Assembly (NCBI GenBank): GCA_963682055.1
Contig: OY821750.1
Location: 932,501 to 996,500 of the forward strand
Direction: 5' to 3'
Source: Primula veris
Taxonomy: Eukaryota; Streptophyta; Magnoliopsida; Ericales; Primulaceae
DNA length: 64,000 bases
In this document: piece after piece, positions 1 to 64,000 of the stretch
Layout: every line of letters starts with the position of its first letter
How positions within the stretch are numbered: position 1 is the stretch's first letter
The notes under the pieces: model-generated
The model's database searches: none
The model's input: only the letters and a program-made list of their open reading frames with translations
What the model was told of the DNA's origin: nothing
Translations under genes and position numbers: made by a program

Positions 1-2586
1 TCCATGATCACTTCTGACCCTAACAATTTTACCAATGGTGGAACCTTTTTCAAGTTGAAGTTTTAAGCAAAGGGTTTTAAACAGTTCAAAGGTTTCAGTT
101 TTATCCCTTAAAAACACCACCCAAGAATATCTAGAGAAATCATCTACAACTACCAAAATATACTTCTTACCACCAATACTTTCAGTTTGCATAGGACCCA
201 TTAAATCAATATGCAGAAGTTCTAGGACTCTCTTAGTGTAGATTTGACTAGTACTCTTCTGAATACTCTTTGTTTGTTTACCTATTGCACAATCACCACA
301 AACACCTAGAGTTTTAGAACTGAGTTTAGGAATACCTCTTATCAATTCATTTTTAACAAGTTTATCCAAGATTTTATAGTTTACATGACCAAGCCTTTTA
401 TGCCAAATATCAACATTGTTAGTAATAGCTTGATTGCACCTATTCTGATGCAATTCTTTTTCAGATTTTTCAAAAATATAGCAGCTATTTGTTGATCTAA
501 CTCCTGTCATGACCAAATCATTGTTAAGATCAGTAATAAGACACTTATCTTTGTTAAACTTAACAATCATCTTGTTGTCACATAATTGACTAATGCTGAT
601 AAGATTGGCTTTTAGACCATCGACAAGAAACACATCATTAATTTCAGGCATTCCAGGTTTGTTTAAGGTTCATTTTCCAATAATTTTACATGTATCTCCA
701 CCTCCAAACACAACAGTGTTTCCTGTAAGATTAATGACATTTTTTAGAGAACTTGCAGTACCTGTCATGTGCTTAGAACAACCACTATCAAAATACCAAT
801 CATTAGAAGTAACAGCATTTAAAGAAGTAATAACAGCTTTATTATTGGTAATTAAGGTAGATTTTCTTTTAACTTTCCAGACCCAGTTCATCTTTTGATA
901 GCAAAAGACCAACCAGTTTTTCTAAGAAATATATTTCATGTTCATTTTTAAATAGCACTTGATTTCTGAATGACCATGTCTTTTGCAAAAGTTACACAGT
1001 TTTGACCTAACGGTATATTTATTCTCAAACTTATTCAATTTTTTCTTGGTTGCAACTGTACTTCTAACCTTATTGTCAAAAATATGAGTTTCAGCTTTAA
1101 CTAGAGCTTTAACAAAGGTAGTTTTTCCAGTGCTTTCATAACCATAATAACCTAAACCACTGTTGTCTTTGGAGCCTCTAGAATATGACAGCATGTCATC
1201 TAATTTTTCTAATGCAGACACATTCAACAGTTTTATTTTCTTCTTGGTTTCAGTTAGCTCAACCAGTTGTGAGTTGAGTTGCTCAGTGAGATTTTTTACT
1301 TCATCCTTTAGATTAGCATTAAGTTTGTTCATGATCAAGGATTGCTTACTCAGACACTGGTATTTTTCATAAAGGGTAAGATACTGCTGATTAATATTTT
1401 ATTTAGAAGGCTCTTCCTCATCACTGCTATAGGTTTTAAGAGCAGTTGTAACTAGGGTTGGAACAGACTCACAGTCACTTTCATACATAGGTTCTTTTTC
1501 AGTGATTCTACCCATAAAATTAACAAAGTTAGATTTATTCTCTTCATCACTGTTGCCCTCAGATTCACTATCACTGTGAGTGGTTATATAAACATTTTTG
1601 TTCCGTTTTAAAGTATTTGCACACTCAAACTGAATGTGACCATAACCTCTACATTCTCTGCATTGAATTTCTCTAGGCTGATAATCTCTGTCATCCTTCT
1701 CTTTAAGATTCCACTTTCCTTTAGGATTATTATTAAATCTAGATTCTGATGACTTAAATTGATTATCCCTTTTCTGAAAGTTTGTGAATGTTCCAGTATC
1801 ATCCTGTTTTTTCTTATAAAACTTTTTGTAAACCTTTTTAGCAAAGAAGGCTAGCTGTTCTTCATCACTCATTTTCTCATAGACCTTAGATTCAGATTTC
1901 TTGGCCTGAAAGGCTATTCCTTTTTTTGGTCTCTTTTGTTTGAAGAATTTTAGCTCATGAGTGCTTAGATTTCCTATAAGTTCTTCAAGTTTTAGATTAT
2001 CTAAGTCTGTTGATTCTTCAATAGCAGTAACTTTAATTTCAAACCTTTCTGGAAGTGACCTTAGAGTTTTCTTAACAAGTTTAGCATCACTGTATCTTTC
2101 ACGTAAGGTTCCAGCTTGATGGGCAATATGACAAATTCTACCATTAAACTGTTCAATGGTTTCATCATCCTCCATTCTTAAATTTTCAAATTGAGTGGTT
2201 AACTGTTGGAGTTTAAAATCTTTTACTTTAACAGTTCCTTCAAAGGTTACTTGTAAAATATCCCATGCCTCTTTGGCAGTTTCACAATGAGAAATATACC
2301 TGAACACGCTGAGAGTTACACTAGCAAAAATCAAGTTTATTGTTGTTTAGTTTGCACTTAATTTTCTGTCCTCATCAGCAGACCATTTGTCTTCAGGCAC
2401 ATAAATCAGTTCACCTTCACCATCAGTAACAGTTGGAACCTCCCAACCATACAACACAGTTTTCCATGCTTGTTCATTTTGCTGTTTAATGAAGGATCTC
2501 ATTCTGACCTTCCATACTCCATAGTTGATTCCTCCTTCAAGCAATGGTGCTTTGTTGAACGCGTTTCCTTCCCTCATTAAGTCCAT
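1..2586 (-). pseudogene. gag-pol of Sirevirus-like element, left copy, four in-frame stops
   Basis: The reading frame starts at the ATG at 2586 and stays in one frame to the window edge, but is interrupted by stops at 2349-2347, 1401-1399, 924-922 and 672-670. Visible in order: N-terminal gag; a UBN2-type gag core (about 2334-1950); a first CCHC knuckle CRECRGYGHIQFEC near 1660-1620; an acidic Ser/Glu-rich stretch; a coiled-coil-like stretch near 1330-1200; a second knuckle CNFCKRHGHSEIKC near 990-950; the protease motif DSGCSKH near 790; and the pre-integrase zinc region (HKRLGH...CGDC) near 410-290. All four stops are shared with the right copy, so they predate the duplication. It cannot make a full polyprotein. 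Confidence 0.88.
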
Positions 2587-2630
2587 CTTTACCAGAACAC
2601 AGGATCCACACCAAGTATATCTGATGTGAA

Positions 2631-2642
2631 GCTCTGATACCA
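2631..2642 (-). other. Primer binding site, Sirevirus left copy
   Basis: On the minus strand this reads TGGTATCAGAGC, the usual plant copia site complementary to the 3' end of initiator tRNA-Met. It lies two bases inside the LTR end at 2645. Confidence 0.9.
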
Positions 2643-2644
2643 AT

Positions 2645-3761
2645 TGAAATTCCTATCTGCAGTTCTAGTTGCAGTTTTGCAGTTAGGTTCCAAGTGAAGT
2701 TGCAACCACAGTTGGAACCTAAGTATATTGATGGACAGAACAGTGTAGTTAAATGTACTTGAATTAAATCACACGCACATTTAACAACGGAATTCACCCA
2801 ACTGGGCTACGTCTCCGGGGCACTTACCCAGATTATGATATTATAAAAGCTTACAATATAGGATTCAAGTCTTAATGAAAAACTCTCAGACTCCCTCTAG
2901 GTTTTTCTGCCTATCTCTATATTGCTTCTACCTTATAACTACCACTCAAAATATCAATGGCATCCCACCATTGTTTTATTTTAAAAGCTCACTGTGTATT
3001 CTCTCAAGAATGAGTTCTTTATAATTTAGAACACTCACCTTTTACAAGCATAGTTATCAACTATATAAAGAGGTAAAAACAATCTTCTATCTTCAAGATC
3101 TTGATGATTGCTTTTTACTCTTTTGATTGGCTTCAATCTTTCCATATAGCACAAGATGCTTCAGCGTAGGATTGACCTCAATCTTCATAATAAAGTACCT
3201 GTTTAATAACTAGCTTGAAAATAGGAGTTAATCTTTTTCTAAAACAATGAACATATAAGATAGTATCTTTTAGAGATAAAGTCTTTCTAAATATACATAT
3301 AAAACATTAACTCCATATTTTATTCAATTTTAAACGTATCATACTGGTTTTGATAAAGAACATAGATTGAAACACGTGATAAAGATTTGCATAAGAATAG
3401 AGATTTAGATTGCTTAGTTTAAAGTGAACATATCTTTAAAAACTATTCTCCTTATAACTTTTAAGAAACATCTTTGTTATCACTTTAATATTCTCAATAT
3501 ACATAAACTAAATCTTTAAGAACATATGAGAATATATCCTGCATACTTTAAAATAATTAATCATCATTAAAGAGTAGTAATGCAGAATTAAAGAATTGAA
3601 CAGAATCCTACAGAACAACAGGTTGGAACTGTGGTTGCAACTGAGGTTGCAACCTTACTTGAAACCAAAAGGCTGTTTCAATTCTTAACATTCAACTATA
3701 GTTATTTAGTTCAAACCAATAGACAACAAATAGTATAAGGGCCAAAAATCTGATCCTAACA
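2645..3761 (-). repeat. 5' LTR of Sirevirus-like element, left copy (1117 bp)
   Basis: The minus-strand LTR runs from TGTTAGGATC (3761) to GGAATTTCA (2645), with TG...CA ends. It matches 25036-26152 almost base for base, and the interrupted LTR at 15162-20757. Near both ends it carries a 34-nt module built on GTTGCAAC, in opposite orientations. It is AT-rich with no coding sequence. Confidence 0.93.
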
Positions 3762-5030
3762 ATAACTCATAATTCCAAATTATATGGTTTTATATTTAAT
3801 TTGTACTTAATTACAAGAGGAAATTAATTCGAAAAATGGCGCAATTGTATAAACTAACTAGTAATTTGAAAATTGTATAAAAAAAAGCTTAAATTATAGA
3901 GCATGAATTCGGAAATTAACTTCTACATATATGTCGCATTTTGTAAATTCATGCCACCTTTAGGTTGTTGGCTACAATAGAAATGACTTCTACAATTACT
4001 TCCAATTCTCACTTGTTAAAATAATTGGAATCTTTCCAATTCATAAAATATTGGGTTAAGATAGAGTTCAGTTTTCATGCACGTACTACAAGAAAAATCT
4101 AAGCAGTCACACACTCTCTGTTAAGTGTTGGTTTCCGTGTACGAAATAACGATTATACAATAATAAAAGACTAAACAGAAATGATCAAAAACCAGTGTAA
4201 TCTTTATTAATTTCGAATTGGAATTGAAATTACAGATTACAACATGCAGGTACTGAATTGAAATTAAAGCAAACGTTATTCAGATTATTATGAATTAATA
4301 ATTTGATGTACTGAATTGGAATAAATAGAAACTGTCGGACTGGAAAGTATAGACTTAACAGCCGGACTGTTCTGATTGAAATTGAAATTACATGACTGAA
4401 TTGAAACTATTTTAATTACAGAATTGAATTTACAGAATAAAACTGTACTTTAACGAAATTACAGAAAGGTAAAAACAGAATTGAAAAGTTACAGCTAAGT
4501 ACAGGAAATTAAAATACTGAAATAAAAAATACAGAAATGTAAATTGCAGAATTTAAATTGCGGTATTAAAGTACTGAATTGAAAAGACAGAAAAATAAAA
4601 GACGAGCCGACTGTTAGATAGTCTGCCCTTAACCGATATTCGCCCAACCACCTTAAGATTTCTGGTTGCGTTGGCGCTTCGATCCCAAGATACAACGTCT
4701 CGGATGACTCGTCAGAAACTGGCGACGAGTCAAGGTCGAGCTGTTGGTGGGTAGTTCTCTCTGTTTCTAATATGCTATGAGGAAAAATATATATGTTGTT
4801 TTCAGAATAAAAAATGGGTGTTTATAGAGAGTGAATTCGTGTTTTGAATGAGAGGGGGAGGCTGCCTCTTATACAGGATTCTGAAACCGCAGCCTTTAAT
4901 GTGGTCATTTAATTCTAGGAGTTACATCCCCAGAATCCGTCTCCATTACTGCAGGAGTTTCAACCTTGCTGGAACTTTAAGGATTGCTCTTGTAAATATA
5001 CAAAAGTCTCTTTTTCAGTTTAGTACAAGA
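3762..5030. other. Unidentified AT-rich stretch right of the retrotransposon
   Basis: From about 4190 to 4600 the sequence is full of loose GAATTGAAATTACAG-like words. From 4620 to 4760 it is more GC-rich and contains a short minus-strand open stretch (4695-4495, MYLGIEAPTQPEILRWLG...) that I do not recognise. From 4840 to 5030 it is unremarkable. The whole stretch recurs at 26153-27420. It could be part of another, unrecognised transposon; I see no TSD or LTR boundary that I can defend. Confidence 0.5.
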
Positions 5031-5095
5031 CCCGAGACCCAAGACCCGAGACCCGAGACCCAAGACCCAATACCCAAGACCCAAATCCCAAATCC
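5029..5095 (+). repeat. Heptamer minisatellite (ACCCRAG)n, left copy
   Basis: About nine units of 7 bp, mostly ACCCGAG and ACCCAAG, decaying to ACCCAAA and TCCCAAA at the right end. The right copy (27418-27491) has one more ACCCGAG unit, consistent with slippage. The unit length equals that of the plant telomere repeat, but the sequence is different. Confidence 0.85.
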
Positions 5096-5128
5096 AGTTG
5101 TTTAATAATTGATCTAAAAGGATGAGAT

Positions 5129-6083
5129 ATGTTAGATGTAGTGAAAAAAATACATTTAGTGTACTGTACTAACTGTTTTTAACGATTTAGGTACCATACT
5201 ACCAAAATTAACAATTGACGTACTGAATTATCATAATGTTCACAATTCAAATACCACTGTTAAATTAGTTTGATGTAAGTTAGTTTTAATTTTCATTTTG
5301 GTCATATTTTTTGTAATTTGTATAAATTTAACCCTTAATTTTTTTAAAATGTCTCATTTTAGTATAAATTCCAAAATATATAATTATATCATATATATAT
5401 ATATATATGTGTGTGTATGTAATACACAAACACACACACACATATATGTTATATATGTTATATTAATGTATGTATAAAAATATATGTAATATAATGCATG
5501 TATACATATTATTGCAAATAATGTAAATTTTAGATGATTTTTGTGCATAAAAAAAATTATAAATACTTAATAAAATATATTCTATTTATAAAAAATGAAT
5601 ACTTTTTTGAAAAAAATAACAATTTTCTTTCCGTTTTTTCATGAAAGTATTCAAATAATGATGTGGCCTCAAATAATCTTTGCTCGAATGTCATAAATCT
5701 AAAACTTGCTTTATTTTCGTTTTAGAGAAAGTGTAAAAAAATAATAATTTTTTTATTTTAGAAAAAAAATCAAAGAAAATCTAGTCAAATAATATGTTTT
5801 TTTAACTGACATACTTATTATGTATGTATATGTATGTATTTTAGTAGAAAAATTATAAATTGTAATGTTTATACAATTTATACAAATTTATACAAATTAC
5901 AAATAATATGACCAAAATTAAAAGTGAAACTAAATTTCATCTAACTAAATTAACGTCAGTACCTGAATTGTGATTATTATGATAGTTCAGTACGTCAATT
6001 GTTAAATTTTGTAGTCTGAAATCTAAATCGTTAAAAAGCAGATATTACAGTACACTAAATGTATTTTTTCCCATGTATAACAT
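5129..6083. mobile_element. MITE-like element with long terminal inverted repeats, left copy
   Basis: About 230 bp at the left end (from ATGTTAGATGTAGTG) is the inverted complement of the right end (to CCATGTATAACAT) at roughly 80% identity. Both arms contain TACATTTAGTGTACTGTA and ACAATTGACGTACTGAA. The centre is AT-rich with TA/TG/CA simple repeats (5390-5450) and no ORF. I infer a non-autonomous, possibly Mutator-type, fold-back element. A single related end lies at 33768-33868. No TSD could be fixed by eye. Confidence 0.7.
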
Positions 6084-6304
6084 TAGTTCTTTTGATTAAA
6101 AGAATTTAAGATTAAATGGCTAAAAACTGCGGTATATTAGTAAAATCTAGGCTACATTTTGTTTAAAAACGTATTACTATTAAACCCTTTTGCCCCTCTG
6201 TAGTTGATGTTTTAGTTCTTAAAAATTGTATTGAAGATTGTATTGTTGCTAAAAATAATAGACATGTTAAATTTGGTAAGCTGACAATTTATGTTACAAA
6301 CTTA

Positions 6305-7032
6305 CAGTTAAATCCTCTTTAAAGTAATACACTTGCGTGACCGAAAAAAATTATTCATATAGCCAGTTTATTAATTTATCGATAAATTAATAAATTATTC
6401 ATTTATCGATAATGAATATTTATTATTTTAGATGAAGATATCTAAGGATTATATGATGTCATTTCTAATTTACGATATAGAAATGTGATGAATGTTCAAC
6501 ATATTTTGAACTATCCTAACGAGAATGATGCAGCTATGGAATCATCTACAGACGAAAAAATTATTCAATCGGTAATGAACAATGATGAGGAAAATGATCC
6601 GAAACAAGATAATAGTAGCGTTATCTCAAATATGTCATCAAATGAGCCATTTCAAGCAATCGTCAGCTTAAGCAACTAATAGCTCAAACATGAGCAAAAT
6701 ATTCCGGAAATTATATAAGTTTTACAAAATGTCAAGGATGAGCTTCATTTTGGTTTATCTGGAAAAAAAAATCAACTATAGATACATATTTTTTTAAAAA
6801 ATAATTATTGTGATGGTATTGTTAATTGATTGAAAATTTCGGTCTACATTATATATTTTTCTTTATAAAATTTAATAATTATTACTTTATATTTTTATTG
6901 GGCCCTTAAGTATTCAATTTTTTTTATTACTTAATGCATTTAGCAAGAATATTACTTTACTCCATTGGCCCAACTCGGAACCGGAAGAAATTATTATATT
7001 AGCGAGGTTATTATTTTATCGAGGTTTAACTG
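6305..7032 (+). mobile_element. Pogo/Tigger-like DNA element (Emigrant/Lemi-like), left copy
   Basis: It begins CAGTTAAATCCTC and ends GAGGTTTAACTG, an inverted-repeat pair flanked by TA on both sides (6303-6304 and 7033-7034). TA target duplication with CAGT-type ends is the signature of pogo-like elements, including plant Emigrant/Lemi. It is a deletion derivative of about 0.73 kb holding only the 3' end of a transposase-like ORF. The equivalent in the right copy is 28689-29413. Confidence 0.8.
6485..6679 (+). pseudogene. C-terminal remnant of pogo/Tigger-like transposase, left copy
   Basis: A 64-residue ORF with a Glu/Asp/Asn-rich tail (DEKIIQSVMNNDEEND) ends in a stop after AIVSLSN. The same frame continues in the right copy for another 41 residues to a lysine-rich end (GKKKSTIDTY). 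That layout, an acidic stretch then a helix and a short basic tail, resembles the C-terminus of plant Tigger-like DDE proteins. The DDE core is absent. The extra stop shows this copy is more decayed. Confidence 0.6.
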
Positions 7033-7616
7033 TAATTGATTTCTATGGTTCTTGGACAACCAAGAATACGAATAATTATTGAGGACGAGGCGTTTGTGAA
7101 TTAGTGAAAGCGACTTTTTCTCCGAGTAATTGAGATGCAATACATACTTTATTTTTGCCCGCGAATCACAGTTACATCCTTTCATGCATGGCTTAGAAAA
7201 TAGTCTTCTCTAATTTGCCTAGATGGTGAATTGTCAGCATATACATTTACTATTCAGAAAGAAAAAGAAAAAACAAGCAATACAGAAACCGTTGATCCTC
7301 GGAAATGTGTTCTGTTGTTACATGTATAAACAAGTTCAAAATCACGATTAAAATCTTGAGTCTTCAGTGACCCAATATCCAGTTGCTGCAGTGGAGTTTC
7401 ACTTCTTCGAAGACTTCATCATACAAAAATAGGATAGAAAAACTGTGTAAGATGATGAAACCATAATATGCCAATATACAATAATGAGCTTGTTGGTTGA
7501 ATTTTTCAAGCTCAACTTCGTTTTCCTTTACGTTTATAATCTGCAACTGGTTCGTAAAGAAATGGGGCTCTTTCACTTTTTTTTTTGATAAGCCAAAAGA
7601 AAATACTTGAACTTAC
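7033..7616. other. Sequence downstream of the DUF3783 gene fragment, left copy
   Basis: This corresponds to the 3' flank and possible 3' UTR of the minus-strand DUF3783 gene. Nothing else is recognisable. Small ORFs on the minus strand here change frame between the two copies and are not convincing as coding sequence. Confidence 0.4.
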
Positions 7617-7715
7617 CATCATTTCATGATCCCCCATAATCTCTTCTATCAACTCGGAAATTGGTTTATCGGCACTGTTTGGAGACAAGAGCTGCAAATA
7701 CAGCTGGTTCCATAC
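7617..7715 (-). pseudogene. Broken duplicate of DUF3783 gene exon 8
   Basis: This matches the exon at 29946-30043. It is 99 bp against 98 bp, because one base was added in the run CTCCAAAC (CCCCAAC in the other copy). The shift brings an early stop soon after VFAALV. The splice acceptor and donor are still present (the donor here is GTAAGT). No further exons exist to the right because the duplication ends at 7969, so this is a dead 3' fragment. Confidence 0.85.
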
Positions 7716-8061
7716 CTGCACAACTCAAAGATTTTAATTATTTATAGGAGTTGTATCGCTTGTCCAAATATCATCTGATGCTTAAATGGAAATTATTTAG
7801 GTGTGGATTTCGATCCGGTTTATGGACTTGGTTCGTGGCAACTTTTAAGCTCAGTTCTTTTTTCGTTTGCCTAAAGGCTGGACCATATTTGATTTTTACA
7901 GCTTAAATTATGCTAAGGTTTTCTGTCTTTTGACTCTAAAAGGCTTAGATTTAAGTTAAAAGGACCAAAATTTATTTAGATTTTGAAAATCTAGAGCAAA
8001 ACAGTACTATAACAAAGTTGTAGGAGAAAGTAAAGATCCTAATGCCCATCGTTATCCATCC

Positions 8062-9843
8062 ATGGATGAAAATAAATGGAAATTCATGATAACAAATGTC
8101 TGGAACACATATAGTTTCAAGGTAAAGAATCTGATTACTAGAACACATATGGTGTTGTAGTCTGTTACTTATTTTGTAATTCTTTTCACAGAAATGTTCA
8201 GAAATCAATCAAGCGAACCGTGAGCAGAGGACTTACAACCATACTGTGGGCCCGCAATCTTTTGCTTCAAAGTTTTATGAATTTACTGTTGAGGTGAACT
8301 TTAAGTTGTAACAATTTGTTTCATAGTTGTTATAATTTTATGATACACAATAATTTTGCTTAAAGTTATTTGATCAACTATTACTTCAAATACTCACTAA
8401 TTGATTTCACCTTTCAAATTACACCAGGCAAGAAAAAAAGAAAAGCAACCTAAGTTTTCCGAGTTTTATAAGTCAACTCATACAAAAGGAAAGAAAAAAG
8501 AAGTCTGGATTGACGAACGTTGTGAAGAAGACTATGTAAGTATGTTTACATATATATCCTGCAAGTTTTTATGTTCAAATCTTTTTAATTATTACAATTT
8601 TATTTTGGTATATAGTTTTGTATACTGTTATAATTCGTATGGTGATATCGATGTTAGATTGTTTGTTTTAGCTTGTCTGCTTACACATGTTCGTTCAATA
8701 AGTTGTTATAGAAGTGATTGTTTCGATGTTTAATAAGTATGTTGTTTATTAATTGTTTATGAATATTTGATTTACTGTCTAATATACTTATTTTGTAGAG
8801 GAAACATCTACAGATTCAATAGCTTTTCTTTTTTTACTAATCAAATTGTCGTTTATCTAAGAGTTTGTTACTACATTCAATTCCTTTTATGGACTCTGAA
8901 AGCATTAGGTGCACTATTGCTGGGTAGAATTCGATTCTTAACTCCGTTTTAGTTAAAACTACTGATTCATATGTATGTACTGTACACGTTTCGCTGTCTC
9001 AGTAGAATACTTTGAATGGTTTGAAATCTAGTGGATGATAGTATAGGGTATGTTAACAACTTACAACTATGAGCAAGTAAACTGGTTTAACTGAAGGTTA
9101 ATTTTCTGGCTGGAAATATTGAAAAAAGTGGGCTAGTTCAGCTTAATCTATAGCTTACCCAAATTTCAAACCAGTTATAACAAATGTTGAGCTTGAAAGT
9201 TGCAAACAAACAAAACATAGTGATAGATTACCATACTGTTGTACTTTTGTTTTATTGACAGAGGCATAAACTTGTTGTGAGCTTGGACAATTTGTGTATC
9301 ATCAGGATTTTTTGTGTATTCTGACTATAACTTGCTACAATACGATATTATAAGAACTTATACCAAGTTCTTGTGTTTTTTGTTATTATTTTGATATACG
9401 TATTGACCTGGATGAACTACGATGATAACGCGAGTATAAGATGCGCTAAAACAACTTAGTACACGGCTACATGAACTATGCTTTTCTTTTATTGTTCTTG
9501 CTATTTTTTATTACAGGAAGCACTAAAACAACTTGAGGATGAATCTTTTATAAATGAAGAAGAACTTTCACCCGCAGAATTGTCTCAAAAAGTATTTGGG
9601 AAAAAAAATTATCTTAAAGGACTTGGACCTAACATGAAGCTGAAGAAATTTTTTTATTGCAAGCCGAATTCGATTCATAGCGGTGAAATGCAAGCTGAGT
9701 TGGAGACCCTTCGAAGTTTAAACAAAGAAAATGAAGAAAAATTTGTTTCGCAAGATGCCATGAATAAGTTACTTCGAGTGAAAATCGAATCTCAAAACAA
9801 AAAAAAATCGAAGCCCTTCAAATTCGACATACAAGATTTGTAG
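8062..9843 (+). CDS. CACTA-associated Transposase_24-like protein (Ptta/En/Spm family), four exons
   Basis: Four phase-0 exons join without conflict: 8062-8121, 8192-8293, 8428-8535 and 9517-9843, giving 198 residues from MDENKWKF. All junctions are GT-AG. The protein has the layout of the plant Ptta/En/Spm family (PF03004): a W-rich start, an N-H-T-V-G-P-Q-S-F segment, then F-Y-K-S-T-H-T followed by W-I-D-E-R-C-E-E-D-Y, and an L-S-P-A-E-L...V-F-G-K block. A charged, coiled-coil-like tail follows. Members of this family are accessory or DNA-binding products of CACTA elements. The first exon could extend further upstream, since an earlier exon may have been lost at 7970. There is no in-frame stop, which is unusual for a truncated element. 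Expression is unknown. Confidence 0.72.
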
Positions 9844-10249
9844 ATCTCATCTTATCAGGCGGTTCTTCGGTTGATCTGAATTTGATCCGGCAAATTGACT
9901 CCGATTGAAGGTATTTTTTTTCTATGAAAAACTTGTGATCATGTTGTTCGAATGGATTTAAAAATTCGTATTTGACAAAATTTGTCATTTTCTACTCTTT
10001 GTTTTCAGGATATCGATACATGATGCTATTTGACTTGATTAAGCATTTCCAAATTCGTCATCAAGTTGCATGTGTTTCATCTCTATTGCAATCAGCTGCA
10101 GTTATAACTAGTGTTTTTCTTTCTTTTTATGTACATGTATGTTATATGATCAAAAAATGTTCGTAGTGATTACTCTTGTAATATGTTACATTTTCTTTTA
10201 TTAAATGTTTATGATGAATATTTTAGTTTTTGTGTGTTGAATGATTCTA

Positions 10250-10749
10250 GCAATTGAAACTTAATTTAATTTATAATATTTGTATTATATAGGAGTGAAA
10301 TTGAATTAAAATTTTACAATTATTTTTTGCATTTTGCAACAAAAATTGATTATGAATTTGCAACGGTAGAGATTCAAATCAGCAACAACCAATGTTGTAT
10401 TTTGCAATGATTTTTTGCCATATTTGGCAACACTTTATTTCTCAAATGCAACAGCTAAATTAAAAAATCAGCAACGGAATTGTAACCTTTAACAACGAAA
10501 AAATTGAAGGATTGACAACAACTTATTTCCATTTGGCAACAATATTATTTCGAAATGGCAACACATGTTTTTGTTGTAAATAATTATTTTAAGCAACGAT
10601 GCTTCAAGTTGTTGCCATAAACTTTCAGTAACGGGGCGTCCGCAACGGCATGGCAACGACAATAATTTGTTGTCGGTCTATTTTAACAACGAAAAATAAA
10701 CTTTAAGCAACGAAATTTTTCATTGTCAAAGAAGTATTTTCTTGTAGTG
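10250..10749. repeat. CACTA subterminal repeat region and right terminus
   Basis: In about 480 bp I count more than fifteen copies of GCAAC, CAACG or GTTGC words in both orientations (for example near 10337, 10360, 10381, 10448, 10501, 10560, 10596, 10640 and 10708). The terminus TTTTCTTGTAGTG follows. In characterised CACTA elements such subterminal repeats bind the TNPA-type protein. The density here suggests the binding region is intact. Confidence 0.7.
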
Positions 10750-11859
10750 GTGACAGCATAGGACAATAACAATTGAGAGGTCAACATCCGAGAAATTTCA
10801 TTTTGGGTCCGTCCCTAAGGATGCTTGATCAAAACTGGTGCAATACCTAGTCAGGTTAATTTATACTCGTGAATAGAGGTTTTACCTATTGTAAAATGTC
10901 TCAACTATGTTAAAAATATATTTATGATAGTACAAAAGTTGGACGGGTTATCTAATTATGTCTATGTTGGATAGAAAGTCAAAATTGCATGATTTTTTCA
11001 AGTGGATTATAAATGAAATTTGGTAACTCGTTGCTGATGTCCAAGGAAACCACAATTGTAAAGAATCAAATTCACTAGTAGATTTTCTTGGGAAGCTTGA
11101 CGGCATTTAACCATCAATTCAAATAAATATGAAGATTTTCTTATAGAATAGAAAGGTCTAATCACAGCTGATGTGATAAAATTATATAATTTGAGAAAAG
11201 AAAAGGACTTAATAAGTGAAGAGAGAAGCACTATAGAAGAAGTAAAAAAGTTGCAGATCCAAACAAGTATAGTGGTCAACGACACACAAACAGTAAAATC
11301 CAAGTTCGAAGAAGATGATCAAGTTCAATTAAGTCACAAAGATAGAAGTAATTTCAATTAATCCTTTTTTGAACACCACCGCTTCATGTTTTGTTCGTAC
11401 GGATTTCCGACTATTAATTTAAAAAAAAATCATATTCATATGAGTTGATACGTTATGGTGCTATAGGTACCGTGGCAGTGCCAATGCTCATTTCTGATCC
11501 ATCACAGATACTGTTGAACAAATGATAGTTACAAGCATACTTTGATTATCGGAAACAAACTTGAAACTAATTTGAAACATGCCTGATTTTAGGCGTACTG
11601 ATGTTTATCAAGTTTTCATTTTGCAAAGTGCACATTTCTTAAAAGTTTTAAGTTACACAAGGTGATAGTGCCACCACCATTTTTATTTTTCCAAATTTGT
11701 CAACCAGACAACCACTAGAAATTGAAGGTCTTGGATGGAGTTGTGTTGATTTTATGTTAAACCAGTAGTACTTAATTTACATCAGTAGAGTCAGCTCCCA
11801 TTGGTCCAAATATAGATATCAAAGAGAACGGTTGAAGAACAAAAAATTGGGGTCTTATA
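10750..11859. other. Intergenic stretch, no confident gene
   Basis: A plus-strand stretch near 11030-11100 translates in part to CKESNSLVDFLGKLD, loosely like the end of a LINE RNase H domain, but stops surround it. A 62-codon ORF (11173-11361) is lysine/glutamate-rich and unrecognised. I would not call a gene here. Confidence 0.35.
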
Positions 11860-11864
11860 TTTTT

Positions 11865-12215
11865 TTTTACATTCGTTTATTCATTTTTTCCGGTTTTGTT
11901 TTCTTAATTTTTCCTTTTTTTACAATGATTTCTACTTTTATTTCCTTTTTGCACCTTTGTTTCTTAATTTTCTTTTATTTACCATGATTTGTATATTTTT
12001 TCTGTTTTAGTCAATTTTCAACCACTAAAACTCGGGACGAAAATAAAAAGAAAGTAAAAACCAAGATAAAAAAAAAGAAAAATTAAAAAAAAAAAGTTAC
12101 AAAAAAGAAATAAAAGTATAAACCATGTTAATAAAAATAAAAATTTAAGAAACCAATGTAAAAAAAAATGCAGAAACGAAGGTACGAAAAATGAATAAAC
12201 CGAAAAAATTGTTTA
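11865..12215. repeat. AT-rich fold-back sequence upstream of the pectinesterase
   Basis: The T-rich left half (containing TTTATTCATTTTTTCC and TTTCTTAATTTTTCC) and the A-rich right half (containing GAAAAATTAAAAAA and AATGAATAAACC) are rough inverted complements, with arms of about 160 bp. The central point is near 12020-12040. Similar words (CCAAATATAGATAT) sit on both sides, at about 11806 and 12253. It may be a decayed MITE; no TSD was established. Confidence 0.5.
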
Positions 12216-12493
12216 AGATACACTAATAACATAGTGTTGGATCCCGTCTTGATCCAAATATAGATATTGCAAAATGGAGAAAAACAACAACAATAATGTC
12301 CCATTTTAGACTGAACCAGTTTTATTTTTTATATTTGTACATAGATGTGAGTCCGATCTATATATGCCATTCACCCACCTCGTTTCTCCGGAGCCTCATG
12401 CATGATAATGTAGTCACTTAAACCCTTACCACATACTCATAACAAACCACCCCCATGCATGCATTATTCCTCTCTTTCTTAGAAAAATATATA

Positions 12494-12502
12494 CTATATA
12501 TA
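12494..12502 (+). promoter_or_regulatory. Probable TATA box of the pectinesterase gene
   Basis: The sequence ACTATATATAGGA stands about 50 bp before the start codon at 12548. That leaves a short leader of about 20 bp if transcription starts roughly 30 bp downstream. It is a good match in sequence and position, but the start site is not shown. Confidence 0.55.
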
Positions 12503-12547
12503 GGACTCTATAACATGCCTTCTAATGTACGGAAAAATTAAGTAACG

Positions 12548-15103
12548 ATGGCCGGGAAAGTGAAAAATACTGTGGCCAACTTCTTTATTCCATTCCTTAT
12601 TATTTTTGCAACCTTTAACGTAGTTATCTCTGATGATACGGTCCCAATACCACCAAGCAAAAGCCTTCTAACGGCATGGTTTCAGAACAACGTGAAACCG
12701 TTGTCTGAGAGGCAAAAAACCCTAGACCCCGTTCTGGTAGCGGCCGAGGGCGGGCCCAAGGTGATCAGGGTCAGTCAAGATGGGAAGGGGGATTTTAAGA
12801 CTATTACAGAGGCAGTAAATAGTATTCCAAGTGGAAATACTAAGCGTGTTGTTATTTCTATTGGAGGTGGTAATTATACGGAGAGGGTAAAAGTAGATAG
12901 GAGTAAGCCTTTTGTCACCTTTTATGGCAGCCCTAATGATATGCCGAAGTTGGTGTATGGGGGTGATGCTAAAGAATACGGAACCGTTGATAGTGCAACG
13001 TTAATTGTTGAATCAGATTATTTCATTGCTGCTAATATCATCATTGCGGTAAGTATGAATTTGAATTTTTCTTATCATATGGATGACATTATGACCTTGT
13101 GTATATATCATATATATGTGGGGGAAAACATCCATATATATTAGTAATTAAGTGCATATCACAATCTAGTAACGCTTTATCGTCTTATTGAAACATTATC
13201 AGAAATACAAATTATGTATGTTAGCAACTTACTTAGCTGTCTCTGGACAATATTTTCTTAGCTAGTGTGAAAGAAATAATTGACAGAGAAACCTAATTTT
13301 CTACATATAGCCATAGTGGTTAGCTGGAAAGTCATAAACTAATAATACAGTTCACCATGATATAAAGTCATGAACATTATGTACTGATAAACTCCAATTA
13401 CTGCGCTTGATTTAAGAGATTAAACCATATTCGTTAAGATTATGCATGGGTTGCTAGCTGATCCACATTTCAAAGATGTTTGCAAAATCTTTGTTGATTT
13501 AATATTCTTTTTTGAAAAAATAGAATTCAGCACCAAGACCAGATAATAAAAGAGAGGGGGCGCAAGCGGTGGCGTTTAGAATATCAGGTGATAAAGCCGC
13601 AATATACAACAGCAAAATCTATGGTTTCCAAGATACACTTTGTGATGACGTTGGCAAACATTTCTTTAAGGACTGTTACATTGAAGGCACCGTCGATTTT
13701 ATCTTTGGTGATGGCAGATCTCTCTATGTGGTATTTACTTGTATTGCGTCTCTCTTTTTTCTTTTTCTTTTGGTTTAACATCTATGATGTATATTTGATT
13801 TTGCACATAATCCCCGCTTTAGTAACTTAACTTGCATAAACTTGATTTATCCTCGATATAAAATTGGTTACTCAATCTTTGACTTGTTTAGGCCGTGTTT
13901 TTAAGCTTGTTTTATTTTATTTTTTGCTTCATAACTGCACTGTGTGCTCAGTTTTTTTTATCTTAAAAAGCTAGAAGCTTTTTGAACTTAGTTTATTCAC
14001 CACTTTCATACAAGTTAGCCAATTTGCTTATAAGTTACAACAAACAAGACCGATAGTTTTTGTACAAAATGTGTTAAATACTTATTCTGACCTAAGTCTA
14101 GTTTATAGTAAGTGACTATTTTTGCCCATTTTGTTAGCAAGAAAAGTAAATTGTTCTTCGTAGCTGAAAAGAGGAAGGATTTGTCAAACTTACACTTCAA
14201 AGGATCATATATACTTCTAAACTGCAATCAAAAAAATTCTAATTAACTTTACTCGCATTTTGTATAACTGTAGAACACAGAGATACATGTTATACCTGGG
14301 GACAAAGTTGCGGTTATCACTGCACAGGCCGGGAAAGGTGGTTCAGATCCAGGTGGATACTCTTTTGTGCATTGCAGAATAACTGGCACTGGTGGCATGG
14401 CATTTTTAGGGCGGGCTTGGAAACCATACGCGGAGGTTGTTTTTACGTACTCTGACATGAGTGATGTTGTCCATCCTGAAGGGTGGTCAGATTTTTTCGA
14501 CAAGAAAAATGACAAGTGAGTCTCTAATCTCTATTTTTTTCTCAGAACGTTCCTGTTTTACAATTTTTCCATGTTTACTTTATACTAAATGTGATTTACC
14601 AATTTCCACACACCTGCAAATATGATTTATAATTGTTCATAAATATATGAACACTTAATTATAAATATACCAAATTAAACGAATTCAGGTATTTTTCAAC
14701 TTGCCATGTTTACGACAGGTGTAGAATCCTTTTGGTATGCCTATAAAATTCTTTGAAGTTTTAAACTATCTAAACTACAAAAAGTAGTGATATACTTTTG
14801 GGAGGTAATTTAAATGTCGTTACTCGTGGGTTCGCAAATGGCTTATTTATTAAGGAAGCTTATTCCATTTAAGAAAAATCTAATCAACATACGATGTTCA
14901 AGTTAGTTTAAACTAATTGGTAATTTCCTGTAACCTGCAGCACTGTCATCTTTGGGGAGCATCAGTGCATAGGTGCTGGAGCGGACACTACAAAACGGAT
15001 CGGGTTCACCAAGAAGCTTAGTGCTGAAGAAGTGAAACCATATGTGAATCTTGGTTATATTCAGGCTTCGACATGGCTGCTCCCCCCTCCCAGCCTTAAT
15101 TAA
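12548..15103 (+). CDS. Pectinesterase (pectin methylesterase), type without PMEI pro-domain
   Basis: Four exons, 12548-13048, 13524-13730, 14274-14515 and 14941-15103, all bounded by GT-AG and keeping frame, give 370 residues. A hydrophobic N-terminal signal (about residues 10-28) directs it to the cell wall, where the enzyme removes methyl esters from homogalacturonan. Family residues are present: Gln181 (GAQAVAF), Gln203-Asp204 (GFQDT), Asp225 (VDFIFG), and Arg283 and Trp285 (LGRAW). The spacings of the first four match those of the carrot enzyme. There is no long pro-domain with PMEI helices, so this is the short class. The C-terminus has the usual G-Y-I-Q-A-S...W-L-L-P-P-P-S-L. The gene looks intact. 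A retrotransposon starts 58 bp after the stop and probably interrupts the 3' UTR or terminator. Confidence 0.93.
13885..14053. mobile_element. Small MITE-like insert in pectinesterase intron 2
   Basis: It starts near TTAGGCCGTGTTTTTAAGC and ends near ACAAACAAGACCGATAG, giving imperfect inverted ends (GGCCGTGTTT against AAACAAGACCG). Similar GGCCTTGTTTGGTTGC-type elements lie in LST8 introns and near 46040, so this may be a diverged member of the same family. Confidence 0.4.
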
Positions 15104-15442
15104 AGGAATGAAATTAGAGAGTAGCTAAATATAATAAAGAATGTCCAGTTATAATAATAACTGTTAGGATCAGATTTCTGGTCCTTATACTATTTGTTGT
15201 CTATTGATTTGAACTAAATAACTCTAGTTGAATGTTAAGAATTGAAACAGCCTTTTGGTTTCAAGTAAGGTTGCAACCTCAGTTGCAACCACAGTTCCAA
15301 CCTGCTGTTCTGCATGATTCTGTTCAATTCTTTAATTCTGCATTACTACTCTTTAATGATGATTAATTATTTTAAAGTATGCAGGATATATTCTCATATG
15401 TTCTTAAAGATTTAGTTTATGTATATTGAGAATATTAAAGTG

Positions 15443-15447
15443 ATAAG
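15443..15447. other. Target site duplication ATAAG, left of nested element
   Basis: ATAAG appears here and at 19928-19932. Joining the two sides gives AAAGTGATAAGAAAGATG, which matches the uninterrupted LTR at about 25859-25876 (on the minus strand). This proves the insertion site. Confidence 0.95.
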
Positions 15448-15644
15448 TGATCAACTCTTAGTCTTTTTAACTCGTTTTATTTGCTGCTGTTTTTATGAAA
15501 TTAACAAGTCCTTTATATAGACACAAGCCACTAATTACTCTCACCCCTTGGCCTTTCATCTACCAAGACTCTTGACCTTTTATTTTTCCACTAACTTATA
15601 AATTTAAGAACCCATTAAAAATAACATTTAATGTTTATTCAACA
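15448..15644 (-). repeat. 3' LTR of nested copia element
   Basis: A 197-bp terminal repeat starting TGATCAACTC and ending TTCAACA on the plus strand. It is the partner of 19731-19927. Confidence 0.95.
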
Positions 15645-15660
15645 AAACTCCCTCGTAAAC
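15645..15660 (-). other. Polypurine tract of nested copia element
   Basis: On the minus strand GTTTACGAGGGAGTTT lies between the pol stop codon and the 3' LTR, where plus-strand priming occurs. Confidence 0.65.
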
Positions 15661-18600
15661 TTAAATGCTTCTACCATCCATCATGCCAATCATCTTCTTG
15701 TATTTGTCGAGAAGTACTTTCGGTAGCGGTTTTGTGAAGATATCCGCAGCTTGATCCTGACTTGCCACATGCACCAATTCCACACTTCCTTCCTTCACAT
15801 GATCTCGGATAAAGTGAAAACGAACGTCGATGTGTTTGCTTCTTTCATGGTTCACTGGGTTCTTTGCCAACTCAATTGCTGATTTGTTGTCAACTTGAAT
15901 CACGGTTGCACCTAGTTGCTTTAGCTCCATCTTGCTCAACAAATTTCTAAGCCATATCGCATGACATACACACCAAGATGCTGCCACATATTCAGCTTCA
16001 CACGTCGAGAGCGTCACGATCGGTTGCTTCTTTGAAAGCCAAGTAAACGCAGTATCTCCCATAAAGAACACATATCCCGAGGTACTTTTTCGATCGTCTA
16101 TGTCTCCGCACCAATCGCTGTCGGAGTAGCCAACCAACTTGTAATCTTCTGCTTTTGAGTAGAACAACCCGAGTGACACCGTTCCTTGGATGTATCGTAG
16201 GATTCGCTTCAACGCCTTCCAATGTGAATAAACTGGCTCCTCCATGAACCGACTTACAATGCCGACACTTAATGAAAGATCCGGCCTTGTGCATGTGAGA
16301 TAGCGAAGGCTTCCTACCAAACTCCGGTGTCTACTCGCATCGACACGTTCTCCTCCATCGAACTTCGAGAGTTTTGCACCTGGTTCCATTGGAGTTGATA
16401 CCGGGTTGCAATTTCCCATCTTGTACTTCTTCAAAATCTCTTTTGCATATGTCTCCTGTGATACAAAGATACCTGTCTCTACTTGTCTAACCTCCAAACC
16501 AAGAAAAAACCTCATCAAGCCCAAGTCTGTCATATCAAATTCCCGTGTCATTGTGCCCTTAAACTCTTCTATCATCTCATCATTGTTACCCATAAAAATG
16601 AGATCATCGACATAAAGAGCAACAAATAATACCTTTCCTCCATTCTTCTTTGCATAAAGGGCATGCTCGTAGGGACATTGCTTGAACCCGTTCTCCTTGA
16701 AATATGTATCGATACGTGTATTCCATGCCCGCGGTGCTTGCTTCAACCCGTAAAGCGCCTTCTTCAATTTTAACACCTTCTTCTCTTCTCCGACTTTCAT
16801 ATACCCGGGTGGTTGTTCAATATAAACATCTTCTTCAAGCACACCATTCAAGAATGCCGACTTGACATCCATTTGAAATATCGGCCATTTGAATTGAGCA
16901 GCTTGTGAAATGAGTATTCGGATTGTCTCTATTCTTGCAACAGGAGCAAATACCTCATCATAGTCGATTCCTGCCTTTTGCTTGTATCCCTTCGCAACAA
17001 GTCGCGCCTTGTACCATTCTATCTCGCCTTGAGCATTCATCTTTTTCTTGAATACCCACTTCACACCAATAGGCTGACTTCCTTTCGACAATTCTGCTAG
17101 CTCTCATGTGTTGTTGCGGTCAATCGCCTTAATCTCTTCGTTCATGGCAGTTTGCCACTTCTTGTCTCGCAACGTCTCTTCAAAGCTGATGTTTTCAGCA
17201 TCTGCCAAAAGACATACAACATGTACCTCATTTGTCGAATCATACAAATCTTGCAAACTTCGCATTTTGGGTTGTCGTGGTTCATCTTCATTATCGGTAG
17301 TTTCAGAGTTTGTTGGTATGCTTGTTGGTGCAACGACTGATGATTCTCCAACTTCGATGATAACCGCTGTCGAATTGTTCCAGTCCCACTCGCTTGCTTC
17401 GTTTACTCGCACATCACGACTCACCATCACCTTTTTGCTTATCGGGTCGAGTAGCTTGTACCCTTTTGTCTTCTCATCATACCCAATAAAAATATACCTT
17501 TTGCTTTTGTCTTCGAGCTTCGTTCTTCGTTGATCCGGTACGTGTGCATAAGCCACACTACCGAACACTTTGAGATGAGAAACTGTCGGCTTTTGTCCGC
17601 TCCATACCTCTTGTGGTGTTTGATCATCTAACTTCACATGTGGACATCGATTTTGCACATAGATGGCACATTGCACGGCTTCTGCCCAGAATTCCTTCGG
17701 CATCTTCTTGCTCTTGAGCATTGATCGAACCATGTCGAGAATAGTCTGGTTCTTCCTCTCGGCCACACCGTTTTGTTGAGGAGAGTATGGTGCGGTTAGA
17801 AATCGCCTTATGCCTTGCTCCTCGCAATACTCCATGAAAGCCGTCGAAGTATACTCGCCACCTCTATCGGACCGTACGGCTTTGATGTGTCTACCAATTG
17901 CCTTCTCCACCATCACTTTGAACCTTTTGAACACCTCGAATGCCTCGGATTTTTCTTTCAAAAAATAAACCCAAGTCTTTCGTGAGAAATCATCGATGAA
18001 GGAGATGAAGTACCTTTTACCGCTAACAGATTCTGGGGTGATTGGTCCACAGATGTCGGTATGAATCAACTCGAGAGTATGTTTAGCTCGATATTCTGCC
18101 TTCTTTTGAAACGAGGTTCTACCTTGCTTGCCAAGCACACATTCTTCACAAAATTTGCCCTCATAGTCCATGTCCGGCAGCCCGTGCACCATGTTCTTCT
18201 TTGCTAACATTTTTAGACCACCATGATGTAGGTGACCAAAGCGGAGATGCCACAGCGACGCCTTGTCTTCTACGTCGACTCGCAAACATTTTTCTCGCAC
18301 GCTTCTCAAATTCAGTTTGTACATCCGATTTCTTCCCATCTCGACTCGAGCAACCAGACGCCCTTGTTTGTCCTTCAAGTGTAGTACCCAGTCTTTTAAA
18401 AGTATCGAGTAACCTTTCTCCGTGAGTTGCCCCAAACTTAGAATATTGGTCTTGAGGTCTGGTACGTAATAAACATCTTGGATTGACCCTATTAAGACAT
18501 CCTTTTGTAAGTAACAAACCGTACCTCGGCCTTTGACCTCCACCTTTGATGCATCTCCAAACGACACATGACCATCTTCAATCTTTTGCATCTCTTTGAA

Positions 18601-19713
18601 TAGGTACTCATGACCGCACATATGGTTGCTTGCCCCTGAGTCGAGGTACCACAAAGTGTCATTTTTGATGTTGACTTCATTTTGAGCCATCAAGAGAAAG
18701 TCTTCATTCGCTTCGTCTTCCAAGGCTAGGTTGGTTGTTTCTTCCACCTTTTTATCGGCTCGACAATCTTTTGCAAAATGCCCCATTTTACCACAATTAT
18801 AACATTTGTCGGAGTTGCAATCCTTCGCGTAGTGACCATACTTGTAACACTTGTAGCACTCGATGTTGGAATAGTTTGACCGGCCGCCTCTTCCTTGACC
18901 GCGTCCTCTTCCACGCCAATTTGGTTGGCTTGACTGTCCATTCTCCTTATAGTATCCTTCATAACTGCTGCCTTGACCACCGCGACCATTTCCACGACTT
19001 CCACGGCCACGACCTCTACCTCAAAAATTTTGAGAATAGAGTACATTTTTGTCTTTAATTGACGCCTTGGTTTGAAGTGCTTGCTCGAGCGTCTCCTCCT
19101 TTTTTTTCTTCTTACGTTGTTCGTGTGCCTCGAGAGAACCGGCAAGCTCATCGACTGTGAGCGTCACAAGGTCCTTTGACTCTTCTATCACGCATACAAT
19201 ATTCTCAAAATTGTCGGTTAATGATCTCAAAATCTTCTCCACAACTCGCGCATCAGTTAACGCTTCGCCATTACGAATGAGTTGGTTCACCACGACTTGT
19301 ACACGAGTGATGTAGTCAGAGACACTTTCCGACTCCTTCATCTTCATGCTCTCCAACTGGCCACCAAAAGTTTGGAGACGCACTTGCTTGACTCAGTCGG
19401 CTCCTTTGAACACTTTTTCTAAAATGTCCCACGTTCCTTTTGAAGTAGTTGCACCGGCAATCTTCTCAAAGCCCGACTCGTCAACGGCTCGGAACAACAT
19501 GTATAGTGCTGCCTTATCCTTTGATCGCGCCTCTTTCAACGTCTTGTTTTGAGCCGCCGTATATCCCGTGGTATTTGTTGGTTCTTCGAGACCTTCTTCG
19601 ACCACCTCCCACGCATCTTAAGATCCGAGAAGAGCTTTCATTTGAATGCTCCAGTTCTCATAGTTCGCCTTCGTTAGTCGTGGTAGCGGCATTTGACCCG
19701 TCATATTTGCCAT
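15661..19713 (-). pseudogene. gag-pol of nested copia element, one frame with four premature stops
   Basis: The ATG at 19713 opens a frame of 1351 codons that ends at 15661 without any frameshift. Four internal stops break it: TAA at codon 32 (19620-19618), TGA at codon 107 (19395-19393), TGA at codon 231 (19023-19021) and TGA at codon 870 (17106-17104). In order: gag core; Arg/Gly-rich stretch; two CCHC knuckles near 18850-18770; protease DSGASNH near 18630; pre-integrase zinc region; integrase with D, D, E in HTDICGP, VRSDRGGEY and SPQQNGVAERKN; RT with [12 protein letters not shown] and YVDDL; RNase H (SDSDWCGD); and the end ADIFTKPLP. The domains are otherwise full length. The four changes look like cytosine deamination. 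Confidence 0.93.
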
Positions 19714-19715
19714 TG

Positions 19716-19727
19716 GCTCTGATACCA
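19716..19727 (-). other. Primer binding site of nested copia element
   Basis: It reads TGGTATCAGAGC on the minus strand, complementary to initiator tRNA-Met, three bases from the 5' LTR. The gag start codon follows only a few bases downstream, so the leader is very short. Confidence 0.93.
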
Positions 19728-19730
19728 ATT

Positions 19731-19927
19731 TGATCAACTCTTAGTCTTTTTAACTCGTTTTATTTGCTGCTGTTTTTATGAAATTAACAAGGCCTTTATA
19801 TAGACACAAGGCACTAATTACTCTCACCCCTTGGCCTTTCATCTACCAAGACTCTTGACCTTTTATTTTTCCACTAACTTATAAATTTAAGAACCCATTA
19901 AAAATGACATTTAATGTTTATTCAACA
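19731..19927 (-). repeat. 5' LTR of nested copia element
   Basis: A 197-bp LTR paired with 15448-15644. The right edge TTCAACA is followed by the target duplication ATAAG. Confidence 0.95.
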
Positions 19928-20757
19928 ATAAGAAAGATGTTTCCTAAAAGTTATAAGGAGATTAGTTTTTAAAGATATGTTCACTTTAAACTAAGCTATC
20001 TAAATCTCTATTATTATGCAAATCTTTATCACGTGTTTCAATCTATGTTCTTTATCAAAATCAGTATGATACGTTTAAGATTGAATTAAATATGGAGATA
20101 ATGTTTTATATGTATATTTAGAAAGACTTTATCTCTAAAGATACTATCTTATATGTTCCTTGTTTTAGAAAAAGATTAACTCCTATTTCCAAGCTAGTTG
20201 TTAAACAGGTACTTTATTATGAAGATTGAGGTCAATCCTATGCTGAAGCATCTTGTGCTATATGGAAAGATTGAAGCCAATCAAAAGAGTAAAAAACAAT
20301 CATCAAGATCTTGAAGATAGAAGATTGTTTTTACCCCTTTATATAGTTGATAACTATGCTTGTAAAAGGTGTGTGTTCTAAATTATAAAGAACTCATTCT
20401 TGAGAGAATACACAGTGAGTTTTTAAAAGAAAACAATGGTGGGATGCCATTGATATTTTGAGTGATAGTTATAAGGTAGAAGCAATATAGAGATAGGCAG
20501 AAAAACCTAGAGGGATTCTGAGAGTTTTTCATTAAGACTTGAATCCTATATTGTAAGCTTTTATAATATCATAATCTGGGTGAGTGCCCCGGAGACGTAG
20601 TCCAGTTGGGTGAACTCCGTTGTTAAATGTGCGTGTGATTTAATTCAAGTACATTTAACTACATTGTTCTGTCCATCAATATACTTAGGTTCCAACTGTG
20701 GTTGCAACTTCACTTGGAACCTAACTGCAAAACTGCAACTAGAACTGCGGATAGGAC

Positions 20758-23700
20758 AGACACTCTTACCTTTATCATTCTTGGACAGTTTTAAAGTAGT
20801 ACTCATAGGAGTTCTTTTCTCTTTGCTATCACTTAAACCAAATTTCTTGACAAGATTGTCAGCATACTTACTTTGACATAGAAAAATGCTCTTTTCATTT
20901 TGTTTAACTTGCAATCCTACGAAGTAAGTTAATTCTCCTCCATCACTCATTTCAAATTCATTCTTCATATCAGAAATAAATTCAAGTATTTTATTCTCAG
21001 AAGTAGAGCCAAACACAATGTCATCAACATAAATTTGAGCAATGATGATATCCTTAGTAATTTTCTTAGTGAACAGAGTTTTATTAACTCCCCCTCTGTG
21101 AAAACCTTTTTTCAATCAGGAACTTAGTTAACCTGTCATACCAAGCTTTGTGAGCTTGCTTTAACCCATACAAAGCCTTTTTCAGTAAATAAACATGTTC
21201 AGGGAATTTTGGATCTTCAAATCCTTTGGGTTGACTAACATACACTTCCTCTTGAATGTTACCATTTAAGAAGGCACTTTTAATATCAAGTTGAAACAAC
21301 TTAGTCATATAAGCAAGCAAGTGACAGGAGCATTCTAATAAATTCTATTCTAGCTACAGGAGCAAAAGTTTCATCAAAGTCTATTCCTTCTATCTGAGTG
21401 TATCCTTGTGCTACAAGTCTAGCTTTATTCATAACAATGGTTCCCTCTTCATTACTTTTATTCCCGAAGATCCATTTTGTACCTATAATATTTTTACTCT
21501 TAGGTCTAGGTACTAAAGTCCACACATCATTCCTCTCAAATTGAGACAATTCATCTTGCATAGCCAAAATCCACTCACTATCTTCCAATGCTTCTTTTAT
21601 ATTCCTAGGTTCTAACTGTGAAGTATAACAAGCAAAGTGAACAACATCATTCCTTTTACCTCTGGTTTTCATACCTGATGTGACTTCTCCTATGACATTG
21701 TCAAGAGAATGATTTTTCCGAGTCCTTACATAGCGAGGTTTGCTTGTAGTTTGGATTGGAGACCTTTCTTCTTCTTCTTCAGAATCTGTTGTATTCAGGG
21801 TTTCAACCTCGGTTTCAACCTCGGTTTCAACTGGGGTTCCAACCACTATTGGACTGCCTGTTTGCTGAATTTCTCCAGTTTCTTTTCTGACTCTATATCA
21901 TCACCTGTAGTCTCATCAACATCTTTTAAGTCATCAAATATCACCTTATATGATTCCATGACATAGTTTGTTCTTAAATTAAAGACTCTACAGACTCTAC
22001 TGTTTTGAGCATAACCAAGGGAAACCCCTTTGTCACTCTTAGAATCAAATTTTCCAAGATGTTCTCTATCTTTAAGAATGTAACAAACACACCCAAACAC
22101 TTGAAAGTACTTGACATTAGGTTTTCTACCTTTCCATATTTCATAAGCAGTCATGGTAGTACCTTTTGTAATATAAACCCTATTCACAATATGGCATGCA
22201 GTGTTAACGGCTTCAGCCCAAAATCTTTTGGCAAGTTTCTTAGAATTAAGCATGACTCTAGCCATTTCCTGAATGGTTTTATTCTTTCTCTCCACTATAC
22301 CATTTTGTTGTGGGGTTTTTGGTGCAGAAAACTCATGACTTATACCCAGAGAGTTGTAAAAGTTGCTAAACTTGCTGTTTTCAAATTCAGTTCCATGATC
22401 ACTTCTGACCCTAACAATTTTACCAATGGTGGAACCTTTTTCAAGTTGAAGTTTTAAGCAAAGGGTTTTAAACAGTTCAAAGGTTTCAGTTTTATCCCTT
22501 AAAAACACCACCCAAGAATATCTAGAGAAATCATCTACAACTACCAAAATATACTTCTTACCACCAATACTTTCAGTTTGCATAGGACCCATTAAATCAA
22601 TATGCAGAAGTTCTAGGACTCTCTTAGTGTAGATTTGACTAGTACTTTTCTGAATACTCTTTGTTTGTTTACCTATTGCACAATCACCACAAACACCTAG
22701 AGTTTTAGAACTGAGTTTAGGAATACCTCTTATCAATTCATTTTTAACAAGTTTATCCAAGATTTTATAGTTTACATGACCAAGCCTTTTATGCCAAATA
22801 TCAACATTGTTAGTAATAGCTTGATTGCACCTATTCTGATGCAATTCTTTTTCAGATTTTTCAAAAATATAGCAGCTATTTGTTGATCTAACTCCTGTCA
22901 TGACCAAATCATTGTTAAGATCAGTAATAAGACACTTATCTTTGTTAAACTTAACAATCATCTTGTTGTCACATAATTGACTAATGCTGATAAGATTGGC
23001 TTTTAGACCATCGACAAGAAACACATCATTAATTTCAGGCATTCCAGGTTTGTTTAAGGTTCATTTTCCAATAATTTTACATGTATCTCCACCTCCAAAC
23101 ACAACAGTGTTTCATGTAAGATTAATGACATTTTTTAGAGAACTTGCAGTACCTGTCATGTGCTTAGAACAACCACTATCAAAATACCAATCATTAGAAG
23201 TAACAGCATTTAAAGAAGTAATAACAGCTTTATTATTGGTAATTAAGGTAGATTTTCTTTTAACTTTCCAGACCCAGTTCATCTTTTGATAGCAAAAGAC
23301 CAACCAGTTTTTCTAAGAAATATATTTCATGTTCATTTTTAAATAGCACTTGATTTCTGAATGACCATGTCTTTTGCAAAAGTTACACAGTTTTGACCTA
23401 ACGGTATATTTATTCTCAAACTTATTCAATTTTTTCTTGGTTGCAACTGTACTTCTAACCTTATTGTCAAAAATATGAGTTTCAGCTTTAACTAGAGCTT
23501 TAACAAAGGTAGTTTTTCCAGTGCTTTCATAACCATAATAACCTAAACCACTGTTGTCTTTGGAGCCTCTAGAATATGACAGCATGTCATCTAATTTTTC
23601 TAATGCAGACACATTCAACAGTTTTATTTTCTTCTTGGTTTCAGTTAGCTCAACCAGTTGTGAGTTGAGTTGCTCAGTGAGATTTTTTACTTCATCCTTT

Positions 23701-24977
23701 AGATTAGCATTAAGTTTGTTCATGATCAAGGATTGCTTACTCAGACACTGGTATTTTTCATAAAGGGTAAGATACTGCTGATTAATATTTTATTTAGAAG
23801 GCTCTTCCTCATCACTGCTATAGGTTTTAAGAGCAGTTGTAACTAGGGTTGGAACAGACTCACAGTCACTTTCATACATAGGTTCTTTTTCAGTGATTCT
23901 ACCCATAAAATTAACAAAGTTAGATTTATTCTCTTCATCACTGTTGCCCTCAGATTCACTATCACTGTGAGTGGTTATATAAGCATTTTTGTTCCGTTTT
24001 AAAGTATTTGCACACTCAAACTGAATGTGACCATAACCTCTACATTCTCTGCATTGAATTTCTCTAGGCTGATAATCTCTGTCATCCTTCTCTTTAAGAT
24101 TCCACTTTCCTTTAGGATTATTATTAAATCTAGATTCTGATGACTTAAATTGATTATCCCTTTTCTGAAAGTTTGTGAATGTTCCAGTATCATCCTGTTT
24201 TTTCTTATAAAACTTTTTGTAAACCTTTTTAGCAAAGAAGGCTAGCTGTTCTTCATCACTCATTTTCTCATAGACCTTAGATTCAGATTTCTTGGCCTGA
24301 AAGGCTATTCCTTTTTTTGGTCTCTTTTGTTTGAAGAATTTTAGCTCATGAGTGCTTAGATTTCCTATAAGTTCTTCAAGTTTTAGATTATCTAAGTCTG
24401 TTGATTCTTCAATAGCAGTAACTTTAATTTCAAACCTTTCTGGAAGTGACCTTAGAGTTTTCTTAACAAGTTTAGCATCACTGTATCTTTCACGTAAGGT
24501 TCCAGCTTGATGGGCAATATGACAAATTCTACCATTAAACTGTTCAATGGTTTCATCATCCTCCATTCTTAAATTTTCAAATTGAGTGGTTAACTGTTGG
24601 AGTTTAAAATCTTTTACTTTAACAGTTCCTTCAAAGGTTACTTGTAAAATATCCCATGCCTCTTTGGCAGTTTCACAATGAGAAATATACCTGAACACGC
24701 TGAGAGTTACACTAGCAAAAATCAAGTTTATTGTTGTTTAGTTTGCACTTAATTTTCTGTCCTCATCAGCAGACCATTTGTCTTCAGGCACATAAATCAG
24801 TTCACCTTCACCATCAGTAACAGTTGGAACCTCCCAACCATACAACACAGTTTTCCATGCTTGTTCATTTTGCTGTTTAATGAAGGATCTCATTCTGACC
24901 TTCCATACTCCATAGTTGATTCCTCCTTCAAGCAATGGTGCTTTGTTGAACGCGTTTCCTTCCCTCATTAAGTCCAT
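20758..24977 (-). pseudogene. gag-pol of aberrant Sirevirus, truncated in RT, stops and frameshifts
   Basis: The frame starts at the ATG at 24977. It shares four stops with the left copy (24740-24738, 23792-23790, 23315-23313, 23063-23061) and has a private TGA at 23114-23112. Integrase is open from 23042 to 21846, with HHCC (HKRLGH...CGDC), the acidic residues in HIDLMGP and VRSDHGTEF, and the Glu in TPQQNGIVERKN. A frameshift at about 21846 leads to the linker and early RT (21846-21301). Further shifts lie at about 21310 and 21105. RT continues through IYVDDIVFGST and VGLQVKQ, and is cut after KLSKNDKGKSV, where the inverted LTR begins. RNase H is missing. The element cannot move on its own. 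Confidence 0.9.
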
Positions 24978-25021
24978 CTTTACCAGAACACAGGATCCAC
25001 ACCAAGTATATCTGATGTGAA

Positions 25022-25033
25022 GCTCTGATACCA
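25022..25033 (-). other. Primer binding site of aberrant Sirevirus
   Basis: TGGTATCAGAGC on the minus strand, two bases inside the LTR end at 25036. It is identical to the site at 2631-2642. Confidence 0.9.
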
Positions 25034-25035
25034 AT

Positions 25036-26152
25036 TGAAATTCCTATCTGCAGTTCTAGTTGCAGTTTTGCAGTTAGGTTCCAAGTGAAGTTGCAACCAC
25101 AGTTGGAACCTAAGTATATTGATGGACAGAACAGTGTAGTTAAATGTACTTGAATTAAATCACACGCACATTTAACAACGGAATTCATCCAACTGGGCTA
25201 CGTCTCCGGGGCACTTACCCAGATTATGATATTATAAAAGCTTACAATATAGGATTCAAGTCTTAATGAAAAACTCTCAGACTCCCTCTAGGTTTTTCTG
25301 CCTATCTCTATATTGCTTCTACCTTATAACTACCACTCAAAATATCAATGGCATCCCACCATTGTTTTATTTTAAAAGCTCACTGTGTATTCTCTCAAGA
25401 ATGAGTTCTTTATAATTTAGAACACTCACCTTTTACAAGCATAGTTATCAACTATATAAAGAGGTAAAAACAATCTTCTATCTTCAAGATCTTGATGATT
25501 GCTTTTTACTCTTTTGATTGGCTTCAATCTTTCCATATAGCACAAGATGCTTCAGCGTAGGATTGACCTCAATCTTCATAATAAAGTACCTGTTTAATAA
25601 CTAGCTTGAAAATAGGAGTTAATCTTTTTCTAAAACAATGAACATATAAGATAGTATCTTTTAGAGATAAAGTCTTTCTAAATATACATATAAAACATTA
25701 ACTCCATATTTTATTCAATTTTAAACGTATCATACTGGTTTTGATAAAGAACATAGATTGAAACACGTGATAAAGATTTGCATAAGAATAGAGATTTAGA
25801 TTGCTTAGTTTAAAGTGAACATATCTTTAAAAACTATTCTCCTTATAACTTTTAAGAAACATCTTTCTTATCACTTTAATATTCTCAATATACATAAACT
25901 AAATCTTTAAGAACATATGAGAATATATCCTGCATACTTTAAAATAATTAATCATCATTAAAGAGTAGTAATGCAGAATTAAAGAATTGAACAGAATCCT
26001 ACAGAACAACAGGTTGGAACTGTGGTTGCAACTGAGGTTGCAACCTTACTTGAAACCAAAAGGCTGTTTCAATTCTTAACATTCAACTATAGTTATTTAG
26101 TTCAAACCAATAGACAACAAATAGTATAAGGGCCAAAAATCTGATCCTAACA
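25036..26152 (-). repeat. 5' LTR of aberrant Sirevirus (1117 bp)
   Basis: It has TG...CA ends and is nearly identical to 2645-3761. It carries the same opposed 34-nt GTTGCAAC modules near both ends. The right flank ATAAC matches the left flank of the element at 15157-15161. Confidence 0.94.
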
Positions 26153-27417
26153 ATAACTCATAATTCCAAATTATATGGTTTTATATTTAATTTGTACTTA
26201 ATTACAAGAGGAAATTAATTCGAAAAATGGCGCAATTGTATAAACTAACTAGTAATTTGAAAATTGTATAAAAAAAAGCTTAAATTATAGAGCATGAATT
26301 CGGAAATTAACTTCTACATATATGTCGCATTTTGTAAATTCATGCCACCTTTAGGTTGTTGGCTACAATAGAAATGACTTCTACAATTACTTCCAATTCT
26401 CACTTGTTAAAATAATTGGAATCTTTCCAATTCATAAAATATTGGGTTAAGATAGAGTTCAGTTTTCATGCACGTACTACAAGAAAAATCTAAGCAGTCA
26501 CACACTCTCTGTTAAGTGTTGGTTTCCGTGTACGAAATAACGATTATACAATAATAAAAGACTAAACAGAAATGATCAAAAACCAGTGTAATCTTTATTA
26601 ATTTCGAATTGGAATTGAAATTACAGATTACAACATGCAGGTACTGAATTGAAATTAAAGCAAACGTTATTCAGATTATTATGAATTAATAATTTGATGT
26701 ACTGAATTGGAATAAATAGAAACTGTCGGACTGGAAAGTATAGACTTAACAGCCGGACTGTTCTGATTGAAATTGAAATTACATGACTGAATTGAAACTA
26801 TTTTAATTACAGAATTGAATTTACAGAATAAAACTGTACTTTAACGAAATTACAGAAAGGTAAAAACAGAATTGAAAAGTTACAGCTAAGTACAGGAAAT
26901 TAAAATACTGAAATAAAAAATACAGAAATGTAAATTGCAGAATTTAAATTGCGGTATTAAAGTACTGAATTGAAAAGACAGAAAAATAAAAGACGAGCCG
27001 ACTGTTAGATAGTCTGCCCTTAACCGATATTCGCCCAACCACCTTAAGATTTCTGGTTGCGTTGGCGCTTCGATCCCAAGATACAACGTCTCGGATGACT
27101 CGTCAGAAACTGGCGACGAGTCAAGGTCGAGCTGTTGGTGGGTAGTTCTCTCTGTTTCTAATATGCTATGAGGAAAAATATATATGTTGTTTTCAGAATA
27201 AAAAATGGGTGTTTATAGAGAGTGAATTCGTGTTTTGAATGAGAGGGGGAGGCTGCCTCTTATACAGGATTCTGAAACCGCAGCCTTTAATGTGGTCATT
27301 TAATTCTAGGAGTTACATCCCCAGAATCCGTCTCCATTACTGCAGGAGTTTCAACCTTGCTGGAACTTTAAGGATTGCTCTTGTAAATATACAAAAGTCT
27401 CTTTTTCAGTTTAGTAC
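26153..27417. other. Unidentified AT-rich stretch, right copy
   Basis: This is the duplicate of 3762-5030 with hardly any change. It has the same GAATTGAAATTAC-rich part and the same unrecognised minus-strand ORF (27086-26886). Because it adjoins the target duplication, its first bases are the original sequence downstream of the pectinesterase gene. Confidence 0.5.
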
Positions 27418-27491
27418 AAGACCCGAGACCCAAGACCCGAGACCCGAGACCCGAGACCCAAGACCCAATACCCAAGACCCAAATCCCAAAT
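27418..27491 (+). repeat. Heptamer minisatellite (ACCCRAG)n, right copy
   Basis: It is the same array as at 5029-5095 with one additional ACCCGAG unit, the clearest length difference between the two duplicated segments in this part. Confidence 0.85.
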
Positions 27492-27526
27492 CCAGTTGTT
27501 TAATAATTGATCTAAAAGGATGAGAT

Positions 27527-28479
27527 ATGTTAGATGTAGTGAAAAAAATACATTTAGTGTACTGTACTAACTGTTTTTAACGATTTAGGTACCATACTAC
27601 CAAAATTAACAATTGACGTACTGAATTATCATAATGTTCACAATTCAAATACCACTGTTAAATTAGTTTGATGTAAGTTAGTTTTAATTTTCATTTTGGT
27701 CATATTTTTTGTAATTTGTATAAATTTAACCCTTAATTTTTTTAAAATGTCTCATTTTAGTATAAATTCCAAAATATATAATTATATCATATATATATAT
27801 ATATATGTGTGTATGTAATACACAAACACACACACACATATATGTTATATATGTTATATTAATGTATGTATAAAAATATATGTAATATAATGCATGTATA
27901 CATATTATTGCAAATAATGTAAATTTTAGATGATTTTTGTGCATAAAAAAAATTATAAATACTTAATAAAATATATTCTATTTATAAAAAATGAATACTT
28001 TTTTGAAAAAAATAACAATTTTCTTTCCGTTTTTTCATGAAAGTATTCAAATAATGATGTGGCCTCAAATAATCTTTGCTCGAATGTCATAAATCTAAAA
28101 CTTACTTTATTTTCGTTTTAGAGAAAGTGTAAAAAAATAATAATTTTTTTATTTTAGAAAAAAAATCAAAGAAAATCTAGTCAAATAATATGTTTTTTTA
28201 ACTGACATACTTATTATGTATGTATATGTATGTATTTTAGTAGAAAAATTATAAATTGTAATGTTTATACAATTTATACAAATTTATACAAATTACAAAT
28301 AATATGACCAAAATTAAAAGTGAAACTAAATTTCATCTAACTAAATTAACGTCAGTACCTGAATTGTGATTATTATGATAGTTCAGTACGTCAATTGTTA
28401 AATTTGGTAGTCTGAAATCTAAATCGTTAAAAAGCAGATATTACAGTACACTAAATGTATTTTTTCCCATGTATAACAT
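27527..28479. mobile_element. MITE-like element with long terminal inverted repeats, right copy
   Basis: Duplicate of 5129-6083, with the same roughly 230-bp inverted arms and AT-rich centre including a TA/TG/CA simple repeat (27788-27845). There is no coding capacity. Confidence 0.7.
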
Positions 28480-28688
28480 TAGTTCTTTTGATTAAAAGAA
28501 TTTAAGATTAAATGGCTAAAAACTGCGGTATATTAGTAAAATCTAGGCTACATTTTGTTTAAAAACGTATTACTATTAAACCCTTAGTTGATGTTTTAGT
28601 TCTTAAAAATTGTATTGAAGATTGTATTGTTGCTAAAAACAATAGACATGTTAAAATTGGTAAGCTGACAATTTATGTTACAAACTTA

Positions 28689-29413
28689 CAGTTAAACCTC
28701 TTATATACACTTACGTGATCGGAAAAAATTATTCATTTAGCCAGTTTATTAATTTATCGATAAATTAATAAATTATTCATTTATCAATAATGAATATTTA
28801 TTATTTTAGATCAAGATATCTAAACATTATATGATGTCATTTCTAATTTACGATATAGAAATGTGATGAATGCTGAACATATTTTGAACTATCCTAACGA
28901 GAATGATGCAATTATGGAATCATCTACAGACGAAAAAATTATTCAATCGGTAATGAACAATGATAATGAAAATGATCCGGAACCAGATAATAGTAGCGTT
29001 ATACCAAATGTGTCGTCAAATGAGTCATTTCAAGCAATAGTCAGCTTAAGCAACTACTTGCTCCAACATGAGCAAAATATTCCGGAAATTATACAACTTT
29101 TACAAAATGTCAAGGATGAGCTTCATTTTGGTTTAGCTGGAAAAAAAAAATCAACTATAGATACATATATATTTTTTTAAATAATTATTGTGATTGTATT
29201 GTTAATTGATTGAAAATTTCGGTCTACGTTATATATTTTTCTTTATAAAATTTAATAATTATTACTTTATATTTTTATTGGGCCCTTAAGTATTCAAATT
29301 TTTTTTATTACTTAATGCATTTAGTAAGAATATTACTTTACTCCATTGGCCCAACTCGGGACCGGAAGAAATTATTATATTAGCGAGGTTATTATTTTAT
29401 CGAGGTTTAACTG
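28689..29413 (+). mobile_element. Pogo/Tigger-like DNA element, right copy
   Basis: The ends CAGTTAAACCTC and GAGGTTTAACTG are exact 12-bp inverted complements, with TA on both outer sides (28687-28688 and 29414-29415). It is 725 bp and contains only the last part of a transposase-like ORF. These ends are better preserved than in the left copy, which has an inserted T. Confidence 0.85.
28863..29180 (+). pseudogene. C-terminal part of pogo/Tigger-like transposase, right copy
   Basis: A 105-residue ORF: acidic, Asn-rich N-terminal half; a helix (NYLLQHEQNIPEIIQLLQ); then a lysine-rich end with STIDTY. It lacks the CENPB helix-turn-helix and the DDE catalytic core, so it is not a functional transposase. 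It is longer than its twin at 6485-6679. Confidence 0.6.
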
Positions 29414-29945
29414 TAATTGATTTCTATGGTTCTTGGACAACCAATGAATACGAATAATTATTGAGGACGAGGCGTTTGTGAATTAGTGAAAGCGACTTTT
29501 TCTCCGAGTAACTGAGATGCAATACATACTTTATTTTTGCCCGCGAATCACAGTTACATCCTTTCATGCATGGCTTAGAAAATAGTCTTCTCTAATTTGC
29601 CTAGATGGTGAATTGTCAGCATATACATTTACTATTCAGAAAGAAAAAGAAAAAACAAGCAATACAGAAACTGTCGATCCTCGGAAATGTGTTCTGTTGT
29701 TACATGTATAAACAAGTTCAAAATCACGATTAAAATCTTGAGTCTTCAGTGACCCAATATCCAGCTGCTGCAGTGGAGTTTCAGTTCTTCTTCGAAGACT
29801 TCATCATACAAAAATAGGATAGAAAAATTGTGTAAGATGATGAAAAATCGTTTTCCTTTACGTTTATAATCTGCAACTGGTTCGTAAAGAAATTGGGCTC
29901 TTTCACTTTTTTTTTTGATAAGCAAAAAAAAATAGTTGAACATAC
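29414..29945. other. 3' flank of the DUF3783 gene, last exon unresolved
   Basis: After the donor at 29945 (GTATGT) a short final exon and 3' UTR are expected here. Candidate coding pieces exist on the minus strand around 29900-29850, but none joins exon 8 with a good acceptor and frame, and the reading differs between the two duplicated copies because of indels in an A-run. I leave the C-terminus open. Confidence 0.4.
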
Positions 29946-32900
29946 CATCATTTCATGATCCCCCATAATCTCTTCTATCAACTCGGAAATTGGTTTATCG
30001 GCACTGTTGGGGACAAGAGCTGCAAATACAGCTGGTTCCAGACCTGTACAAGTCAAAGATTTTAATTATTTATACGAGTTGTATCGCTTGTCCAAATATC
30101 ATCCGATGCTTAAATGGAAATTATTTAGGTGTGGATTTCGATCCGGTTTATGGACTTGGTTCGTTGCAACTTTTAAGCTCAGTTCTTTTTTCTTTGCCTA
30201 AAGGCTGGACCATATTTGATTTTTACAGCTTAAATTACAAGGTTTTCTGGAATTTTGGCTCTAAAAGGCTTAGATTTAAGTTAAAAGGACCAAACTTTCT
30301 TCTCAACCTCTTAAATAAACCAACTTATTGCTTTAAAGATGCACTCCTATACGAGAATCACAACAAACAAAAAGTTTTCAAGACGATTCAAACTGCTTTT
30401 CCAAAAGAACCATAAGGAGAACAAAAGCCATTCTGAATATTCACAAAATTCAGTTCATACGAAAATAGTATTGTGTAGACCGATGATAGGAATTAGGATG
30501 CAGCTTCGAAGCAAATAAGCTGACTTATCCAAGGTTATGAGAAATATATTTTCTTTCAGTAATGTCCGATTATTGAGGCCAAGAAAGCAAAATTACTCTG
30601 GCTTATAACTGACATGTAAATGAAGTAAAACTAAAAAGCTAGAAAGCAAAATAAAAAACTTAAAAGATGCAACCAAATAAGCCTTTTAAAGTACCAGCTT
30701 CTGGAAAGGCATCAATGAACATCATCATCTCCTCTCCTGTGAGACCAGAGAAGAAACATATACGAGGAACCGACATAGCAATCTGCACAACACACGGTGC
30801 GTTGTTAGAGAGAGAGTTTACACTACCCTTAAAATGATCCTGAGTAAATATTTACACAGATCTGTATACAGATTAATTGAAGTAGCCTTTTCTTTTCTTT
30901 TTTTGTTTATAATTAACCCTCACTTTCGAGGCGTAAGAGATCGAACCGTCTTGGTGAGCGAGTTATACTAGGTGGCTGTTTCTTTATTTTTACTTGTTTG
31001 GCATTTAAAATTCTTTGCGAGATTTAGAGTGCCACCTAATCAATCTGTGTACATATCTGTGTATATAGAATTAAAAAAGAGCTTTCCTTAGCAGAGTCCA
31101 GATTTGGTTGCTTTGTATTAACTGCCTCCCAAATGGAGCGACTAATCATGTCTTCTGTACAATATATAACCTGCAATAGAGATATACGCATATCACCATA
31201 TCGAAAATAACAGGGAAAACAGTATTTTTCACAAATAATGCTGTGTAAACCAACCAGGCAAACATTTTTTATCCAAATTTTTCGTTTTAAAGGATTGGTA
31301 CTATAGACACATATAGTGAAAGGGATTTTTTTCGAAAACTTAGGAATGCTAAAACATATAATTTGGATGGAAACGTTTAAAATAGCCTAAGACCATGAAG
31401 GAATGCTAAAAACGAAGTATAATAAGTATTTATACCATTTCAGAAAAACAGTAAGCATCATTCTGTGAAGGACCGAATTTGTTGAAAATGTAAGATTGCT
31501 TAAAGCAGATTATGAAAATGAAAAGGGAAAACATGGAAATACCTCTAGAAATTCACCATCCATATCATTTAGAAACCGTTGTATCTGCAAGAAAGTATAC
31601 ACGATAAGTAAGAAAACTCGAACAATTTACTCTCGATCTAGATGATTATTCCCTATGATCTGCAATGTAAAAAAAACTACTGAAAGATTGATTTTTTGCA
31701 GTACAAAAAACTAGAATTTATAGCAGTTTTAAGGAACTAACCAAACAAAGTCACTTATAACCAATACGTGGTTAAAAACGGAAAGCTAGCAGACAATAAA
31801 ATGACCATTTCCTTATAGTGAAATCTCAACACAAAAAGTAGCTTATGAGCTAGCAACAAAACAACTCAAGTTGAAAAAATAACGAACAAAAACTGCAAGC
31901 TTTCGAGTTACAGCATTAACTGGCCATTCCCTCGTTTTTCATGGGAGAACTTTGTATGAGTGATTACAATATACAATTAAATGAAATTTCTAGGATACCA
32001 ATGCTAACACTATGAGAAACATAATTAGAGTTTCGAACAAGAGGGACGGAAACAAATTTTTTTACGTAGTGTCATTTCACTCGTGATTTTGTGTACGAAA
32101 TATACAAATGTTCGTCGAAATAATCCTTAACGAATAAGCGGCATTTCTAGAATATAAACACTTTAGACTGCATGCTCTTTACCTTTGCTGCCTCCTCCAC
32201 ATTGAAGCCCAATAACAATAAAGCCTGAAAAAAAAACACCAAACTGAAACTCTTTGAATAAAAATTAATTTGGTAGTTGGTATATGACTATACGTAGATA
32301 GAATATTTAAAAGCGAAAAAATGTCAATGAACTAACCAGAACTTACAGGTGGACCAAATTGGGGATCATCGGCATTCAAAGGAACAAATTTTGAATCCTC
32401 AACCAAATCGTTTGGAACCCCTAAGCACAACGCAAGTATAAATTTAAATTTTCAATGAATATTAATTATATCTAGCAAAAATTGAATCAAATGAAGGAGA
32501 AACAAAAGAATGCTAAGCTTATAAACCTGAAGACAATCTCTAGTAGCTTGGGACAAAATATCATCAAGTAAAGCGTAATTGCGCTTGTTTGATTGTACTT
32601 TTAAGCACAAATTATTTGGTTATCACTTTTATAGTTTGCAGTGTGTTTGATAATTTCGATTTGTTGGTTTAAACACTCGGTTTCTCGTAGTACATACTGT
32701 TAAAAAAACTCTTAAGAACACAATCATTACATCAACCACATATAACCCATCTTTTTTTATATTAAAAACTACAATTATGTGTGTTTAAAACATGATGAAA
32801 TGTATAAGAAATGGGTTGTTTATTACTCTTAAATTCTTACCTATTCATTTTATCAATAACATCTAATATAACCCCAATTTTTTTATTTCCAGCTCTGATT

Positions 32901-33269
32901 TACACAAGTTCTCAAACAGTAAAAAAATAAAATTGAAATTATTATATATTAAGTATTTAAAGCTTGCTGCTTTTTTCAGACCATAAAAGTAGAAATTACA
33001 AAAGCTCAAATCTTTTAATTTAAACAATCAAATGAAGTAAAATTAATAAGTAAAAAAAGCCAACAAAAACATAATCTTAAATTATAAAATAAAGATGAGC
33101 ATATACCTTGGGAAGATGACCTTGGGATGTTTTTCATGTTAATTAATTTACTAAATTTTGGAGATGAAAATGTTGAAAAATGTAAAGGTGAAAAAGGGTA
33201 TTTTGGAAATGATGGTTTTGGTTTAATGTCAAATATTATATTTTTAAAGGAAATAATTTGAGAAGCCAT
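29946..33269 (-). CDS. DUF3783-domain protein, probably plastid-targeted, with two apparent lesions
   Basis: Exons on the minus strand: 33269-33107, 32597-32527, 32420-32347, 32224-32183, 31584-31543, 31170-about 31086, 30782-30695 and 30043-29946; a last exon is unresolved. The N-terminus (MASQIISFKN..., Ser/Lys/Pro-rich, few acids) looks like a transit peptide. The middle has KFVPLNADDPQFGPP, ALLLLGFNVEEAAK and VIYCTEDM. The C-terminal part (PRICFFSGLTGEEMM... to ELIEEIMGDHEMM) matches the style of DUF3783, whose function I do not know. Two oddities: the exon 2/3 junction is one base out of frame (in a G-run at about 32418-32421), and exon 6 ends AAG|GAAAGC instead of AAG|GTAAGC. These may be sequencing errors or real damage. 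The rest keeps frame well. Confidence 0.72.
30160..30687. mobile_element. hAT/MITE-like insert in DUF3783 intron 7
   Basis: The left end holds GTTGCAACTTTTAAGCTCAG and the right end GATGCAACCAAATAAGCC, roughly inverted. The body has AAAGGCTGGACCA and AAAAGGCTTAG words seen in similar inserts in LST8 introns. The breakpoint of the segmental duplication (7969/30294) falls inside it. The boundaries are approximate. Confidence 0.45.
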
Positions 33270-33361
33270 GGCAGGAAAAATAAAACAACTCTTTATCTCT
33301 CTCTTTTCTTTTTTTAGCTTTCTTTATCCTTTCTTAAATAATATTAAAATATTATGTATAA

Positions 33362-33628
33362 AAATCGAAACCGAACATATATTTCGGTTCGGTATTTTTC
33401 GGTTTGGATCTTTTTATTTTGTGGACCGAACCGGATCGGGGTTTTTCGGTCCGGTTTCGGATTTTTTTGGGTTTTTCACTTATTTTTCGGTTTTATTTTT
33501 GGTTTTTCGATCTTTTTCGGGCTTTTTCGGTTTTGTTGTAAACCGAAACCGACCCGAAAAAGTTTCGGTTTTTCGATTTCGGTCTTTTTCTGTTCGGTTC
33601 GGTTTTTTCGGGTTTTCGTCCGGCCCTA
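33362..33628 (+). repeat. GGTTTTTCGG-type dispersed repeat, block 1
   Basis: A purine/pyrimidine-skewed block made of CGGTTCGG, TTTTTCGG and GGTTTCGG words ends in GGGTTTTCGTCCGGCCC. Overlapping ORFs rich in Phe/Gly are an artefact of the repeat. It is related in inverted orientation to 34648-34975 and 61243-61425. It starts about 90 bp upstream of the DUF3783 start codon. Confidence 0.8.
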
Positions 33629-33767
33629 AACGTAGTTATCGATAAACTCGTTTTTACCTTCAAAGTATTTTCAAGTTTATCGTTTCTTATTGTTATTATT
33701 ATTTTACGTGTAAACTTTTAAATATTTTTAATTGTTTATGTTGTTGTTTTGTTTTTAAATATTTTGT

Positions 33768-33868
33768 AGTTTGATACATCAATCGTTTAAATTGGTAGTG
33801 CAGTATCTAAATCATTAAACACTCTTATTAAAATATACTAGATGTGTTTTTTCCCTTATACCTTAGAC
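33768..33868 (-). repeat. Solitary end of the long-TIR MITE family
   Basis: It resembles the right arm of the element ending at 6083: a GGTAGT..GTATCTAAATC..TTAAA pattern followed by ATACTAGATGTGTTTTTTCCC, similar to ACACTAAATGTATTTTTTCCC. Only one end is recognisable. Confidence 0.45.
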
Positions 33869-34044
33869 CTATTTAGTTTGTGTCGGAAAAAATTCACCAA
33901 TAATTTATACTGATTGACATTGAACATCTTTATAATTTTGAATTATGTTTTATAAATATAAACATTTCATTTTTGTGATGGTTAGTTTTGTAAAATTGAA
34001 TGACTTCATAAAAAAAATCGTATTCCCCGGTATTCTAACGTTTT

Positions 34045-34302
34045 ATAAATGATTTTTTTTTTGTTATATACAAATTATTATTCTCTCAACGTCCCAAAAC
34101 AGCTGTCATCTTTCGTAATAGTGTACCCCTTATGTTAAAAAAATAGACAAACAATACGGGTTGGAGTCGTACTATAAATGATTTTTTTTTTTGTTATATA
34201 CAAATTATTATTCTCTCAACGTCACAAAACAGCTGTCATCTTTCGTAATAGTATACCCCATATGTTAAAAAAATAGACAAACAATACGGGTTGGAGTCAG
34301 TA
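34045..34302 (+). repeat. Tandem duplication of a 129-bp unit
   Basis: Two adjacent units (34045-34173 and 34174-34302) share ATAAATGATTTTTTTTTT, AACAGCTGTCATCTTTCGTA and CAATACGGGTTGGAGTC with only a few changes. A third, weaker relative follows to about 34500 (GTTATCATCTTTCATAATA...ATACGAGACGAAAGGAG). That word set resembles a family of plant MITEs with CTCCCTC-type ends. Confidence 0.85.
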
Positions 34303-34647
34303 CTAATTAAGTTGGTAAAAAAACATATATACCAAAAGAACAATTTTGTAAAATCACGACAGTCAATTGAATTTTTTTGCCATATGCTATTATATTCCCC
34401 CATCGCAAAAAAGGTTATCATCTTTCATAATAACGTATTAACGTACCTCGTATGTTCAAAAAAAATAGACATAAAATACGAGACGAAAGGAGTATTAAAC
34501 AAGTGGGTACATCTAGAAGAGAACAATTTTGTAAAATCACAAAAGTTATGTGATTTTAAGGCAAAGGCTAAAAACATTATGTGGGTTATTTGAAAAAAGG
34601 TTATTTGCATTTTAGTCAAATTTATAGTAGTATGTATACATGCTCCG

Positions 34648-34975
34648 GCGAAAAACCGAAAAAACTGAACCAAACCGAACCGATAACCGAAAAATATCGA
34701 AATCGAAAAACCGAAAAACCGAAAAAATTTCGGGTCGATTTCGGTTTTCAGTAAAACCAAACTGAAAAAGACCGCAAACCTAAAAAGACCGAAAAAAACC
34801 CGAAAAAAACCGAAAAATCAAAAATAAAACCGAAAAATAACCGAAACTGGACCGAAAAAAAGGTCCGGTTCGGTCCAAAAAATAAAAAGACCGAAACAAA
34901 AAAAAATAAAACCGAAAAATATGCTCGATTTTGGTTTCGGTTTTACCAAAAACCGAACCGGATCAAACCGATCCC
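34648..34975 (-). repeat. GGTTTTTCGG-type dispersed repeat, block 2 (inverted)
   Basis: Composed of AACCGAA, CCGAAAAA and GACCGAAA words, the complement of block 1, about 1 kb away. It shares with 61243-61425 an ordered set of words: GGTCCGGTTCGGT, CAAAAAATAAAAA, CCGAAAAATATG and GGTTTCGGTTTT. That shows a true dispersed family and not only low complexity. Confidence 0.8.
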
Positions 34976-34999
34976 CTCATCTATATACACTTAAATACT

Positions 35000-35045
<46 letters not shown>

Positions 35046-37468
35046 ATATAACATGTAAAGCAAGGTTTTGGGTTTTTGGGTTTTACAAGTGATTATGAAT
35101 TTGCTAATTCCTTATCATATATAGTGGTAAACCCTTTATATATATATATATATATATATATATGGTATATGTTTGTATATTTTTTTGAATGCTGTTATTA
35201 TCAGTCTCTTGTTTATTTTTTATTGAGTAAAATATTAAAAACAAGTTTGAAAGGGTAAAAAGTTTATATGGTTAAAGATTATATATATATATATATATGT
35301 ATATATACACATATATGTATGGTTAAAGATTATTTTTTCTTGTATTAGGTGCTAAATTATTTTTAGTTGAAAGATTTTAGCTGAAATAGTACAATTTAAA
35401 AATAATAAAAAAATCATATGGGAAAATGATGAATATCAATTTAGTCTGAATTGGTAAATGTTGTTATAACTTGTAAAATATTGATGTTTTATTTATTTAT
35501 TAATGTGAAGTGATTCTGCACACCGAATTTTCTAGTCATAAATCTTAAATGCTGAAAATGATTCTGCTTTTTTTTTTTTTTTTAATCATGTTTCTTGTTC
35601 TCTTTTTTTTTTTTGAGTACAATGTTGAACATATTGATTGGTAATAAATCTAGTTACTATTTCCTTAATTAAAGTAGGGATTAAGAGAAATATAATTCAA
35701 ATCTGTTAATTTAATCATATTTGTTGATTTTATCCCTGATATCCATCTCCTTTTTCTTGGCAAAGTTATAAATGTCATTTGAGAATATTACAGTTTTCTG
35801 TTTTTGTTTGATTTAGCTTAATAAGTCAGTTTTGAAAAGTCTTTCATAATTTTTTAACATTTCCTTTTCTTGGTTAGAAACTTTCATTAAAACTATTTTC
35901 CAACATCTTGATACATTATCAAGCAACATTAGTTTGATCATTTTACTGGTTTACTTTTGGTCATTAGGAATTACTTTACCACACTATAAATCTTTAAAAA
36001 ACTTGCAATACTTATTTCAAAGGGAAAAATTGCTATGTAATGATGTTTTCTTTTATTTTTTGCAAGATTGTTTGTAAGCTTTTAGTCCAATAACATCGAA
36101 AGACAACAAAAACGGATTTTCCGAGCAGCTTCACGTTTTTAGCACCTAAAAGAAATGGAAACTGCTTAAACAACGTGACCTAACTTAATCTTAAAATTGA
36201 AACTGAATAATTAGTGTGGAAACGTGAGTAGAGGAAGCTTTCCACGATGGAAACTGCTTAAACAACGTGACCTAACTTGATCTTTATTGTTATTGGTTCA
36301 GGAATATACTTTTGTGATGTTGAATGTTCATTTGATTTGCAACAGCTCTATATCTTTACATATTTGGAAAGATTTGAGTATCTTACTGTTTCCTGTTTAT
36401 CAAGTTTACTTTTGGCTACTTTAAATAAAGAGGAAGATCTTTGTTTTTTAAGTTTTTAAACTCACAGATATTTCAAGTTTCAACCCATTTTCCATTGCTT
36501 TCTCCTATATCCAAAATTCCAGTATTTGGACTCCTTAGTTCAGTTTTTTGTTCTCTTTGTTCTTCCCCTCTTTCATCTAAATGTTGGGTTTTGTTATTAA
36601 AAAGTAATATTTTTCTGCTACCAGTGAGAGGAAGATCACCGTCATAAAATAGATTCGGGTATTTGGTTAGAGTCTCAATTGTTCCAATAATGTCGGACTT
36701 GGTATGATTCATGTGTTTGTATCCTGAATTATTTTTATACTACTATTTTTCACATATAGTATTAGAAATTTGTGGTGAGGATGTCAATTTTGCCAATTCC
36801 TGCCATGGTTATTTATTTTTTTGCTAGTTGTGTCATCTATTGATGTTCCTGAATAGGACAGAGGTGAAATATTTTCTTCAATTTTCCAAATCTTGAGAGA
36901 TCTGCTCTTTAGTTTAAAATTCTGAAATGAAATTTTATTCTGTTTAGTTCTTAAGTTACTTGTTAAAATGTGTATCCGTTGTGACTTGGGAGGCTTGATT
37001 CAGATCATTTCTGTTTATGAATAGGAATCTTGTTAAAATGTCCTCTTTACTTTTCTCGAGATGGGATCTGCTTTTTTATTTGAAGTCTGATATATACTTA
37101 TCTGTTTTTCCTTCATTTAATGATTTTGAATGCGCATATATGTTAGTTAGCTTATTTCGATTTAATTTTTTGTTTAATATTGACAATGTTAATATATCAG
37201 TGTTCCTTTCTTATTTTTTCTGTGGTTTATATTCTACTGCGTCATCTATGGATGTTCCCAAACAAGGACTTTACCTCAAAAAGACTTTCTTTACTTCTGA
37301 AAGAGTGGATCTGCTTTTCTATTTGAACTCTACTTTTGTAAAACCTTTCTTTCGCAATTTCCTTGTTAAAACATAGGGTGTGTGTGTTGGTTGGTTCATC
37401 TCGGTTTATGAATCACTTTTTTTCGCAAGCACTTTATGGATCACTTTATTTCTGTTCTATTTTTGAAG
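34976..37468. other. Spacer upstream of LST8 with TA microsatellites
   Basis: TA repeats lie at about 35001-35041, 35139-35163 and 35280-35300. T-runs lie near 35570 and 35604. A near-repeat of AAACTGCTTAAACAACGTGACC occurs at 36158 and 36249. No coding exon is recognisable. The 5' UTR and promoter of LST8 should lie here. The bases before the start codon (TTCTATTTTTGAAG at 37455-37468) could be a splice acceptor of a leader intron. Confidence 0.45.
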
Positions 37469-40400
37469 ATGTCCAATGCATCAGTGGTTCTTGCGACAGC
37501 TAGTTATGACCACACAATTAGGTTTTGGGAGGCGCAAAGTGGCCGTTGTTACCGAACTATTCAGCACCCTGAATCAGTAAGTGAATCAATTGTTAAAATT
37601 TATCTATTACCTGAATGATACTATTTTGAATCAGATTAGGAATATTGTATTATGATTATTTCAGTAGCTTAGGATAATTGTACAAATCTTTCTCTTGCTT
37701 TTTGGTTGAGTACTGCGATATAAACTTAAATGTCAACTAGTCACAAGGAAAAACTTGTTTCCCGTTTACTAGTATTTTTGATGGATATTCCCTTTCAATT
37801 AGCTAGTTTTTTGTAGGTATCATGTAATTGGTTTCACTTGTTGATGACATACTTTAGAAAAGCACTTTTTCATGTGGCTCTATGTATATACCGAATAGTA
37901 TGTACCAATAAATGGGAAATGACAAGTTCTGACTAGCACTTAAAGGGAAATAAGTTCAAAGTATATCAGTTAATGGGAATTTCTCCCAAACTAAAAGCCT
38001 ATTTTGATGCTTGTAAATTGATACTATCTGTTGTCTTAAACTCTTAATACACAGCAAATTAATCGGCTTGAGATAACTCCAGACCAGAGGTTCATAGCTG
38101 CAGCTGGGAATCCTCACATTCGATTATTTGATGTTAATTTTAATCACAATCTGCCGGTATTCTTCACCACCATTCAATTCACATATATTAGTATAATTAT
38201 TGCATTATGTTTTTTGGTGAAGGAATGGAACAAAATGAACTAATTGCAGGTGATGAGCTATGACTCGCATACTAATAATGTTATGGCAGTGGGGTTTCAG
38301 TGTGATGGTAATTGGATGTATTCAGGTTCTGAAGATGGCACTGTAAAGATTTGGGACTTAAGGTGGTTTAAAAGTTTAACATGACAATTATTTTTGGTCT
38401 AAGGCCTTGTTTGGTTGCAGCTTTTACGCTCGTTTTTTGTTGTTGTTGTTGCTTAAAACAGGACTGCATTTGGTTGATCACGTTAACACTAAGCTTTTAC
38501 TGCTATTTGCTTGACAACTCTAGAAGCTTCAAGCTTGATGAACCCAATATTTTTCTGAACCTTTATTCCCAGTTTATTTAACCAAAAGCTACAACCAAAA
38601 TAAGCTATAAGGAATTGTTTGGCCGAACCTTTGAACAAATAAGATGGAGCTTTTGGGGTTGTAAAAAATGTTTGGTTTATCCAGCTTAAGCATTAAGCAT
38701 AAAAGCTTAGTAAGAAATGCAACCAAGGCCTTATTGTTTCTATTATTGGTATATAAAAATGATGGCTCCGGTTAAATCAGGGCTCCAGCTTGTCAGAGGG
38801 AATATGAAAGTCGTGCAGCTGTCAACACTGTTGTTTTGCACCCTAATCAGGTTTTTGCCTTTAATTCTCAAACCATAAACATGCTTATTCTAATTTTCCG
38901 TAAAAAGGATATTCAGTTAACTAGCTTACTGTCTTTTATGTTTAACCCTCTGTCTTATTTAGTTCTTTCAATTTTGCAGACTGAGCTGATATCAGGCGAT
39001 CAAAATGGTAATATCAGAGTATGGGATCTAAGAGCAAATTCTTGTAGCTGTGAGTTGGTACGTTAATAGTGTAATCTATCCATTGTCTTGGTAAAAGTAA
39101 AACATGTGTTATAAAGGTAAACAGGTACATCGAATTTGGTTATCTGGCATGAAATATTATATAACAGGCTCTTATTATTATTGTTCATTTGCTTTTTCTT
39201 AAAGTTGTTTTTAGTTCAAATACAACTGTGACATTTTTCGTTTGATTAAATTAGGGAAACCGAAAACAGTTCCGTCAGACATATTTTTTAGTAGGTTTAT
39301 GGTCATTTCTTTCTATGTTATAGTTCTTTTATATCTCAGATAAACATCACACATTTTCTCACGTAACTTTGATTTCATCTTGATAACACTTTATATAGCG
39401 TGCATTTTCTTTTATTGTTTTTTTCACAAACACTGAGTATTAGATACAAATTACAAGTATGAGTTTCCTCATTGAAAACACCAAAATGCAGCAAGTATGC
39501 ATCAAATGCTACTGGCATCATCATCATCAAACTACACCTCTATACCAAAGATTTGGGGTAATCAAATGCTACTTGCCTACTTCAAAACTTTGGTGATAAA
39601 AAAATACCTCAGAAAGGGCAGTAATAACATCACTTTTGGAGTGCGATGGTTACCCCGAATCAGTTTTTATGATTTGTTGCTTAACGCGATTTCTTTAATG
39701 TACTCTCTCTTTAGGTTCCAGAGGAGACAGCTGTGAGATCTTTGTCGATGATGTGGGATGGGAGCCTAGTAGTAGCTGCAAACAACCGCGGAACATGCTA
39801 TGTTTGGCGTTTGTTACAAGGGACACAGGTAAAATGTTAAAATACCCTCTATCGTTCTCATTATAATGTGAAAACACCCGTTGGCGTCATTTAGTGTACA
39901 CTGGTATTTTTCTTTGTCGTTTAACAATTCCTTTTTTTGCTTCAATCGTAGACTATGACCAGTTTTGAGCCGCTTCATAAGTTACAGGCTCATGATGGGT
40001 ACATCTTGAAATGTGCACTCTCACCCGAGATGTGCGAGCCCAACAGGTCAATATTTTTCTTTCTTTTGAATAGAAATAGACATATTATTACATTTCTTGT
40101 TGCTGATTTTTTAAATTTCATATTTCAGTTGTAATAATTATTATTATTATTGTTAGGTATCTCGCTACTGCCTCTTCGGACAGCACTGTGAAGATATGGA
40201 ATGTGAGTGGTTTTACGCTGGAAAAAACCCTAGAAGGTATGTATCAAATCTTATGACAATCGAGGAAACTTGGTTAAGTATTTATTATAGTGTTTTGTGC
40301 TGGGAATTTTCCCTCTATTGTATATGTTTTTTGACATTTTGGAACACTGAGATCATCTAACCTCTACCTCACAGAGCCTTTTGAGAAACTGGTTTCATAT

Positions 40401-41183
40401 AAATAGTACTACTTGGGCTCTTATTTGTTTGCCTGTGAAGGCCTTGTTTGGTTGCAGCTTTTAAGTTCAATAATGTCGATCTTTTTCCTTAAAATCTGGA
40501 TCTCATTTCCTTGACCAGCATAAAGGCTAGGCTTTTCTGTTTTCTTTTGGCCTGCAAAAGTGAGAAGCTTATAGCTGGACCAATGTTCTAAAAGGCGCAA
40601 GGCGTACTTCAGGCGGAAATTGACCGCCTAGCGCCTAATTCCGCCTAATCACCGCCTAATTCGCTTACTCACCGCCTAATCCGCTTAATCCCGCGTAATA
40701 TTTTAGACTTCTAGGCTCCGCCTACCGTGTAAGAGCGCCTTTAAGAACACTGAGCTGGACAAACCTACCTTTTTCTCAAACTCAAAAAATTCCATTAACC
40801 AAAACAATTCTTAATTTCAGTTTGCAATTAAAACAGCATTGATTGTATCGGTGTGTTTTTCCAGGTCATTCACGATGGGTCTGGGACTGTGTTTTCTCGG
40901 CAGAGGGTGCTTATCTTATTACAGGTACAAAATATTACATTTTCTGATGTTGTAAATATCCATGTACTATTAGACGGTAAGAGCTTGTACTAGAATGTCT
41001 TCCATTTTACCCGAAACTAATGATTTAATCACCATTTTACTGAATATATGTGCAGCATCTTCCGATGGAACGGCTAAACTTTGGTCAACTTCAACTGGGG
41101 AAGAACTCAAGCTGTACCAAGGCCATCACAAAGCGGTTGTTTGTTGTGCTCTCCAGGAAGGGTTCGATCCATCTGCTGCGTAA
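37469..41183 (+). CDS. LST8: LST8, WD40-repeat subunit of the TOR kinase complex
   Basis: Ten exons with GT-AG borders, all in frame: 37469-37576, 38055-38156, 38250-38362, 38781-38850, 38980-39057, 39715-39828, 39952-40046, 40157-40236, 40865-40924 and 41056-41183, giving 315 residues. Seven WD repeats are recognisable from TIRFW, RLFD, VKIWDLR, RVWDLR, YVWRL, VKIWNV and AKLWST. The sequence follows the plant LST8 pattern closely ([40 protein letters not shown]). LST8 is a seven-bladed propeller that binds and stabilises the TOR kinase domain. Length and frame suggest a working gene. Introns 3 and 8 contain MITE-like inserts, and intron 8 an odd GC-rich repeat. Confidence 0.96.
38399..38734. 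mobile_element. MITE in LST8 intron 3
   Basis: The left end TAAGGCCTTGTTTGGTTGC and the right end GCAACCAAGGCCTTA are inverted complements apart from a short insertion. The element is about 335 bp, AT-rich and non-coding. The ends resemble hAT-type MITEs; a TSD could not be fixed. Confidence 0.7.
40438..40580 (+). mobile_element. Partial MITE-family copy in LST8 intron 8
   Basis: It starts AAGGCCTTGTTTGGTTGCAG like the element in intron 3. It then contains AAAGGCTAGGCTTTTCTG and AGAAGCTTATAGCTGGACC and loses similarity near 40580. The right inverted end is missing. Confidence 0.55.
40587..40752 (+). repeat. GC-rich GGCG/CCGCCTAAT repeat block in LST8 intron 8
   Basis: Begins TTCTAAAAGGCGCAAGGCG, followed by several CCGCCTAAT and CGCCTAAT words, and ends CTCCGCCTACCGTG...GCGCCTTTAAGAACA. 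The two ends (AAAAGGCGC and GCGCCTTT) are inverted complements. It stands out sharply from the AT-rich intron. Confidence 0.65.
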
Positions 41184-43130
41184 TCTAGGATTTTCTTTTA
41201 TATTACATCGGATTCGAACATATCGGGTTTTTTCTTTTCATATATGTCCAAATAATTCTTCACCGATAAGTCTAGATGATGCTTTTTAAGTTTTTCATTA
41301 CTCTTCTATTATTCAAGAAGCATATAAATTTAAAGCAAATGTTTAATTTCTCATTGAATAGTTATGTTTCACCATTTTACATATAGTATCAAATATTTGA
41401 ATATGTTTAACATGGAATTAAATAAATATGAAGCCAAACTGCCCAAAGCTCCACCAACATCTATTCGATTTTTTCACCAAATCTATTTCCTTTTATTGCC
41501 TCTCCGAACCAAGTTTGTTTATTTAATATGATCTGATTCGGATTCATTCGATCAAAGACTAGTAATAGGAACTAATCAGATAATATATGAATTCCTAGCC
41601 TGTTAAGAACATAAATGAGTGTATTTGGAAAGCCATGTGGGGATAGTATTCATAATCCCGACATTGTAAGTGTATGGATATTTTCTAATCCCAACACAAT
41701 CTAGTTCGTACTCATTATCCCGAGACTATAAGTCCCACAATCAGTACGACTTTACCAAGTGTAACACCCTTTTTATATATAGTACTAATATATAGTTGAA
41801 AACTAAGCAGAAAAACAATTACGATTACGCAAGTGAAGTATAACCAACAACACAGCTTGATTATGCCATGTTATTTGGGACCATAAACAATGTTGATCTT
41901 GCTCTTTTGAAGAGTGGCAAGGTACTCGCCCACATGGTTAATCGCCACTTCATCGCTAATGTTATAATTTTAGACATTGAGATCGTAAGACAACTTGTAT
42001 GTAATAGATGAACTTTAGTGTAGTTAAAAAATTCACGAACCGCCTTTTCACATGTGTAAAAGAGTTGGATACCATATGCATATAATGTATCTACAACACT
42101 ACAAATTGAACTCATAGCAAAAGCAAGATAAATAGACTTGTTAATCTTGTTTTCCTTATCACGTTACTTTATCTTAACACAATTTATAAAATATTACAAA
42201 AATAATCGATCGAATTATTATAAAAAATATAATATTTTAAAAAATATAGTATGGAAGTAAGTATATTTTAATACGAAATTTACACAATTCTAGTATTTTG
42301 TAGTTCGAGACGCCTTTAATCAAATATATGAAATTTTCAAAAACTTGAAGAATTTTCAAAAACACATTGATTGTGTTTTAAATTCAACTTTGAAGTTTGA
42401 ACATACCAAAAAGAACATTTGTCAAAACAATGAGGATCATTCATATAATTGTCTCTTAATATAAATATATATATAAATATATAAAATAAAATGAGGTCAT
42501 ATTATTATTATTATTATTATTATTATTTAATCCAAAATACAGATAATCAGAGGAAGATGACGAATTTGTAGAGTTTTTGTTTTGTAAGTTTTAATTTCCA
42601 TCTCTAAATTCAATTTCATTATCTGGGTTTCTTCACTTCTACTCTTAATTAAATTTGCTAAATAGCATAATTTTATTTCTATTTCCGTGACAGGATTAAA
42701 TATGATTTATTCTTATTATTAATACTTGGATTAGATAGTGAAAAATATGATTTATTTTCTAAATAAGTCATTTTTTTCCCAATCAAATTGCTTATTTATG
42801 AGAATTGGAATTTTAAGTAAATAGTGTAGCCTTTTTTTTTTTTTTTTTGGGAAATAAAAAATTGGGTTTTTTTCTTTATTGAAAAATCAATTATGGGTTC
42901 ATTTAGAGGGTTTATTTTCCTTTCTTTAAAGCAATTTTGCTAATTTCCAAAATATATTTATTTTATTTCAGCTTACAATTAACTTTGCTTGCTACCAAAC
43001 AAGCAAACATTTTTGGGTTTTTCAGATAAAAGAGAAATAAAAAGATCAGTTTTTTTATTTTCTAAGGTGTTCAATAAAATGGAGTTGAACTTATAAGGAA
43101 ACAAGAAAAAAAAAATCTGAGATTAAATGC
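41184..43130. other. Spacer between LST8 and the BORCS8-like gene, left part
   Basis: No gene is recognised. A (TTA)n microsatellite lies at about 42500-42528 and a T-run at 42832-42849. Around 41620-41760 the GTTTGG/AATCCC pattern hints at a decayed MITE. A minus-strand stretch near 41990-41870 has a short possible coding piece (ISDEVAINHVGEYLATLQ) that leads to a stop; I cannot identify it. Confidence 0.35.
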
Positions 43131-43565
43131 GATAACTAGCTGGCCTAATATGTTTTGTTCGGAGATTTATTAGGAAATGAAAATGGAAAAAAAAAAAAAA
43201 AACTGAGCCAAAATGCCATAACTAGCTGGCTTAAGAGGTTTTCAAAATCGCATCTTGAGCGTATATTTTTTCGTTACAGTCCAACTTGATAGTAGTTCTT
43301 AGTACGAGTCTATGAGATATATAATCGAGTTGATTTTATAGGTTATGGTACATAACTATGGGATTCCATAGTATATTTTGTTTGGAGATTTATTAGGAAA
43401 AGAAAATGCGTGTTCAAACGTGAAAAGGTTTTCAAAATCGTATCTTGAGCGTATATTTTTGCTTAATAGTCCAGCTTGATAGTAGTTCTTAATATGAGTC
43501 TATGAGGTATATCATTGATTTGATTTTATAGGTTATTGCACTAATCTGTGGAATTCGATAGCGTA
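43131..43565 (+). repeat. Imperfect tandem repeat, unit about 190-225 bp
   Basis: The words TTCGGAGATTTATTAGGAAA, AGGTTTTCAAAATCG, ATCTTGAGCGTATATTTTT, GATAGTAGTTCTTA and GATTTTATAGGTTAT each occur twice in the same order (for example 43157/43382 and 43237/43426). A short AACTAGCTGGC duplication starts the block. It may lie in the leader or an intron of the BORCS8-like gene. Confidence 0.8.
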
Positions 43566-45131
43566 AAAGAAATGATTACTTTTATTAGATAAGTCATTTA
43601 TTGAGTGTGAACTGATATTTTCTTAATTTAACATGGTTGGGTTCTCTTTCAAAGTCATTTCCTCAGAATCGGAAATTTTAAGTAATAACTAATAAGGTAG
43701 CTTATATGATGGTACGAGTGGAATGGGTTCATTGAGAGGCTTCGTTTGTTAAAATCAATACTGCTGGCTTATTTGAGACTGATAAAGAACGTGAACCGAT
43801 ACAGATTAATACACCAGCTATTCACAGCCCACAGGAAAAACTCACCTTGCGACCGAACAAGCTTTGAAATTTCTGGGGTTTCAGACTAAATATTAAAAAC
43901 GGTTAGTTTGAACCTTTTAATCTGTTTAAAAGGAAGCAGTTGAGCTTATAAGCAAACCTTATAAACTGAGCTTATTAGTCGCAACTAGACAAGCTGGGTA
44001 CATTCTGTTTAGGGATTTCATTTTAGAAACATAATGAGCTAGTAAAACATCAAATCCATATCTTGAAGGTGAAATATTATTATTTTCTCAATAATCCTAC
44101 CTGATTGAATCTCGTAAAGCTAGTGTTTTCGTAGGAAACAAAACTGACTCCTTTTTTTTAAAAGGTTTTCTTGGGGAATCCTTTATGAAGAGAAATGGAG
44201 TAATCAAATTTTCTTTTTCAGTCAGTATAATGCAAAGAGGTTGTCGAAATAATTTTGAAAGAATATTTAGTATTTGCGTAGGCTTATTCTCTTAGATCCA
44301 ATGTAACTTAGACAACCCGTTAGATCAAAATATTGTCTTGCAGTTATCCCCCCTGATAAGTGTTTAATTTAATATTCGTTTTTTAGTATTTTGAGATCTA
44401 TTTTTGCTTACTACCATCCTTGCTTTCTTCTTATCTGTAGGCAAGTCGGTAGCTCTTATCATAGCCTTTCTCGCCAGTAATTGGATGCATGATCTATGTT
44501 TGAGTAAGATCATCTCTGTCACTTTTTAAAGTCTTGAATACAAAAATAATTCCGAGCTCTGTCAAATAATAAGCAATTTGATGTCACTATACACGACTAA
44601 TCATTTGAGGCTTAAATTGTTCCTTCCAATACCACAGAATGCTTGTTTAGCTAGATTGCTTTGTAAGGAGAAGCTGTATATAGGTAGGAAATAACTGGAA
44701 TGTTCATTGCAATACCCCTAAAAATTAAAACAATTGAAACAGACCAGACCAGAATACGTCATACTAGAATGACTTGGCTGTATAATTATGATCTGGTTGA
44801 TATATAAATGCAAAAAATGATGTGTTATGCTTTACCTCTATTACTGTTATATTACTAGCCTATCATGCGTTAGCATTTTGAAAATGAGAGAGTGGTTATT
44901 CAACAGAAGCATATAAAGAAAGAATGCATATGCATCTGATTTTGTTGCAATAGAAATATTTGCATAACAAAAGGACAATGAGCTATTAAAAATATAGATT
45001 CTAGCGGTCTGTATTTAATTTTGAGTTTATGCCATATTGTTCTCGACTTAAATTATGTTTTTCCCCATCTCCTTTATTTGTTTTGTTTTTCTTTTTTCTA
45101 ATTTTTTAACTGAATGACCTTTATGAAAGCA
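43566..45131. other. Upstream region of the BORCS8-like gene
   Basis: I see no coding exon. The end (TTATGAAAGCAG at 45120-45131) is a good splice acceptor, so part of this stretch is probably a leader intron. A 5' non-coding exon should lie further left but cannot be placed from sequence alone. Confidence 0.4.
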
Positions 45132-45160
45132 GTAATGAATTTCCGTTCACCTTCGAGAAA

Positions 45161-45805
45161 ATGCAAAATTTCTCCACTGTTGATGGGTTTGTCGAGATAA
45201 GCGAATCAACTGCTGAGATGATAAAAGCTTTAGCTAACGAGCCCTCTGTTGGTCTTTTTTATGTCCAACAACATACTCAAAACGCTGTTCCTAACCTCAT
45301 TACCCTAAAAAACAACGTCGAAAACAAATCTCGCGAGTTAACTTTCAACACAGAAGATATGGAAGACTCGATCTCAATGGTGAGGTCAATGAAAGAGGGA
45401 GGGTTTCCTATTGTCAACGATATGATGAGTGATATAAAAAAAAGCCTATCTATCATGTCATCGAAACAACCTAAAAGAGGGTTGATTAACAGTTCAAGCT
45501 CAGGGTTTGGAATGGGAAAACTGAGTTCCTGGAGTCCTAGTAATTATTCTCGAGAAGATAACGAAATAAGTGGTAATTATTTTTCGTCGGTTTTTAAATC
45601 GGCGAAAGAAACAGCAACTAGTTTCAAGTGGCTTGAACCTAATGGTGGATTACAACCCAATGACGAAAAGGTAATTACTCACTTTGGTTCGGTCGAAGAA
45701 GACAGGCTGGTTGATGATCAATTGCTTCCGCTTGTGAAGAATTTCGATGAATTTAGAGCAGATAAAGAAGCTAAACTTGAGGAATGGTTGGGAGATAAAG
45801 TATGA
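45161..45805 (+). CDS. BORCS8-like protein (MEF2BNB homologue, BORC subunit)
   Basis: A single open exon of 214 residues. The N-terminal half carries the block LANEPSVGLFYVQQHTQN and a following helix (AVPNLITLKNN...). It matches the core of animal BORCS8, whose human form has LANEPSVALYRLQEH at the same place. The C-terminal half (Ser/Gly-rich, then acidic) is not shared with the short animal protein. In animals BORC positions lysosomes through Arl8; the role in plants is inferred. The frame is also open for ten codons upstream to the acceptor at 45131 (SNEFPFTFEK), so the protein could begin in an earlier exon; I chose the ATG at 45161 because similarity begins there. Confidence 0.75.
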   Translation: MQNFSTVDGFVEISESTAEMIKALANEPSVGLFYVQQHTQNAVPNLITLKNNVENKSRELTFNTEDMEDSISMVRSMKEGGFPIVNDMMSDIKKSLSIMSSKQPKRGLINSSSSGFGMGKLSSWSPSNYSREDNEISGNYFSSVFKSAKETATSFKWLEPNGGLQPNDEKVITHFGSVEEDRLVDDQLLPLVKNFDEFRADKEAKLEEWLGDKV

Positions 45806-46034
45806 GTTTGTTTTGCGTGTATATATATTGGATTGTGTATTATATATATATAAAAAAGGTTTGCTGAAAAATGTTTATTCTTTTAACTGCGAGTTTGGTA
45901 AAGATTGCAAATAATGTATATTTATTTGAAAACTAAAGAAAAATATTCTATTGTGCGCATTCGGTATTGTGTCTAGAAGCAGCTTAAAATGCTAGACTGT
46001 TTCCCCTTTGTTTCTGGACAAGTGTTTGGTATTT

Positions 46035-46215
46035 TCATGTTATGAGCATGTTTGGTTGTAGCTTATAGTTCAGCATTTTTGCCTGTTCTTTTATAAGCTG
46101 TTCCTTAGTTGGTCAGCTTACAAGCCAGGCTGAATCAATATCATTTTTAGTTCAAAATCAAATGCCATCTTATTTATTATTTACTTAAAAGGTATAGCCA
46201 AACAAGACCTGTATC
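46035..46215. mobile_element. MITE-like remnant 3' of the BORCS8-like gene
   Basis: It starts near GAGCATGTTTGGTTGTAGC and ends near AGCCAAACAAGACCTG, which are imperfect inverted ends. It contains AAGCTG and CAGCTTA words like the LST8 intron elements. Probably a diverged member of that family. Confidence 0.45.
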
Positions 46216-46254
46216 CCAAATTAATGCTAGTTTAAGCGTTGTGTTTAGGGCTGC

Positions 46255-46745
46255 AAATGAGGCGGAAATTTCATGAAAAATTTCGTTTTCTTTTCGTTAA
46301 GAGCTCGTATCGTTTTTGTTCATTACTAAATGAAATGATAATGAAATAAAATATACATTTCATTTAGTAAACGAGATGATAATTATCAGAGACTTTTTCG
46401 TTTCGTCAAAAATAAATTATATATTTTTTTATACATGATATGATATATTATAACATGTGTGTTTGTATCAATAAAAGTGTAGTCAAGATGCTCCAATAGT
46501 GATATGAATCTAAAACCCATTATATAAAAATACATATTGTGAGCTCTAAATATGATTACGTGTAAGTTGTAACATATCACGTAATATGATTACGTGTGAA
46601 TGTGGCGAAAATTTCGTTATCGTTTTGTTTTCGTTTCGTTAAGATCTCGTATCGTTTTCGTTCATTACTAAACAATAACGAAAAACTAAAAAACTAAACA
46701 AATTTCATCTGATTTCGCTCGTTTCGCTTTATTATCGGCGCTAGT
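46255..46745 (+). repeat. Repeated TTTCGTTTTCGTTAAG blocks
   Basis: The group AAATTTCGTT..TTCGTTAAGAGCTCGTATCGTTTTTGTTCATTACTAAA at about 46275-46330 recurs at about 46607-46672 with small changes, separated by AT-rich sequence. The left border follows the phrase TTAGGGCTGCAAATGAGGC. This looks like a dispersed plant repeat with internal duplication. Confidence 0.6.
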
Positions 46746-47412
46746 TCTGTTAGTGTTACACTCGAGAACTGGACAAAAATGAAATCTTGTCCCTTAATAG
46801 GTGAATTTTATGTTATGCATGTATTTATATATATAAATATAATTTCCATTTTCCTTTTGAGTTTTTTTTGACAATGTACTAACTACTAAAAAAAAGTAAT
46901 GAAAGTAACTGTTCATGATTAAAAGTTAATTATATTACCATAAAACCCCTGCCATCCAAATTTATCGTGCGTTTACACTTGCCGCTGGATCACCGGAATA
47001 TAATATAACAAGGTGTAATTAAGCCGGAGAACCACCAATTTAATTTCACAAAAGTCGATAGTTTTTTTTGTTTTAACCTCGTTTTTTACTAAACCATCCG
47101 GTATCCATGGACCCGACAATTCGAACCAAGTAAAAATAGTCACCAAATCTCTGCCTAATAATTACTTTACATCGCTACATATTTTCAAGAGTGGTATCAA
47201 TAATATTTGTATTTTGATTTAATATTTTATTTTTTGTGCAATTTTGTACCGTGTAGCAAGTAATTATTGCAAATTTGTAGTATTATATACTACAAAATCC
47301 TACAAATTATTCTTTAAACTATACCATTTTCCGTCACTTTTTTACACTAGTGTCCAAATTAACGAAATAAATATTGAATGTCATCAAATAATTTTCAGAA
47401 TTATATGCATAT
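46746..47412. other. Spacer left of the copia array
   Basis: AT-rich and without a recognised gene. The last part contains ATGTCATCAAATAAT (about 47377-47391), which is inverted at the other side of the array (61077-61092), so the array stands in a small natural palindrome. Confidence 0.4.
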
Positions 47413-47415
47413 TGT

Positions 47416-47621
47416 TGTAGGATATTATTGGACTTATCTTGGTCTTTCCTAGCATATGTAACTCTATTCTCTATTATATAAAGAGGGTCAGGGTCTCTTG
47501 ATGTATCTCTCTATACACTTGTATTAATGAATAAACAATTCGTCTGTTGTCTCTCATACCTCTCTCTATATCTATACATATCTCTATATATATTTATAAC
47601 GAGCTAATATGTCACACAACA
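47416..47621 (+). repeat. LTR1 of the copia array
   Basis: TGTAGGATATTATTGG to GTCACACAACA. Contains TATATAAAGAGGGTC (possible TATA box) and an ATGAATAAACAATTCG stretch that could serve for polyadenylation. The internal region follows with CGTTATCGGCAC. Confidence 0.92.
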
Positions 47622-49029
47622 CGTTATCGGCACTTTGCTCGCGAAGAATAGAATATACACTCACGGATATTGGAGATTTATCCGGGTTTTTAGGGTTTTG
47701 CTATATCGACCTTCATCAACATACCGTGCGTAAGGTACCGAATTCAAAACTTAATTTATTCCATATATGTGATCGCACGTATTATTTTATGGATAACTAA
47801 AACATGATAAATATCCCGTAGTATATAATCCATGTGTATTAGAGTTTGTTACTTGTATGGATAACTATATATGATCGTAACACACATATTGTTGATTATA
47901 AAATCATATTTGTTGATAAGATCATACAAAATAACCCAAATCATGTAATTGTAAAACATGTATTAATCTGTCGGATTAAATCTGCAACAAACTGAAACGT
48001 ATGTACTGATTTGTAATTCTCTGAAAGCTGTAAACTATTCTGTAAATTACTCAAGGACTAAACTGAAACTTGTCTGAAATTATGGACTGAAGCAGTAATA
48101 ACGCTGTAAATATATATATAGTTTGCTGAAATTACACGGATAGTCCCTGTAGTATATTACATGTATAAAAACAGTATATATGTGTTATAAAAGTCAATAT
48201 TCGGTCTAAATATTCACCCACATGCATATATATATTTATTAAAAAGGCAAGTGAATAAAAATTGCATGTTAATTGAATAAATTGATATGTTTCCATGTAT
48301 ATTTAACCACTTTGCATGTTAAAAATTACCATATATAGAATTAATTGGTAATTAAAAATATATTGTTTTGCTTGCATGTTAAAACTACCATGTATAAAAT
48401 TATTCATATGGCGATAAACATAGATAATTGATTGATATCTTGTTAGCGTAATCATATCTTTTGATATTATCATATATAAATATCACATATGCCAGTAAAT
48501 TATTGGATTGGATCTAATTGATTTGATTTGATATGTTAGAATTTTTATGGATTGATTGATAATCTTAAATTGATTTGTTTATAACACCAAATCTCCTGCA
48601 TGATTAGATAGATCCTAAAATATATTTACTGCCTGTTTATATATATATGTGGTTAATCTAGATAGATATTCTCTATGCTGTTAATATTATTGCCATATAT
48701 AAAATGCGAAAATCATATATATTCACATTTAAGTTGGAAAAATTATGAATCTTCCCCAAAATAGGCTCACCTATTTGGATACGATGTCTAGGAAAGATAA
48801 AGGCGGAAGTCGTTCTCCTAATGAGGTCGGTTTTTAAGAGGCATTCGTGCCCACCCCCCTCACCGTCTTTCCTGGTCGTGTTCAAATAGAGCTACCGAAA
48901 GGGGTTGACTAAATAATAATTTCCCCGAGTGTGTTTATATAGTGATGTATGTTTCGCTGAATTGGTGTTTCAGTATCGACCCGTTGTTCGATCAATGAGA
49001 ACCGATTCACATGAAAAGCAAAACTAATG

Positions 49030-52000
49030 TTTTCGAACCTGTCGTTTCGAAAAAAAGTTTGTGCTTGTGCAAACCATAAACATATAAACCAGTCGTTTTA
49101 TTTGATAAATAATCCAGAACTCCCAACACATGTTGGATGCCATCTATGATGAGAAAAATCGTAAAACATACTTGCGAAATGACTGTTTAAACGTTGATTT
49201 TAATCCGTCACCACATGTTACTCACCCTGATGTGTGAAAAATGTGATGCCCAATTTTTTTTTGGATGCCATCTTTGATGAGTAAAACACGAGTTTGTTGT
49301 TACTAGCGAGATGAAAGATAAGGCGTTGATGATATTCCGCCGCCACATTTGAGACGTGATGACGTCTATGGTGAACAAATGTCTGAAATTGACATATTGG
49401 AGCAATCCTTCACCAAAATACTAGCTTGGAAATTGTATTCGATAAGCTGTATCGTGAATTTATATTCACCATGTTCCTTTATCGCCCATATGTTATTGGA
49501 TAAGAAAATTACCCCGGTGAGTAGTTTTAATCCTATTGGGTCAATGGCGAATTGTTTGCCTGATATTAATGCTCTTCGTGTACAATTTTTTTTCCACGAA
49601 TCGAGAACCGAGACAAGTGCTATTTGTCTCGAACTGTCGTGATCCCGATGAATCGCTTAGCCAAGAGAGATTTTAGACAATCGTCAAAATCGAAAACCTG
49701 TGGCTCCAAGACAGTAATTGAAAGGAACAATATGGCCCGTTGTCACAAAGGAAGAGATAATGCTCAATGAGGCAACTCTATGCTATAAAGACAAATGTCA
49801 TGCACGGTTACTCCTTAAATAGTTTAAAACTATTATAAAGGTGAAAAAACCGATGCTAATGTGGTTAAAGCTAACTGAAAGGAAATTTTTGAGACCCCCG
49901 ATTTTGTGGCTCAAATGAGTTTGATACCTTTCTTTATTGATTTTGATAAATCATTGAGCCATTTTTTCGCTCATTTGGATTATGTTTTCTATTTGGATTA
50001 TTATTTTTCCATTTGGACCATACTTTTGGATTATGGTTTGCCTGTTTATGAAATTTCTCGAAATAATTTAAAGTGTTTTGAGCAAATTCCTTTGACAAAT
50101 GTGACCAAACTTTAAATTATGAAATTTTAGGCAATACTTGTGGGGTAGTTGATTTTTTTTGGAAATAGTGGGTAACAGTGTACCACATAATTTCACCAAC
50201 TATTTGCCTAAAAAAAGTACTCAGTGACAATGATTCTGGACCTGTCGTTCCAAATCAAAATCTTTGGTAAAACCAAATTGATTTGTCAAATATGAGGTCT
50301 TATACTCATGTAGGTCCTGCCGTACCTTGTTGAGTTATAAAATATTCGAGAAAACCAGTGTTATTTGGTAATAGCTCATGAAAGAATTAAAATTTCTTTA
50401 CATAGGCTCCATTCAATACGACCAAAAGCGTATTTTAGAGGAGTTGAAATGTCTTTCAAGTGGTTGCTATCACATTCTTTAAAGCATTTAAAGTTACCTT
50501 ATCATTTCGCCTGTCGTCGAAATGATAAATGATTTAAATGCTAAGACATGATTGTCTGTACTATCATTCGCCTGTCGTCGATTGATAAAGAGTATTTTGA
50601 TATTGTGGCATTGACCGGATGAGATATTCCCAGGTCAAAAGACGATGCTTGATTTATAATCGCATCGCATTTGGATTCTCTCTGAGAATATATTTCGTAA
50701 TTAATCCGAAATTCATGCCACTAATGCTCACTTTGAAAGACTAGTATGTGTAAAGATCACGAAATGAACTCGTAGAATTCTTGTAAAGAATTGAAGGAGT
50801 TATTGTGGACTTATCCAACCATAAGACGGACCATAAATTTAAATGGTTATGGTTGATGCATCGACAATATGGTCACATTTTAATGTTGTCCACATAAATG
50901 CAGCACTTTCCAAACTTTTAGCCCTATCATTAAGTTGATGGCTCATGATCCGGATTATCCTGAAAAGTCTAGTCGACTTGATAATTCCGAAGAGTAATAA
51001 TCAAAATTTCGATTTGAATTACTTGAGTTTGGAAATTGAAATTGAACATCCTGTCGATTATGTTTAGACCCAAATGGACTCACGGAAAGTTTGATGATGC
51101 GACTGCAAATGATTGCATGCATTTCTTGGTCTTGCGCACCAAGATTTATATTTCCGTGTGGGGTTATGCTATTTTGCTGCATTAGTCCGTTATGAGGCCC
51201 ATAGACACTCAAACACCATATGCGTACCAGCTGGTTACTGGTTATGAGCCAGAAGTCTCATATTAACGCATGTTTAGAGTGATTAATTAATATTTTGATT
51301 GAGCCGCTCTAGCGTTCAAAATATGGACCTCTGAAGGGGACACAAATCGATTATGAATCTCCTGCCTATCATTTGATAGAGTAACCTTGGCAAGCGATCT
51401 CTTTACCGCATGATATGCGAAAGTGACATCTCTAAGACTGTTCTCCCCGTCGTTAGGGGGAGATTTGCACGTTACCGTTGATAAGGAACGACGTGAAGTA
51501 ACGTGGCATAACCCACTCAGTCTTAGCTTGATCCCCAAAACTGCACTTAGTGATAAGTAAGTGCATAGACTCCCTCAAGTTTAACTAAATGCCAGACGCA
51601 TTTAATGACTTTATGAGATGTCACGAGATCATTTATACCTGCTGCAAAATGCTTGCAAGGATAGACGTCCCTGTTGGACGCCGTGTTCCTGTCGTAACAC
51701 GTTGCTTTGGCCGAACCCGCCAAGCAAAGGACGCTGTCGTCGGCCGTCAGTCTGTCGTCCTTCCCAAGATACGAGGAAGTTGACCGGTTCTTAATTCGTT
51801 CAGCCCCAGAGGTGGTGAACTGAAACTCGTTTGTCGCACGAGATTATAAAGGATCAAGGAGATGTGTGATTTCCTCCTCATCCTAAGAATCTCGAAATAT
51901 CTGTCGATCATGATATCTTAGACGATATTGAAGCGAAACGAGACTGTCATTGATTACTTGTTCATATACTCGGTGACGACTGATAATATGAGCAAATTAT

Positions 52001-53760
52001 GACAGAGAACCATGTACCGTTGCCTGAAGTCAACGTAGAATAGACTGGACTAATGGAAACTTGCAATCCAAGTAGACTCCTTAGCGAAAGTGTGTTCGGA
52101 CCTGTTGCTCTAACACCACCAATGTTAAACGAGTTCGTTTATTTGGTTATTCGTAAGGAAGAGTGATGAGAATAATGAGATTGTAGAATGCTCGCCTAGT
52201 AGCGCAAGGCTTCTCTCACACCTTGGAATTGATTACGAGATGGTTAATTTTCTCGTAATGGACATTAGAACAGTCCCCTACTTTACCAGTTTAGTAGTTT
52301 CCGAAAAACTGAGTATGCAGCCATGAATGTGGTCACGGTTTTATCCCTATGGGGATTTAGACAAAGAGATATAGATGAAGGTCCCTGTGTGACTTCATAT
52401 GCTTTAATCAAGTAGTTCCTAACCACGGAACACGATCTCAATTGACTGAGACGTTCACTATATGGATTAATATAATCCGAGCGGATGTGGTATACCGCCT
52501 AAGTGAGTACTTGATTAGCTTGGGATACTTGAACAAGTATTATGCCCTTGCGTGTTCTATTACGCGATCCATTTTTGGATTTGCCTTCGAGATGAAGGAT
52601 CTTGGGAAGACACGGTAGTGACTCAACCTGATGATTGAGTCCCGTAAAGATTGAATCTAAGTCCATGATTCAGACTACACCCAGAAGGTGTTATGACGTT
52701 TTAGTCATCATGACGCTAAGTCGTCAGATTCTCCCATGATCGTTCGATCACTAGACATTGATATAGACCCAGTCCGTCCCTGATGAGACGATGAAGAGAT
52801 ATTGAACCATAATGTTCATATCTAAGTACAATAAGCGCATCATTGTACTTGGTCTAATGTGCTAGGACGAACATCTCGTCTGTTGTGAATGGTATAGCTC
52901 GACACAACATCGCGCTAACACGCTGCCATCGAAATGGCACTAAAGACACATTCCCTTACCTTATGGTAATTTTGGAAGTGGGCTAGTTTATCCCATTTGC
53001 GTCATCGAGTGTACCTACCCCCTTCGGTACTCGAATTAACGCAACCCTTTTTCGGTTATACCGATGCCGGTTACTTATCAGACCCGCATAAGGGATATTC
53101 CTAACATGCTATGTCTTTACCATTTGGAATAAGGCGACATCTTGGAGGTCTTGGAATGACTCCAAGTGAATCACTCTGATCTATTCGTGCTCTATGAGAC
53201 GACTAGAGAGTGTATATGGCTTCGAGCTAGTATTAGTCATATTTGAATTACATATGTTCTGTCTCACGATCCAGATAAAACACTTGTCATAGAAGACAAC
53301 TTGTTGTTATTGATCAAGAGAGACATGAGTAGATTATGCTATTTAGCATTTCTTGCCGAAATTAATCTTCACAAATGAAGTTTAAGAGCATCCAGTTGAA
53401 TGCTCGTTCTATTCCACGTTAGATTTTCTTGCATCCGGTCGTATGTAAGTAAATGAGACATCCAGTCGAATGCTCGTACTCTTTCTTGGAATATGAAATC
53501 TTTGCACCCAGTTGTGTGCAAGTGAGGGGGAGCATCCAGGTGAATGCTTATTGCACTAATTACTACTTAGTCGAAATCTTCGCACCCTGTCGTGTGCAAG
53601 TGAGGGGGAGCATCCAGTCGCATGCTCGTGTACTCTTTTTGTCCTTAGACCAAGGTTTTTTCCCACTGGGTTTTCCTTGGCAAAGTTTTTTAGCGAGACA
53701 CGTTCCCATCATACCTCACTTAAGATTGCCGAAATTAGGGGGAGTATCCTGTTGTATACT
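49030..53760 (+). repeat. Series of palindromes with constant 8-nt loop, unit 1
   Basis: Each palindrome has arms of its own sequence around a loop close to CCTGTCGT. Clear cases (arm, loop start): TTTTCGAA 49038; ATAAA 49089; TGGA 50241; AGGT 50316; TTATCATTTCG 50510 (11 bp perfect); TATCATTCG 50571 (one mismatch); CGTGTT 51688; GAGCAT 53392; CTTGCAT 53435 (one G-T pair); TTGCAC 53508; AGCAT 53536; GCAC 53586; GAGCAT 53614; AGTAT 53748. Loops seen: CCTGTCGT (six times), CCAGTCGT, CCTGCCGT, CCAGTTGA, CCGGTCGT, CCAGTTGT, CCAGGTGA, CCAGTCGC and CCTGTTGT. The same series recurs 6724 bp downstream. Confidence 0.85.
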
Positions 53761-54050
53761 TCTTACCACTGTGTACTCTTTTGTCCTTCGACTAGAGATT
53801 TTTTCCCACTGGGTTTACTCTAGCAAGGTTTTGATGAGGCACATGTTTTGTGGTTGATCCCCTACTACTACCACTGTTGCACTCTTTTTCCTTCGATCAG
53901 AGATTTTCCCATTGGGTTTGCTCTGTCAAGGTTTTGATGAGGCACACTGTTTCGTGGTTAGTTAATTACATGGAATTTCGGCCTATATCATTCGGCTACA
54001 CAGTTTCTCCTAGGTACCGGCTTTGTCCCACACTGGGTTTTCCGGCCCTA
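53648..54050 (+). repeat. Four 3' hairpins with CCC-AYT-GGG core and co-varying stems, unit 1
   Basis: The recurring phrase TTTTCCCACTGGGTTT is embraced by different stems: CCAAGG/CCTTGG (53650-53655 with 53675-53680), CTAGAG/CTCTAG (53792-53797 with 53818-53823), CAGAG/CTCTG (53898-53902 with 53921-53925), and TAGG..CCGG/CCGG..CCTA (54011-54020 with 54042-54050). The core CCC/GGG pair is kept, and the outer pairs change on both sides together. Such units are repeated about every 110-140 bp just before the 3' LTR. Confidence 0.8.
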
Positions 54051-54126
54051 AGGTTTTTATGTGTTTAGCACTGCGAATGAACTCGACTCACATCGACAGC
54101 ATGAAGACGAAGAAATCAAGACGTCC

Positions 54127-54139
54127 AAAGGGGGAGATT
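54127..54139 (+). other. Polypurine tract, array unit 1
   Basis: AAAGGGGGAGATT lies directly before LTR2. It is the plus-strand primer site. The same tract stands at 60851-60863. Confidence 0.8.
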
Positions 54140-54345
54140 TGTAGGATATTATTGGACTTATCTTGGTCTTCCCTAGCATATGTAACTCTATTCTCTATTA
54201 TATAAAGAGGGTCAGGGTCTCTTGATGTATCTCTCTATACACTTGTATTAATGAATAAACAATTCGTCTGTTGTCTCTCATACCTCTCTCTATATCTATA
54301 CATATCTCTATATATATTTATAACGAGCTAATATGTCACACAACA
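54140..54345 (+). repeat. LTR2 (middle LTR) of the copia array
   Basis: A 206-bp LTR shared by both units, preceded by a polypurine tract and followed by the CGTTATCGGCAC leader. It carries the TTCCC variant like LTR3, so it serves as 3' LTR of unit 1 and 5' LTR of unit 2. Confidence 0.92.
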
Positions 54346-57300
54346 CGTTATCGGCACTTTGCTCGCGAAGAATAGAATATACACTCACGGATATTGGAGA
54401 TTTATCCGGGTTTTTAGGGTTTTGCTATATCGACCTTCATCAACATACCGTGCGTAAGGTACCGAATTCAAAACTTAATTTATTCCATATATGTGATCGC
54501 ACGTATTATTTTATGGATAACTAAAACATGATAAATATCCCGTAGTATATAATCCATGTGTATTAGAGTTTGTTACTTGTATGGATAACTATATATGATC
54601 GTAACACACATATTGTTGATTATAAAATCATATTTGTTGATAAGATCATACAAAATAACCCAAATCATGTAATTGTAAAACATGTATTAATCTGTCGGAT
54701 TAAATCTGCAACAAACTGAAACGTATGTACTGATTTGTAATTCTCTGAAAGCTGTAAACTATTCTGTAAATTACTCAAGGACTAAACTGAAACTTGTCTG
54801 AAATTATGGACTGAAGCAGTAATAACGCTGTAAATATATATATAGTTTGCTGAAATTACACGGATAGTCCCTGTAGTATATTACATGTATAAAAACAGTA
54901 TATATGTGTTATAAAAGTCAATATTCGGTCTAAATATTCACCCACATGCATATATATATTTATTAAAAAGGCAAGTGAATAAAAATTGCATGTTAATTGA
55001 ATAAATTGATATGTTTCCATGTATATTTAACCACTTTGCATGTTAAAAATTACCATATATAGAATTAATTGGTAATTAAAAATATATTGTTTTGCTTGCA
55101 TGTTAAAACTACCATGTATAAAATTATTCATATGGCGATAAACATAGATAATTGATTGATATCTTGTTAGCGTAATCATATCTTTTGATATTATCATATA
55201 TAAATATCACATATGCCAGTAAATTATTGGATTGGATCTAATTGATTTGATTTGATATGTTAGAATTTTTATGGATTGATTGATAATCTTAAATTGATTT
55301 GTTTATAACACCAAATCTCCTGCATGATTAGATAGATCCTAAAATATATTTACTGCCTGTTTATATATATATGTGGTTAATCTAGATAGATATTCTCTAT
55401 GCTGTTAATATTATTGCCATATATAAAATGCGAAAATCATATATATTCACATTTAAGTTGGAAAAATTATGAATCTTCCCCAAAATAGGCTCACCTATTT
55501 GGATACGATGTCTAGGAAAGATAAAGGCGGAAGTCGTTCTCCTAATGAGGTCGGTTTTTAAGAGGCATTCGTGCCCACCCCCCTCACCGTCTTTCCTGGT
55601 CGTGTTCAAATAGAGCTACCGAAAGGGGTTGACTAAATAATAATTTCCCCGAGTGTGTTTATATAGTGATGTATGTTTCGCTGAATTGGTGTTTCAGTAT
55701 CGACCCGTTGTTCGATCAATGAGAACCGATTCACATGAAAAGCAAAACTAATGTTTTCGAACCTGTCGTTTCGAAAAAAAGTTTGTGCTTGTGCAAACCA
55801 TAAACATATAAACCAGTCGTTTTATTTGATAAATAATCCAGAACTCCCAACACATGTTGGATGCCATCTATGATGAGAAAAATCGTAAAACATACTTGCG
55901 AAATGACTGTTTAAACGTTGATTTTAATCCGTCACCACATGTTACTCACCCTGATGTGTGAAAAATGTGATGCCCAATTTTTTTTTGGATGCCATCTTTG
56001 ATGAGTAAAACACGAGTTTGTTGTTACTAGCGAGATGAAAGATAAGGCGTTGATGATATTCCGCCGCCACATTTGAGACGTGATGACGTCTATGGTGAAC
56101 AAATGTCTGAAATTGACATATTGGAGCAATCCTTCACCAAAATACTAGCTTGGAAATTGTATTCGATAAGCTGTATCGTGAATTTATATTCACCATGTTC
56201 CTTTATCGCCCATATGTTATTGGATAAGAAAATTACCCCGGTGAGTAGTTTTAATCCTATTGGGTCAATGGCGAATTGTTTGCCTGATATTAATGCTCTT
56301 CGTGTACAATTTTTTTTCCACGAATCGAGAACCGAGACAAGTGCTATTTGTCTCGAACTGTCGTGATCCCGATGAATCGCTTAGCCAAGAGAGATTTTAG
56401 ACAATCGTCAAAATCGAAAACCTGTGGCTCCAAGACAGTAATTGAAAGGAACAATATGGCCCGTTGTCACAAAGGAAGAGATAATGCTCAATGAGGCAAC
56501 TCTATGCTATAAAGACAAATGTCATGCACGGTTACTCCTTAAATAGTTTAAAACTATTATAAAGGTGAAAAAACCGATGCTAATGTGGTTAAAGCTAACT
56601 GAAAGGAAATTTTTGAGACCCCCGATTTTGTGGCTCAAATGAGTTTGATACCTTTCTTTATTGATTTTGATAAATCATTGAGCCATTTTTTCGCTCATTT
56701 GGATTATGTTTTCTATTTGGATTATTATTTTTCCATTTGGACCATACTTTTGGATTATGGTTTGCCTGTTTATGAAATTTCTCGAAATAATTTAAAGTGT
56801 TTTGAGCAAATTCCTTTGACAAATGTGACCAAACTTTAAATTATGAAATTTTAGGCAATACTTGTGGGGTAGTTGATTTTTTTTGGAAATAGTGGGTAAC
56901 AGTGTACCACATAATTTCACCAACTATTTGCCTAAAAAAAGTACTCAGTGACAATGATTCTGGACCTGTCGTTCCAAATCAAAATCTTTGGTAAAACCAA
57001 ATTGATTTGTCAAATATGAGGTCTTATACTCATGTAGGTCCTGCCGTACCTTGTTGAGTTATAAAATATTCGAGAAAACCAGTGTTATTTGGTAATAGCT
57101 CATGAAAGAATTAAAATTTCTTTACATAGGCTCCATTCAATACGACCAAAAGCGTATTTTAGAGGAGTTGAAATGTCTTTCAAGTGGTTGCTATCACATT
57201 CTTTAAAGCATTTAAAGTTACCTTATCATTTCGCCTGTCGTCGAAATGATAAATGATTTAAATGCTAAGACATGATTGTCTGTACTATCATTCGCCTGTC

Positions 57301-60300
57301 GTCGATTGATAAAGAGTATTTTGATATTGTGGCATTGACCGGATGAGATATTCCCAGGTCAAAAGACGATGCTTGATTTATAATCGCATCGCATTTGGAT
57401 TCTCTCTGAGAATATATTTCGTAATTAATCCGAAATTCATGCCACTAATGCTCACTTTGAAAGACTAGTATGTGTAAAGATCACGAAATGAACTCGTAGA
57501 ATTCTTGTAAAGAATTGAAGGAGTTATTGTGGACTTATCCAACCATAAGACGGACCATAAATTTAAATGGTTATGGTTGATGCATCGACAATATGGTCAC
57601 ATTTTAATGTTGTCCACATAAATGCAGCACTTTCCAAACTTTTAGCCCTATCATTAAGTTGATGGCTCATGATCCGGATTATCCTGAAAAGTCTAGTCGA
57701 CTTGATAATTCCGAAGAGTAATAATCAAAATTTCGATTTGAATTACTTGAGTTTGGAAATTGAAATTGAACATCCTGTCGATTATGTTTAGACCCAAATG
57801 GACTCACGGAAAGTTTGATGATGCGACTGCAAATGATTGCATGCATTTCTTGGTCTTGCGCACCAAGATTTATATTTCCGTGTGGGGTTATGCTATTTTA
57901 CTGCATTAGTCCGTTATGAGGCCCATAGACACTCAAACACCATATGCGTACCAGCTGGTTACTGGTTATGAGCCAGAAGTCTCATATTAACGCATGTTTA
58001 GAGTGATTAATTAATATTTTGATTGAGCCGCTCTAGCGTTCAAAATATGGACCTCTGAAGGGGACACAAATCGATTATGAATCTCCTGCCTATCATTTGA
58101 TAGAGTAACCTTGGCAAGCGATCTCTTTACCGCATGATATGCGAAAGTGACATCTCTAAGACTGTTCTCCCCGTCGTTAGGGGGAGATTTGCACGTTACC
58201 GTTGATAAGGAACGACGTGAAGTAACGTGGCATAACCCACTCAGTCTTAGCTTGATCCCCAAAACTGCACTTAGTGATAAGTAAGTGCATAGACTCCCTC
58301 AAGTTTAACTAAATGCCAGACGCATTTAATGACTTTATGAGATGTCACGAGATCATTTATACCTGCTGCAAAATGCTTGCAAGGATAGACGTCCCTGTTG
58401 GACGCCGTGTTCCTGTCGTAACACGTTGCTTTGGCCGAACCCGCCAAGCAAAGGACGCTGTCGTCGGCCGTCAGTCTGTCGTCCTTCCCAAGATACGAGG
58501 AAGTTGACCGGTTCTTAATTCGTTCAGCCCCAGAGGTGGTGAACTGAAACTCGTTTGTCGCACGAGATTATAAAGGATCAAGGAGATGTGTGATTTCCTC
58601 CTCATCCTAAGAATCTCGAAATATCTGTCGATCATGATATCTTAGACGATATTGAAGCGAAACGAGACTGTCATTGATTACTTGTTCATATACTCGGTGA
58701 CGACTGATAATATGAGCAAATTATGACAGAGAACCATGTACCGTTGCCTGAAGTCAACGTAGAATAGACTGGACTAATGGAAACTTGCAATCCAAGTAGA
58801 CTCCTTAGCGAAAGTGTGTTCGGACCTGTTGCTCTAACACCACCAATGTTAAACGAGTTCGTTTATTTGGTTATTCGTAAGGAAGAGTGATGAGAATAAT
58901 GAGATTGTAGAATGCTCGCCTAGTAGCGCAAGGCTTCTCTCACACCTTGGAATTGATTACGAGATGGTTAATTTTCTCGTAATGGACATTAGAACAGTCC
59001 CCTACTTTACCAGTTTAGTAGTTTCCGAAAAACTGAGTATGCAGCCATGAATGTGGTCACGGTTTTATCCCTATGGGGATTTAGACAAAGAGATATAGAT
59101 GAAGGTCCCTGTGTGACTTCATATGCTTTAATCAAGTAGTTCCTAACCACGGAACACGATCTCAATTGACTGAGACGTTCACTATATGGATTAATATAAT
59201 CCGAGCGGATGTGGTATACCGCCTAAGTGAGTACTTGATTAGCTTGGGATACTTGAACAAGTATTATGCCCTTGCGTGTTCTATTACGCGATCCATTTTT
59301 GGATTTGCCTTCGAGATGAAGGATCTTGGGAAGACACGGTAGTGACTCAACCTGATGATTGAGTCCCGTAAAGATTGAATCTAAGTCCATGATTCAGACT
59401 ACACCCAGAAGGTGTTATGACGTTTTAGTCATCATGACGCTAAGTCGTCAGATTCTCCCATGATCGTTCGATCACTAGACATTGATATAGACCCAGTCCG
59501 TCCCTGATGAGACGATGAAGAGATATTGAACCATAATGTTCATATCTAAGTACAATAAGCGCATCATTGTACTTGGTCTAATGTGCTAGGACGAACATCT
59601 CGTCTGTTGTGAATGGTATAGCTCGACACAACATCGCGCTAACACGCTGCCATCGAAATGGCACTAAAGACACATTCCCTTACCTTATGGTAATTTTGGA
59701 AGTGGGCTAGTTTATCCCATTTGCGTCATCGAGTGTACCTACCCCCTTCGGTACTCGAATTAACGCAACCCTTTTTCGGTTATACCGATGCCGGTTACTT
59801 ATCAGACCCGCATAAGGGATATTCCTAACATGCTATGTCTTTACCATTTGGAATAAGGCGACATCTTGGAGGTCTTGGAATGACTCCAAGTGAATCACTC
59901 TGATCTATTCGTGCTCTATGAGACGACTAGAGAGTGTATATGGCTTCGAGCTAGTATTAGTCATATTTGAATTACATATGTTCTGTCTCACGATCCAGAT
60001 AAAACACTTGTCATAGAAGACAACTTGTTGTTATTGATCAAGAGAGACATGAGTAGATTATGCTATTTAGCATTTCTTGCCGAAATTAATCTTCACAAAT
60101 GAAGTTTAAGAGCATCCAGTTGAATGCTCGTTCTATTCCACGTTAGATTTTCTTGCATCCGGTCGTATGTAAGTAAATGAGACATCCAGTCGAATGCTCG
60201 TACTCTTTCTTGGAATATGAAATCTTTGCACCCAGTTGTGTGCAAGTGAGGGGGAGCATCCAGGTGAATGCTTATTGCACTAATTACTACTTAGTCGAAA

Positions 60301-60863
60301 TCTTCGCACCCTGTCGTGTGCAAGTGAGGGGGAGCATCCAGTCGCATGCTCGTGTACTCTTTTTGTCCTTAGACCAAGGTTTTTTCCCACTGGGTTTTCC
60401 TTGGCAAAGTTTTTTAGCGAGACACGTTCCCATCATACCTCACTTAAGATTGCCGAAATTAGGGGGAGTATCCTGTTGTATACTTCTTACCACTGTGTAC
60501 TCTTTTGTCCTTCGACTAGAGATTTTTTCCCACTGGGTTTACTCTAGCAAGGTTTTGATGAGGCACATGTTTTGTGGTTGATCCCCTACTACTACCACTG
60601 TTGCACTCTTTTTCCTTCGATCAGAGATTTTCCCATTGGGTTTGCTCTGTCAAGGTTTTGATGAGGCACACTGTTTCGTGGTTAGTTAATTACATGGAAT
60701 TTCGGCCTATATCATTCGGCTACACAGTTTCTCCTAGGTACCGGCTTTGTCCCACACTGGGTTTTCCGGCCCTAAGGTTTTTATGTGTTTAGCACTGCGA
60801 ATGAACTCGACTCACATCGACAGCATGAAGACGAAGAAATCAAGACGTCCAAAGGGGGAGATT
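54346..60863 (+). pseudogene. Degraded gag-pol internal region, copia array unit 2
   Basis: Virtually the same sequence as 47622-54139, with the same pol islands at +6724 (RLVAQGFSH at 58917-58943, GYTDAGYLSDPHKG at 59778-59819). The one base difference noticed is A at 57900. Every stop and indel is shared, so the decay is older than the duplication. Confidence 0.88.
55754..60774 (+). repeat. Constant-loop palindromes and CCC-AYT-GGG hairpins, unit 2
   Basis: Exact repetition of the unit 1 series at +6724. The longest palindrome (11-bp arms) has its loop at 57234-57241, the CGTGTT pair surrounds 58412-58419, and the 3' hairpins lie at 60372-60774. Confidence 0.85.
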
Positions 60864-61069
60864 TGTAGGATATTATTGGACTTATCTTGGTCTTCCCTAG
60901 CATATGTAACTCTATTCTCTATTATATAAAGAGGGTCAGGGTCTCTTGATGTATCTCTCTATACACTTGTATTAATGAATAAACAATTCGTCTGTTGTCT
61001 CTCATACCTCTCTCTATATCTATACATATCTCTATATATATTTATAACGAGCTAATATGTCACACAACA
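60864..61069 (+). repeat. LTR3 of the copia array
   Basis: Final 206-bp LTR. It ends CACACAACA and is followed by CATAT, the presumed target duplication. Confidence 0.92.
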
Positions 61070-61242
61070 CATATGCTATTATTTGATGACATTATATTTA
61101 CGTTATAAAACACCAAAGAGGATTTTAAAAAGACTTCACATTTTTTTGTGGTCTAATAACGCGCAAAAAGGGCAAAAGTTCAAAGATAGAAAAGAAATGT
61201 AAAAGTCTTATCATTAAACAACCAAGATGTTATAAGAACTAA

Positions 61243-61425
61243 TACCGAGCCAAAATCGGAATAACCGAATCGGACTGAAAAAATCCAAAACTGGACCGAA
61301 AAAAACTGGTCCGGTTCGGTTCAAAAAATAAAAAAACTGTAACCGAAAATAAGATAACCGAAAAATATGATCGGTTTCGGTTTTGTTAAAAACCAAACCG
61401 AACCGGACCGAACCTAGCCCGAACA
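61243..61425 (-). repeat. GGTTTTTCGG-type dispersed repeat, block 3
   Basis: Shares an ordered word set with 34648-34975: GGACCGAAAAAAA, GGTCCGGTTCGGT, CAAAAAATAAAAA, CCGAAAAATATG, GGTTTCGGTTTT and AACCGAACCGGA. It lies about 170 bp after the copia array. Confidence 0.8.
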
Positions 61426-61896
61426 TCAATTTGAACATTTTTTTTAAAAAATACTCCAAATCAATATTTAATTAATGCAAATCTCTACGGTTTTAATACG
61501 GCAACACAAATATGCTTATTGTTTTTATTCGAGAGGTATAATTATATGTTTTGGAAATTAAGATAAAATTTAAAAATTCAATACATGCCATTATGCATTT
61601 CGGAAAAAAAACAATACGCATATTTGTGTTCCCGTCGTGAAACCGTGGATATTTACATTAATATAATATTGATTTATAACGTTTTTATAAAAAAAAAAAA
61701 AATATCGAAATTAATGTCTAATTATACTATGTATAAACTGTATTTAATTTAATTTCCCAGTCAAAAGAAATTTCTTATCTATCCTTATAACTAGTATAAA
61801 TAAATACGAATTATATAATATGAAAAATTCATTTAAACTTTATTTAATTAATTTCCCGACGCCATTTTTACGACCTTGAACTCACCTCTCTATCTC

Positions 61897-61957
61897 TCTC
61901 TATATCTATATCTATATCTATATCTATATCTATATCTATATCTATATCTATATATAT
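61897..61957 (+). repeat. (TATATC)n microsatellite upstream of SEC8
   Basis: About nine hexamer units of TATATC/CTATAT, starting from a CTCTCTAT stretch. It lies about 180 bp upstream of the SEC8 start codon, probably in or near the promoter or leader. Confidence 0.9.
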
Positions 61958-62134
61958 GTATCTATAGCTCACCTTCTAGAACCAAATATTAAACTATTGC
62001 AGATCCAAATCTGGTAATTTCTTTTTTAATTTCTTCAGTTATCTGGCTTTTATTAATTTTTAATGAAATTTTAATGATTTTTAATACATTTTTAATGAAT
62101 TTACAGGGTTTGGGTTTGATCTGATAGCTTGGAG

Positions 62135-63992
62135 ATGGGGATTCTCGACGGATTGCCTGTTTCCCGAGATAAATCGGTCCGTATTAATTTTATAATTTAT
62201 ATTATTTTTTTATTATTTGTAACGAATTTAAATGTGTGATATATAGTTACTTGATTGTTCCATGCTACAGTATTATTTGTGTTTAATTTTTTTTTTTTTT
62301 TTGTGTGATGAATTAAAATGTGTGATTTATACTTGATTGTTTCATGCTATTACGTGTGTGTAATGATGAATTTTCCGTAGTGGAAGTCGTGTTTCAGCTG
62401 AGTTTTTTGTGTAAATAATTAAAATGTGTGGTTTATATTTTTTTGATTGTTTCATGTTATTATTTGTGTGTAATGATGAACTTAGGAAGTGTTTTATGCA
62501 TATAAATATTGAATTTTCCGTTGTAGTTTTTTTTGTGTGTAAAATTAGTGTATCAAATATTTAATGCATGTAATATTGAATTTGTCGTAGTAAAATGTAG
62601 CGGAAGTAGTGTTTCATCCGAGTCGCAGTTTGTTTAGGGTAATTCCGTTCAATTTTGCATATTGTATAGAGCATTTCTCGAATGATTAACATTATTAACC
62701 ATAAAAAAATATTAGTATTGAATTTTTAATCATAAAAAAGTTTAGTACTGAATTTTTAATCATAAAAAAGATTAGTACAATTTGTATATTGTATAGCGCG
62801 TTTCCCGAAAGAAATGGTTTCGGCTGAATGATTGTTTAAGTAAACAAGAATTATCATATCATTTGGCCTTCTCTTGTGGTAGTCAAGGGTCTGCATGAAT
62901 TACGGATTTGAAATTTACAAGTATTCGTATTAGTTACGAAAAGATTGCTAAGCTTGCATAGACGGGCACTAAATTTATACAATGCCAAATCCATGGAGTG
63001 TGGCAAAACGAGGATCTCATTTTGTATATCATGTTTTTTTCCAAACGCATGAAGTTAAACTCAGCCAAATCCCTATCATATTTGAAATAAGGATTTCGAG
63101 TCATATTATTTGTGGACTAGGAAGCACCAGAACTGTACACGGACATCAGAATGCTGATTTTGAAATTTTAATGGTACGGGTATGGCGAGTAGCAAGTCTA
63201 TTTGTATGCAACCTCCGAACAAAATAGAAAGAGGATAATAGAGAAAAGAACTCAAATCACCCTCAAAATGTCTCACATATATTCCTCATGATCTCTCGTT
63301 GGTGTATATTAGCCTGTTGAATCTATGCCATATAAATTTTATTATTTTAAAAATATGTAAGTACCCAACGTGTACCTAAACTGCGGGTACACAGTACGTA
63401 CCGTCTACGGGTCGAAGTACCCGTGTTTCATAGTTCTTGGACAAATTAGCACCTACCTGCAACTAGGCTTGTTTGGTATTACTTAACAAATATACTTTTT
63501 TTTTCATTTTTAAATGTTTGTTTGGCGTGCAAAAAAAAATGCTTGATTATGATCCGGAGGAAAATAGGTATATTTGTTGTAGAAGCATCTTCATCCATAC
63601 TTTTCATTACTTTCACGAAAAAAAAATACTTTGGTACCTGTAAGATGTACCCAAAAGAGTCCAATTTACTCGCATGTCCTTGGTTTTAATTCTCAAGTCT
63701 CCTAGTAGAACTCAATATTGGCAAGTTCTTTCCTTTGCATTATCTGTACGTATTATGTTTGTGCTTGTATTTTCTGCAGTATTTGAGGGAAGAGATCACA
63801 AAGATCGACGAAAGCTGGACAGCTGCCCGGTTTGATTCCCTGCCCCATGTTGTCCATATATTGACATCTAAAGATCGTGAAGAAGAGGTTCGGACTCTGA
63901 AGGAGCAGAGTGATATTATTGAGGAAGTTGTGGATGAAGTAGTTCATGCTTATCATGGTGGCTTTAATAAAGCAATTCAAAATTACTCTCAG
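62135..63992 (+). CDS. SEC8: SEC8, exocyst complex subunit (first two exons, gene continues)
   Basis: Exon 1 (62135-62176) encodes MGILDGLPVSRDKS. Exon 2 (63780-63992) continues with YLREEITKIDESW, FDSLPHVVHILTSKDREEE and VVDEVVHAYHGGFNKAIQNYSQ. Both are in phase with GT-AG borders, although the second donor (GTGCCT) is weak. The sequence follows plant SEC8 closely. SEC8 belongs to the octameric exocyst, which tethers secretory vesicles to the plasma membrane. The 1.6-kb intron 1 holds no recognised insert. 85 residues are visible; the remaining exons are beyond the window. Confidence 0.95.
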
Positions 63993-64000
63993 GTGCCTTT

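What the first reader, a model, noticed from the sequence alone, without database searches (positions are those of the whole stretch)
49030..53760. Palindromes with unrelated arms around one constant 8-nt loop (CCWGTYGW) throughout a copia internal region
Seen directly: at least fourteen inverted repeats of 4-11 bp arms in the internal region of the array element, every one enclosing an 8-nt loop near CCTGTCGT. The arms are different each time, including a perfect 11-bp pair around 50510-50517, 8 bp around 49038-49045 and 6 bp around 51688-51695, 53392-53399 and 53614-53621. Constant loop plus changing, always complementary arms is the pattern of a selected RNA hairpin family or of an unusual insertion process that copies its own flank in reverse. 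Several lie inside decayed pol, where they would have disrupted the reading frame; others cluster just before the 3' LTR. I have a vague memory of similar palindromes with a CAAGTTG-type core in the 3' part of other plant copia elements, but know of no formal description or function.
Basis: partly seen in the sequence, partly recalled or inferred. Interest (0 to 1): 0.88.

Follow-up and report, generated by a model that had tools for sequence, protein, structure and literature searches.

The report
Repeated RNA hairpins in plant retrotransposons
A plant copia retrotransposon carries about twenty short hairpins with changing stems around one near-constant loop, all on its RNA strand and also present in relatives with open genes and in another plant's element, which suggests scattered docking sites for a protein that packages its RNA.

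Summary
Confirmed and extended. One internal region (47623-54138) holds 19 perfect hairpins (arms 4-11 bp) with an 8-nt CCNGNNGN loop and three with a 7-nt CCNGNNG loop, all on the sense strand; antisense and window flanks have none. Sites picked by loop alone pair at 88, 82, 83, 69 and 62% in the first five positions; shifted arms do not.

They are neither insertions nor products of decay: nine aligned relatives from the same 436-Mb genome, most with open pol frames, carry them in leader, gag, pol or 3' UTR. So does a 60%-identical element of an unknown plant, found as contamination in a bacterial assembly, with paired stem changes at two homologous pol sites. Nine other copia elements lack them (1 of 94 sites). 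The primer site is of the Bianca half-tRNA-Ile type. Rfam had no match; no paper listed by ten searches described them.

Best reading: a cis-acting RNA hairpin family of one copia lineage (near certain), most likely dispersed Gag-binding packaging or assembly signals (inferred, about 55%).

The parts
47415..47622 (+). 5' LTR (208-bp repeat; further copies 54139-54346 and 60863-61070)
   Evidence: self-BLAST, 99.5% identity of first and last
47622..47633 (+). primer binding site CGTTATCGGCAC, half-tRNA-Ile type
   Evidence: tRNA-Ile(aat) genes holding GTCGTGCTAATAACGC in the same genome; Bianca PBS type per PMC6317226 passages
47811..47826 (+). hairpin, loop CCCGTAGT, 4 bp; isolated near the 5' end, not found by the covariance model at E<=1, may be chance
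48975..48992 (+). hairpin, loop CCCGTTGT, 5 bp; homologous hairpins in relatives (CCTGTCGT and others)
49030..49053 (+). hairpin, loop CCTGTCGT, 8 bp; shared with relatives
49084..49101 (+). hairpin, loop CCAGTCGT, 5 bp here (8 bp in relatives); exact 8-bp-arm form at 2038 places of the genome, 1562 with loop CCNGTYGW
49222..49237 (+). hairpin, loop CCTGATGT, 4 bp; seen only in the three decayed copies of the alignment
50237..50252 (+). hairpin, loop CCTGTCGT, arm tgga/tcca; relatives ggg CCCGTCGA ccc (first pair A-T against G-C)
50312..50327 (+). hairpin, loop CCTGCCGT, 4 bp; present in all 12 aligned copies
50499..50528 (+). hairpin, loop CCTGTCGT, perfect 11 bp; in a stretch absent from the nine relatives
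50562..50587 (+). hairpin, loop CCTGTCGT, 8 of 9 pairs; L033 and L034 have the same flanks with loop GCGGGMGC
51243..51262 (+). hairpin, loop CCAGAAGT, 6 bp; relatives 4 bp with loop CCCGATGT (codons of YEPDVSHL)
51586..51604 (+). 7-nt-loop hairpin CCAGACG, 6 bp; 5 bp in L033 and L034
51666..51680 (+). 7-nt-loop hairpin CCTGTTG, 4 bp
51682..51701 (+). hairpin, loop CCTGTCGT, 6 bp; L034 has CCGGTTG (7 nt) with the same arms; L033 has an A-T for G-C pair in the arm but a CATGTTG loop outside the family
52018..52035 (+). hairpin, loop CCTGAAGT, 5 bp
52620..52641 (+). hairpin, loop CCTGATGA, 7 bp
52677..52691 (+). 7-nt-loop hairpin CCAGAAG, 4 bp
52775..52790 (+). hairpin, loop CCTGATGA, 4 bp; same arms but loop CAAAGGAG in the nine relatives; holds two in-frame TGA
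53386..53405 (+). 3' cluster hairpin, loop CCAGTTGA, 6 bp
53428..53449 (+). 3' cluster hairpin, loop CCGGTCGT, imperfect arms
53502..53521 (+). 3' cluster hairpin, loop CCAGTTGT, 6 bp
53531..53548 (+). 3' cluster hairpin, loop CCAGGTGA, 5 bp, overlapping the end of a GGGGGAG tract
53582..53597 (+). 3' cluster hairpin, loop CCTGTCGT, 4 bp (then one mismatch)
53608..53627 (+). 3' cluster hairpin, loop CCAGTCGC, 6 bp, overlapping the end of a GGGGGAG tract
53743..53760 (+). 3' cluster hairpin, loop CCTGTTGT, 5 bp, overlapping the end of a GGGGGAG tract; shared with relatives
54130..54136 (+). polypurine tract GGGGGAG before the next LTR; with the PBS it sets + as the sense strand
   Evidence: sequence
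55697..60486 (+). second copy of the hairpin set in the LTR-int-LTR-int-LTR array (offset +6724)

Best explanation
The palindromes are a family of small RNA hairpins in the genomic transcript of one Ty1/copia lineage (Bianca-like by primer site). Each is a stem of about 4-8 bp, free in sequence, with apical letters C C N G N N G and an optional eighth nucleotide. They lie in the leader before gag, in gag and pol where codons allow, and in the 3' UTR. Shown: the hairpins exist, are sense-strand only, keep a 7- or 8-nt loop, occur in presumed autonomous and in decayed copies and in an element of another plant, and at a few homologous sites both stem sides changed together. Inferred: a protein recognises the loop while the stem only presents it; the most likely protein is the element's own Gag, so the hairpins act as dispersed packaging or assembly sites. 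The derivative, whose gag-pol has stops throughout, keeps and adds hairpins because such cis signals are what it still needs to be packaged in trans.
For: Loop-only selection (CCNGWNGW): 65 distinct sense sites of window, L033, L034, L044 pair 0.88, 0.82, 0.83, 0.69, 0.62 at positions 1-5; mean 0.766 against 0.304 (sd 0.026, max 0.400 of 2000) with 3' arms shuffled; arms slid by 1-3 nt give 0.20-0.32. Tally in window, L033, L034, L051: sense 137 sites, 51 hairpins with 8-nt and 13 with 7-nt loops; antisense 40 sites, 0; nine other copia elements 94 sense sites, 1, and 83 antisense, 0; window flanks 76 sites, 0. A covariance model from 17 window hairpins finds 21 matches at E<0.1 in 12 other sources, all in L033, L034 or L051 and all sense; none at E<=1 in the nine controls. 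L051: 10 of 28 sense sites with 8-nt loops, 0 of 10 antisense; pairing beats all 5000 shuffles. Paired changes at homologous pol sites: VFGPVVPTP GGA..GTT against GGG..GTC; gtgtt/aacac against tgcc/ggca. Four hairpins precede gag in L034 and four follow the primer site in L051. Hairpin numbers 19+3 in the window element against 9+3 in L033 and 13+3 in L034; 52779 arose after coding was lost. A non-autonomous copia RNA is packaged in trans in plants: BARE2 in BARE1 particles (PMC3735527, passages).
Against: No binding or packaging data; Gag is inferred. Non-Watson-Crick arm cells are G.U 15, A.C 14, other 31: no preference for the wobble that RNA tolerates. Among 31 decayed copies loops vary as much as background (0.0454 vs 0.0428) and arms not significantly less (0.0335 vs 0.0435, P 0.15), so these copies look neutral. 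Between window and L001 loops vary more than the rest (12.5 vs 5.1%), also in the other two pairs compared. Of nine coding sites with a hairpin in L033, L034 or L051, only two have an 8-nt hairpin in both plants. An excess of other inverted repeats in the region is not explained by this motif.
Confidence: 0.55

Rival explanations
1. The hairpins are real cis-acting RNA elements but bind a host protein or complex, for export, stability, translational control or escape from silencing, rather than Gag.
For: The same sequence evidence applies; hairpins also cluster in the 3' UTR. Loop preference differs between the two plants (window kin mostly GTCG, GTTG, GATG; L051 mostly GAAG), as adaptation to a host factor would also give.
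Against: Nine other copia elements of the same genome lack the hairpins, which fits an element-encoded partner better than a general host factor.
Confidence: 0.33
2. A mutational process, such as template switching by reverse transcriptase that turns imperfect into perfect palindromes, makes them without selection.
For: Watson-Crick arms without wobble preference; an excess of other inverted repeats in the region; between L033- and L034-type copies ggtact-CTTTTGAC-catatc against ggtact-CCTGTTGA-agtatc without length change.
Against: It predicts neither one loop sequence, nor one loop length, nor one strand; antisense has 0 of 40. At several sites the arms are shared with relatives and only the loop differs.
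Confidence: 0.06
3. DNA-level function: cruciforms or transcription factor sites in the element.
For: Palindromic repeats in Sirevirus LTRs are discussed as such sites (PMC2829016, passages).
Against: Sites are in the internal region and all point one way; a double-stranded site has no reason to.
Confidence: 0.04
4. Chance or coding coincidence: conserved amino acids happen to give the motif.
For: Two pol sites coincide with conserved-looking residues (VFGPVVPTP, YEPDVSHL).
Against: Leader and 3' UTR sites are non-coding; a stem pair covaries at synonymous positions; other copia elements lack the hairpins.
Confidence: 0.02

Closest known systems
Dispersed packaging signals of single-stranded RNA viruses and hepatitis B pregenomic RNA (PMC6281560; abstract and passages)
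   Same: Many stem-loops along the genomic RNA with a shared apical recognition motif and otherwise varying sequence.
   Different: LTR retrotransposons are not treated in the passages seen; the motif differs (MS2: (x)xYA loop with a 5' bulged A); here a strict 7/8-nt loop; binding not shown.
Ty1 packaging signal, pseudoknot and dimer palindromes (PMC8396678: passages; PMC5454406: search listing)
   Same: Cis-acting RNA structures of a copia-superfamily element.
   Different: Near the 5' end of the RNA; Ty1 Gag reported to bind diverse RNAs with low specificity.
Sirevirus conserved motifs: multiple polypurine tracts, inverted repeat around the 3' PPT, palindromic LTR boxes (PMC2829016, passages)
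   Same: Several GGGGGAG tracts and palindromes upstream of the 3' LTR.
   Different: Most Sirevirus boxes keep a CGG-CCG core and lie in LTRs (some near the envelope gene); here the loop is constant and the arms vary, along the internal region.
Iron-responsive element type apical loop (recalled, no call)
   Same: A cross-loop C-G pair with an extra 3' nucleotide could be formed by C1-G7 and optional N8.
   Different: Loop sequence and context differ; structure not tested.
Retrozymes (PMC4918200, search listing only)
   Same: Non-autonomous plant LTR element defined by an RNA motif.
   Different: Hammerhead ribozymes, not this hairpin; no Rfam match here.

Membership tests
Bianca lineage of Ty1/copia | primer binding site complementary to half-tRNA-Ile (PMC6317226) | tested here: met
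   CGTTATCGGCAC at 47622 beside the LTR, CGTTATCAGCACG in L051; tRNA-Ile(aat) genes of the genome contain CGTGCTAATAACG. The window differs from the tRNA complement at two positions, L051 at one (opposite the first anticodon base, which the paper says is edited).
Bianca lineage of Ty1/copia | clusters with Bianca in RT, RH and INT trees | not tested
   no reference set of named lineages at hand
Ty1/copia superfamily | integrase before reverse transcriptase, RVT_2 | tested here: met
   in-order tblastn matches to P0001, which carries PF00665, PF13976 and PF07727
Sirevirus | palindromic CGG-CCG boxes in the LTR | not tested
   LTR not searched for them; the PBS type points elsewhere
Dispersed packaging signals | multiple stem-loops along the genomic RNA with a shared recognition motif | tested here: met
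   (from sequence; folding in the cell not tested)
Dispersed packaging signals | binding of the motif by the capsid protein and effect on assembly | not testable with these tools
   needs binding and assembly experiments
Known RNA families (Rfam 15) | match above gathering score | tested here: not met
   window 47000-54500: one match at E 0.23, below its cut-off
Kissing-loop dimer signals | loops complementary to each other or to themselves | tested here: not met
   the reverse complement of the loop motif occurs 4 times on the sense strand of the internal region against 37, never as a 7- or 8-nt hairpin loop

The most novel reading that the evidence does not exclude
A whole copia lineage marks its genomic RNA with a repeated, loop-specific Gag docking hairpin, and its non-autonomous derivative has evolved additional docking sites in its dead pol gene, outcompeting its parent for packaging: a cis-signal arms race between an element and its parasite, readable from sequence.
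Probability: 0.3. Interest if true: 0.9.

Novelty: new variant of a known kind. Interest (0 to 1): 0.8.

Why it matters
In my judgement (not from a call) how plant LTR retrotransposons select their RNA for packaging is poorly known, and how non-autonomous copies come to outnumber their parents is an old question. A compact motif recognisable by sequence in about two thousand copies makes both testable, could give a signature for mobilisable non-autonomous elements, and would extend the multiple packaging signal idea from RNA viruses to retrotransposons.

Tried and rejected
Insertion of a mobile palindrome: rejected, most homologous sites align without length change. Known RNA family: no Rfam match. 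General structure: folding z-scores are lower inside the element (35 windows, sense -1.42, antisense -1.95) than in the flank (42 windows, -0.30, -0.36), but an excess of other inverted repeats also occurs in one of six tested control elements, in the flank and in L033 and L034, so this is not used as evidence. Loop hypermutation: suggested by three copies, not by 31 (one search was the same test with twelve loci in the wrong orientation and is void). Kissing loops: no complementary loops. Conversion test: of non-motif 8-mers aligned without gaps, those that are motif loops in the window are 2 of 12 with arms of 4 or more, 1 of 45 with 3, 8 of 3446 with fewer for L034, and 1 of 20, 1 of 45, 8 of 3449 for L033; too few to weigh. 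More plant DNA: viral contigs gave nothing, phages nothing, plasmids three copia matches at 25-30% identity that were not fetched; genome contigs gave L051. Literature: ten searches; no paper in their listings, which are capped and hold open-licence papers only, was seen to describe such hairpins; passages of five papers were read.
Full report
What was checked. The element is an LTR-int-LTR-int-LTR array, 47415-61070, unit 6724 bp, copies 99.97% identical. Its + strand is the sense strand: primer binding site at 47622 beside the first LTR, GGGGGAG tract at 54130 before the next LTR. In one unit CC[AT]G[AT]NG[AT] occurs 19 times on +, 14 with perfect arms of at least 4 bp, and never on -; in window 1-47000 there are 20 sites on both strands and none has such arms.

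A test that does not look at the arms first. Sites were picked by loop only (CCNGWNGW) in four sense strands: the window's internal region, L033, L034 and L044. The 65 distinct sites are Watson-Crick paired in 0.88, 0.82, 0.83, 0.69 and 0.62 of cases at positions 1 to 5, falling to background by position 8. The mean, 0.766, was not approached by 2000 shuffles of the 3' arms (mean 0.304, largest 0.400), and shifting the arm by one to three bases destroys it (0.20-0.32). Nine antisense sites and 60 sites of nine other copia elements are near background, though noisy at these numbers. The four elements are kin, so sites are not all independent; the window alone has 26 such sites, 16 with four perfect pairs, where chance gives 0.1.

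The wider family. Allowing CCNGNNG with a 7- or 8-nt loop, four elements (window, L033, L034, L051) have 137 sense sites, of which 51 are 8-nt-loop and 13 are 7-nt-loop hairpins with arms of 4 bp or more; their antisense strands have 40 sites and none. Nine other copia elements of the genome have 94 sense sites with one hairpin and 83 antisense sites with none; the window flanks 76 sites with none. The nine were picked from 150 listed reverse transcriptase matches to differ in frame length and score; some may be of one lineage. Other loop lengths from 4 to 12 give 0 or 1 per element and strand. Because sites were found by CCNGNNG, the fixity of C1, C2, G4 and G7 in the 17 aligned window hairpins is partly built in. 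Without that filter, of 25 8-nt loops closed by at least 5 bp in the internal region 12 match CC[ATG]GNNGN and one more is CCCGTTGT, and at homologous sites it is mainly positions 3, 5, 6 and 8 that differ (diversities). The optional eighth base suggests either a C1-G7 pair with an extra 3' base over a five-base loop, or a C2-G7 pair; RNAfold draws the second in three of seven. This was not decided.

Model search. A covariance model built from 17 window hairpins was run on 12 other sources, 89.8 kb: 28 matches at E<=3, 27 in L033, L034 or L051 and all on the sense strand, one (E 1.3) in a control; 21 had E<0.1. L033 and L034 are kin of the training element, so the two L051 matches are the more independent part. 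In the window all 42 matches at E<=1 fall in the array, on +, 21 per copy; 17 sites are the training set and their repeats.

Relatives with open frames. The best protein match of the decayed pol is a Centaurea solstitialis polyprotein, P0001; the window's gag-pol aligns to it in order but with stops and frame changes throughout. The same genome (436.5 Mb, window on contig 11) holds copies at 90-91% pol identity: 31 pol matches scored of 16916 first-look candidates, 20 of the 31 without a stop. I call them presumed autonomous; their function was not tested. The window's plant is therefore probably a thistle relative (inference). Nine such copies and three decayed ones were aligned: each has 7-18 sense hairpins with 8-nt loops and arms of 4 bp or more, and none antisense. 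In L034 four (loops at 71-224 of the sense-oriented locus) precede the gag match at 238, with others in gag, pol and the 3' UTR. L044 lacks the shared leader. Many sites are homologous to window hairpins with the same arms and another loop of the same type.

Origin of new hairpins. At 52779 the nine relatives have ccgtc-CAAAGGAG-gacg, the window ccgtc-CCTGATGA-gacg; seven of eight loop letters differ, the arms do not, and the window has two in-frame stops there, so this one is younger than the loss of coding. At 50571 L033 and L034 have GCGGGMGC within the same flanks. At one site four L034-type copies have ggtact-CCTGTTGA-agtatc where five L033-type ones have ggtact-CTTTTGAC-catatc, length unchanged. 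The window element has 19+3 hairpins in 6516 nt, L033 9+3 in 5400 and L034 13+3 in 5700; in the region aligned the 8-nt counts are 18, 9 and 13, and 10 and 16 in the other two decayed copies. This fits gain under selection in a sequence freed from coding, but events are few and the range overlaps.

Another plant. A scan of prokaryote contigs with a pol alignment found one relative, a 5601-bp contig in the assembly of Solirubrobacter sp. CPCC 204708, 60% identical over residues 4-1462. Its best-scoring named relatives are plant proteins at 71-72%, so it is plant contamination, species unknown (inference). It has 10 8-nt hairpins among 28 sense sites and 0 among 10 antisense, and 4 more with 7-nt loops; most loops are CCNGAAGN. 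Pairing at positions 1-4 is 0.537 over 27 distinct sites against 0.278 in shuffles, none of 5000 reaching it; arms shifted by -1 pair nearly as well as unshifted ones (0.518 and 0.554), which the 7-nt loops explain. Four hairpins with near-identical arms follow the primer site. Of nine coding sites with a hairpin of 3 bp or more in L033, L034 or L051, two have it in both plants, with paired stem changes: TTTGG[A/G]-loop-[T/C]CCAA, both synonymous between L033 and L051, and gtgtt/aacac against tgcc/ggca. At a third L051 pairs only with a 9-nt loop; three are L051 only and three are L033/L034 only.

Abundance. The decayed family has 2250 first-look candidates (40 scored, 97-100%, the window's two included). 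The leader hairpin with exact 8-bp arms occurs at 2038 places, control 1; 1562 carry CCNGTYGW, control 0.

Results against the reading. Non-Watson-Crick arm cells are G.U 15, A.C 14, other 31, no RNA wobble preference. Within 31 decayed copies loop diversity equals background and arms are not significantly lower. In three full-length copies loops differ more than the rest in all three comparisons. The region has an excess of other inverted repeats and lower folding energies on both strands, which this motif does not explain. Nine control elements, one genome and one outside contig were available. Nothing here shows binding.

Interpretation. Polarity, near-constant loop, free but paired stems, spread over coding and non-coding RNA, presence in the leader, retention in a derivative that has lost its proteins, and absence from other copia elements point to a cis-acting RNA element read by a lineage-specific partner. 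Gag is the obvious partner because it must choose the RNA, and a derivative can be packaged in trans, as BARE2 is by BARE1 (PMC3735527, passages). Multiple dispersed stem-loops with one apical motif are known as packaging signals in RNA viruses (PMC6281560, passages). A host protein remains a serious rival. The lineage is Bianca by its half-tRNA-Ile primer site (PMC6317226, passages); a tree was not made.

Noticed in passing
window 53526, 53604, 53738, 54130: Several GGGGGAG polypurine tracts precede the 3' LTR, three of them running into a hairpin; multiple PPTs were described as unique to Sireviruses (PMC2829016, passages).
   Followed up: partly
L051 (NZ_QPKJ02000023.1): A contig of a Solirubrobacter genome assembly looks like plant retrotransposon DNA; it ends in a primer site and leader after what looks like an LTR, as a tandem or circular form would.
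   Followed up: partly
plasmid records NZ_CP115454.1, NZ_CP115302.1, NC_015657.1: Small 'plasmids' of actinobacteria encode copia-like polyprotein at 25-30% identity to P0001, perhaps plant contamination.
   Followed up: no
window 1-7976 and 22392-30301: Direct duplication of about 8 kb, 97.9% identical, 22.4 kb apart.
   Followed up: no
window 51442-51463 and 51542-51565: Perfect 7- and 8-bp hairpins with other loops (GTCGTTAG, GTGATAAG), kept in L001 and, but for one base, in L002; not of the family.
   Followed up: no
L041 pol region; L033, L034 coding regions: Two- to fourfold excess of perfect inverted repeats with other loops over shuffles; five other copia elements tested had 0.7 to 1.5.
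   Followed up: no
L042 6132 and 6202: Another copia element has two hairpins (7 and 9 bp) with the same 8-nt loop GACCGATC after pol; possibly a different repeated hairpin, or a tandem repeat.
   Followed up: no
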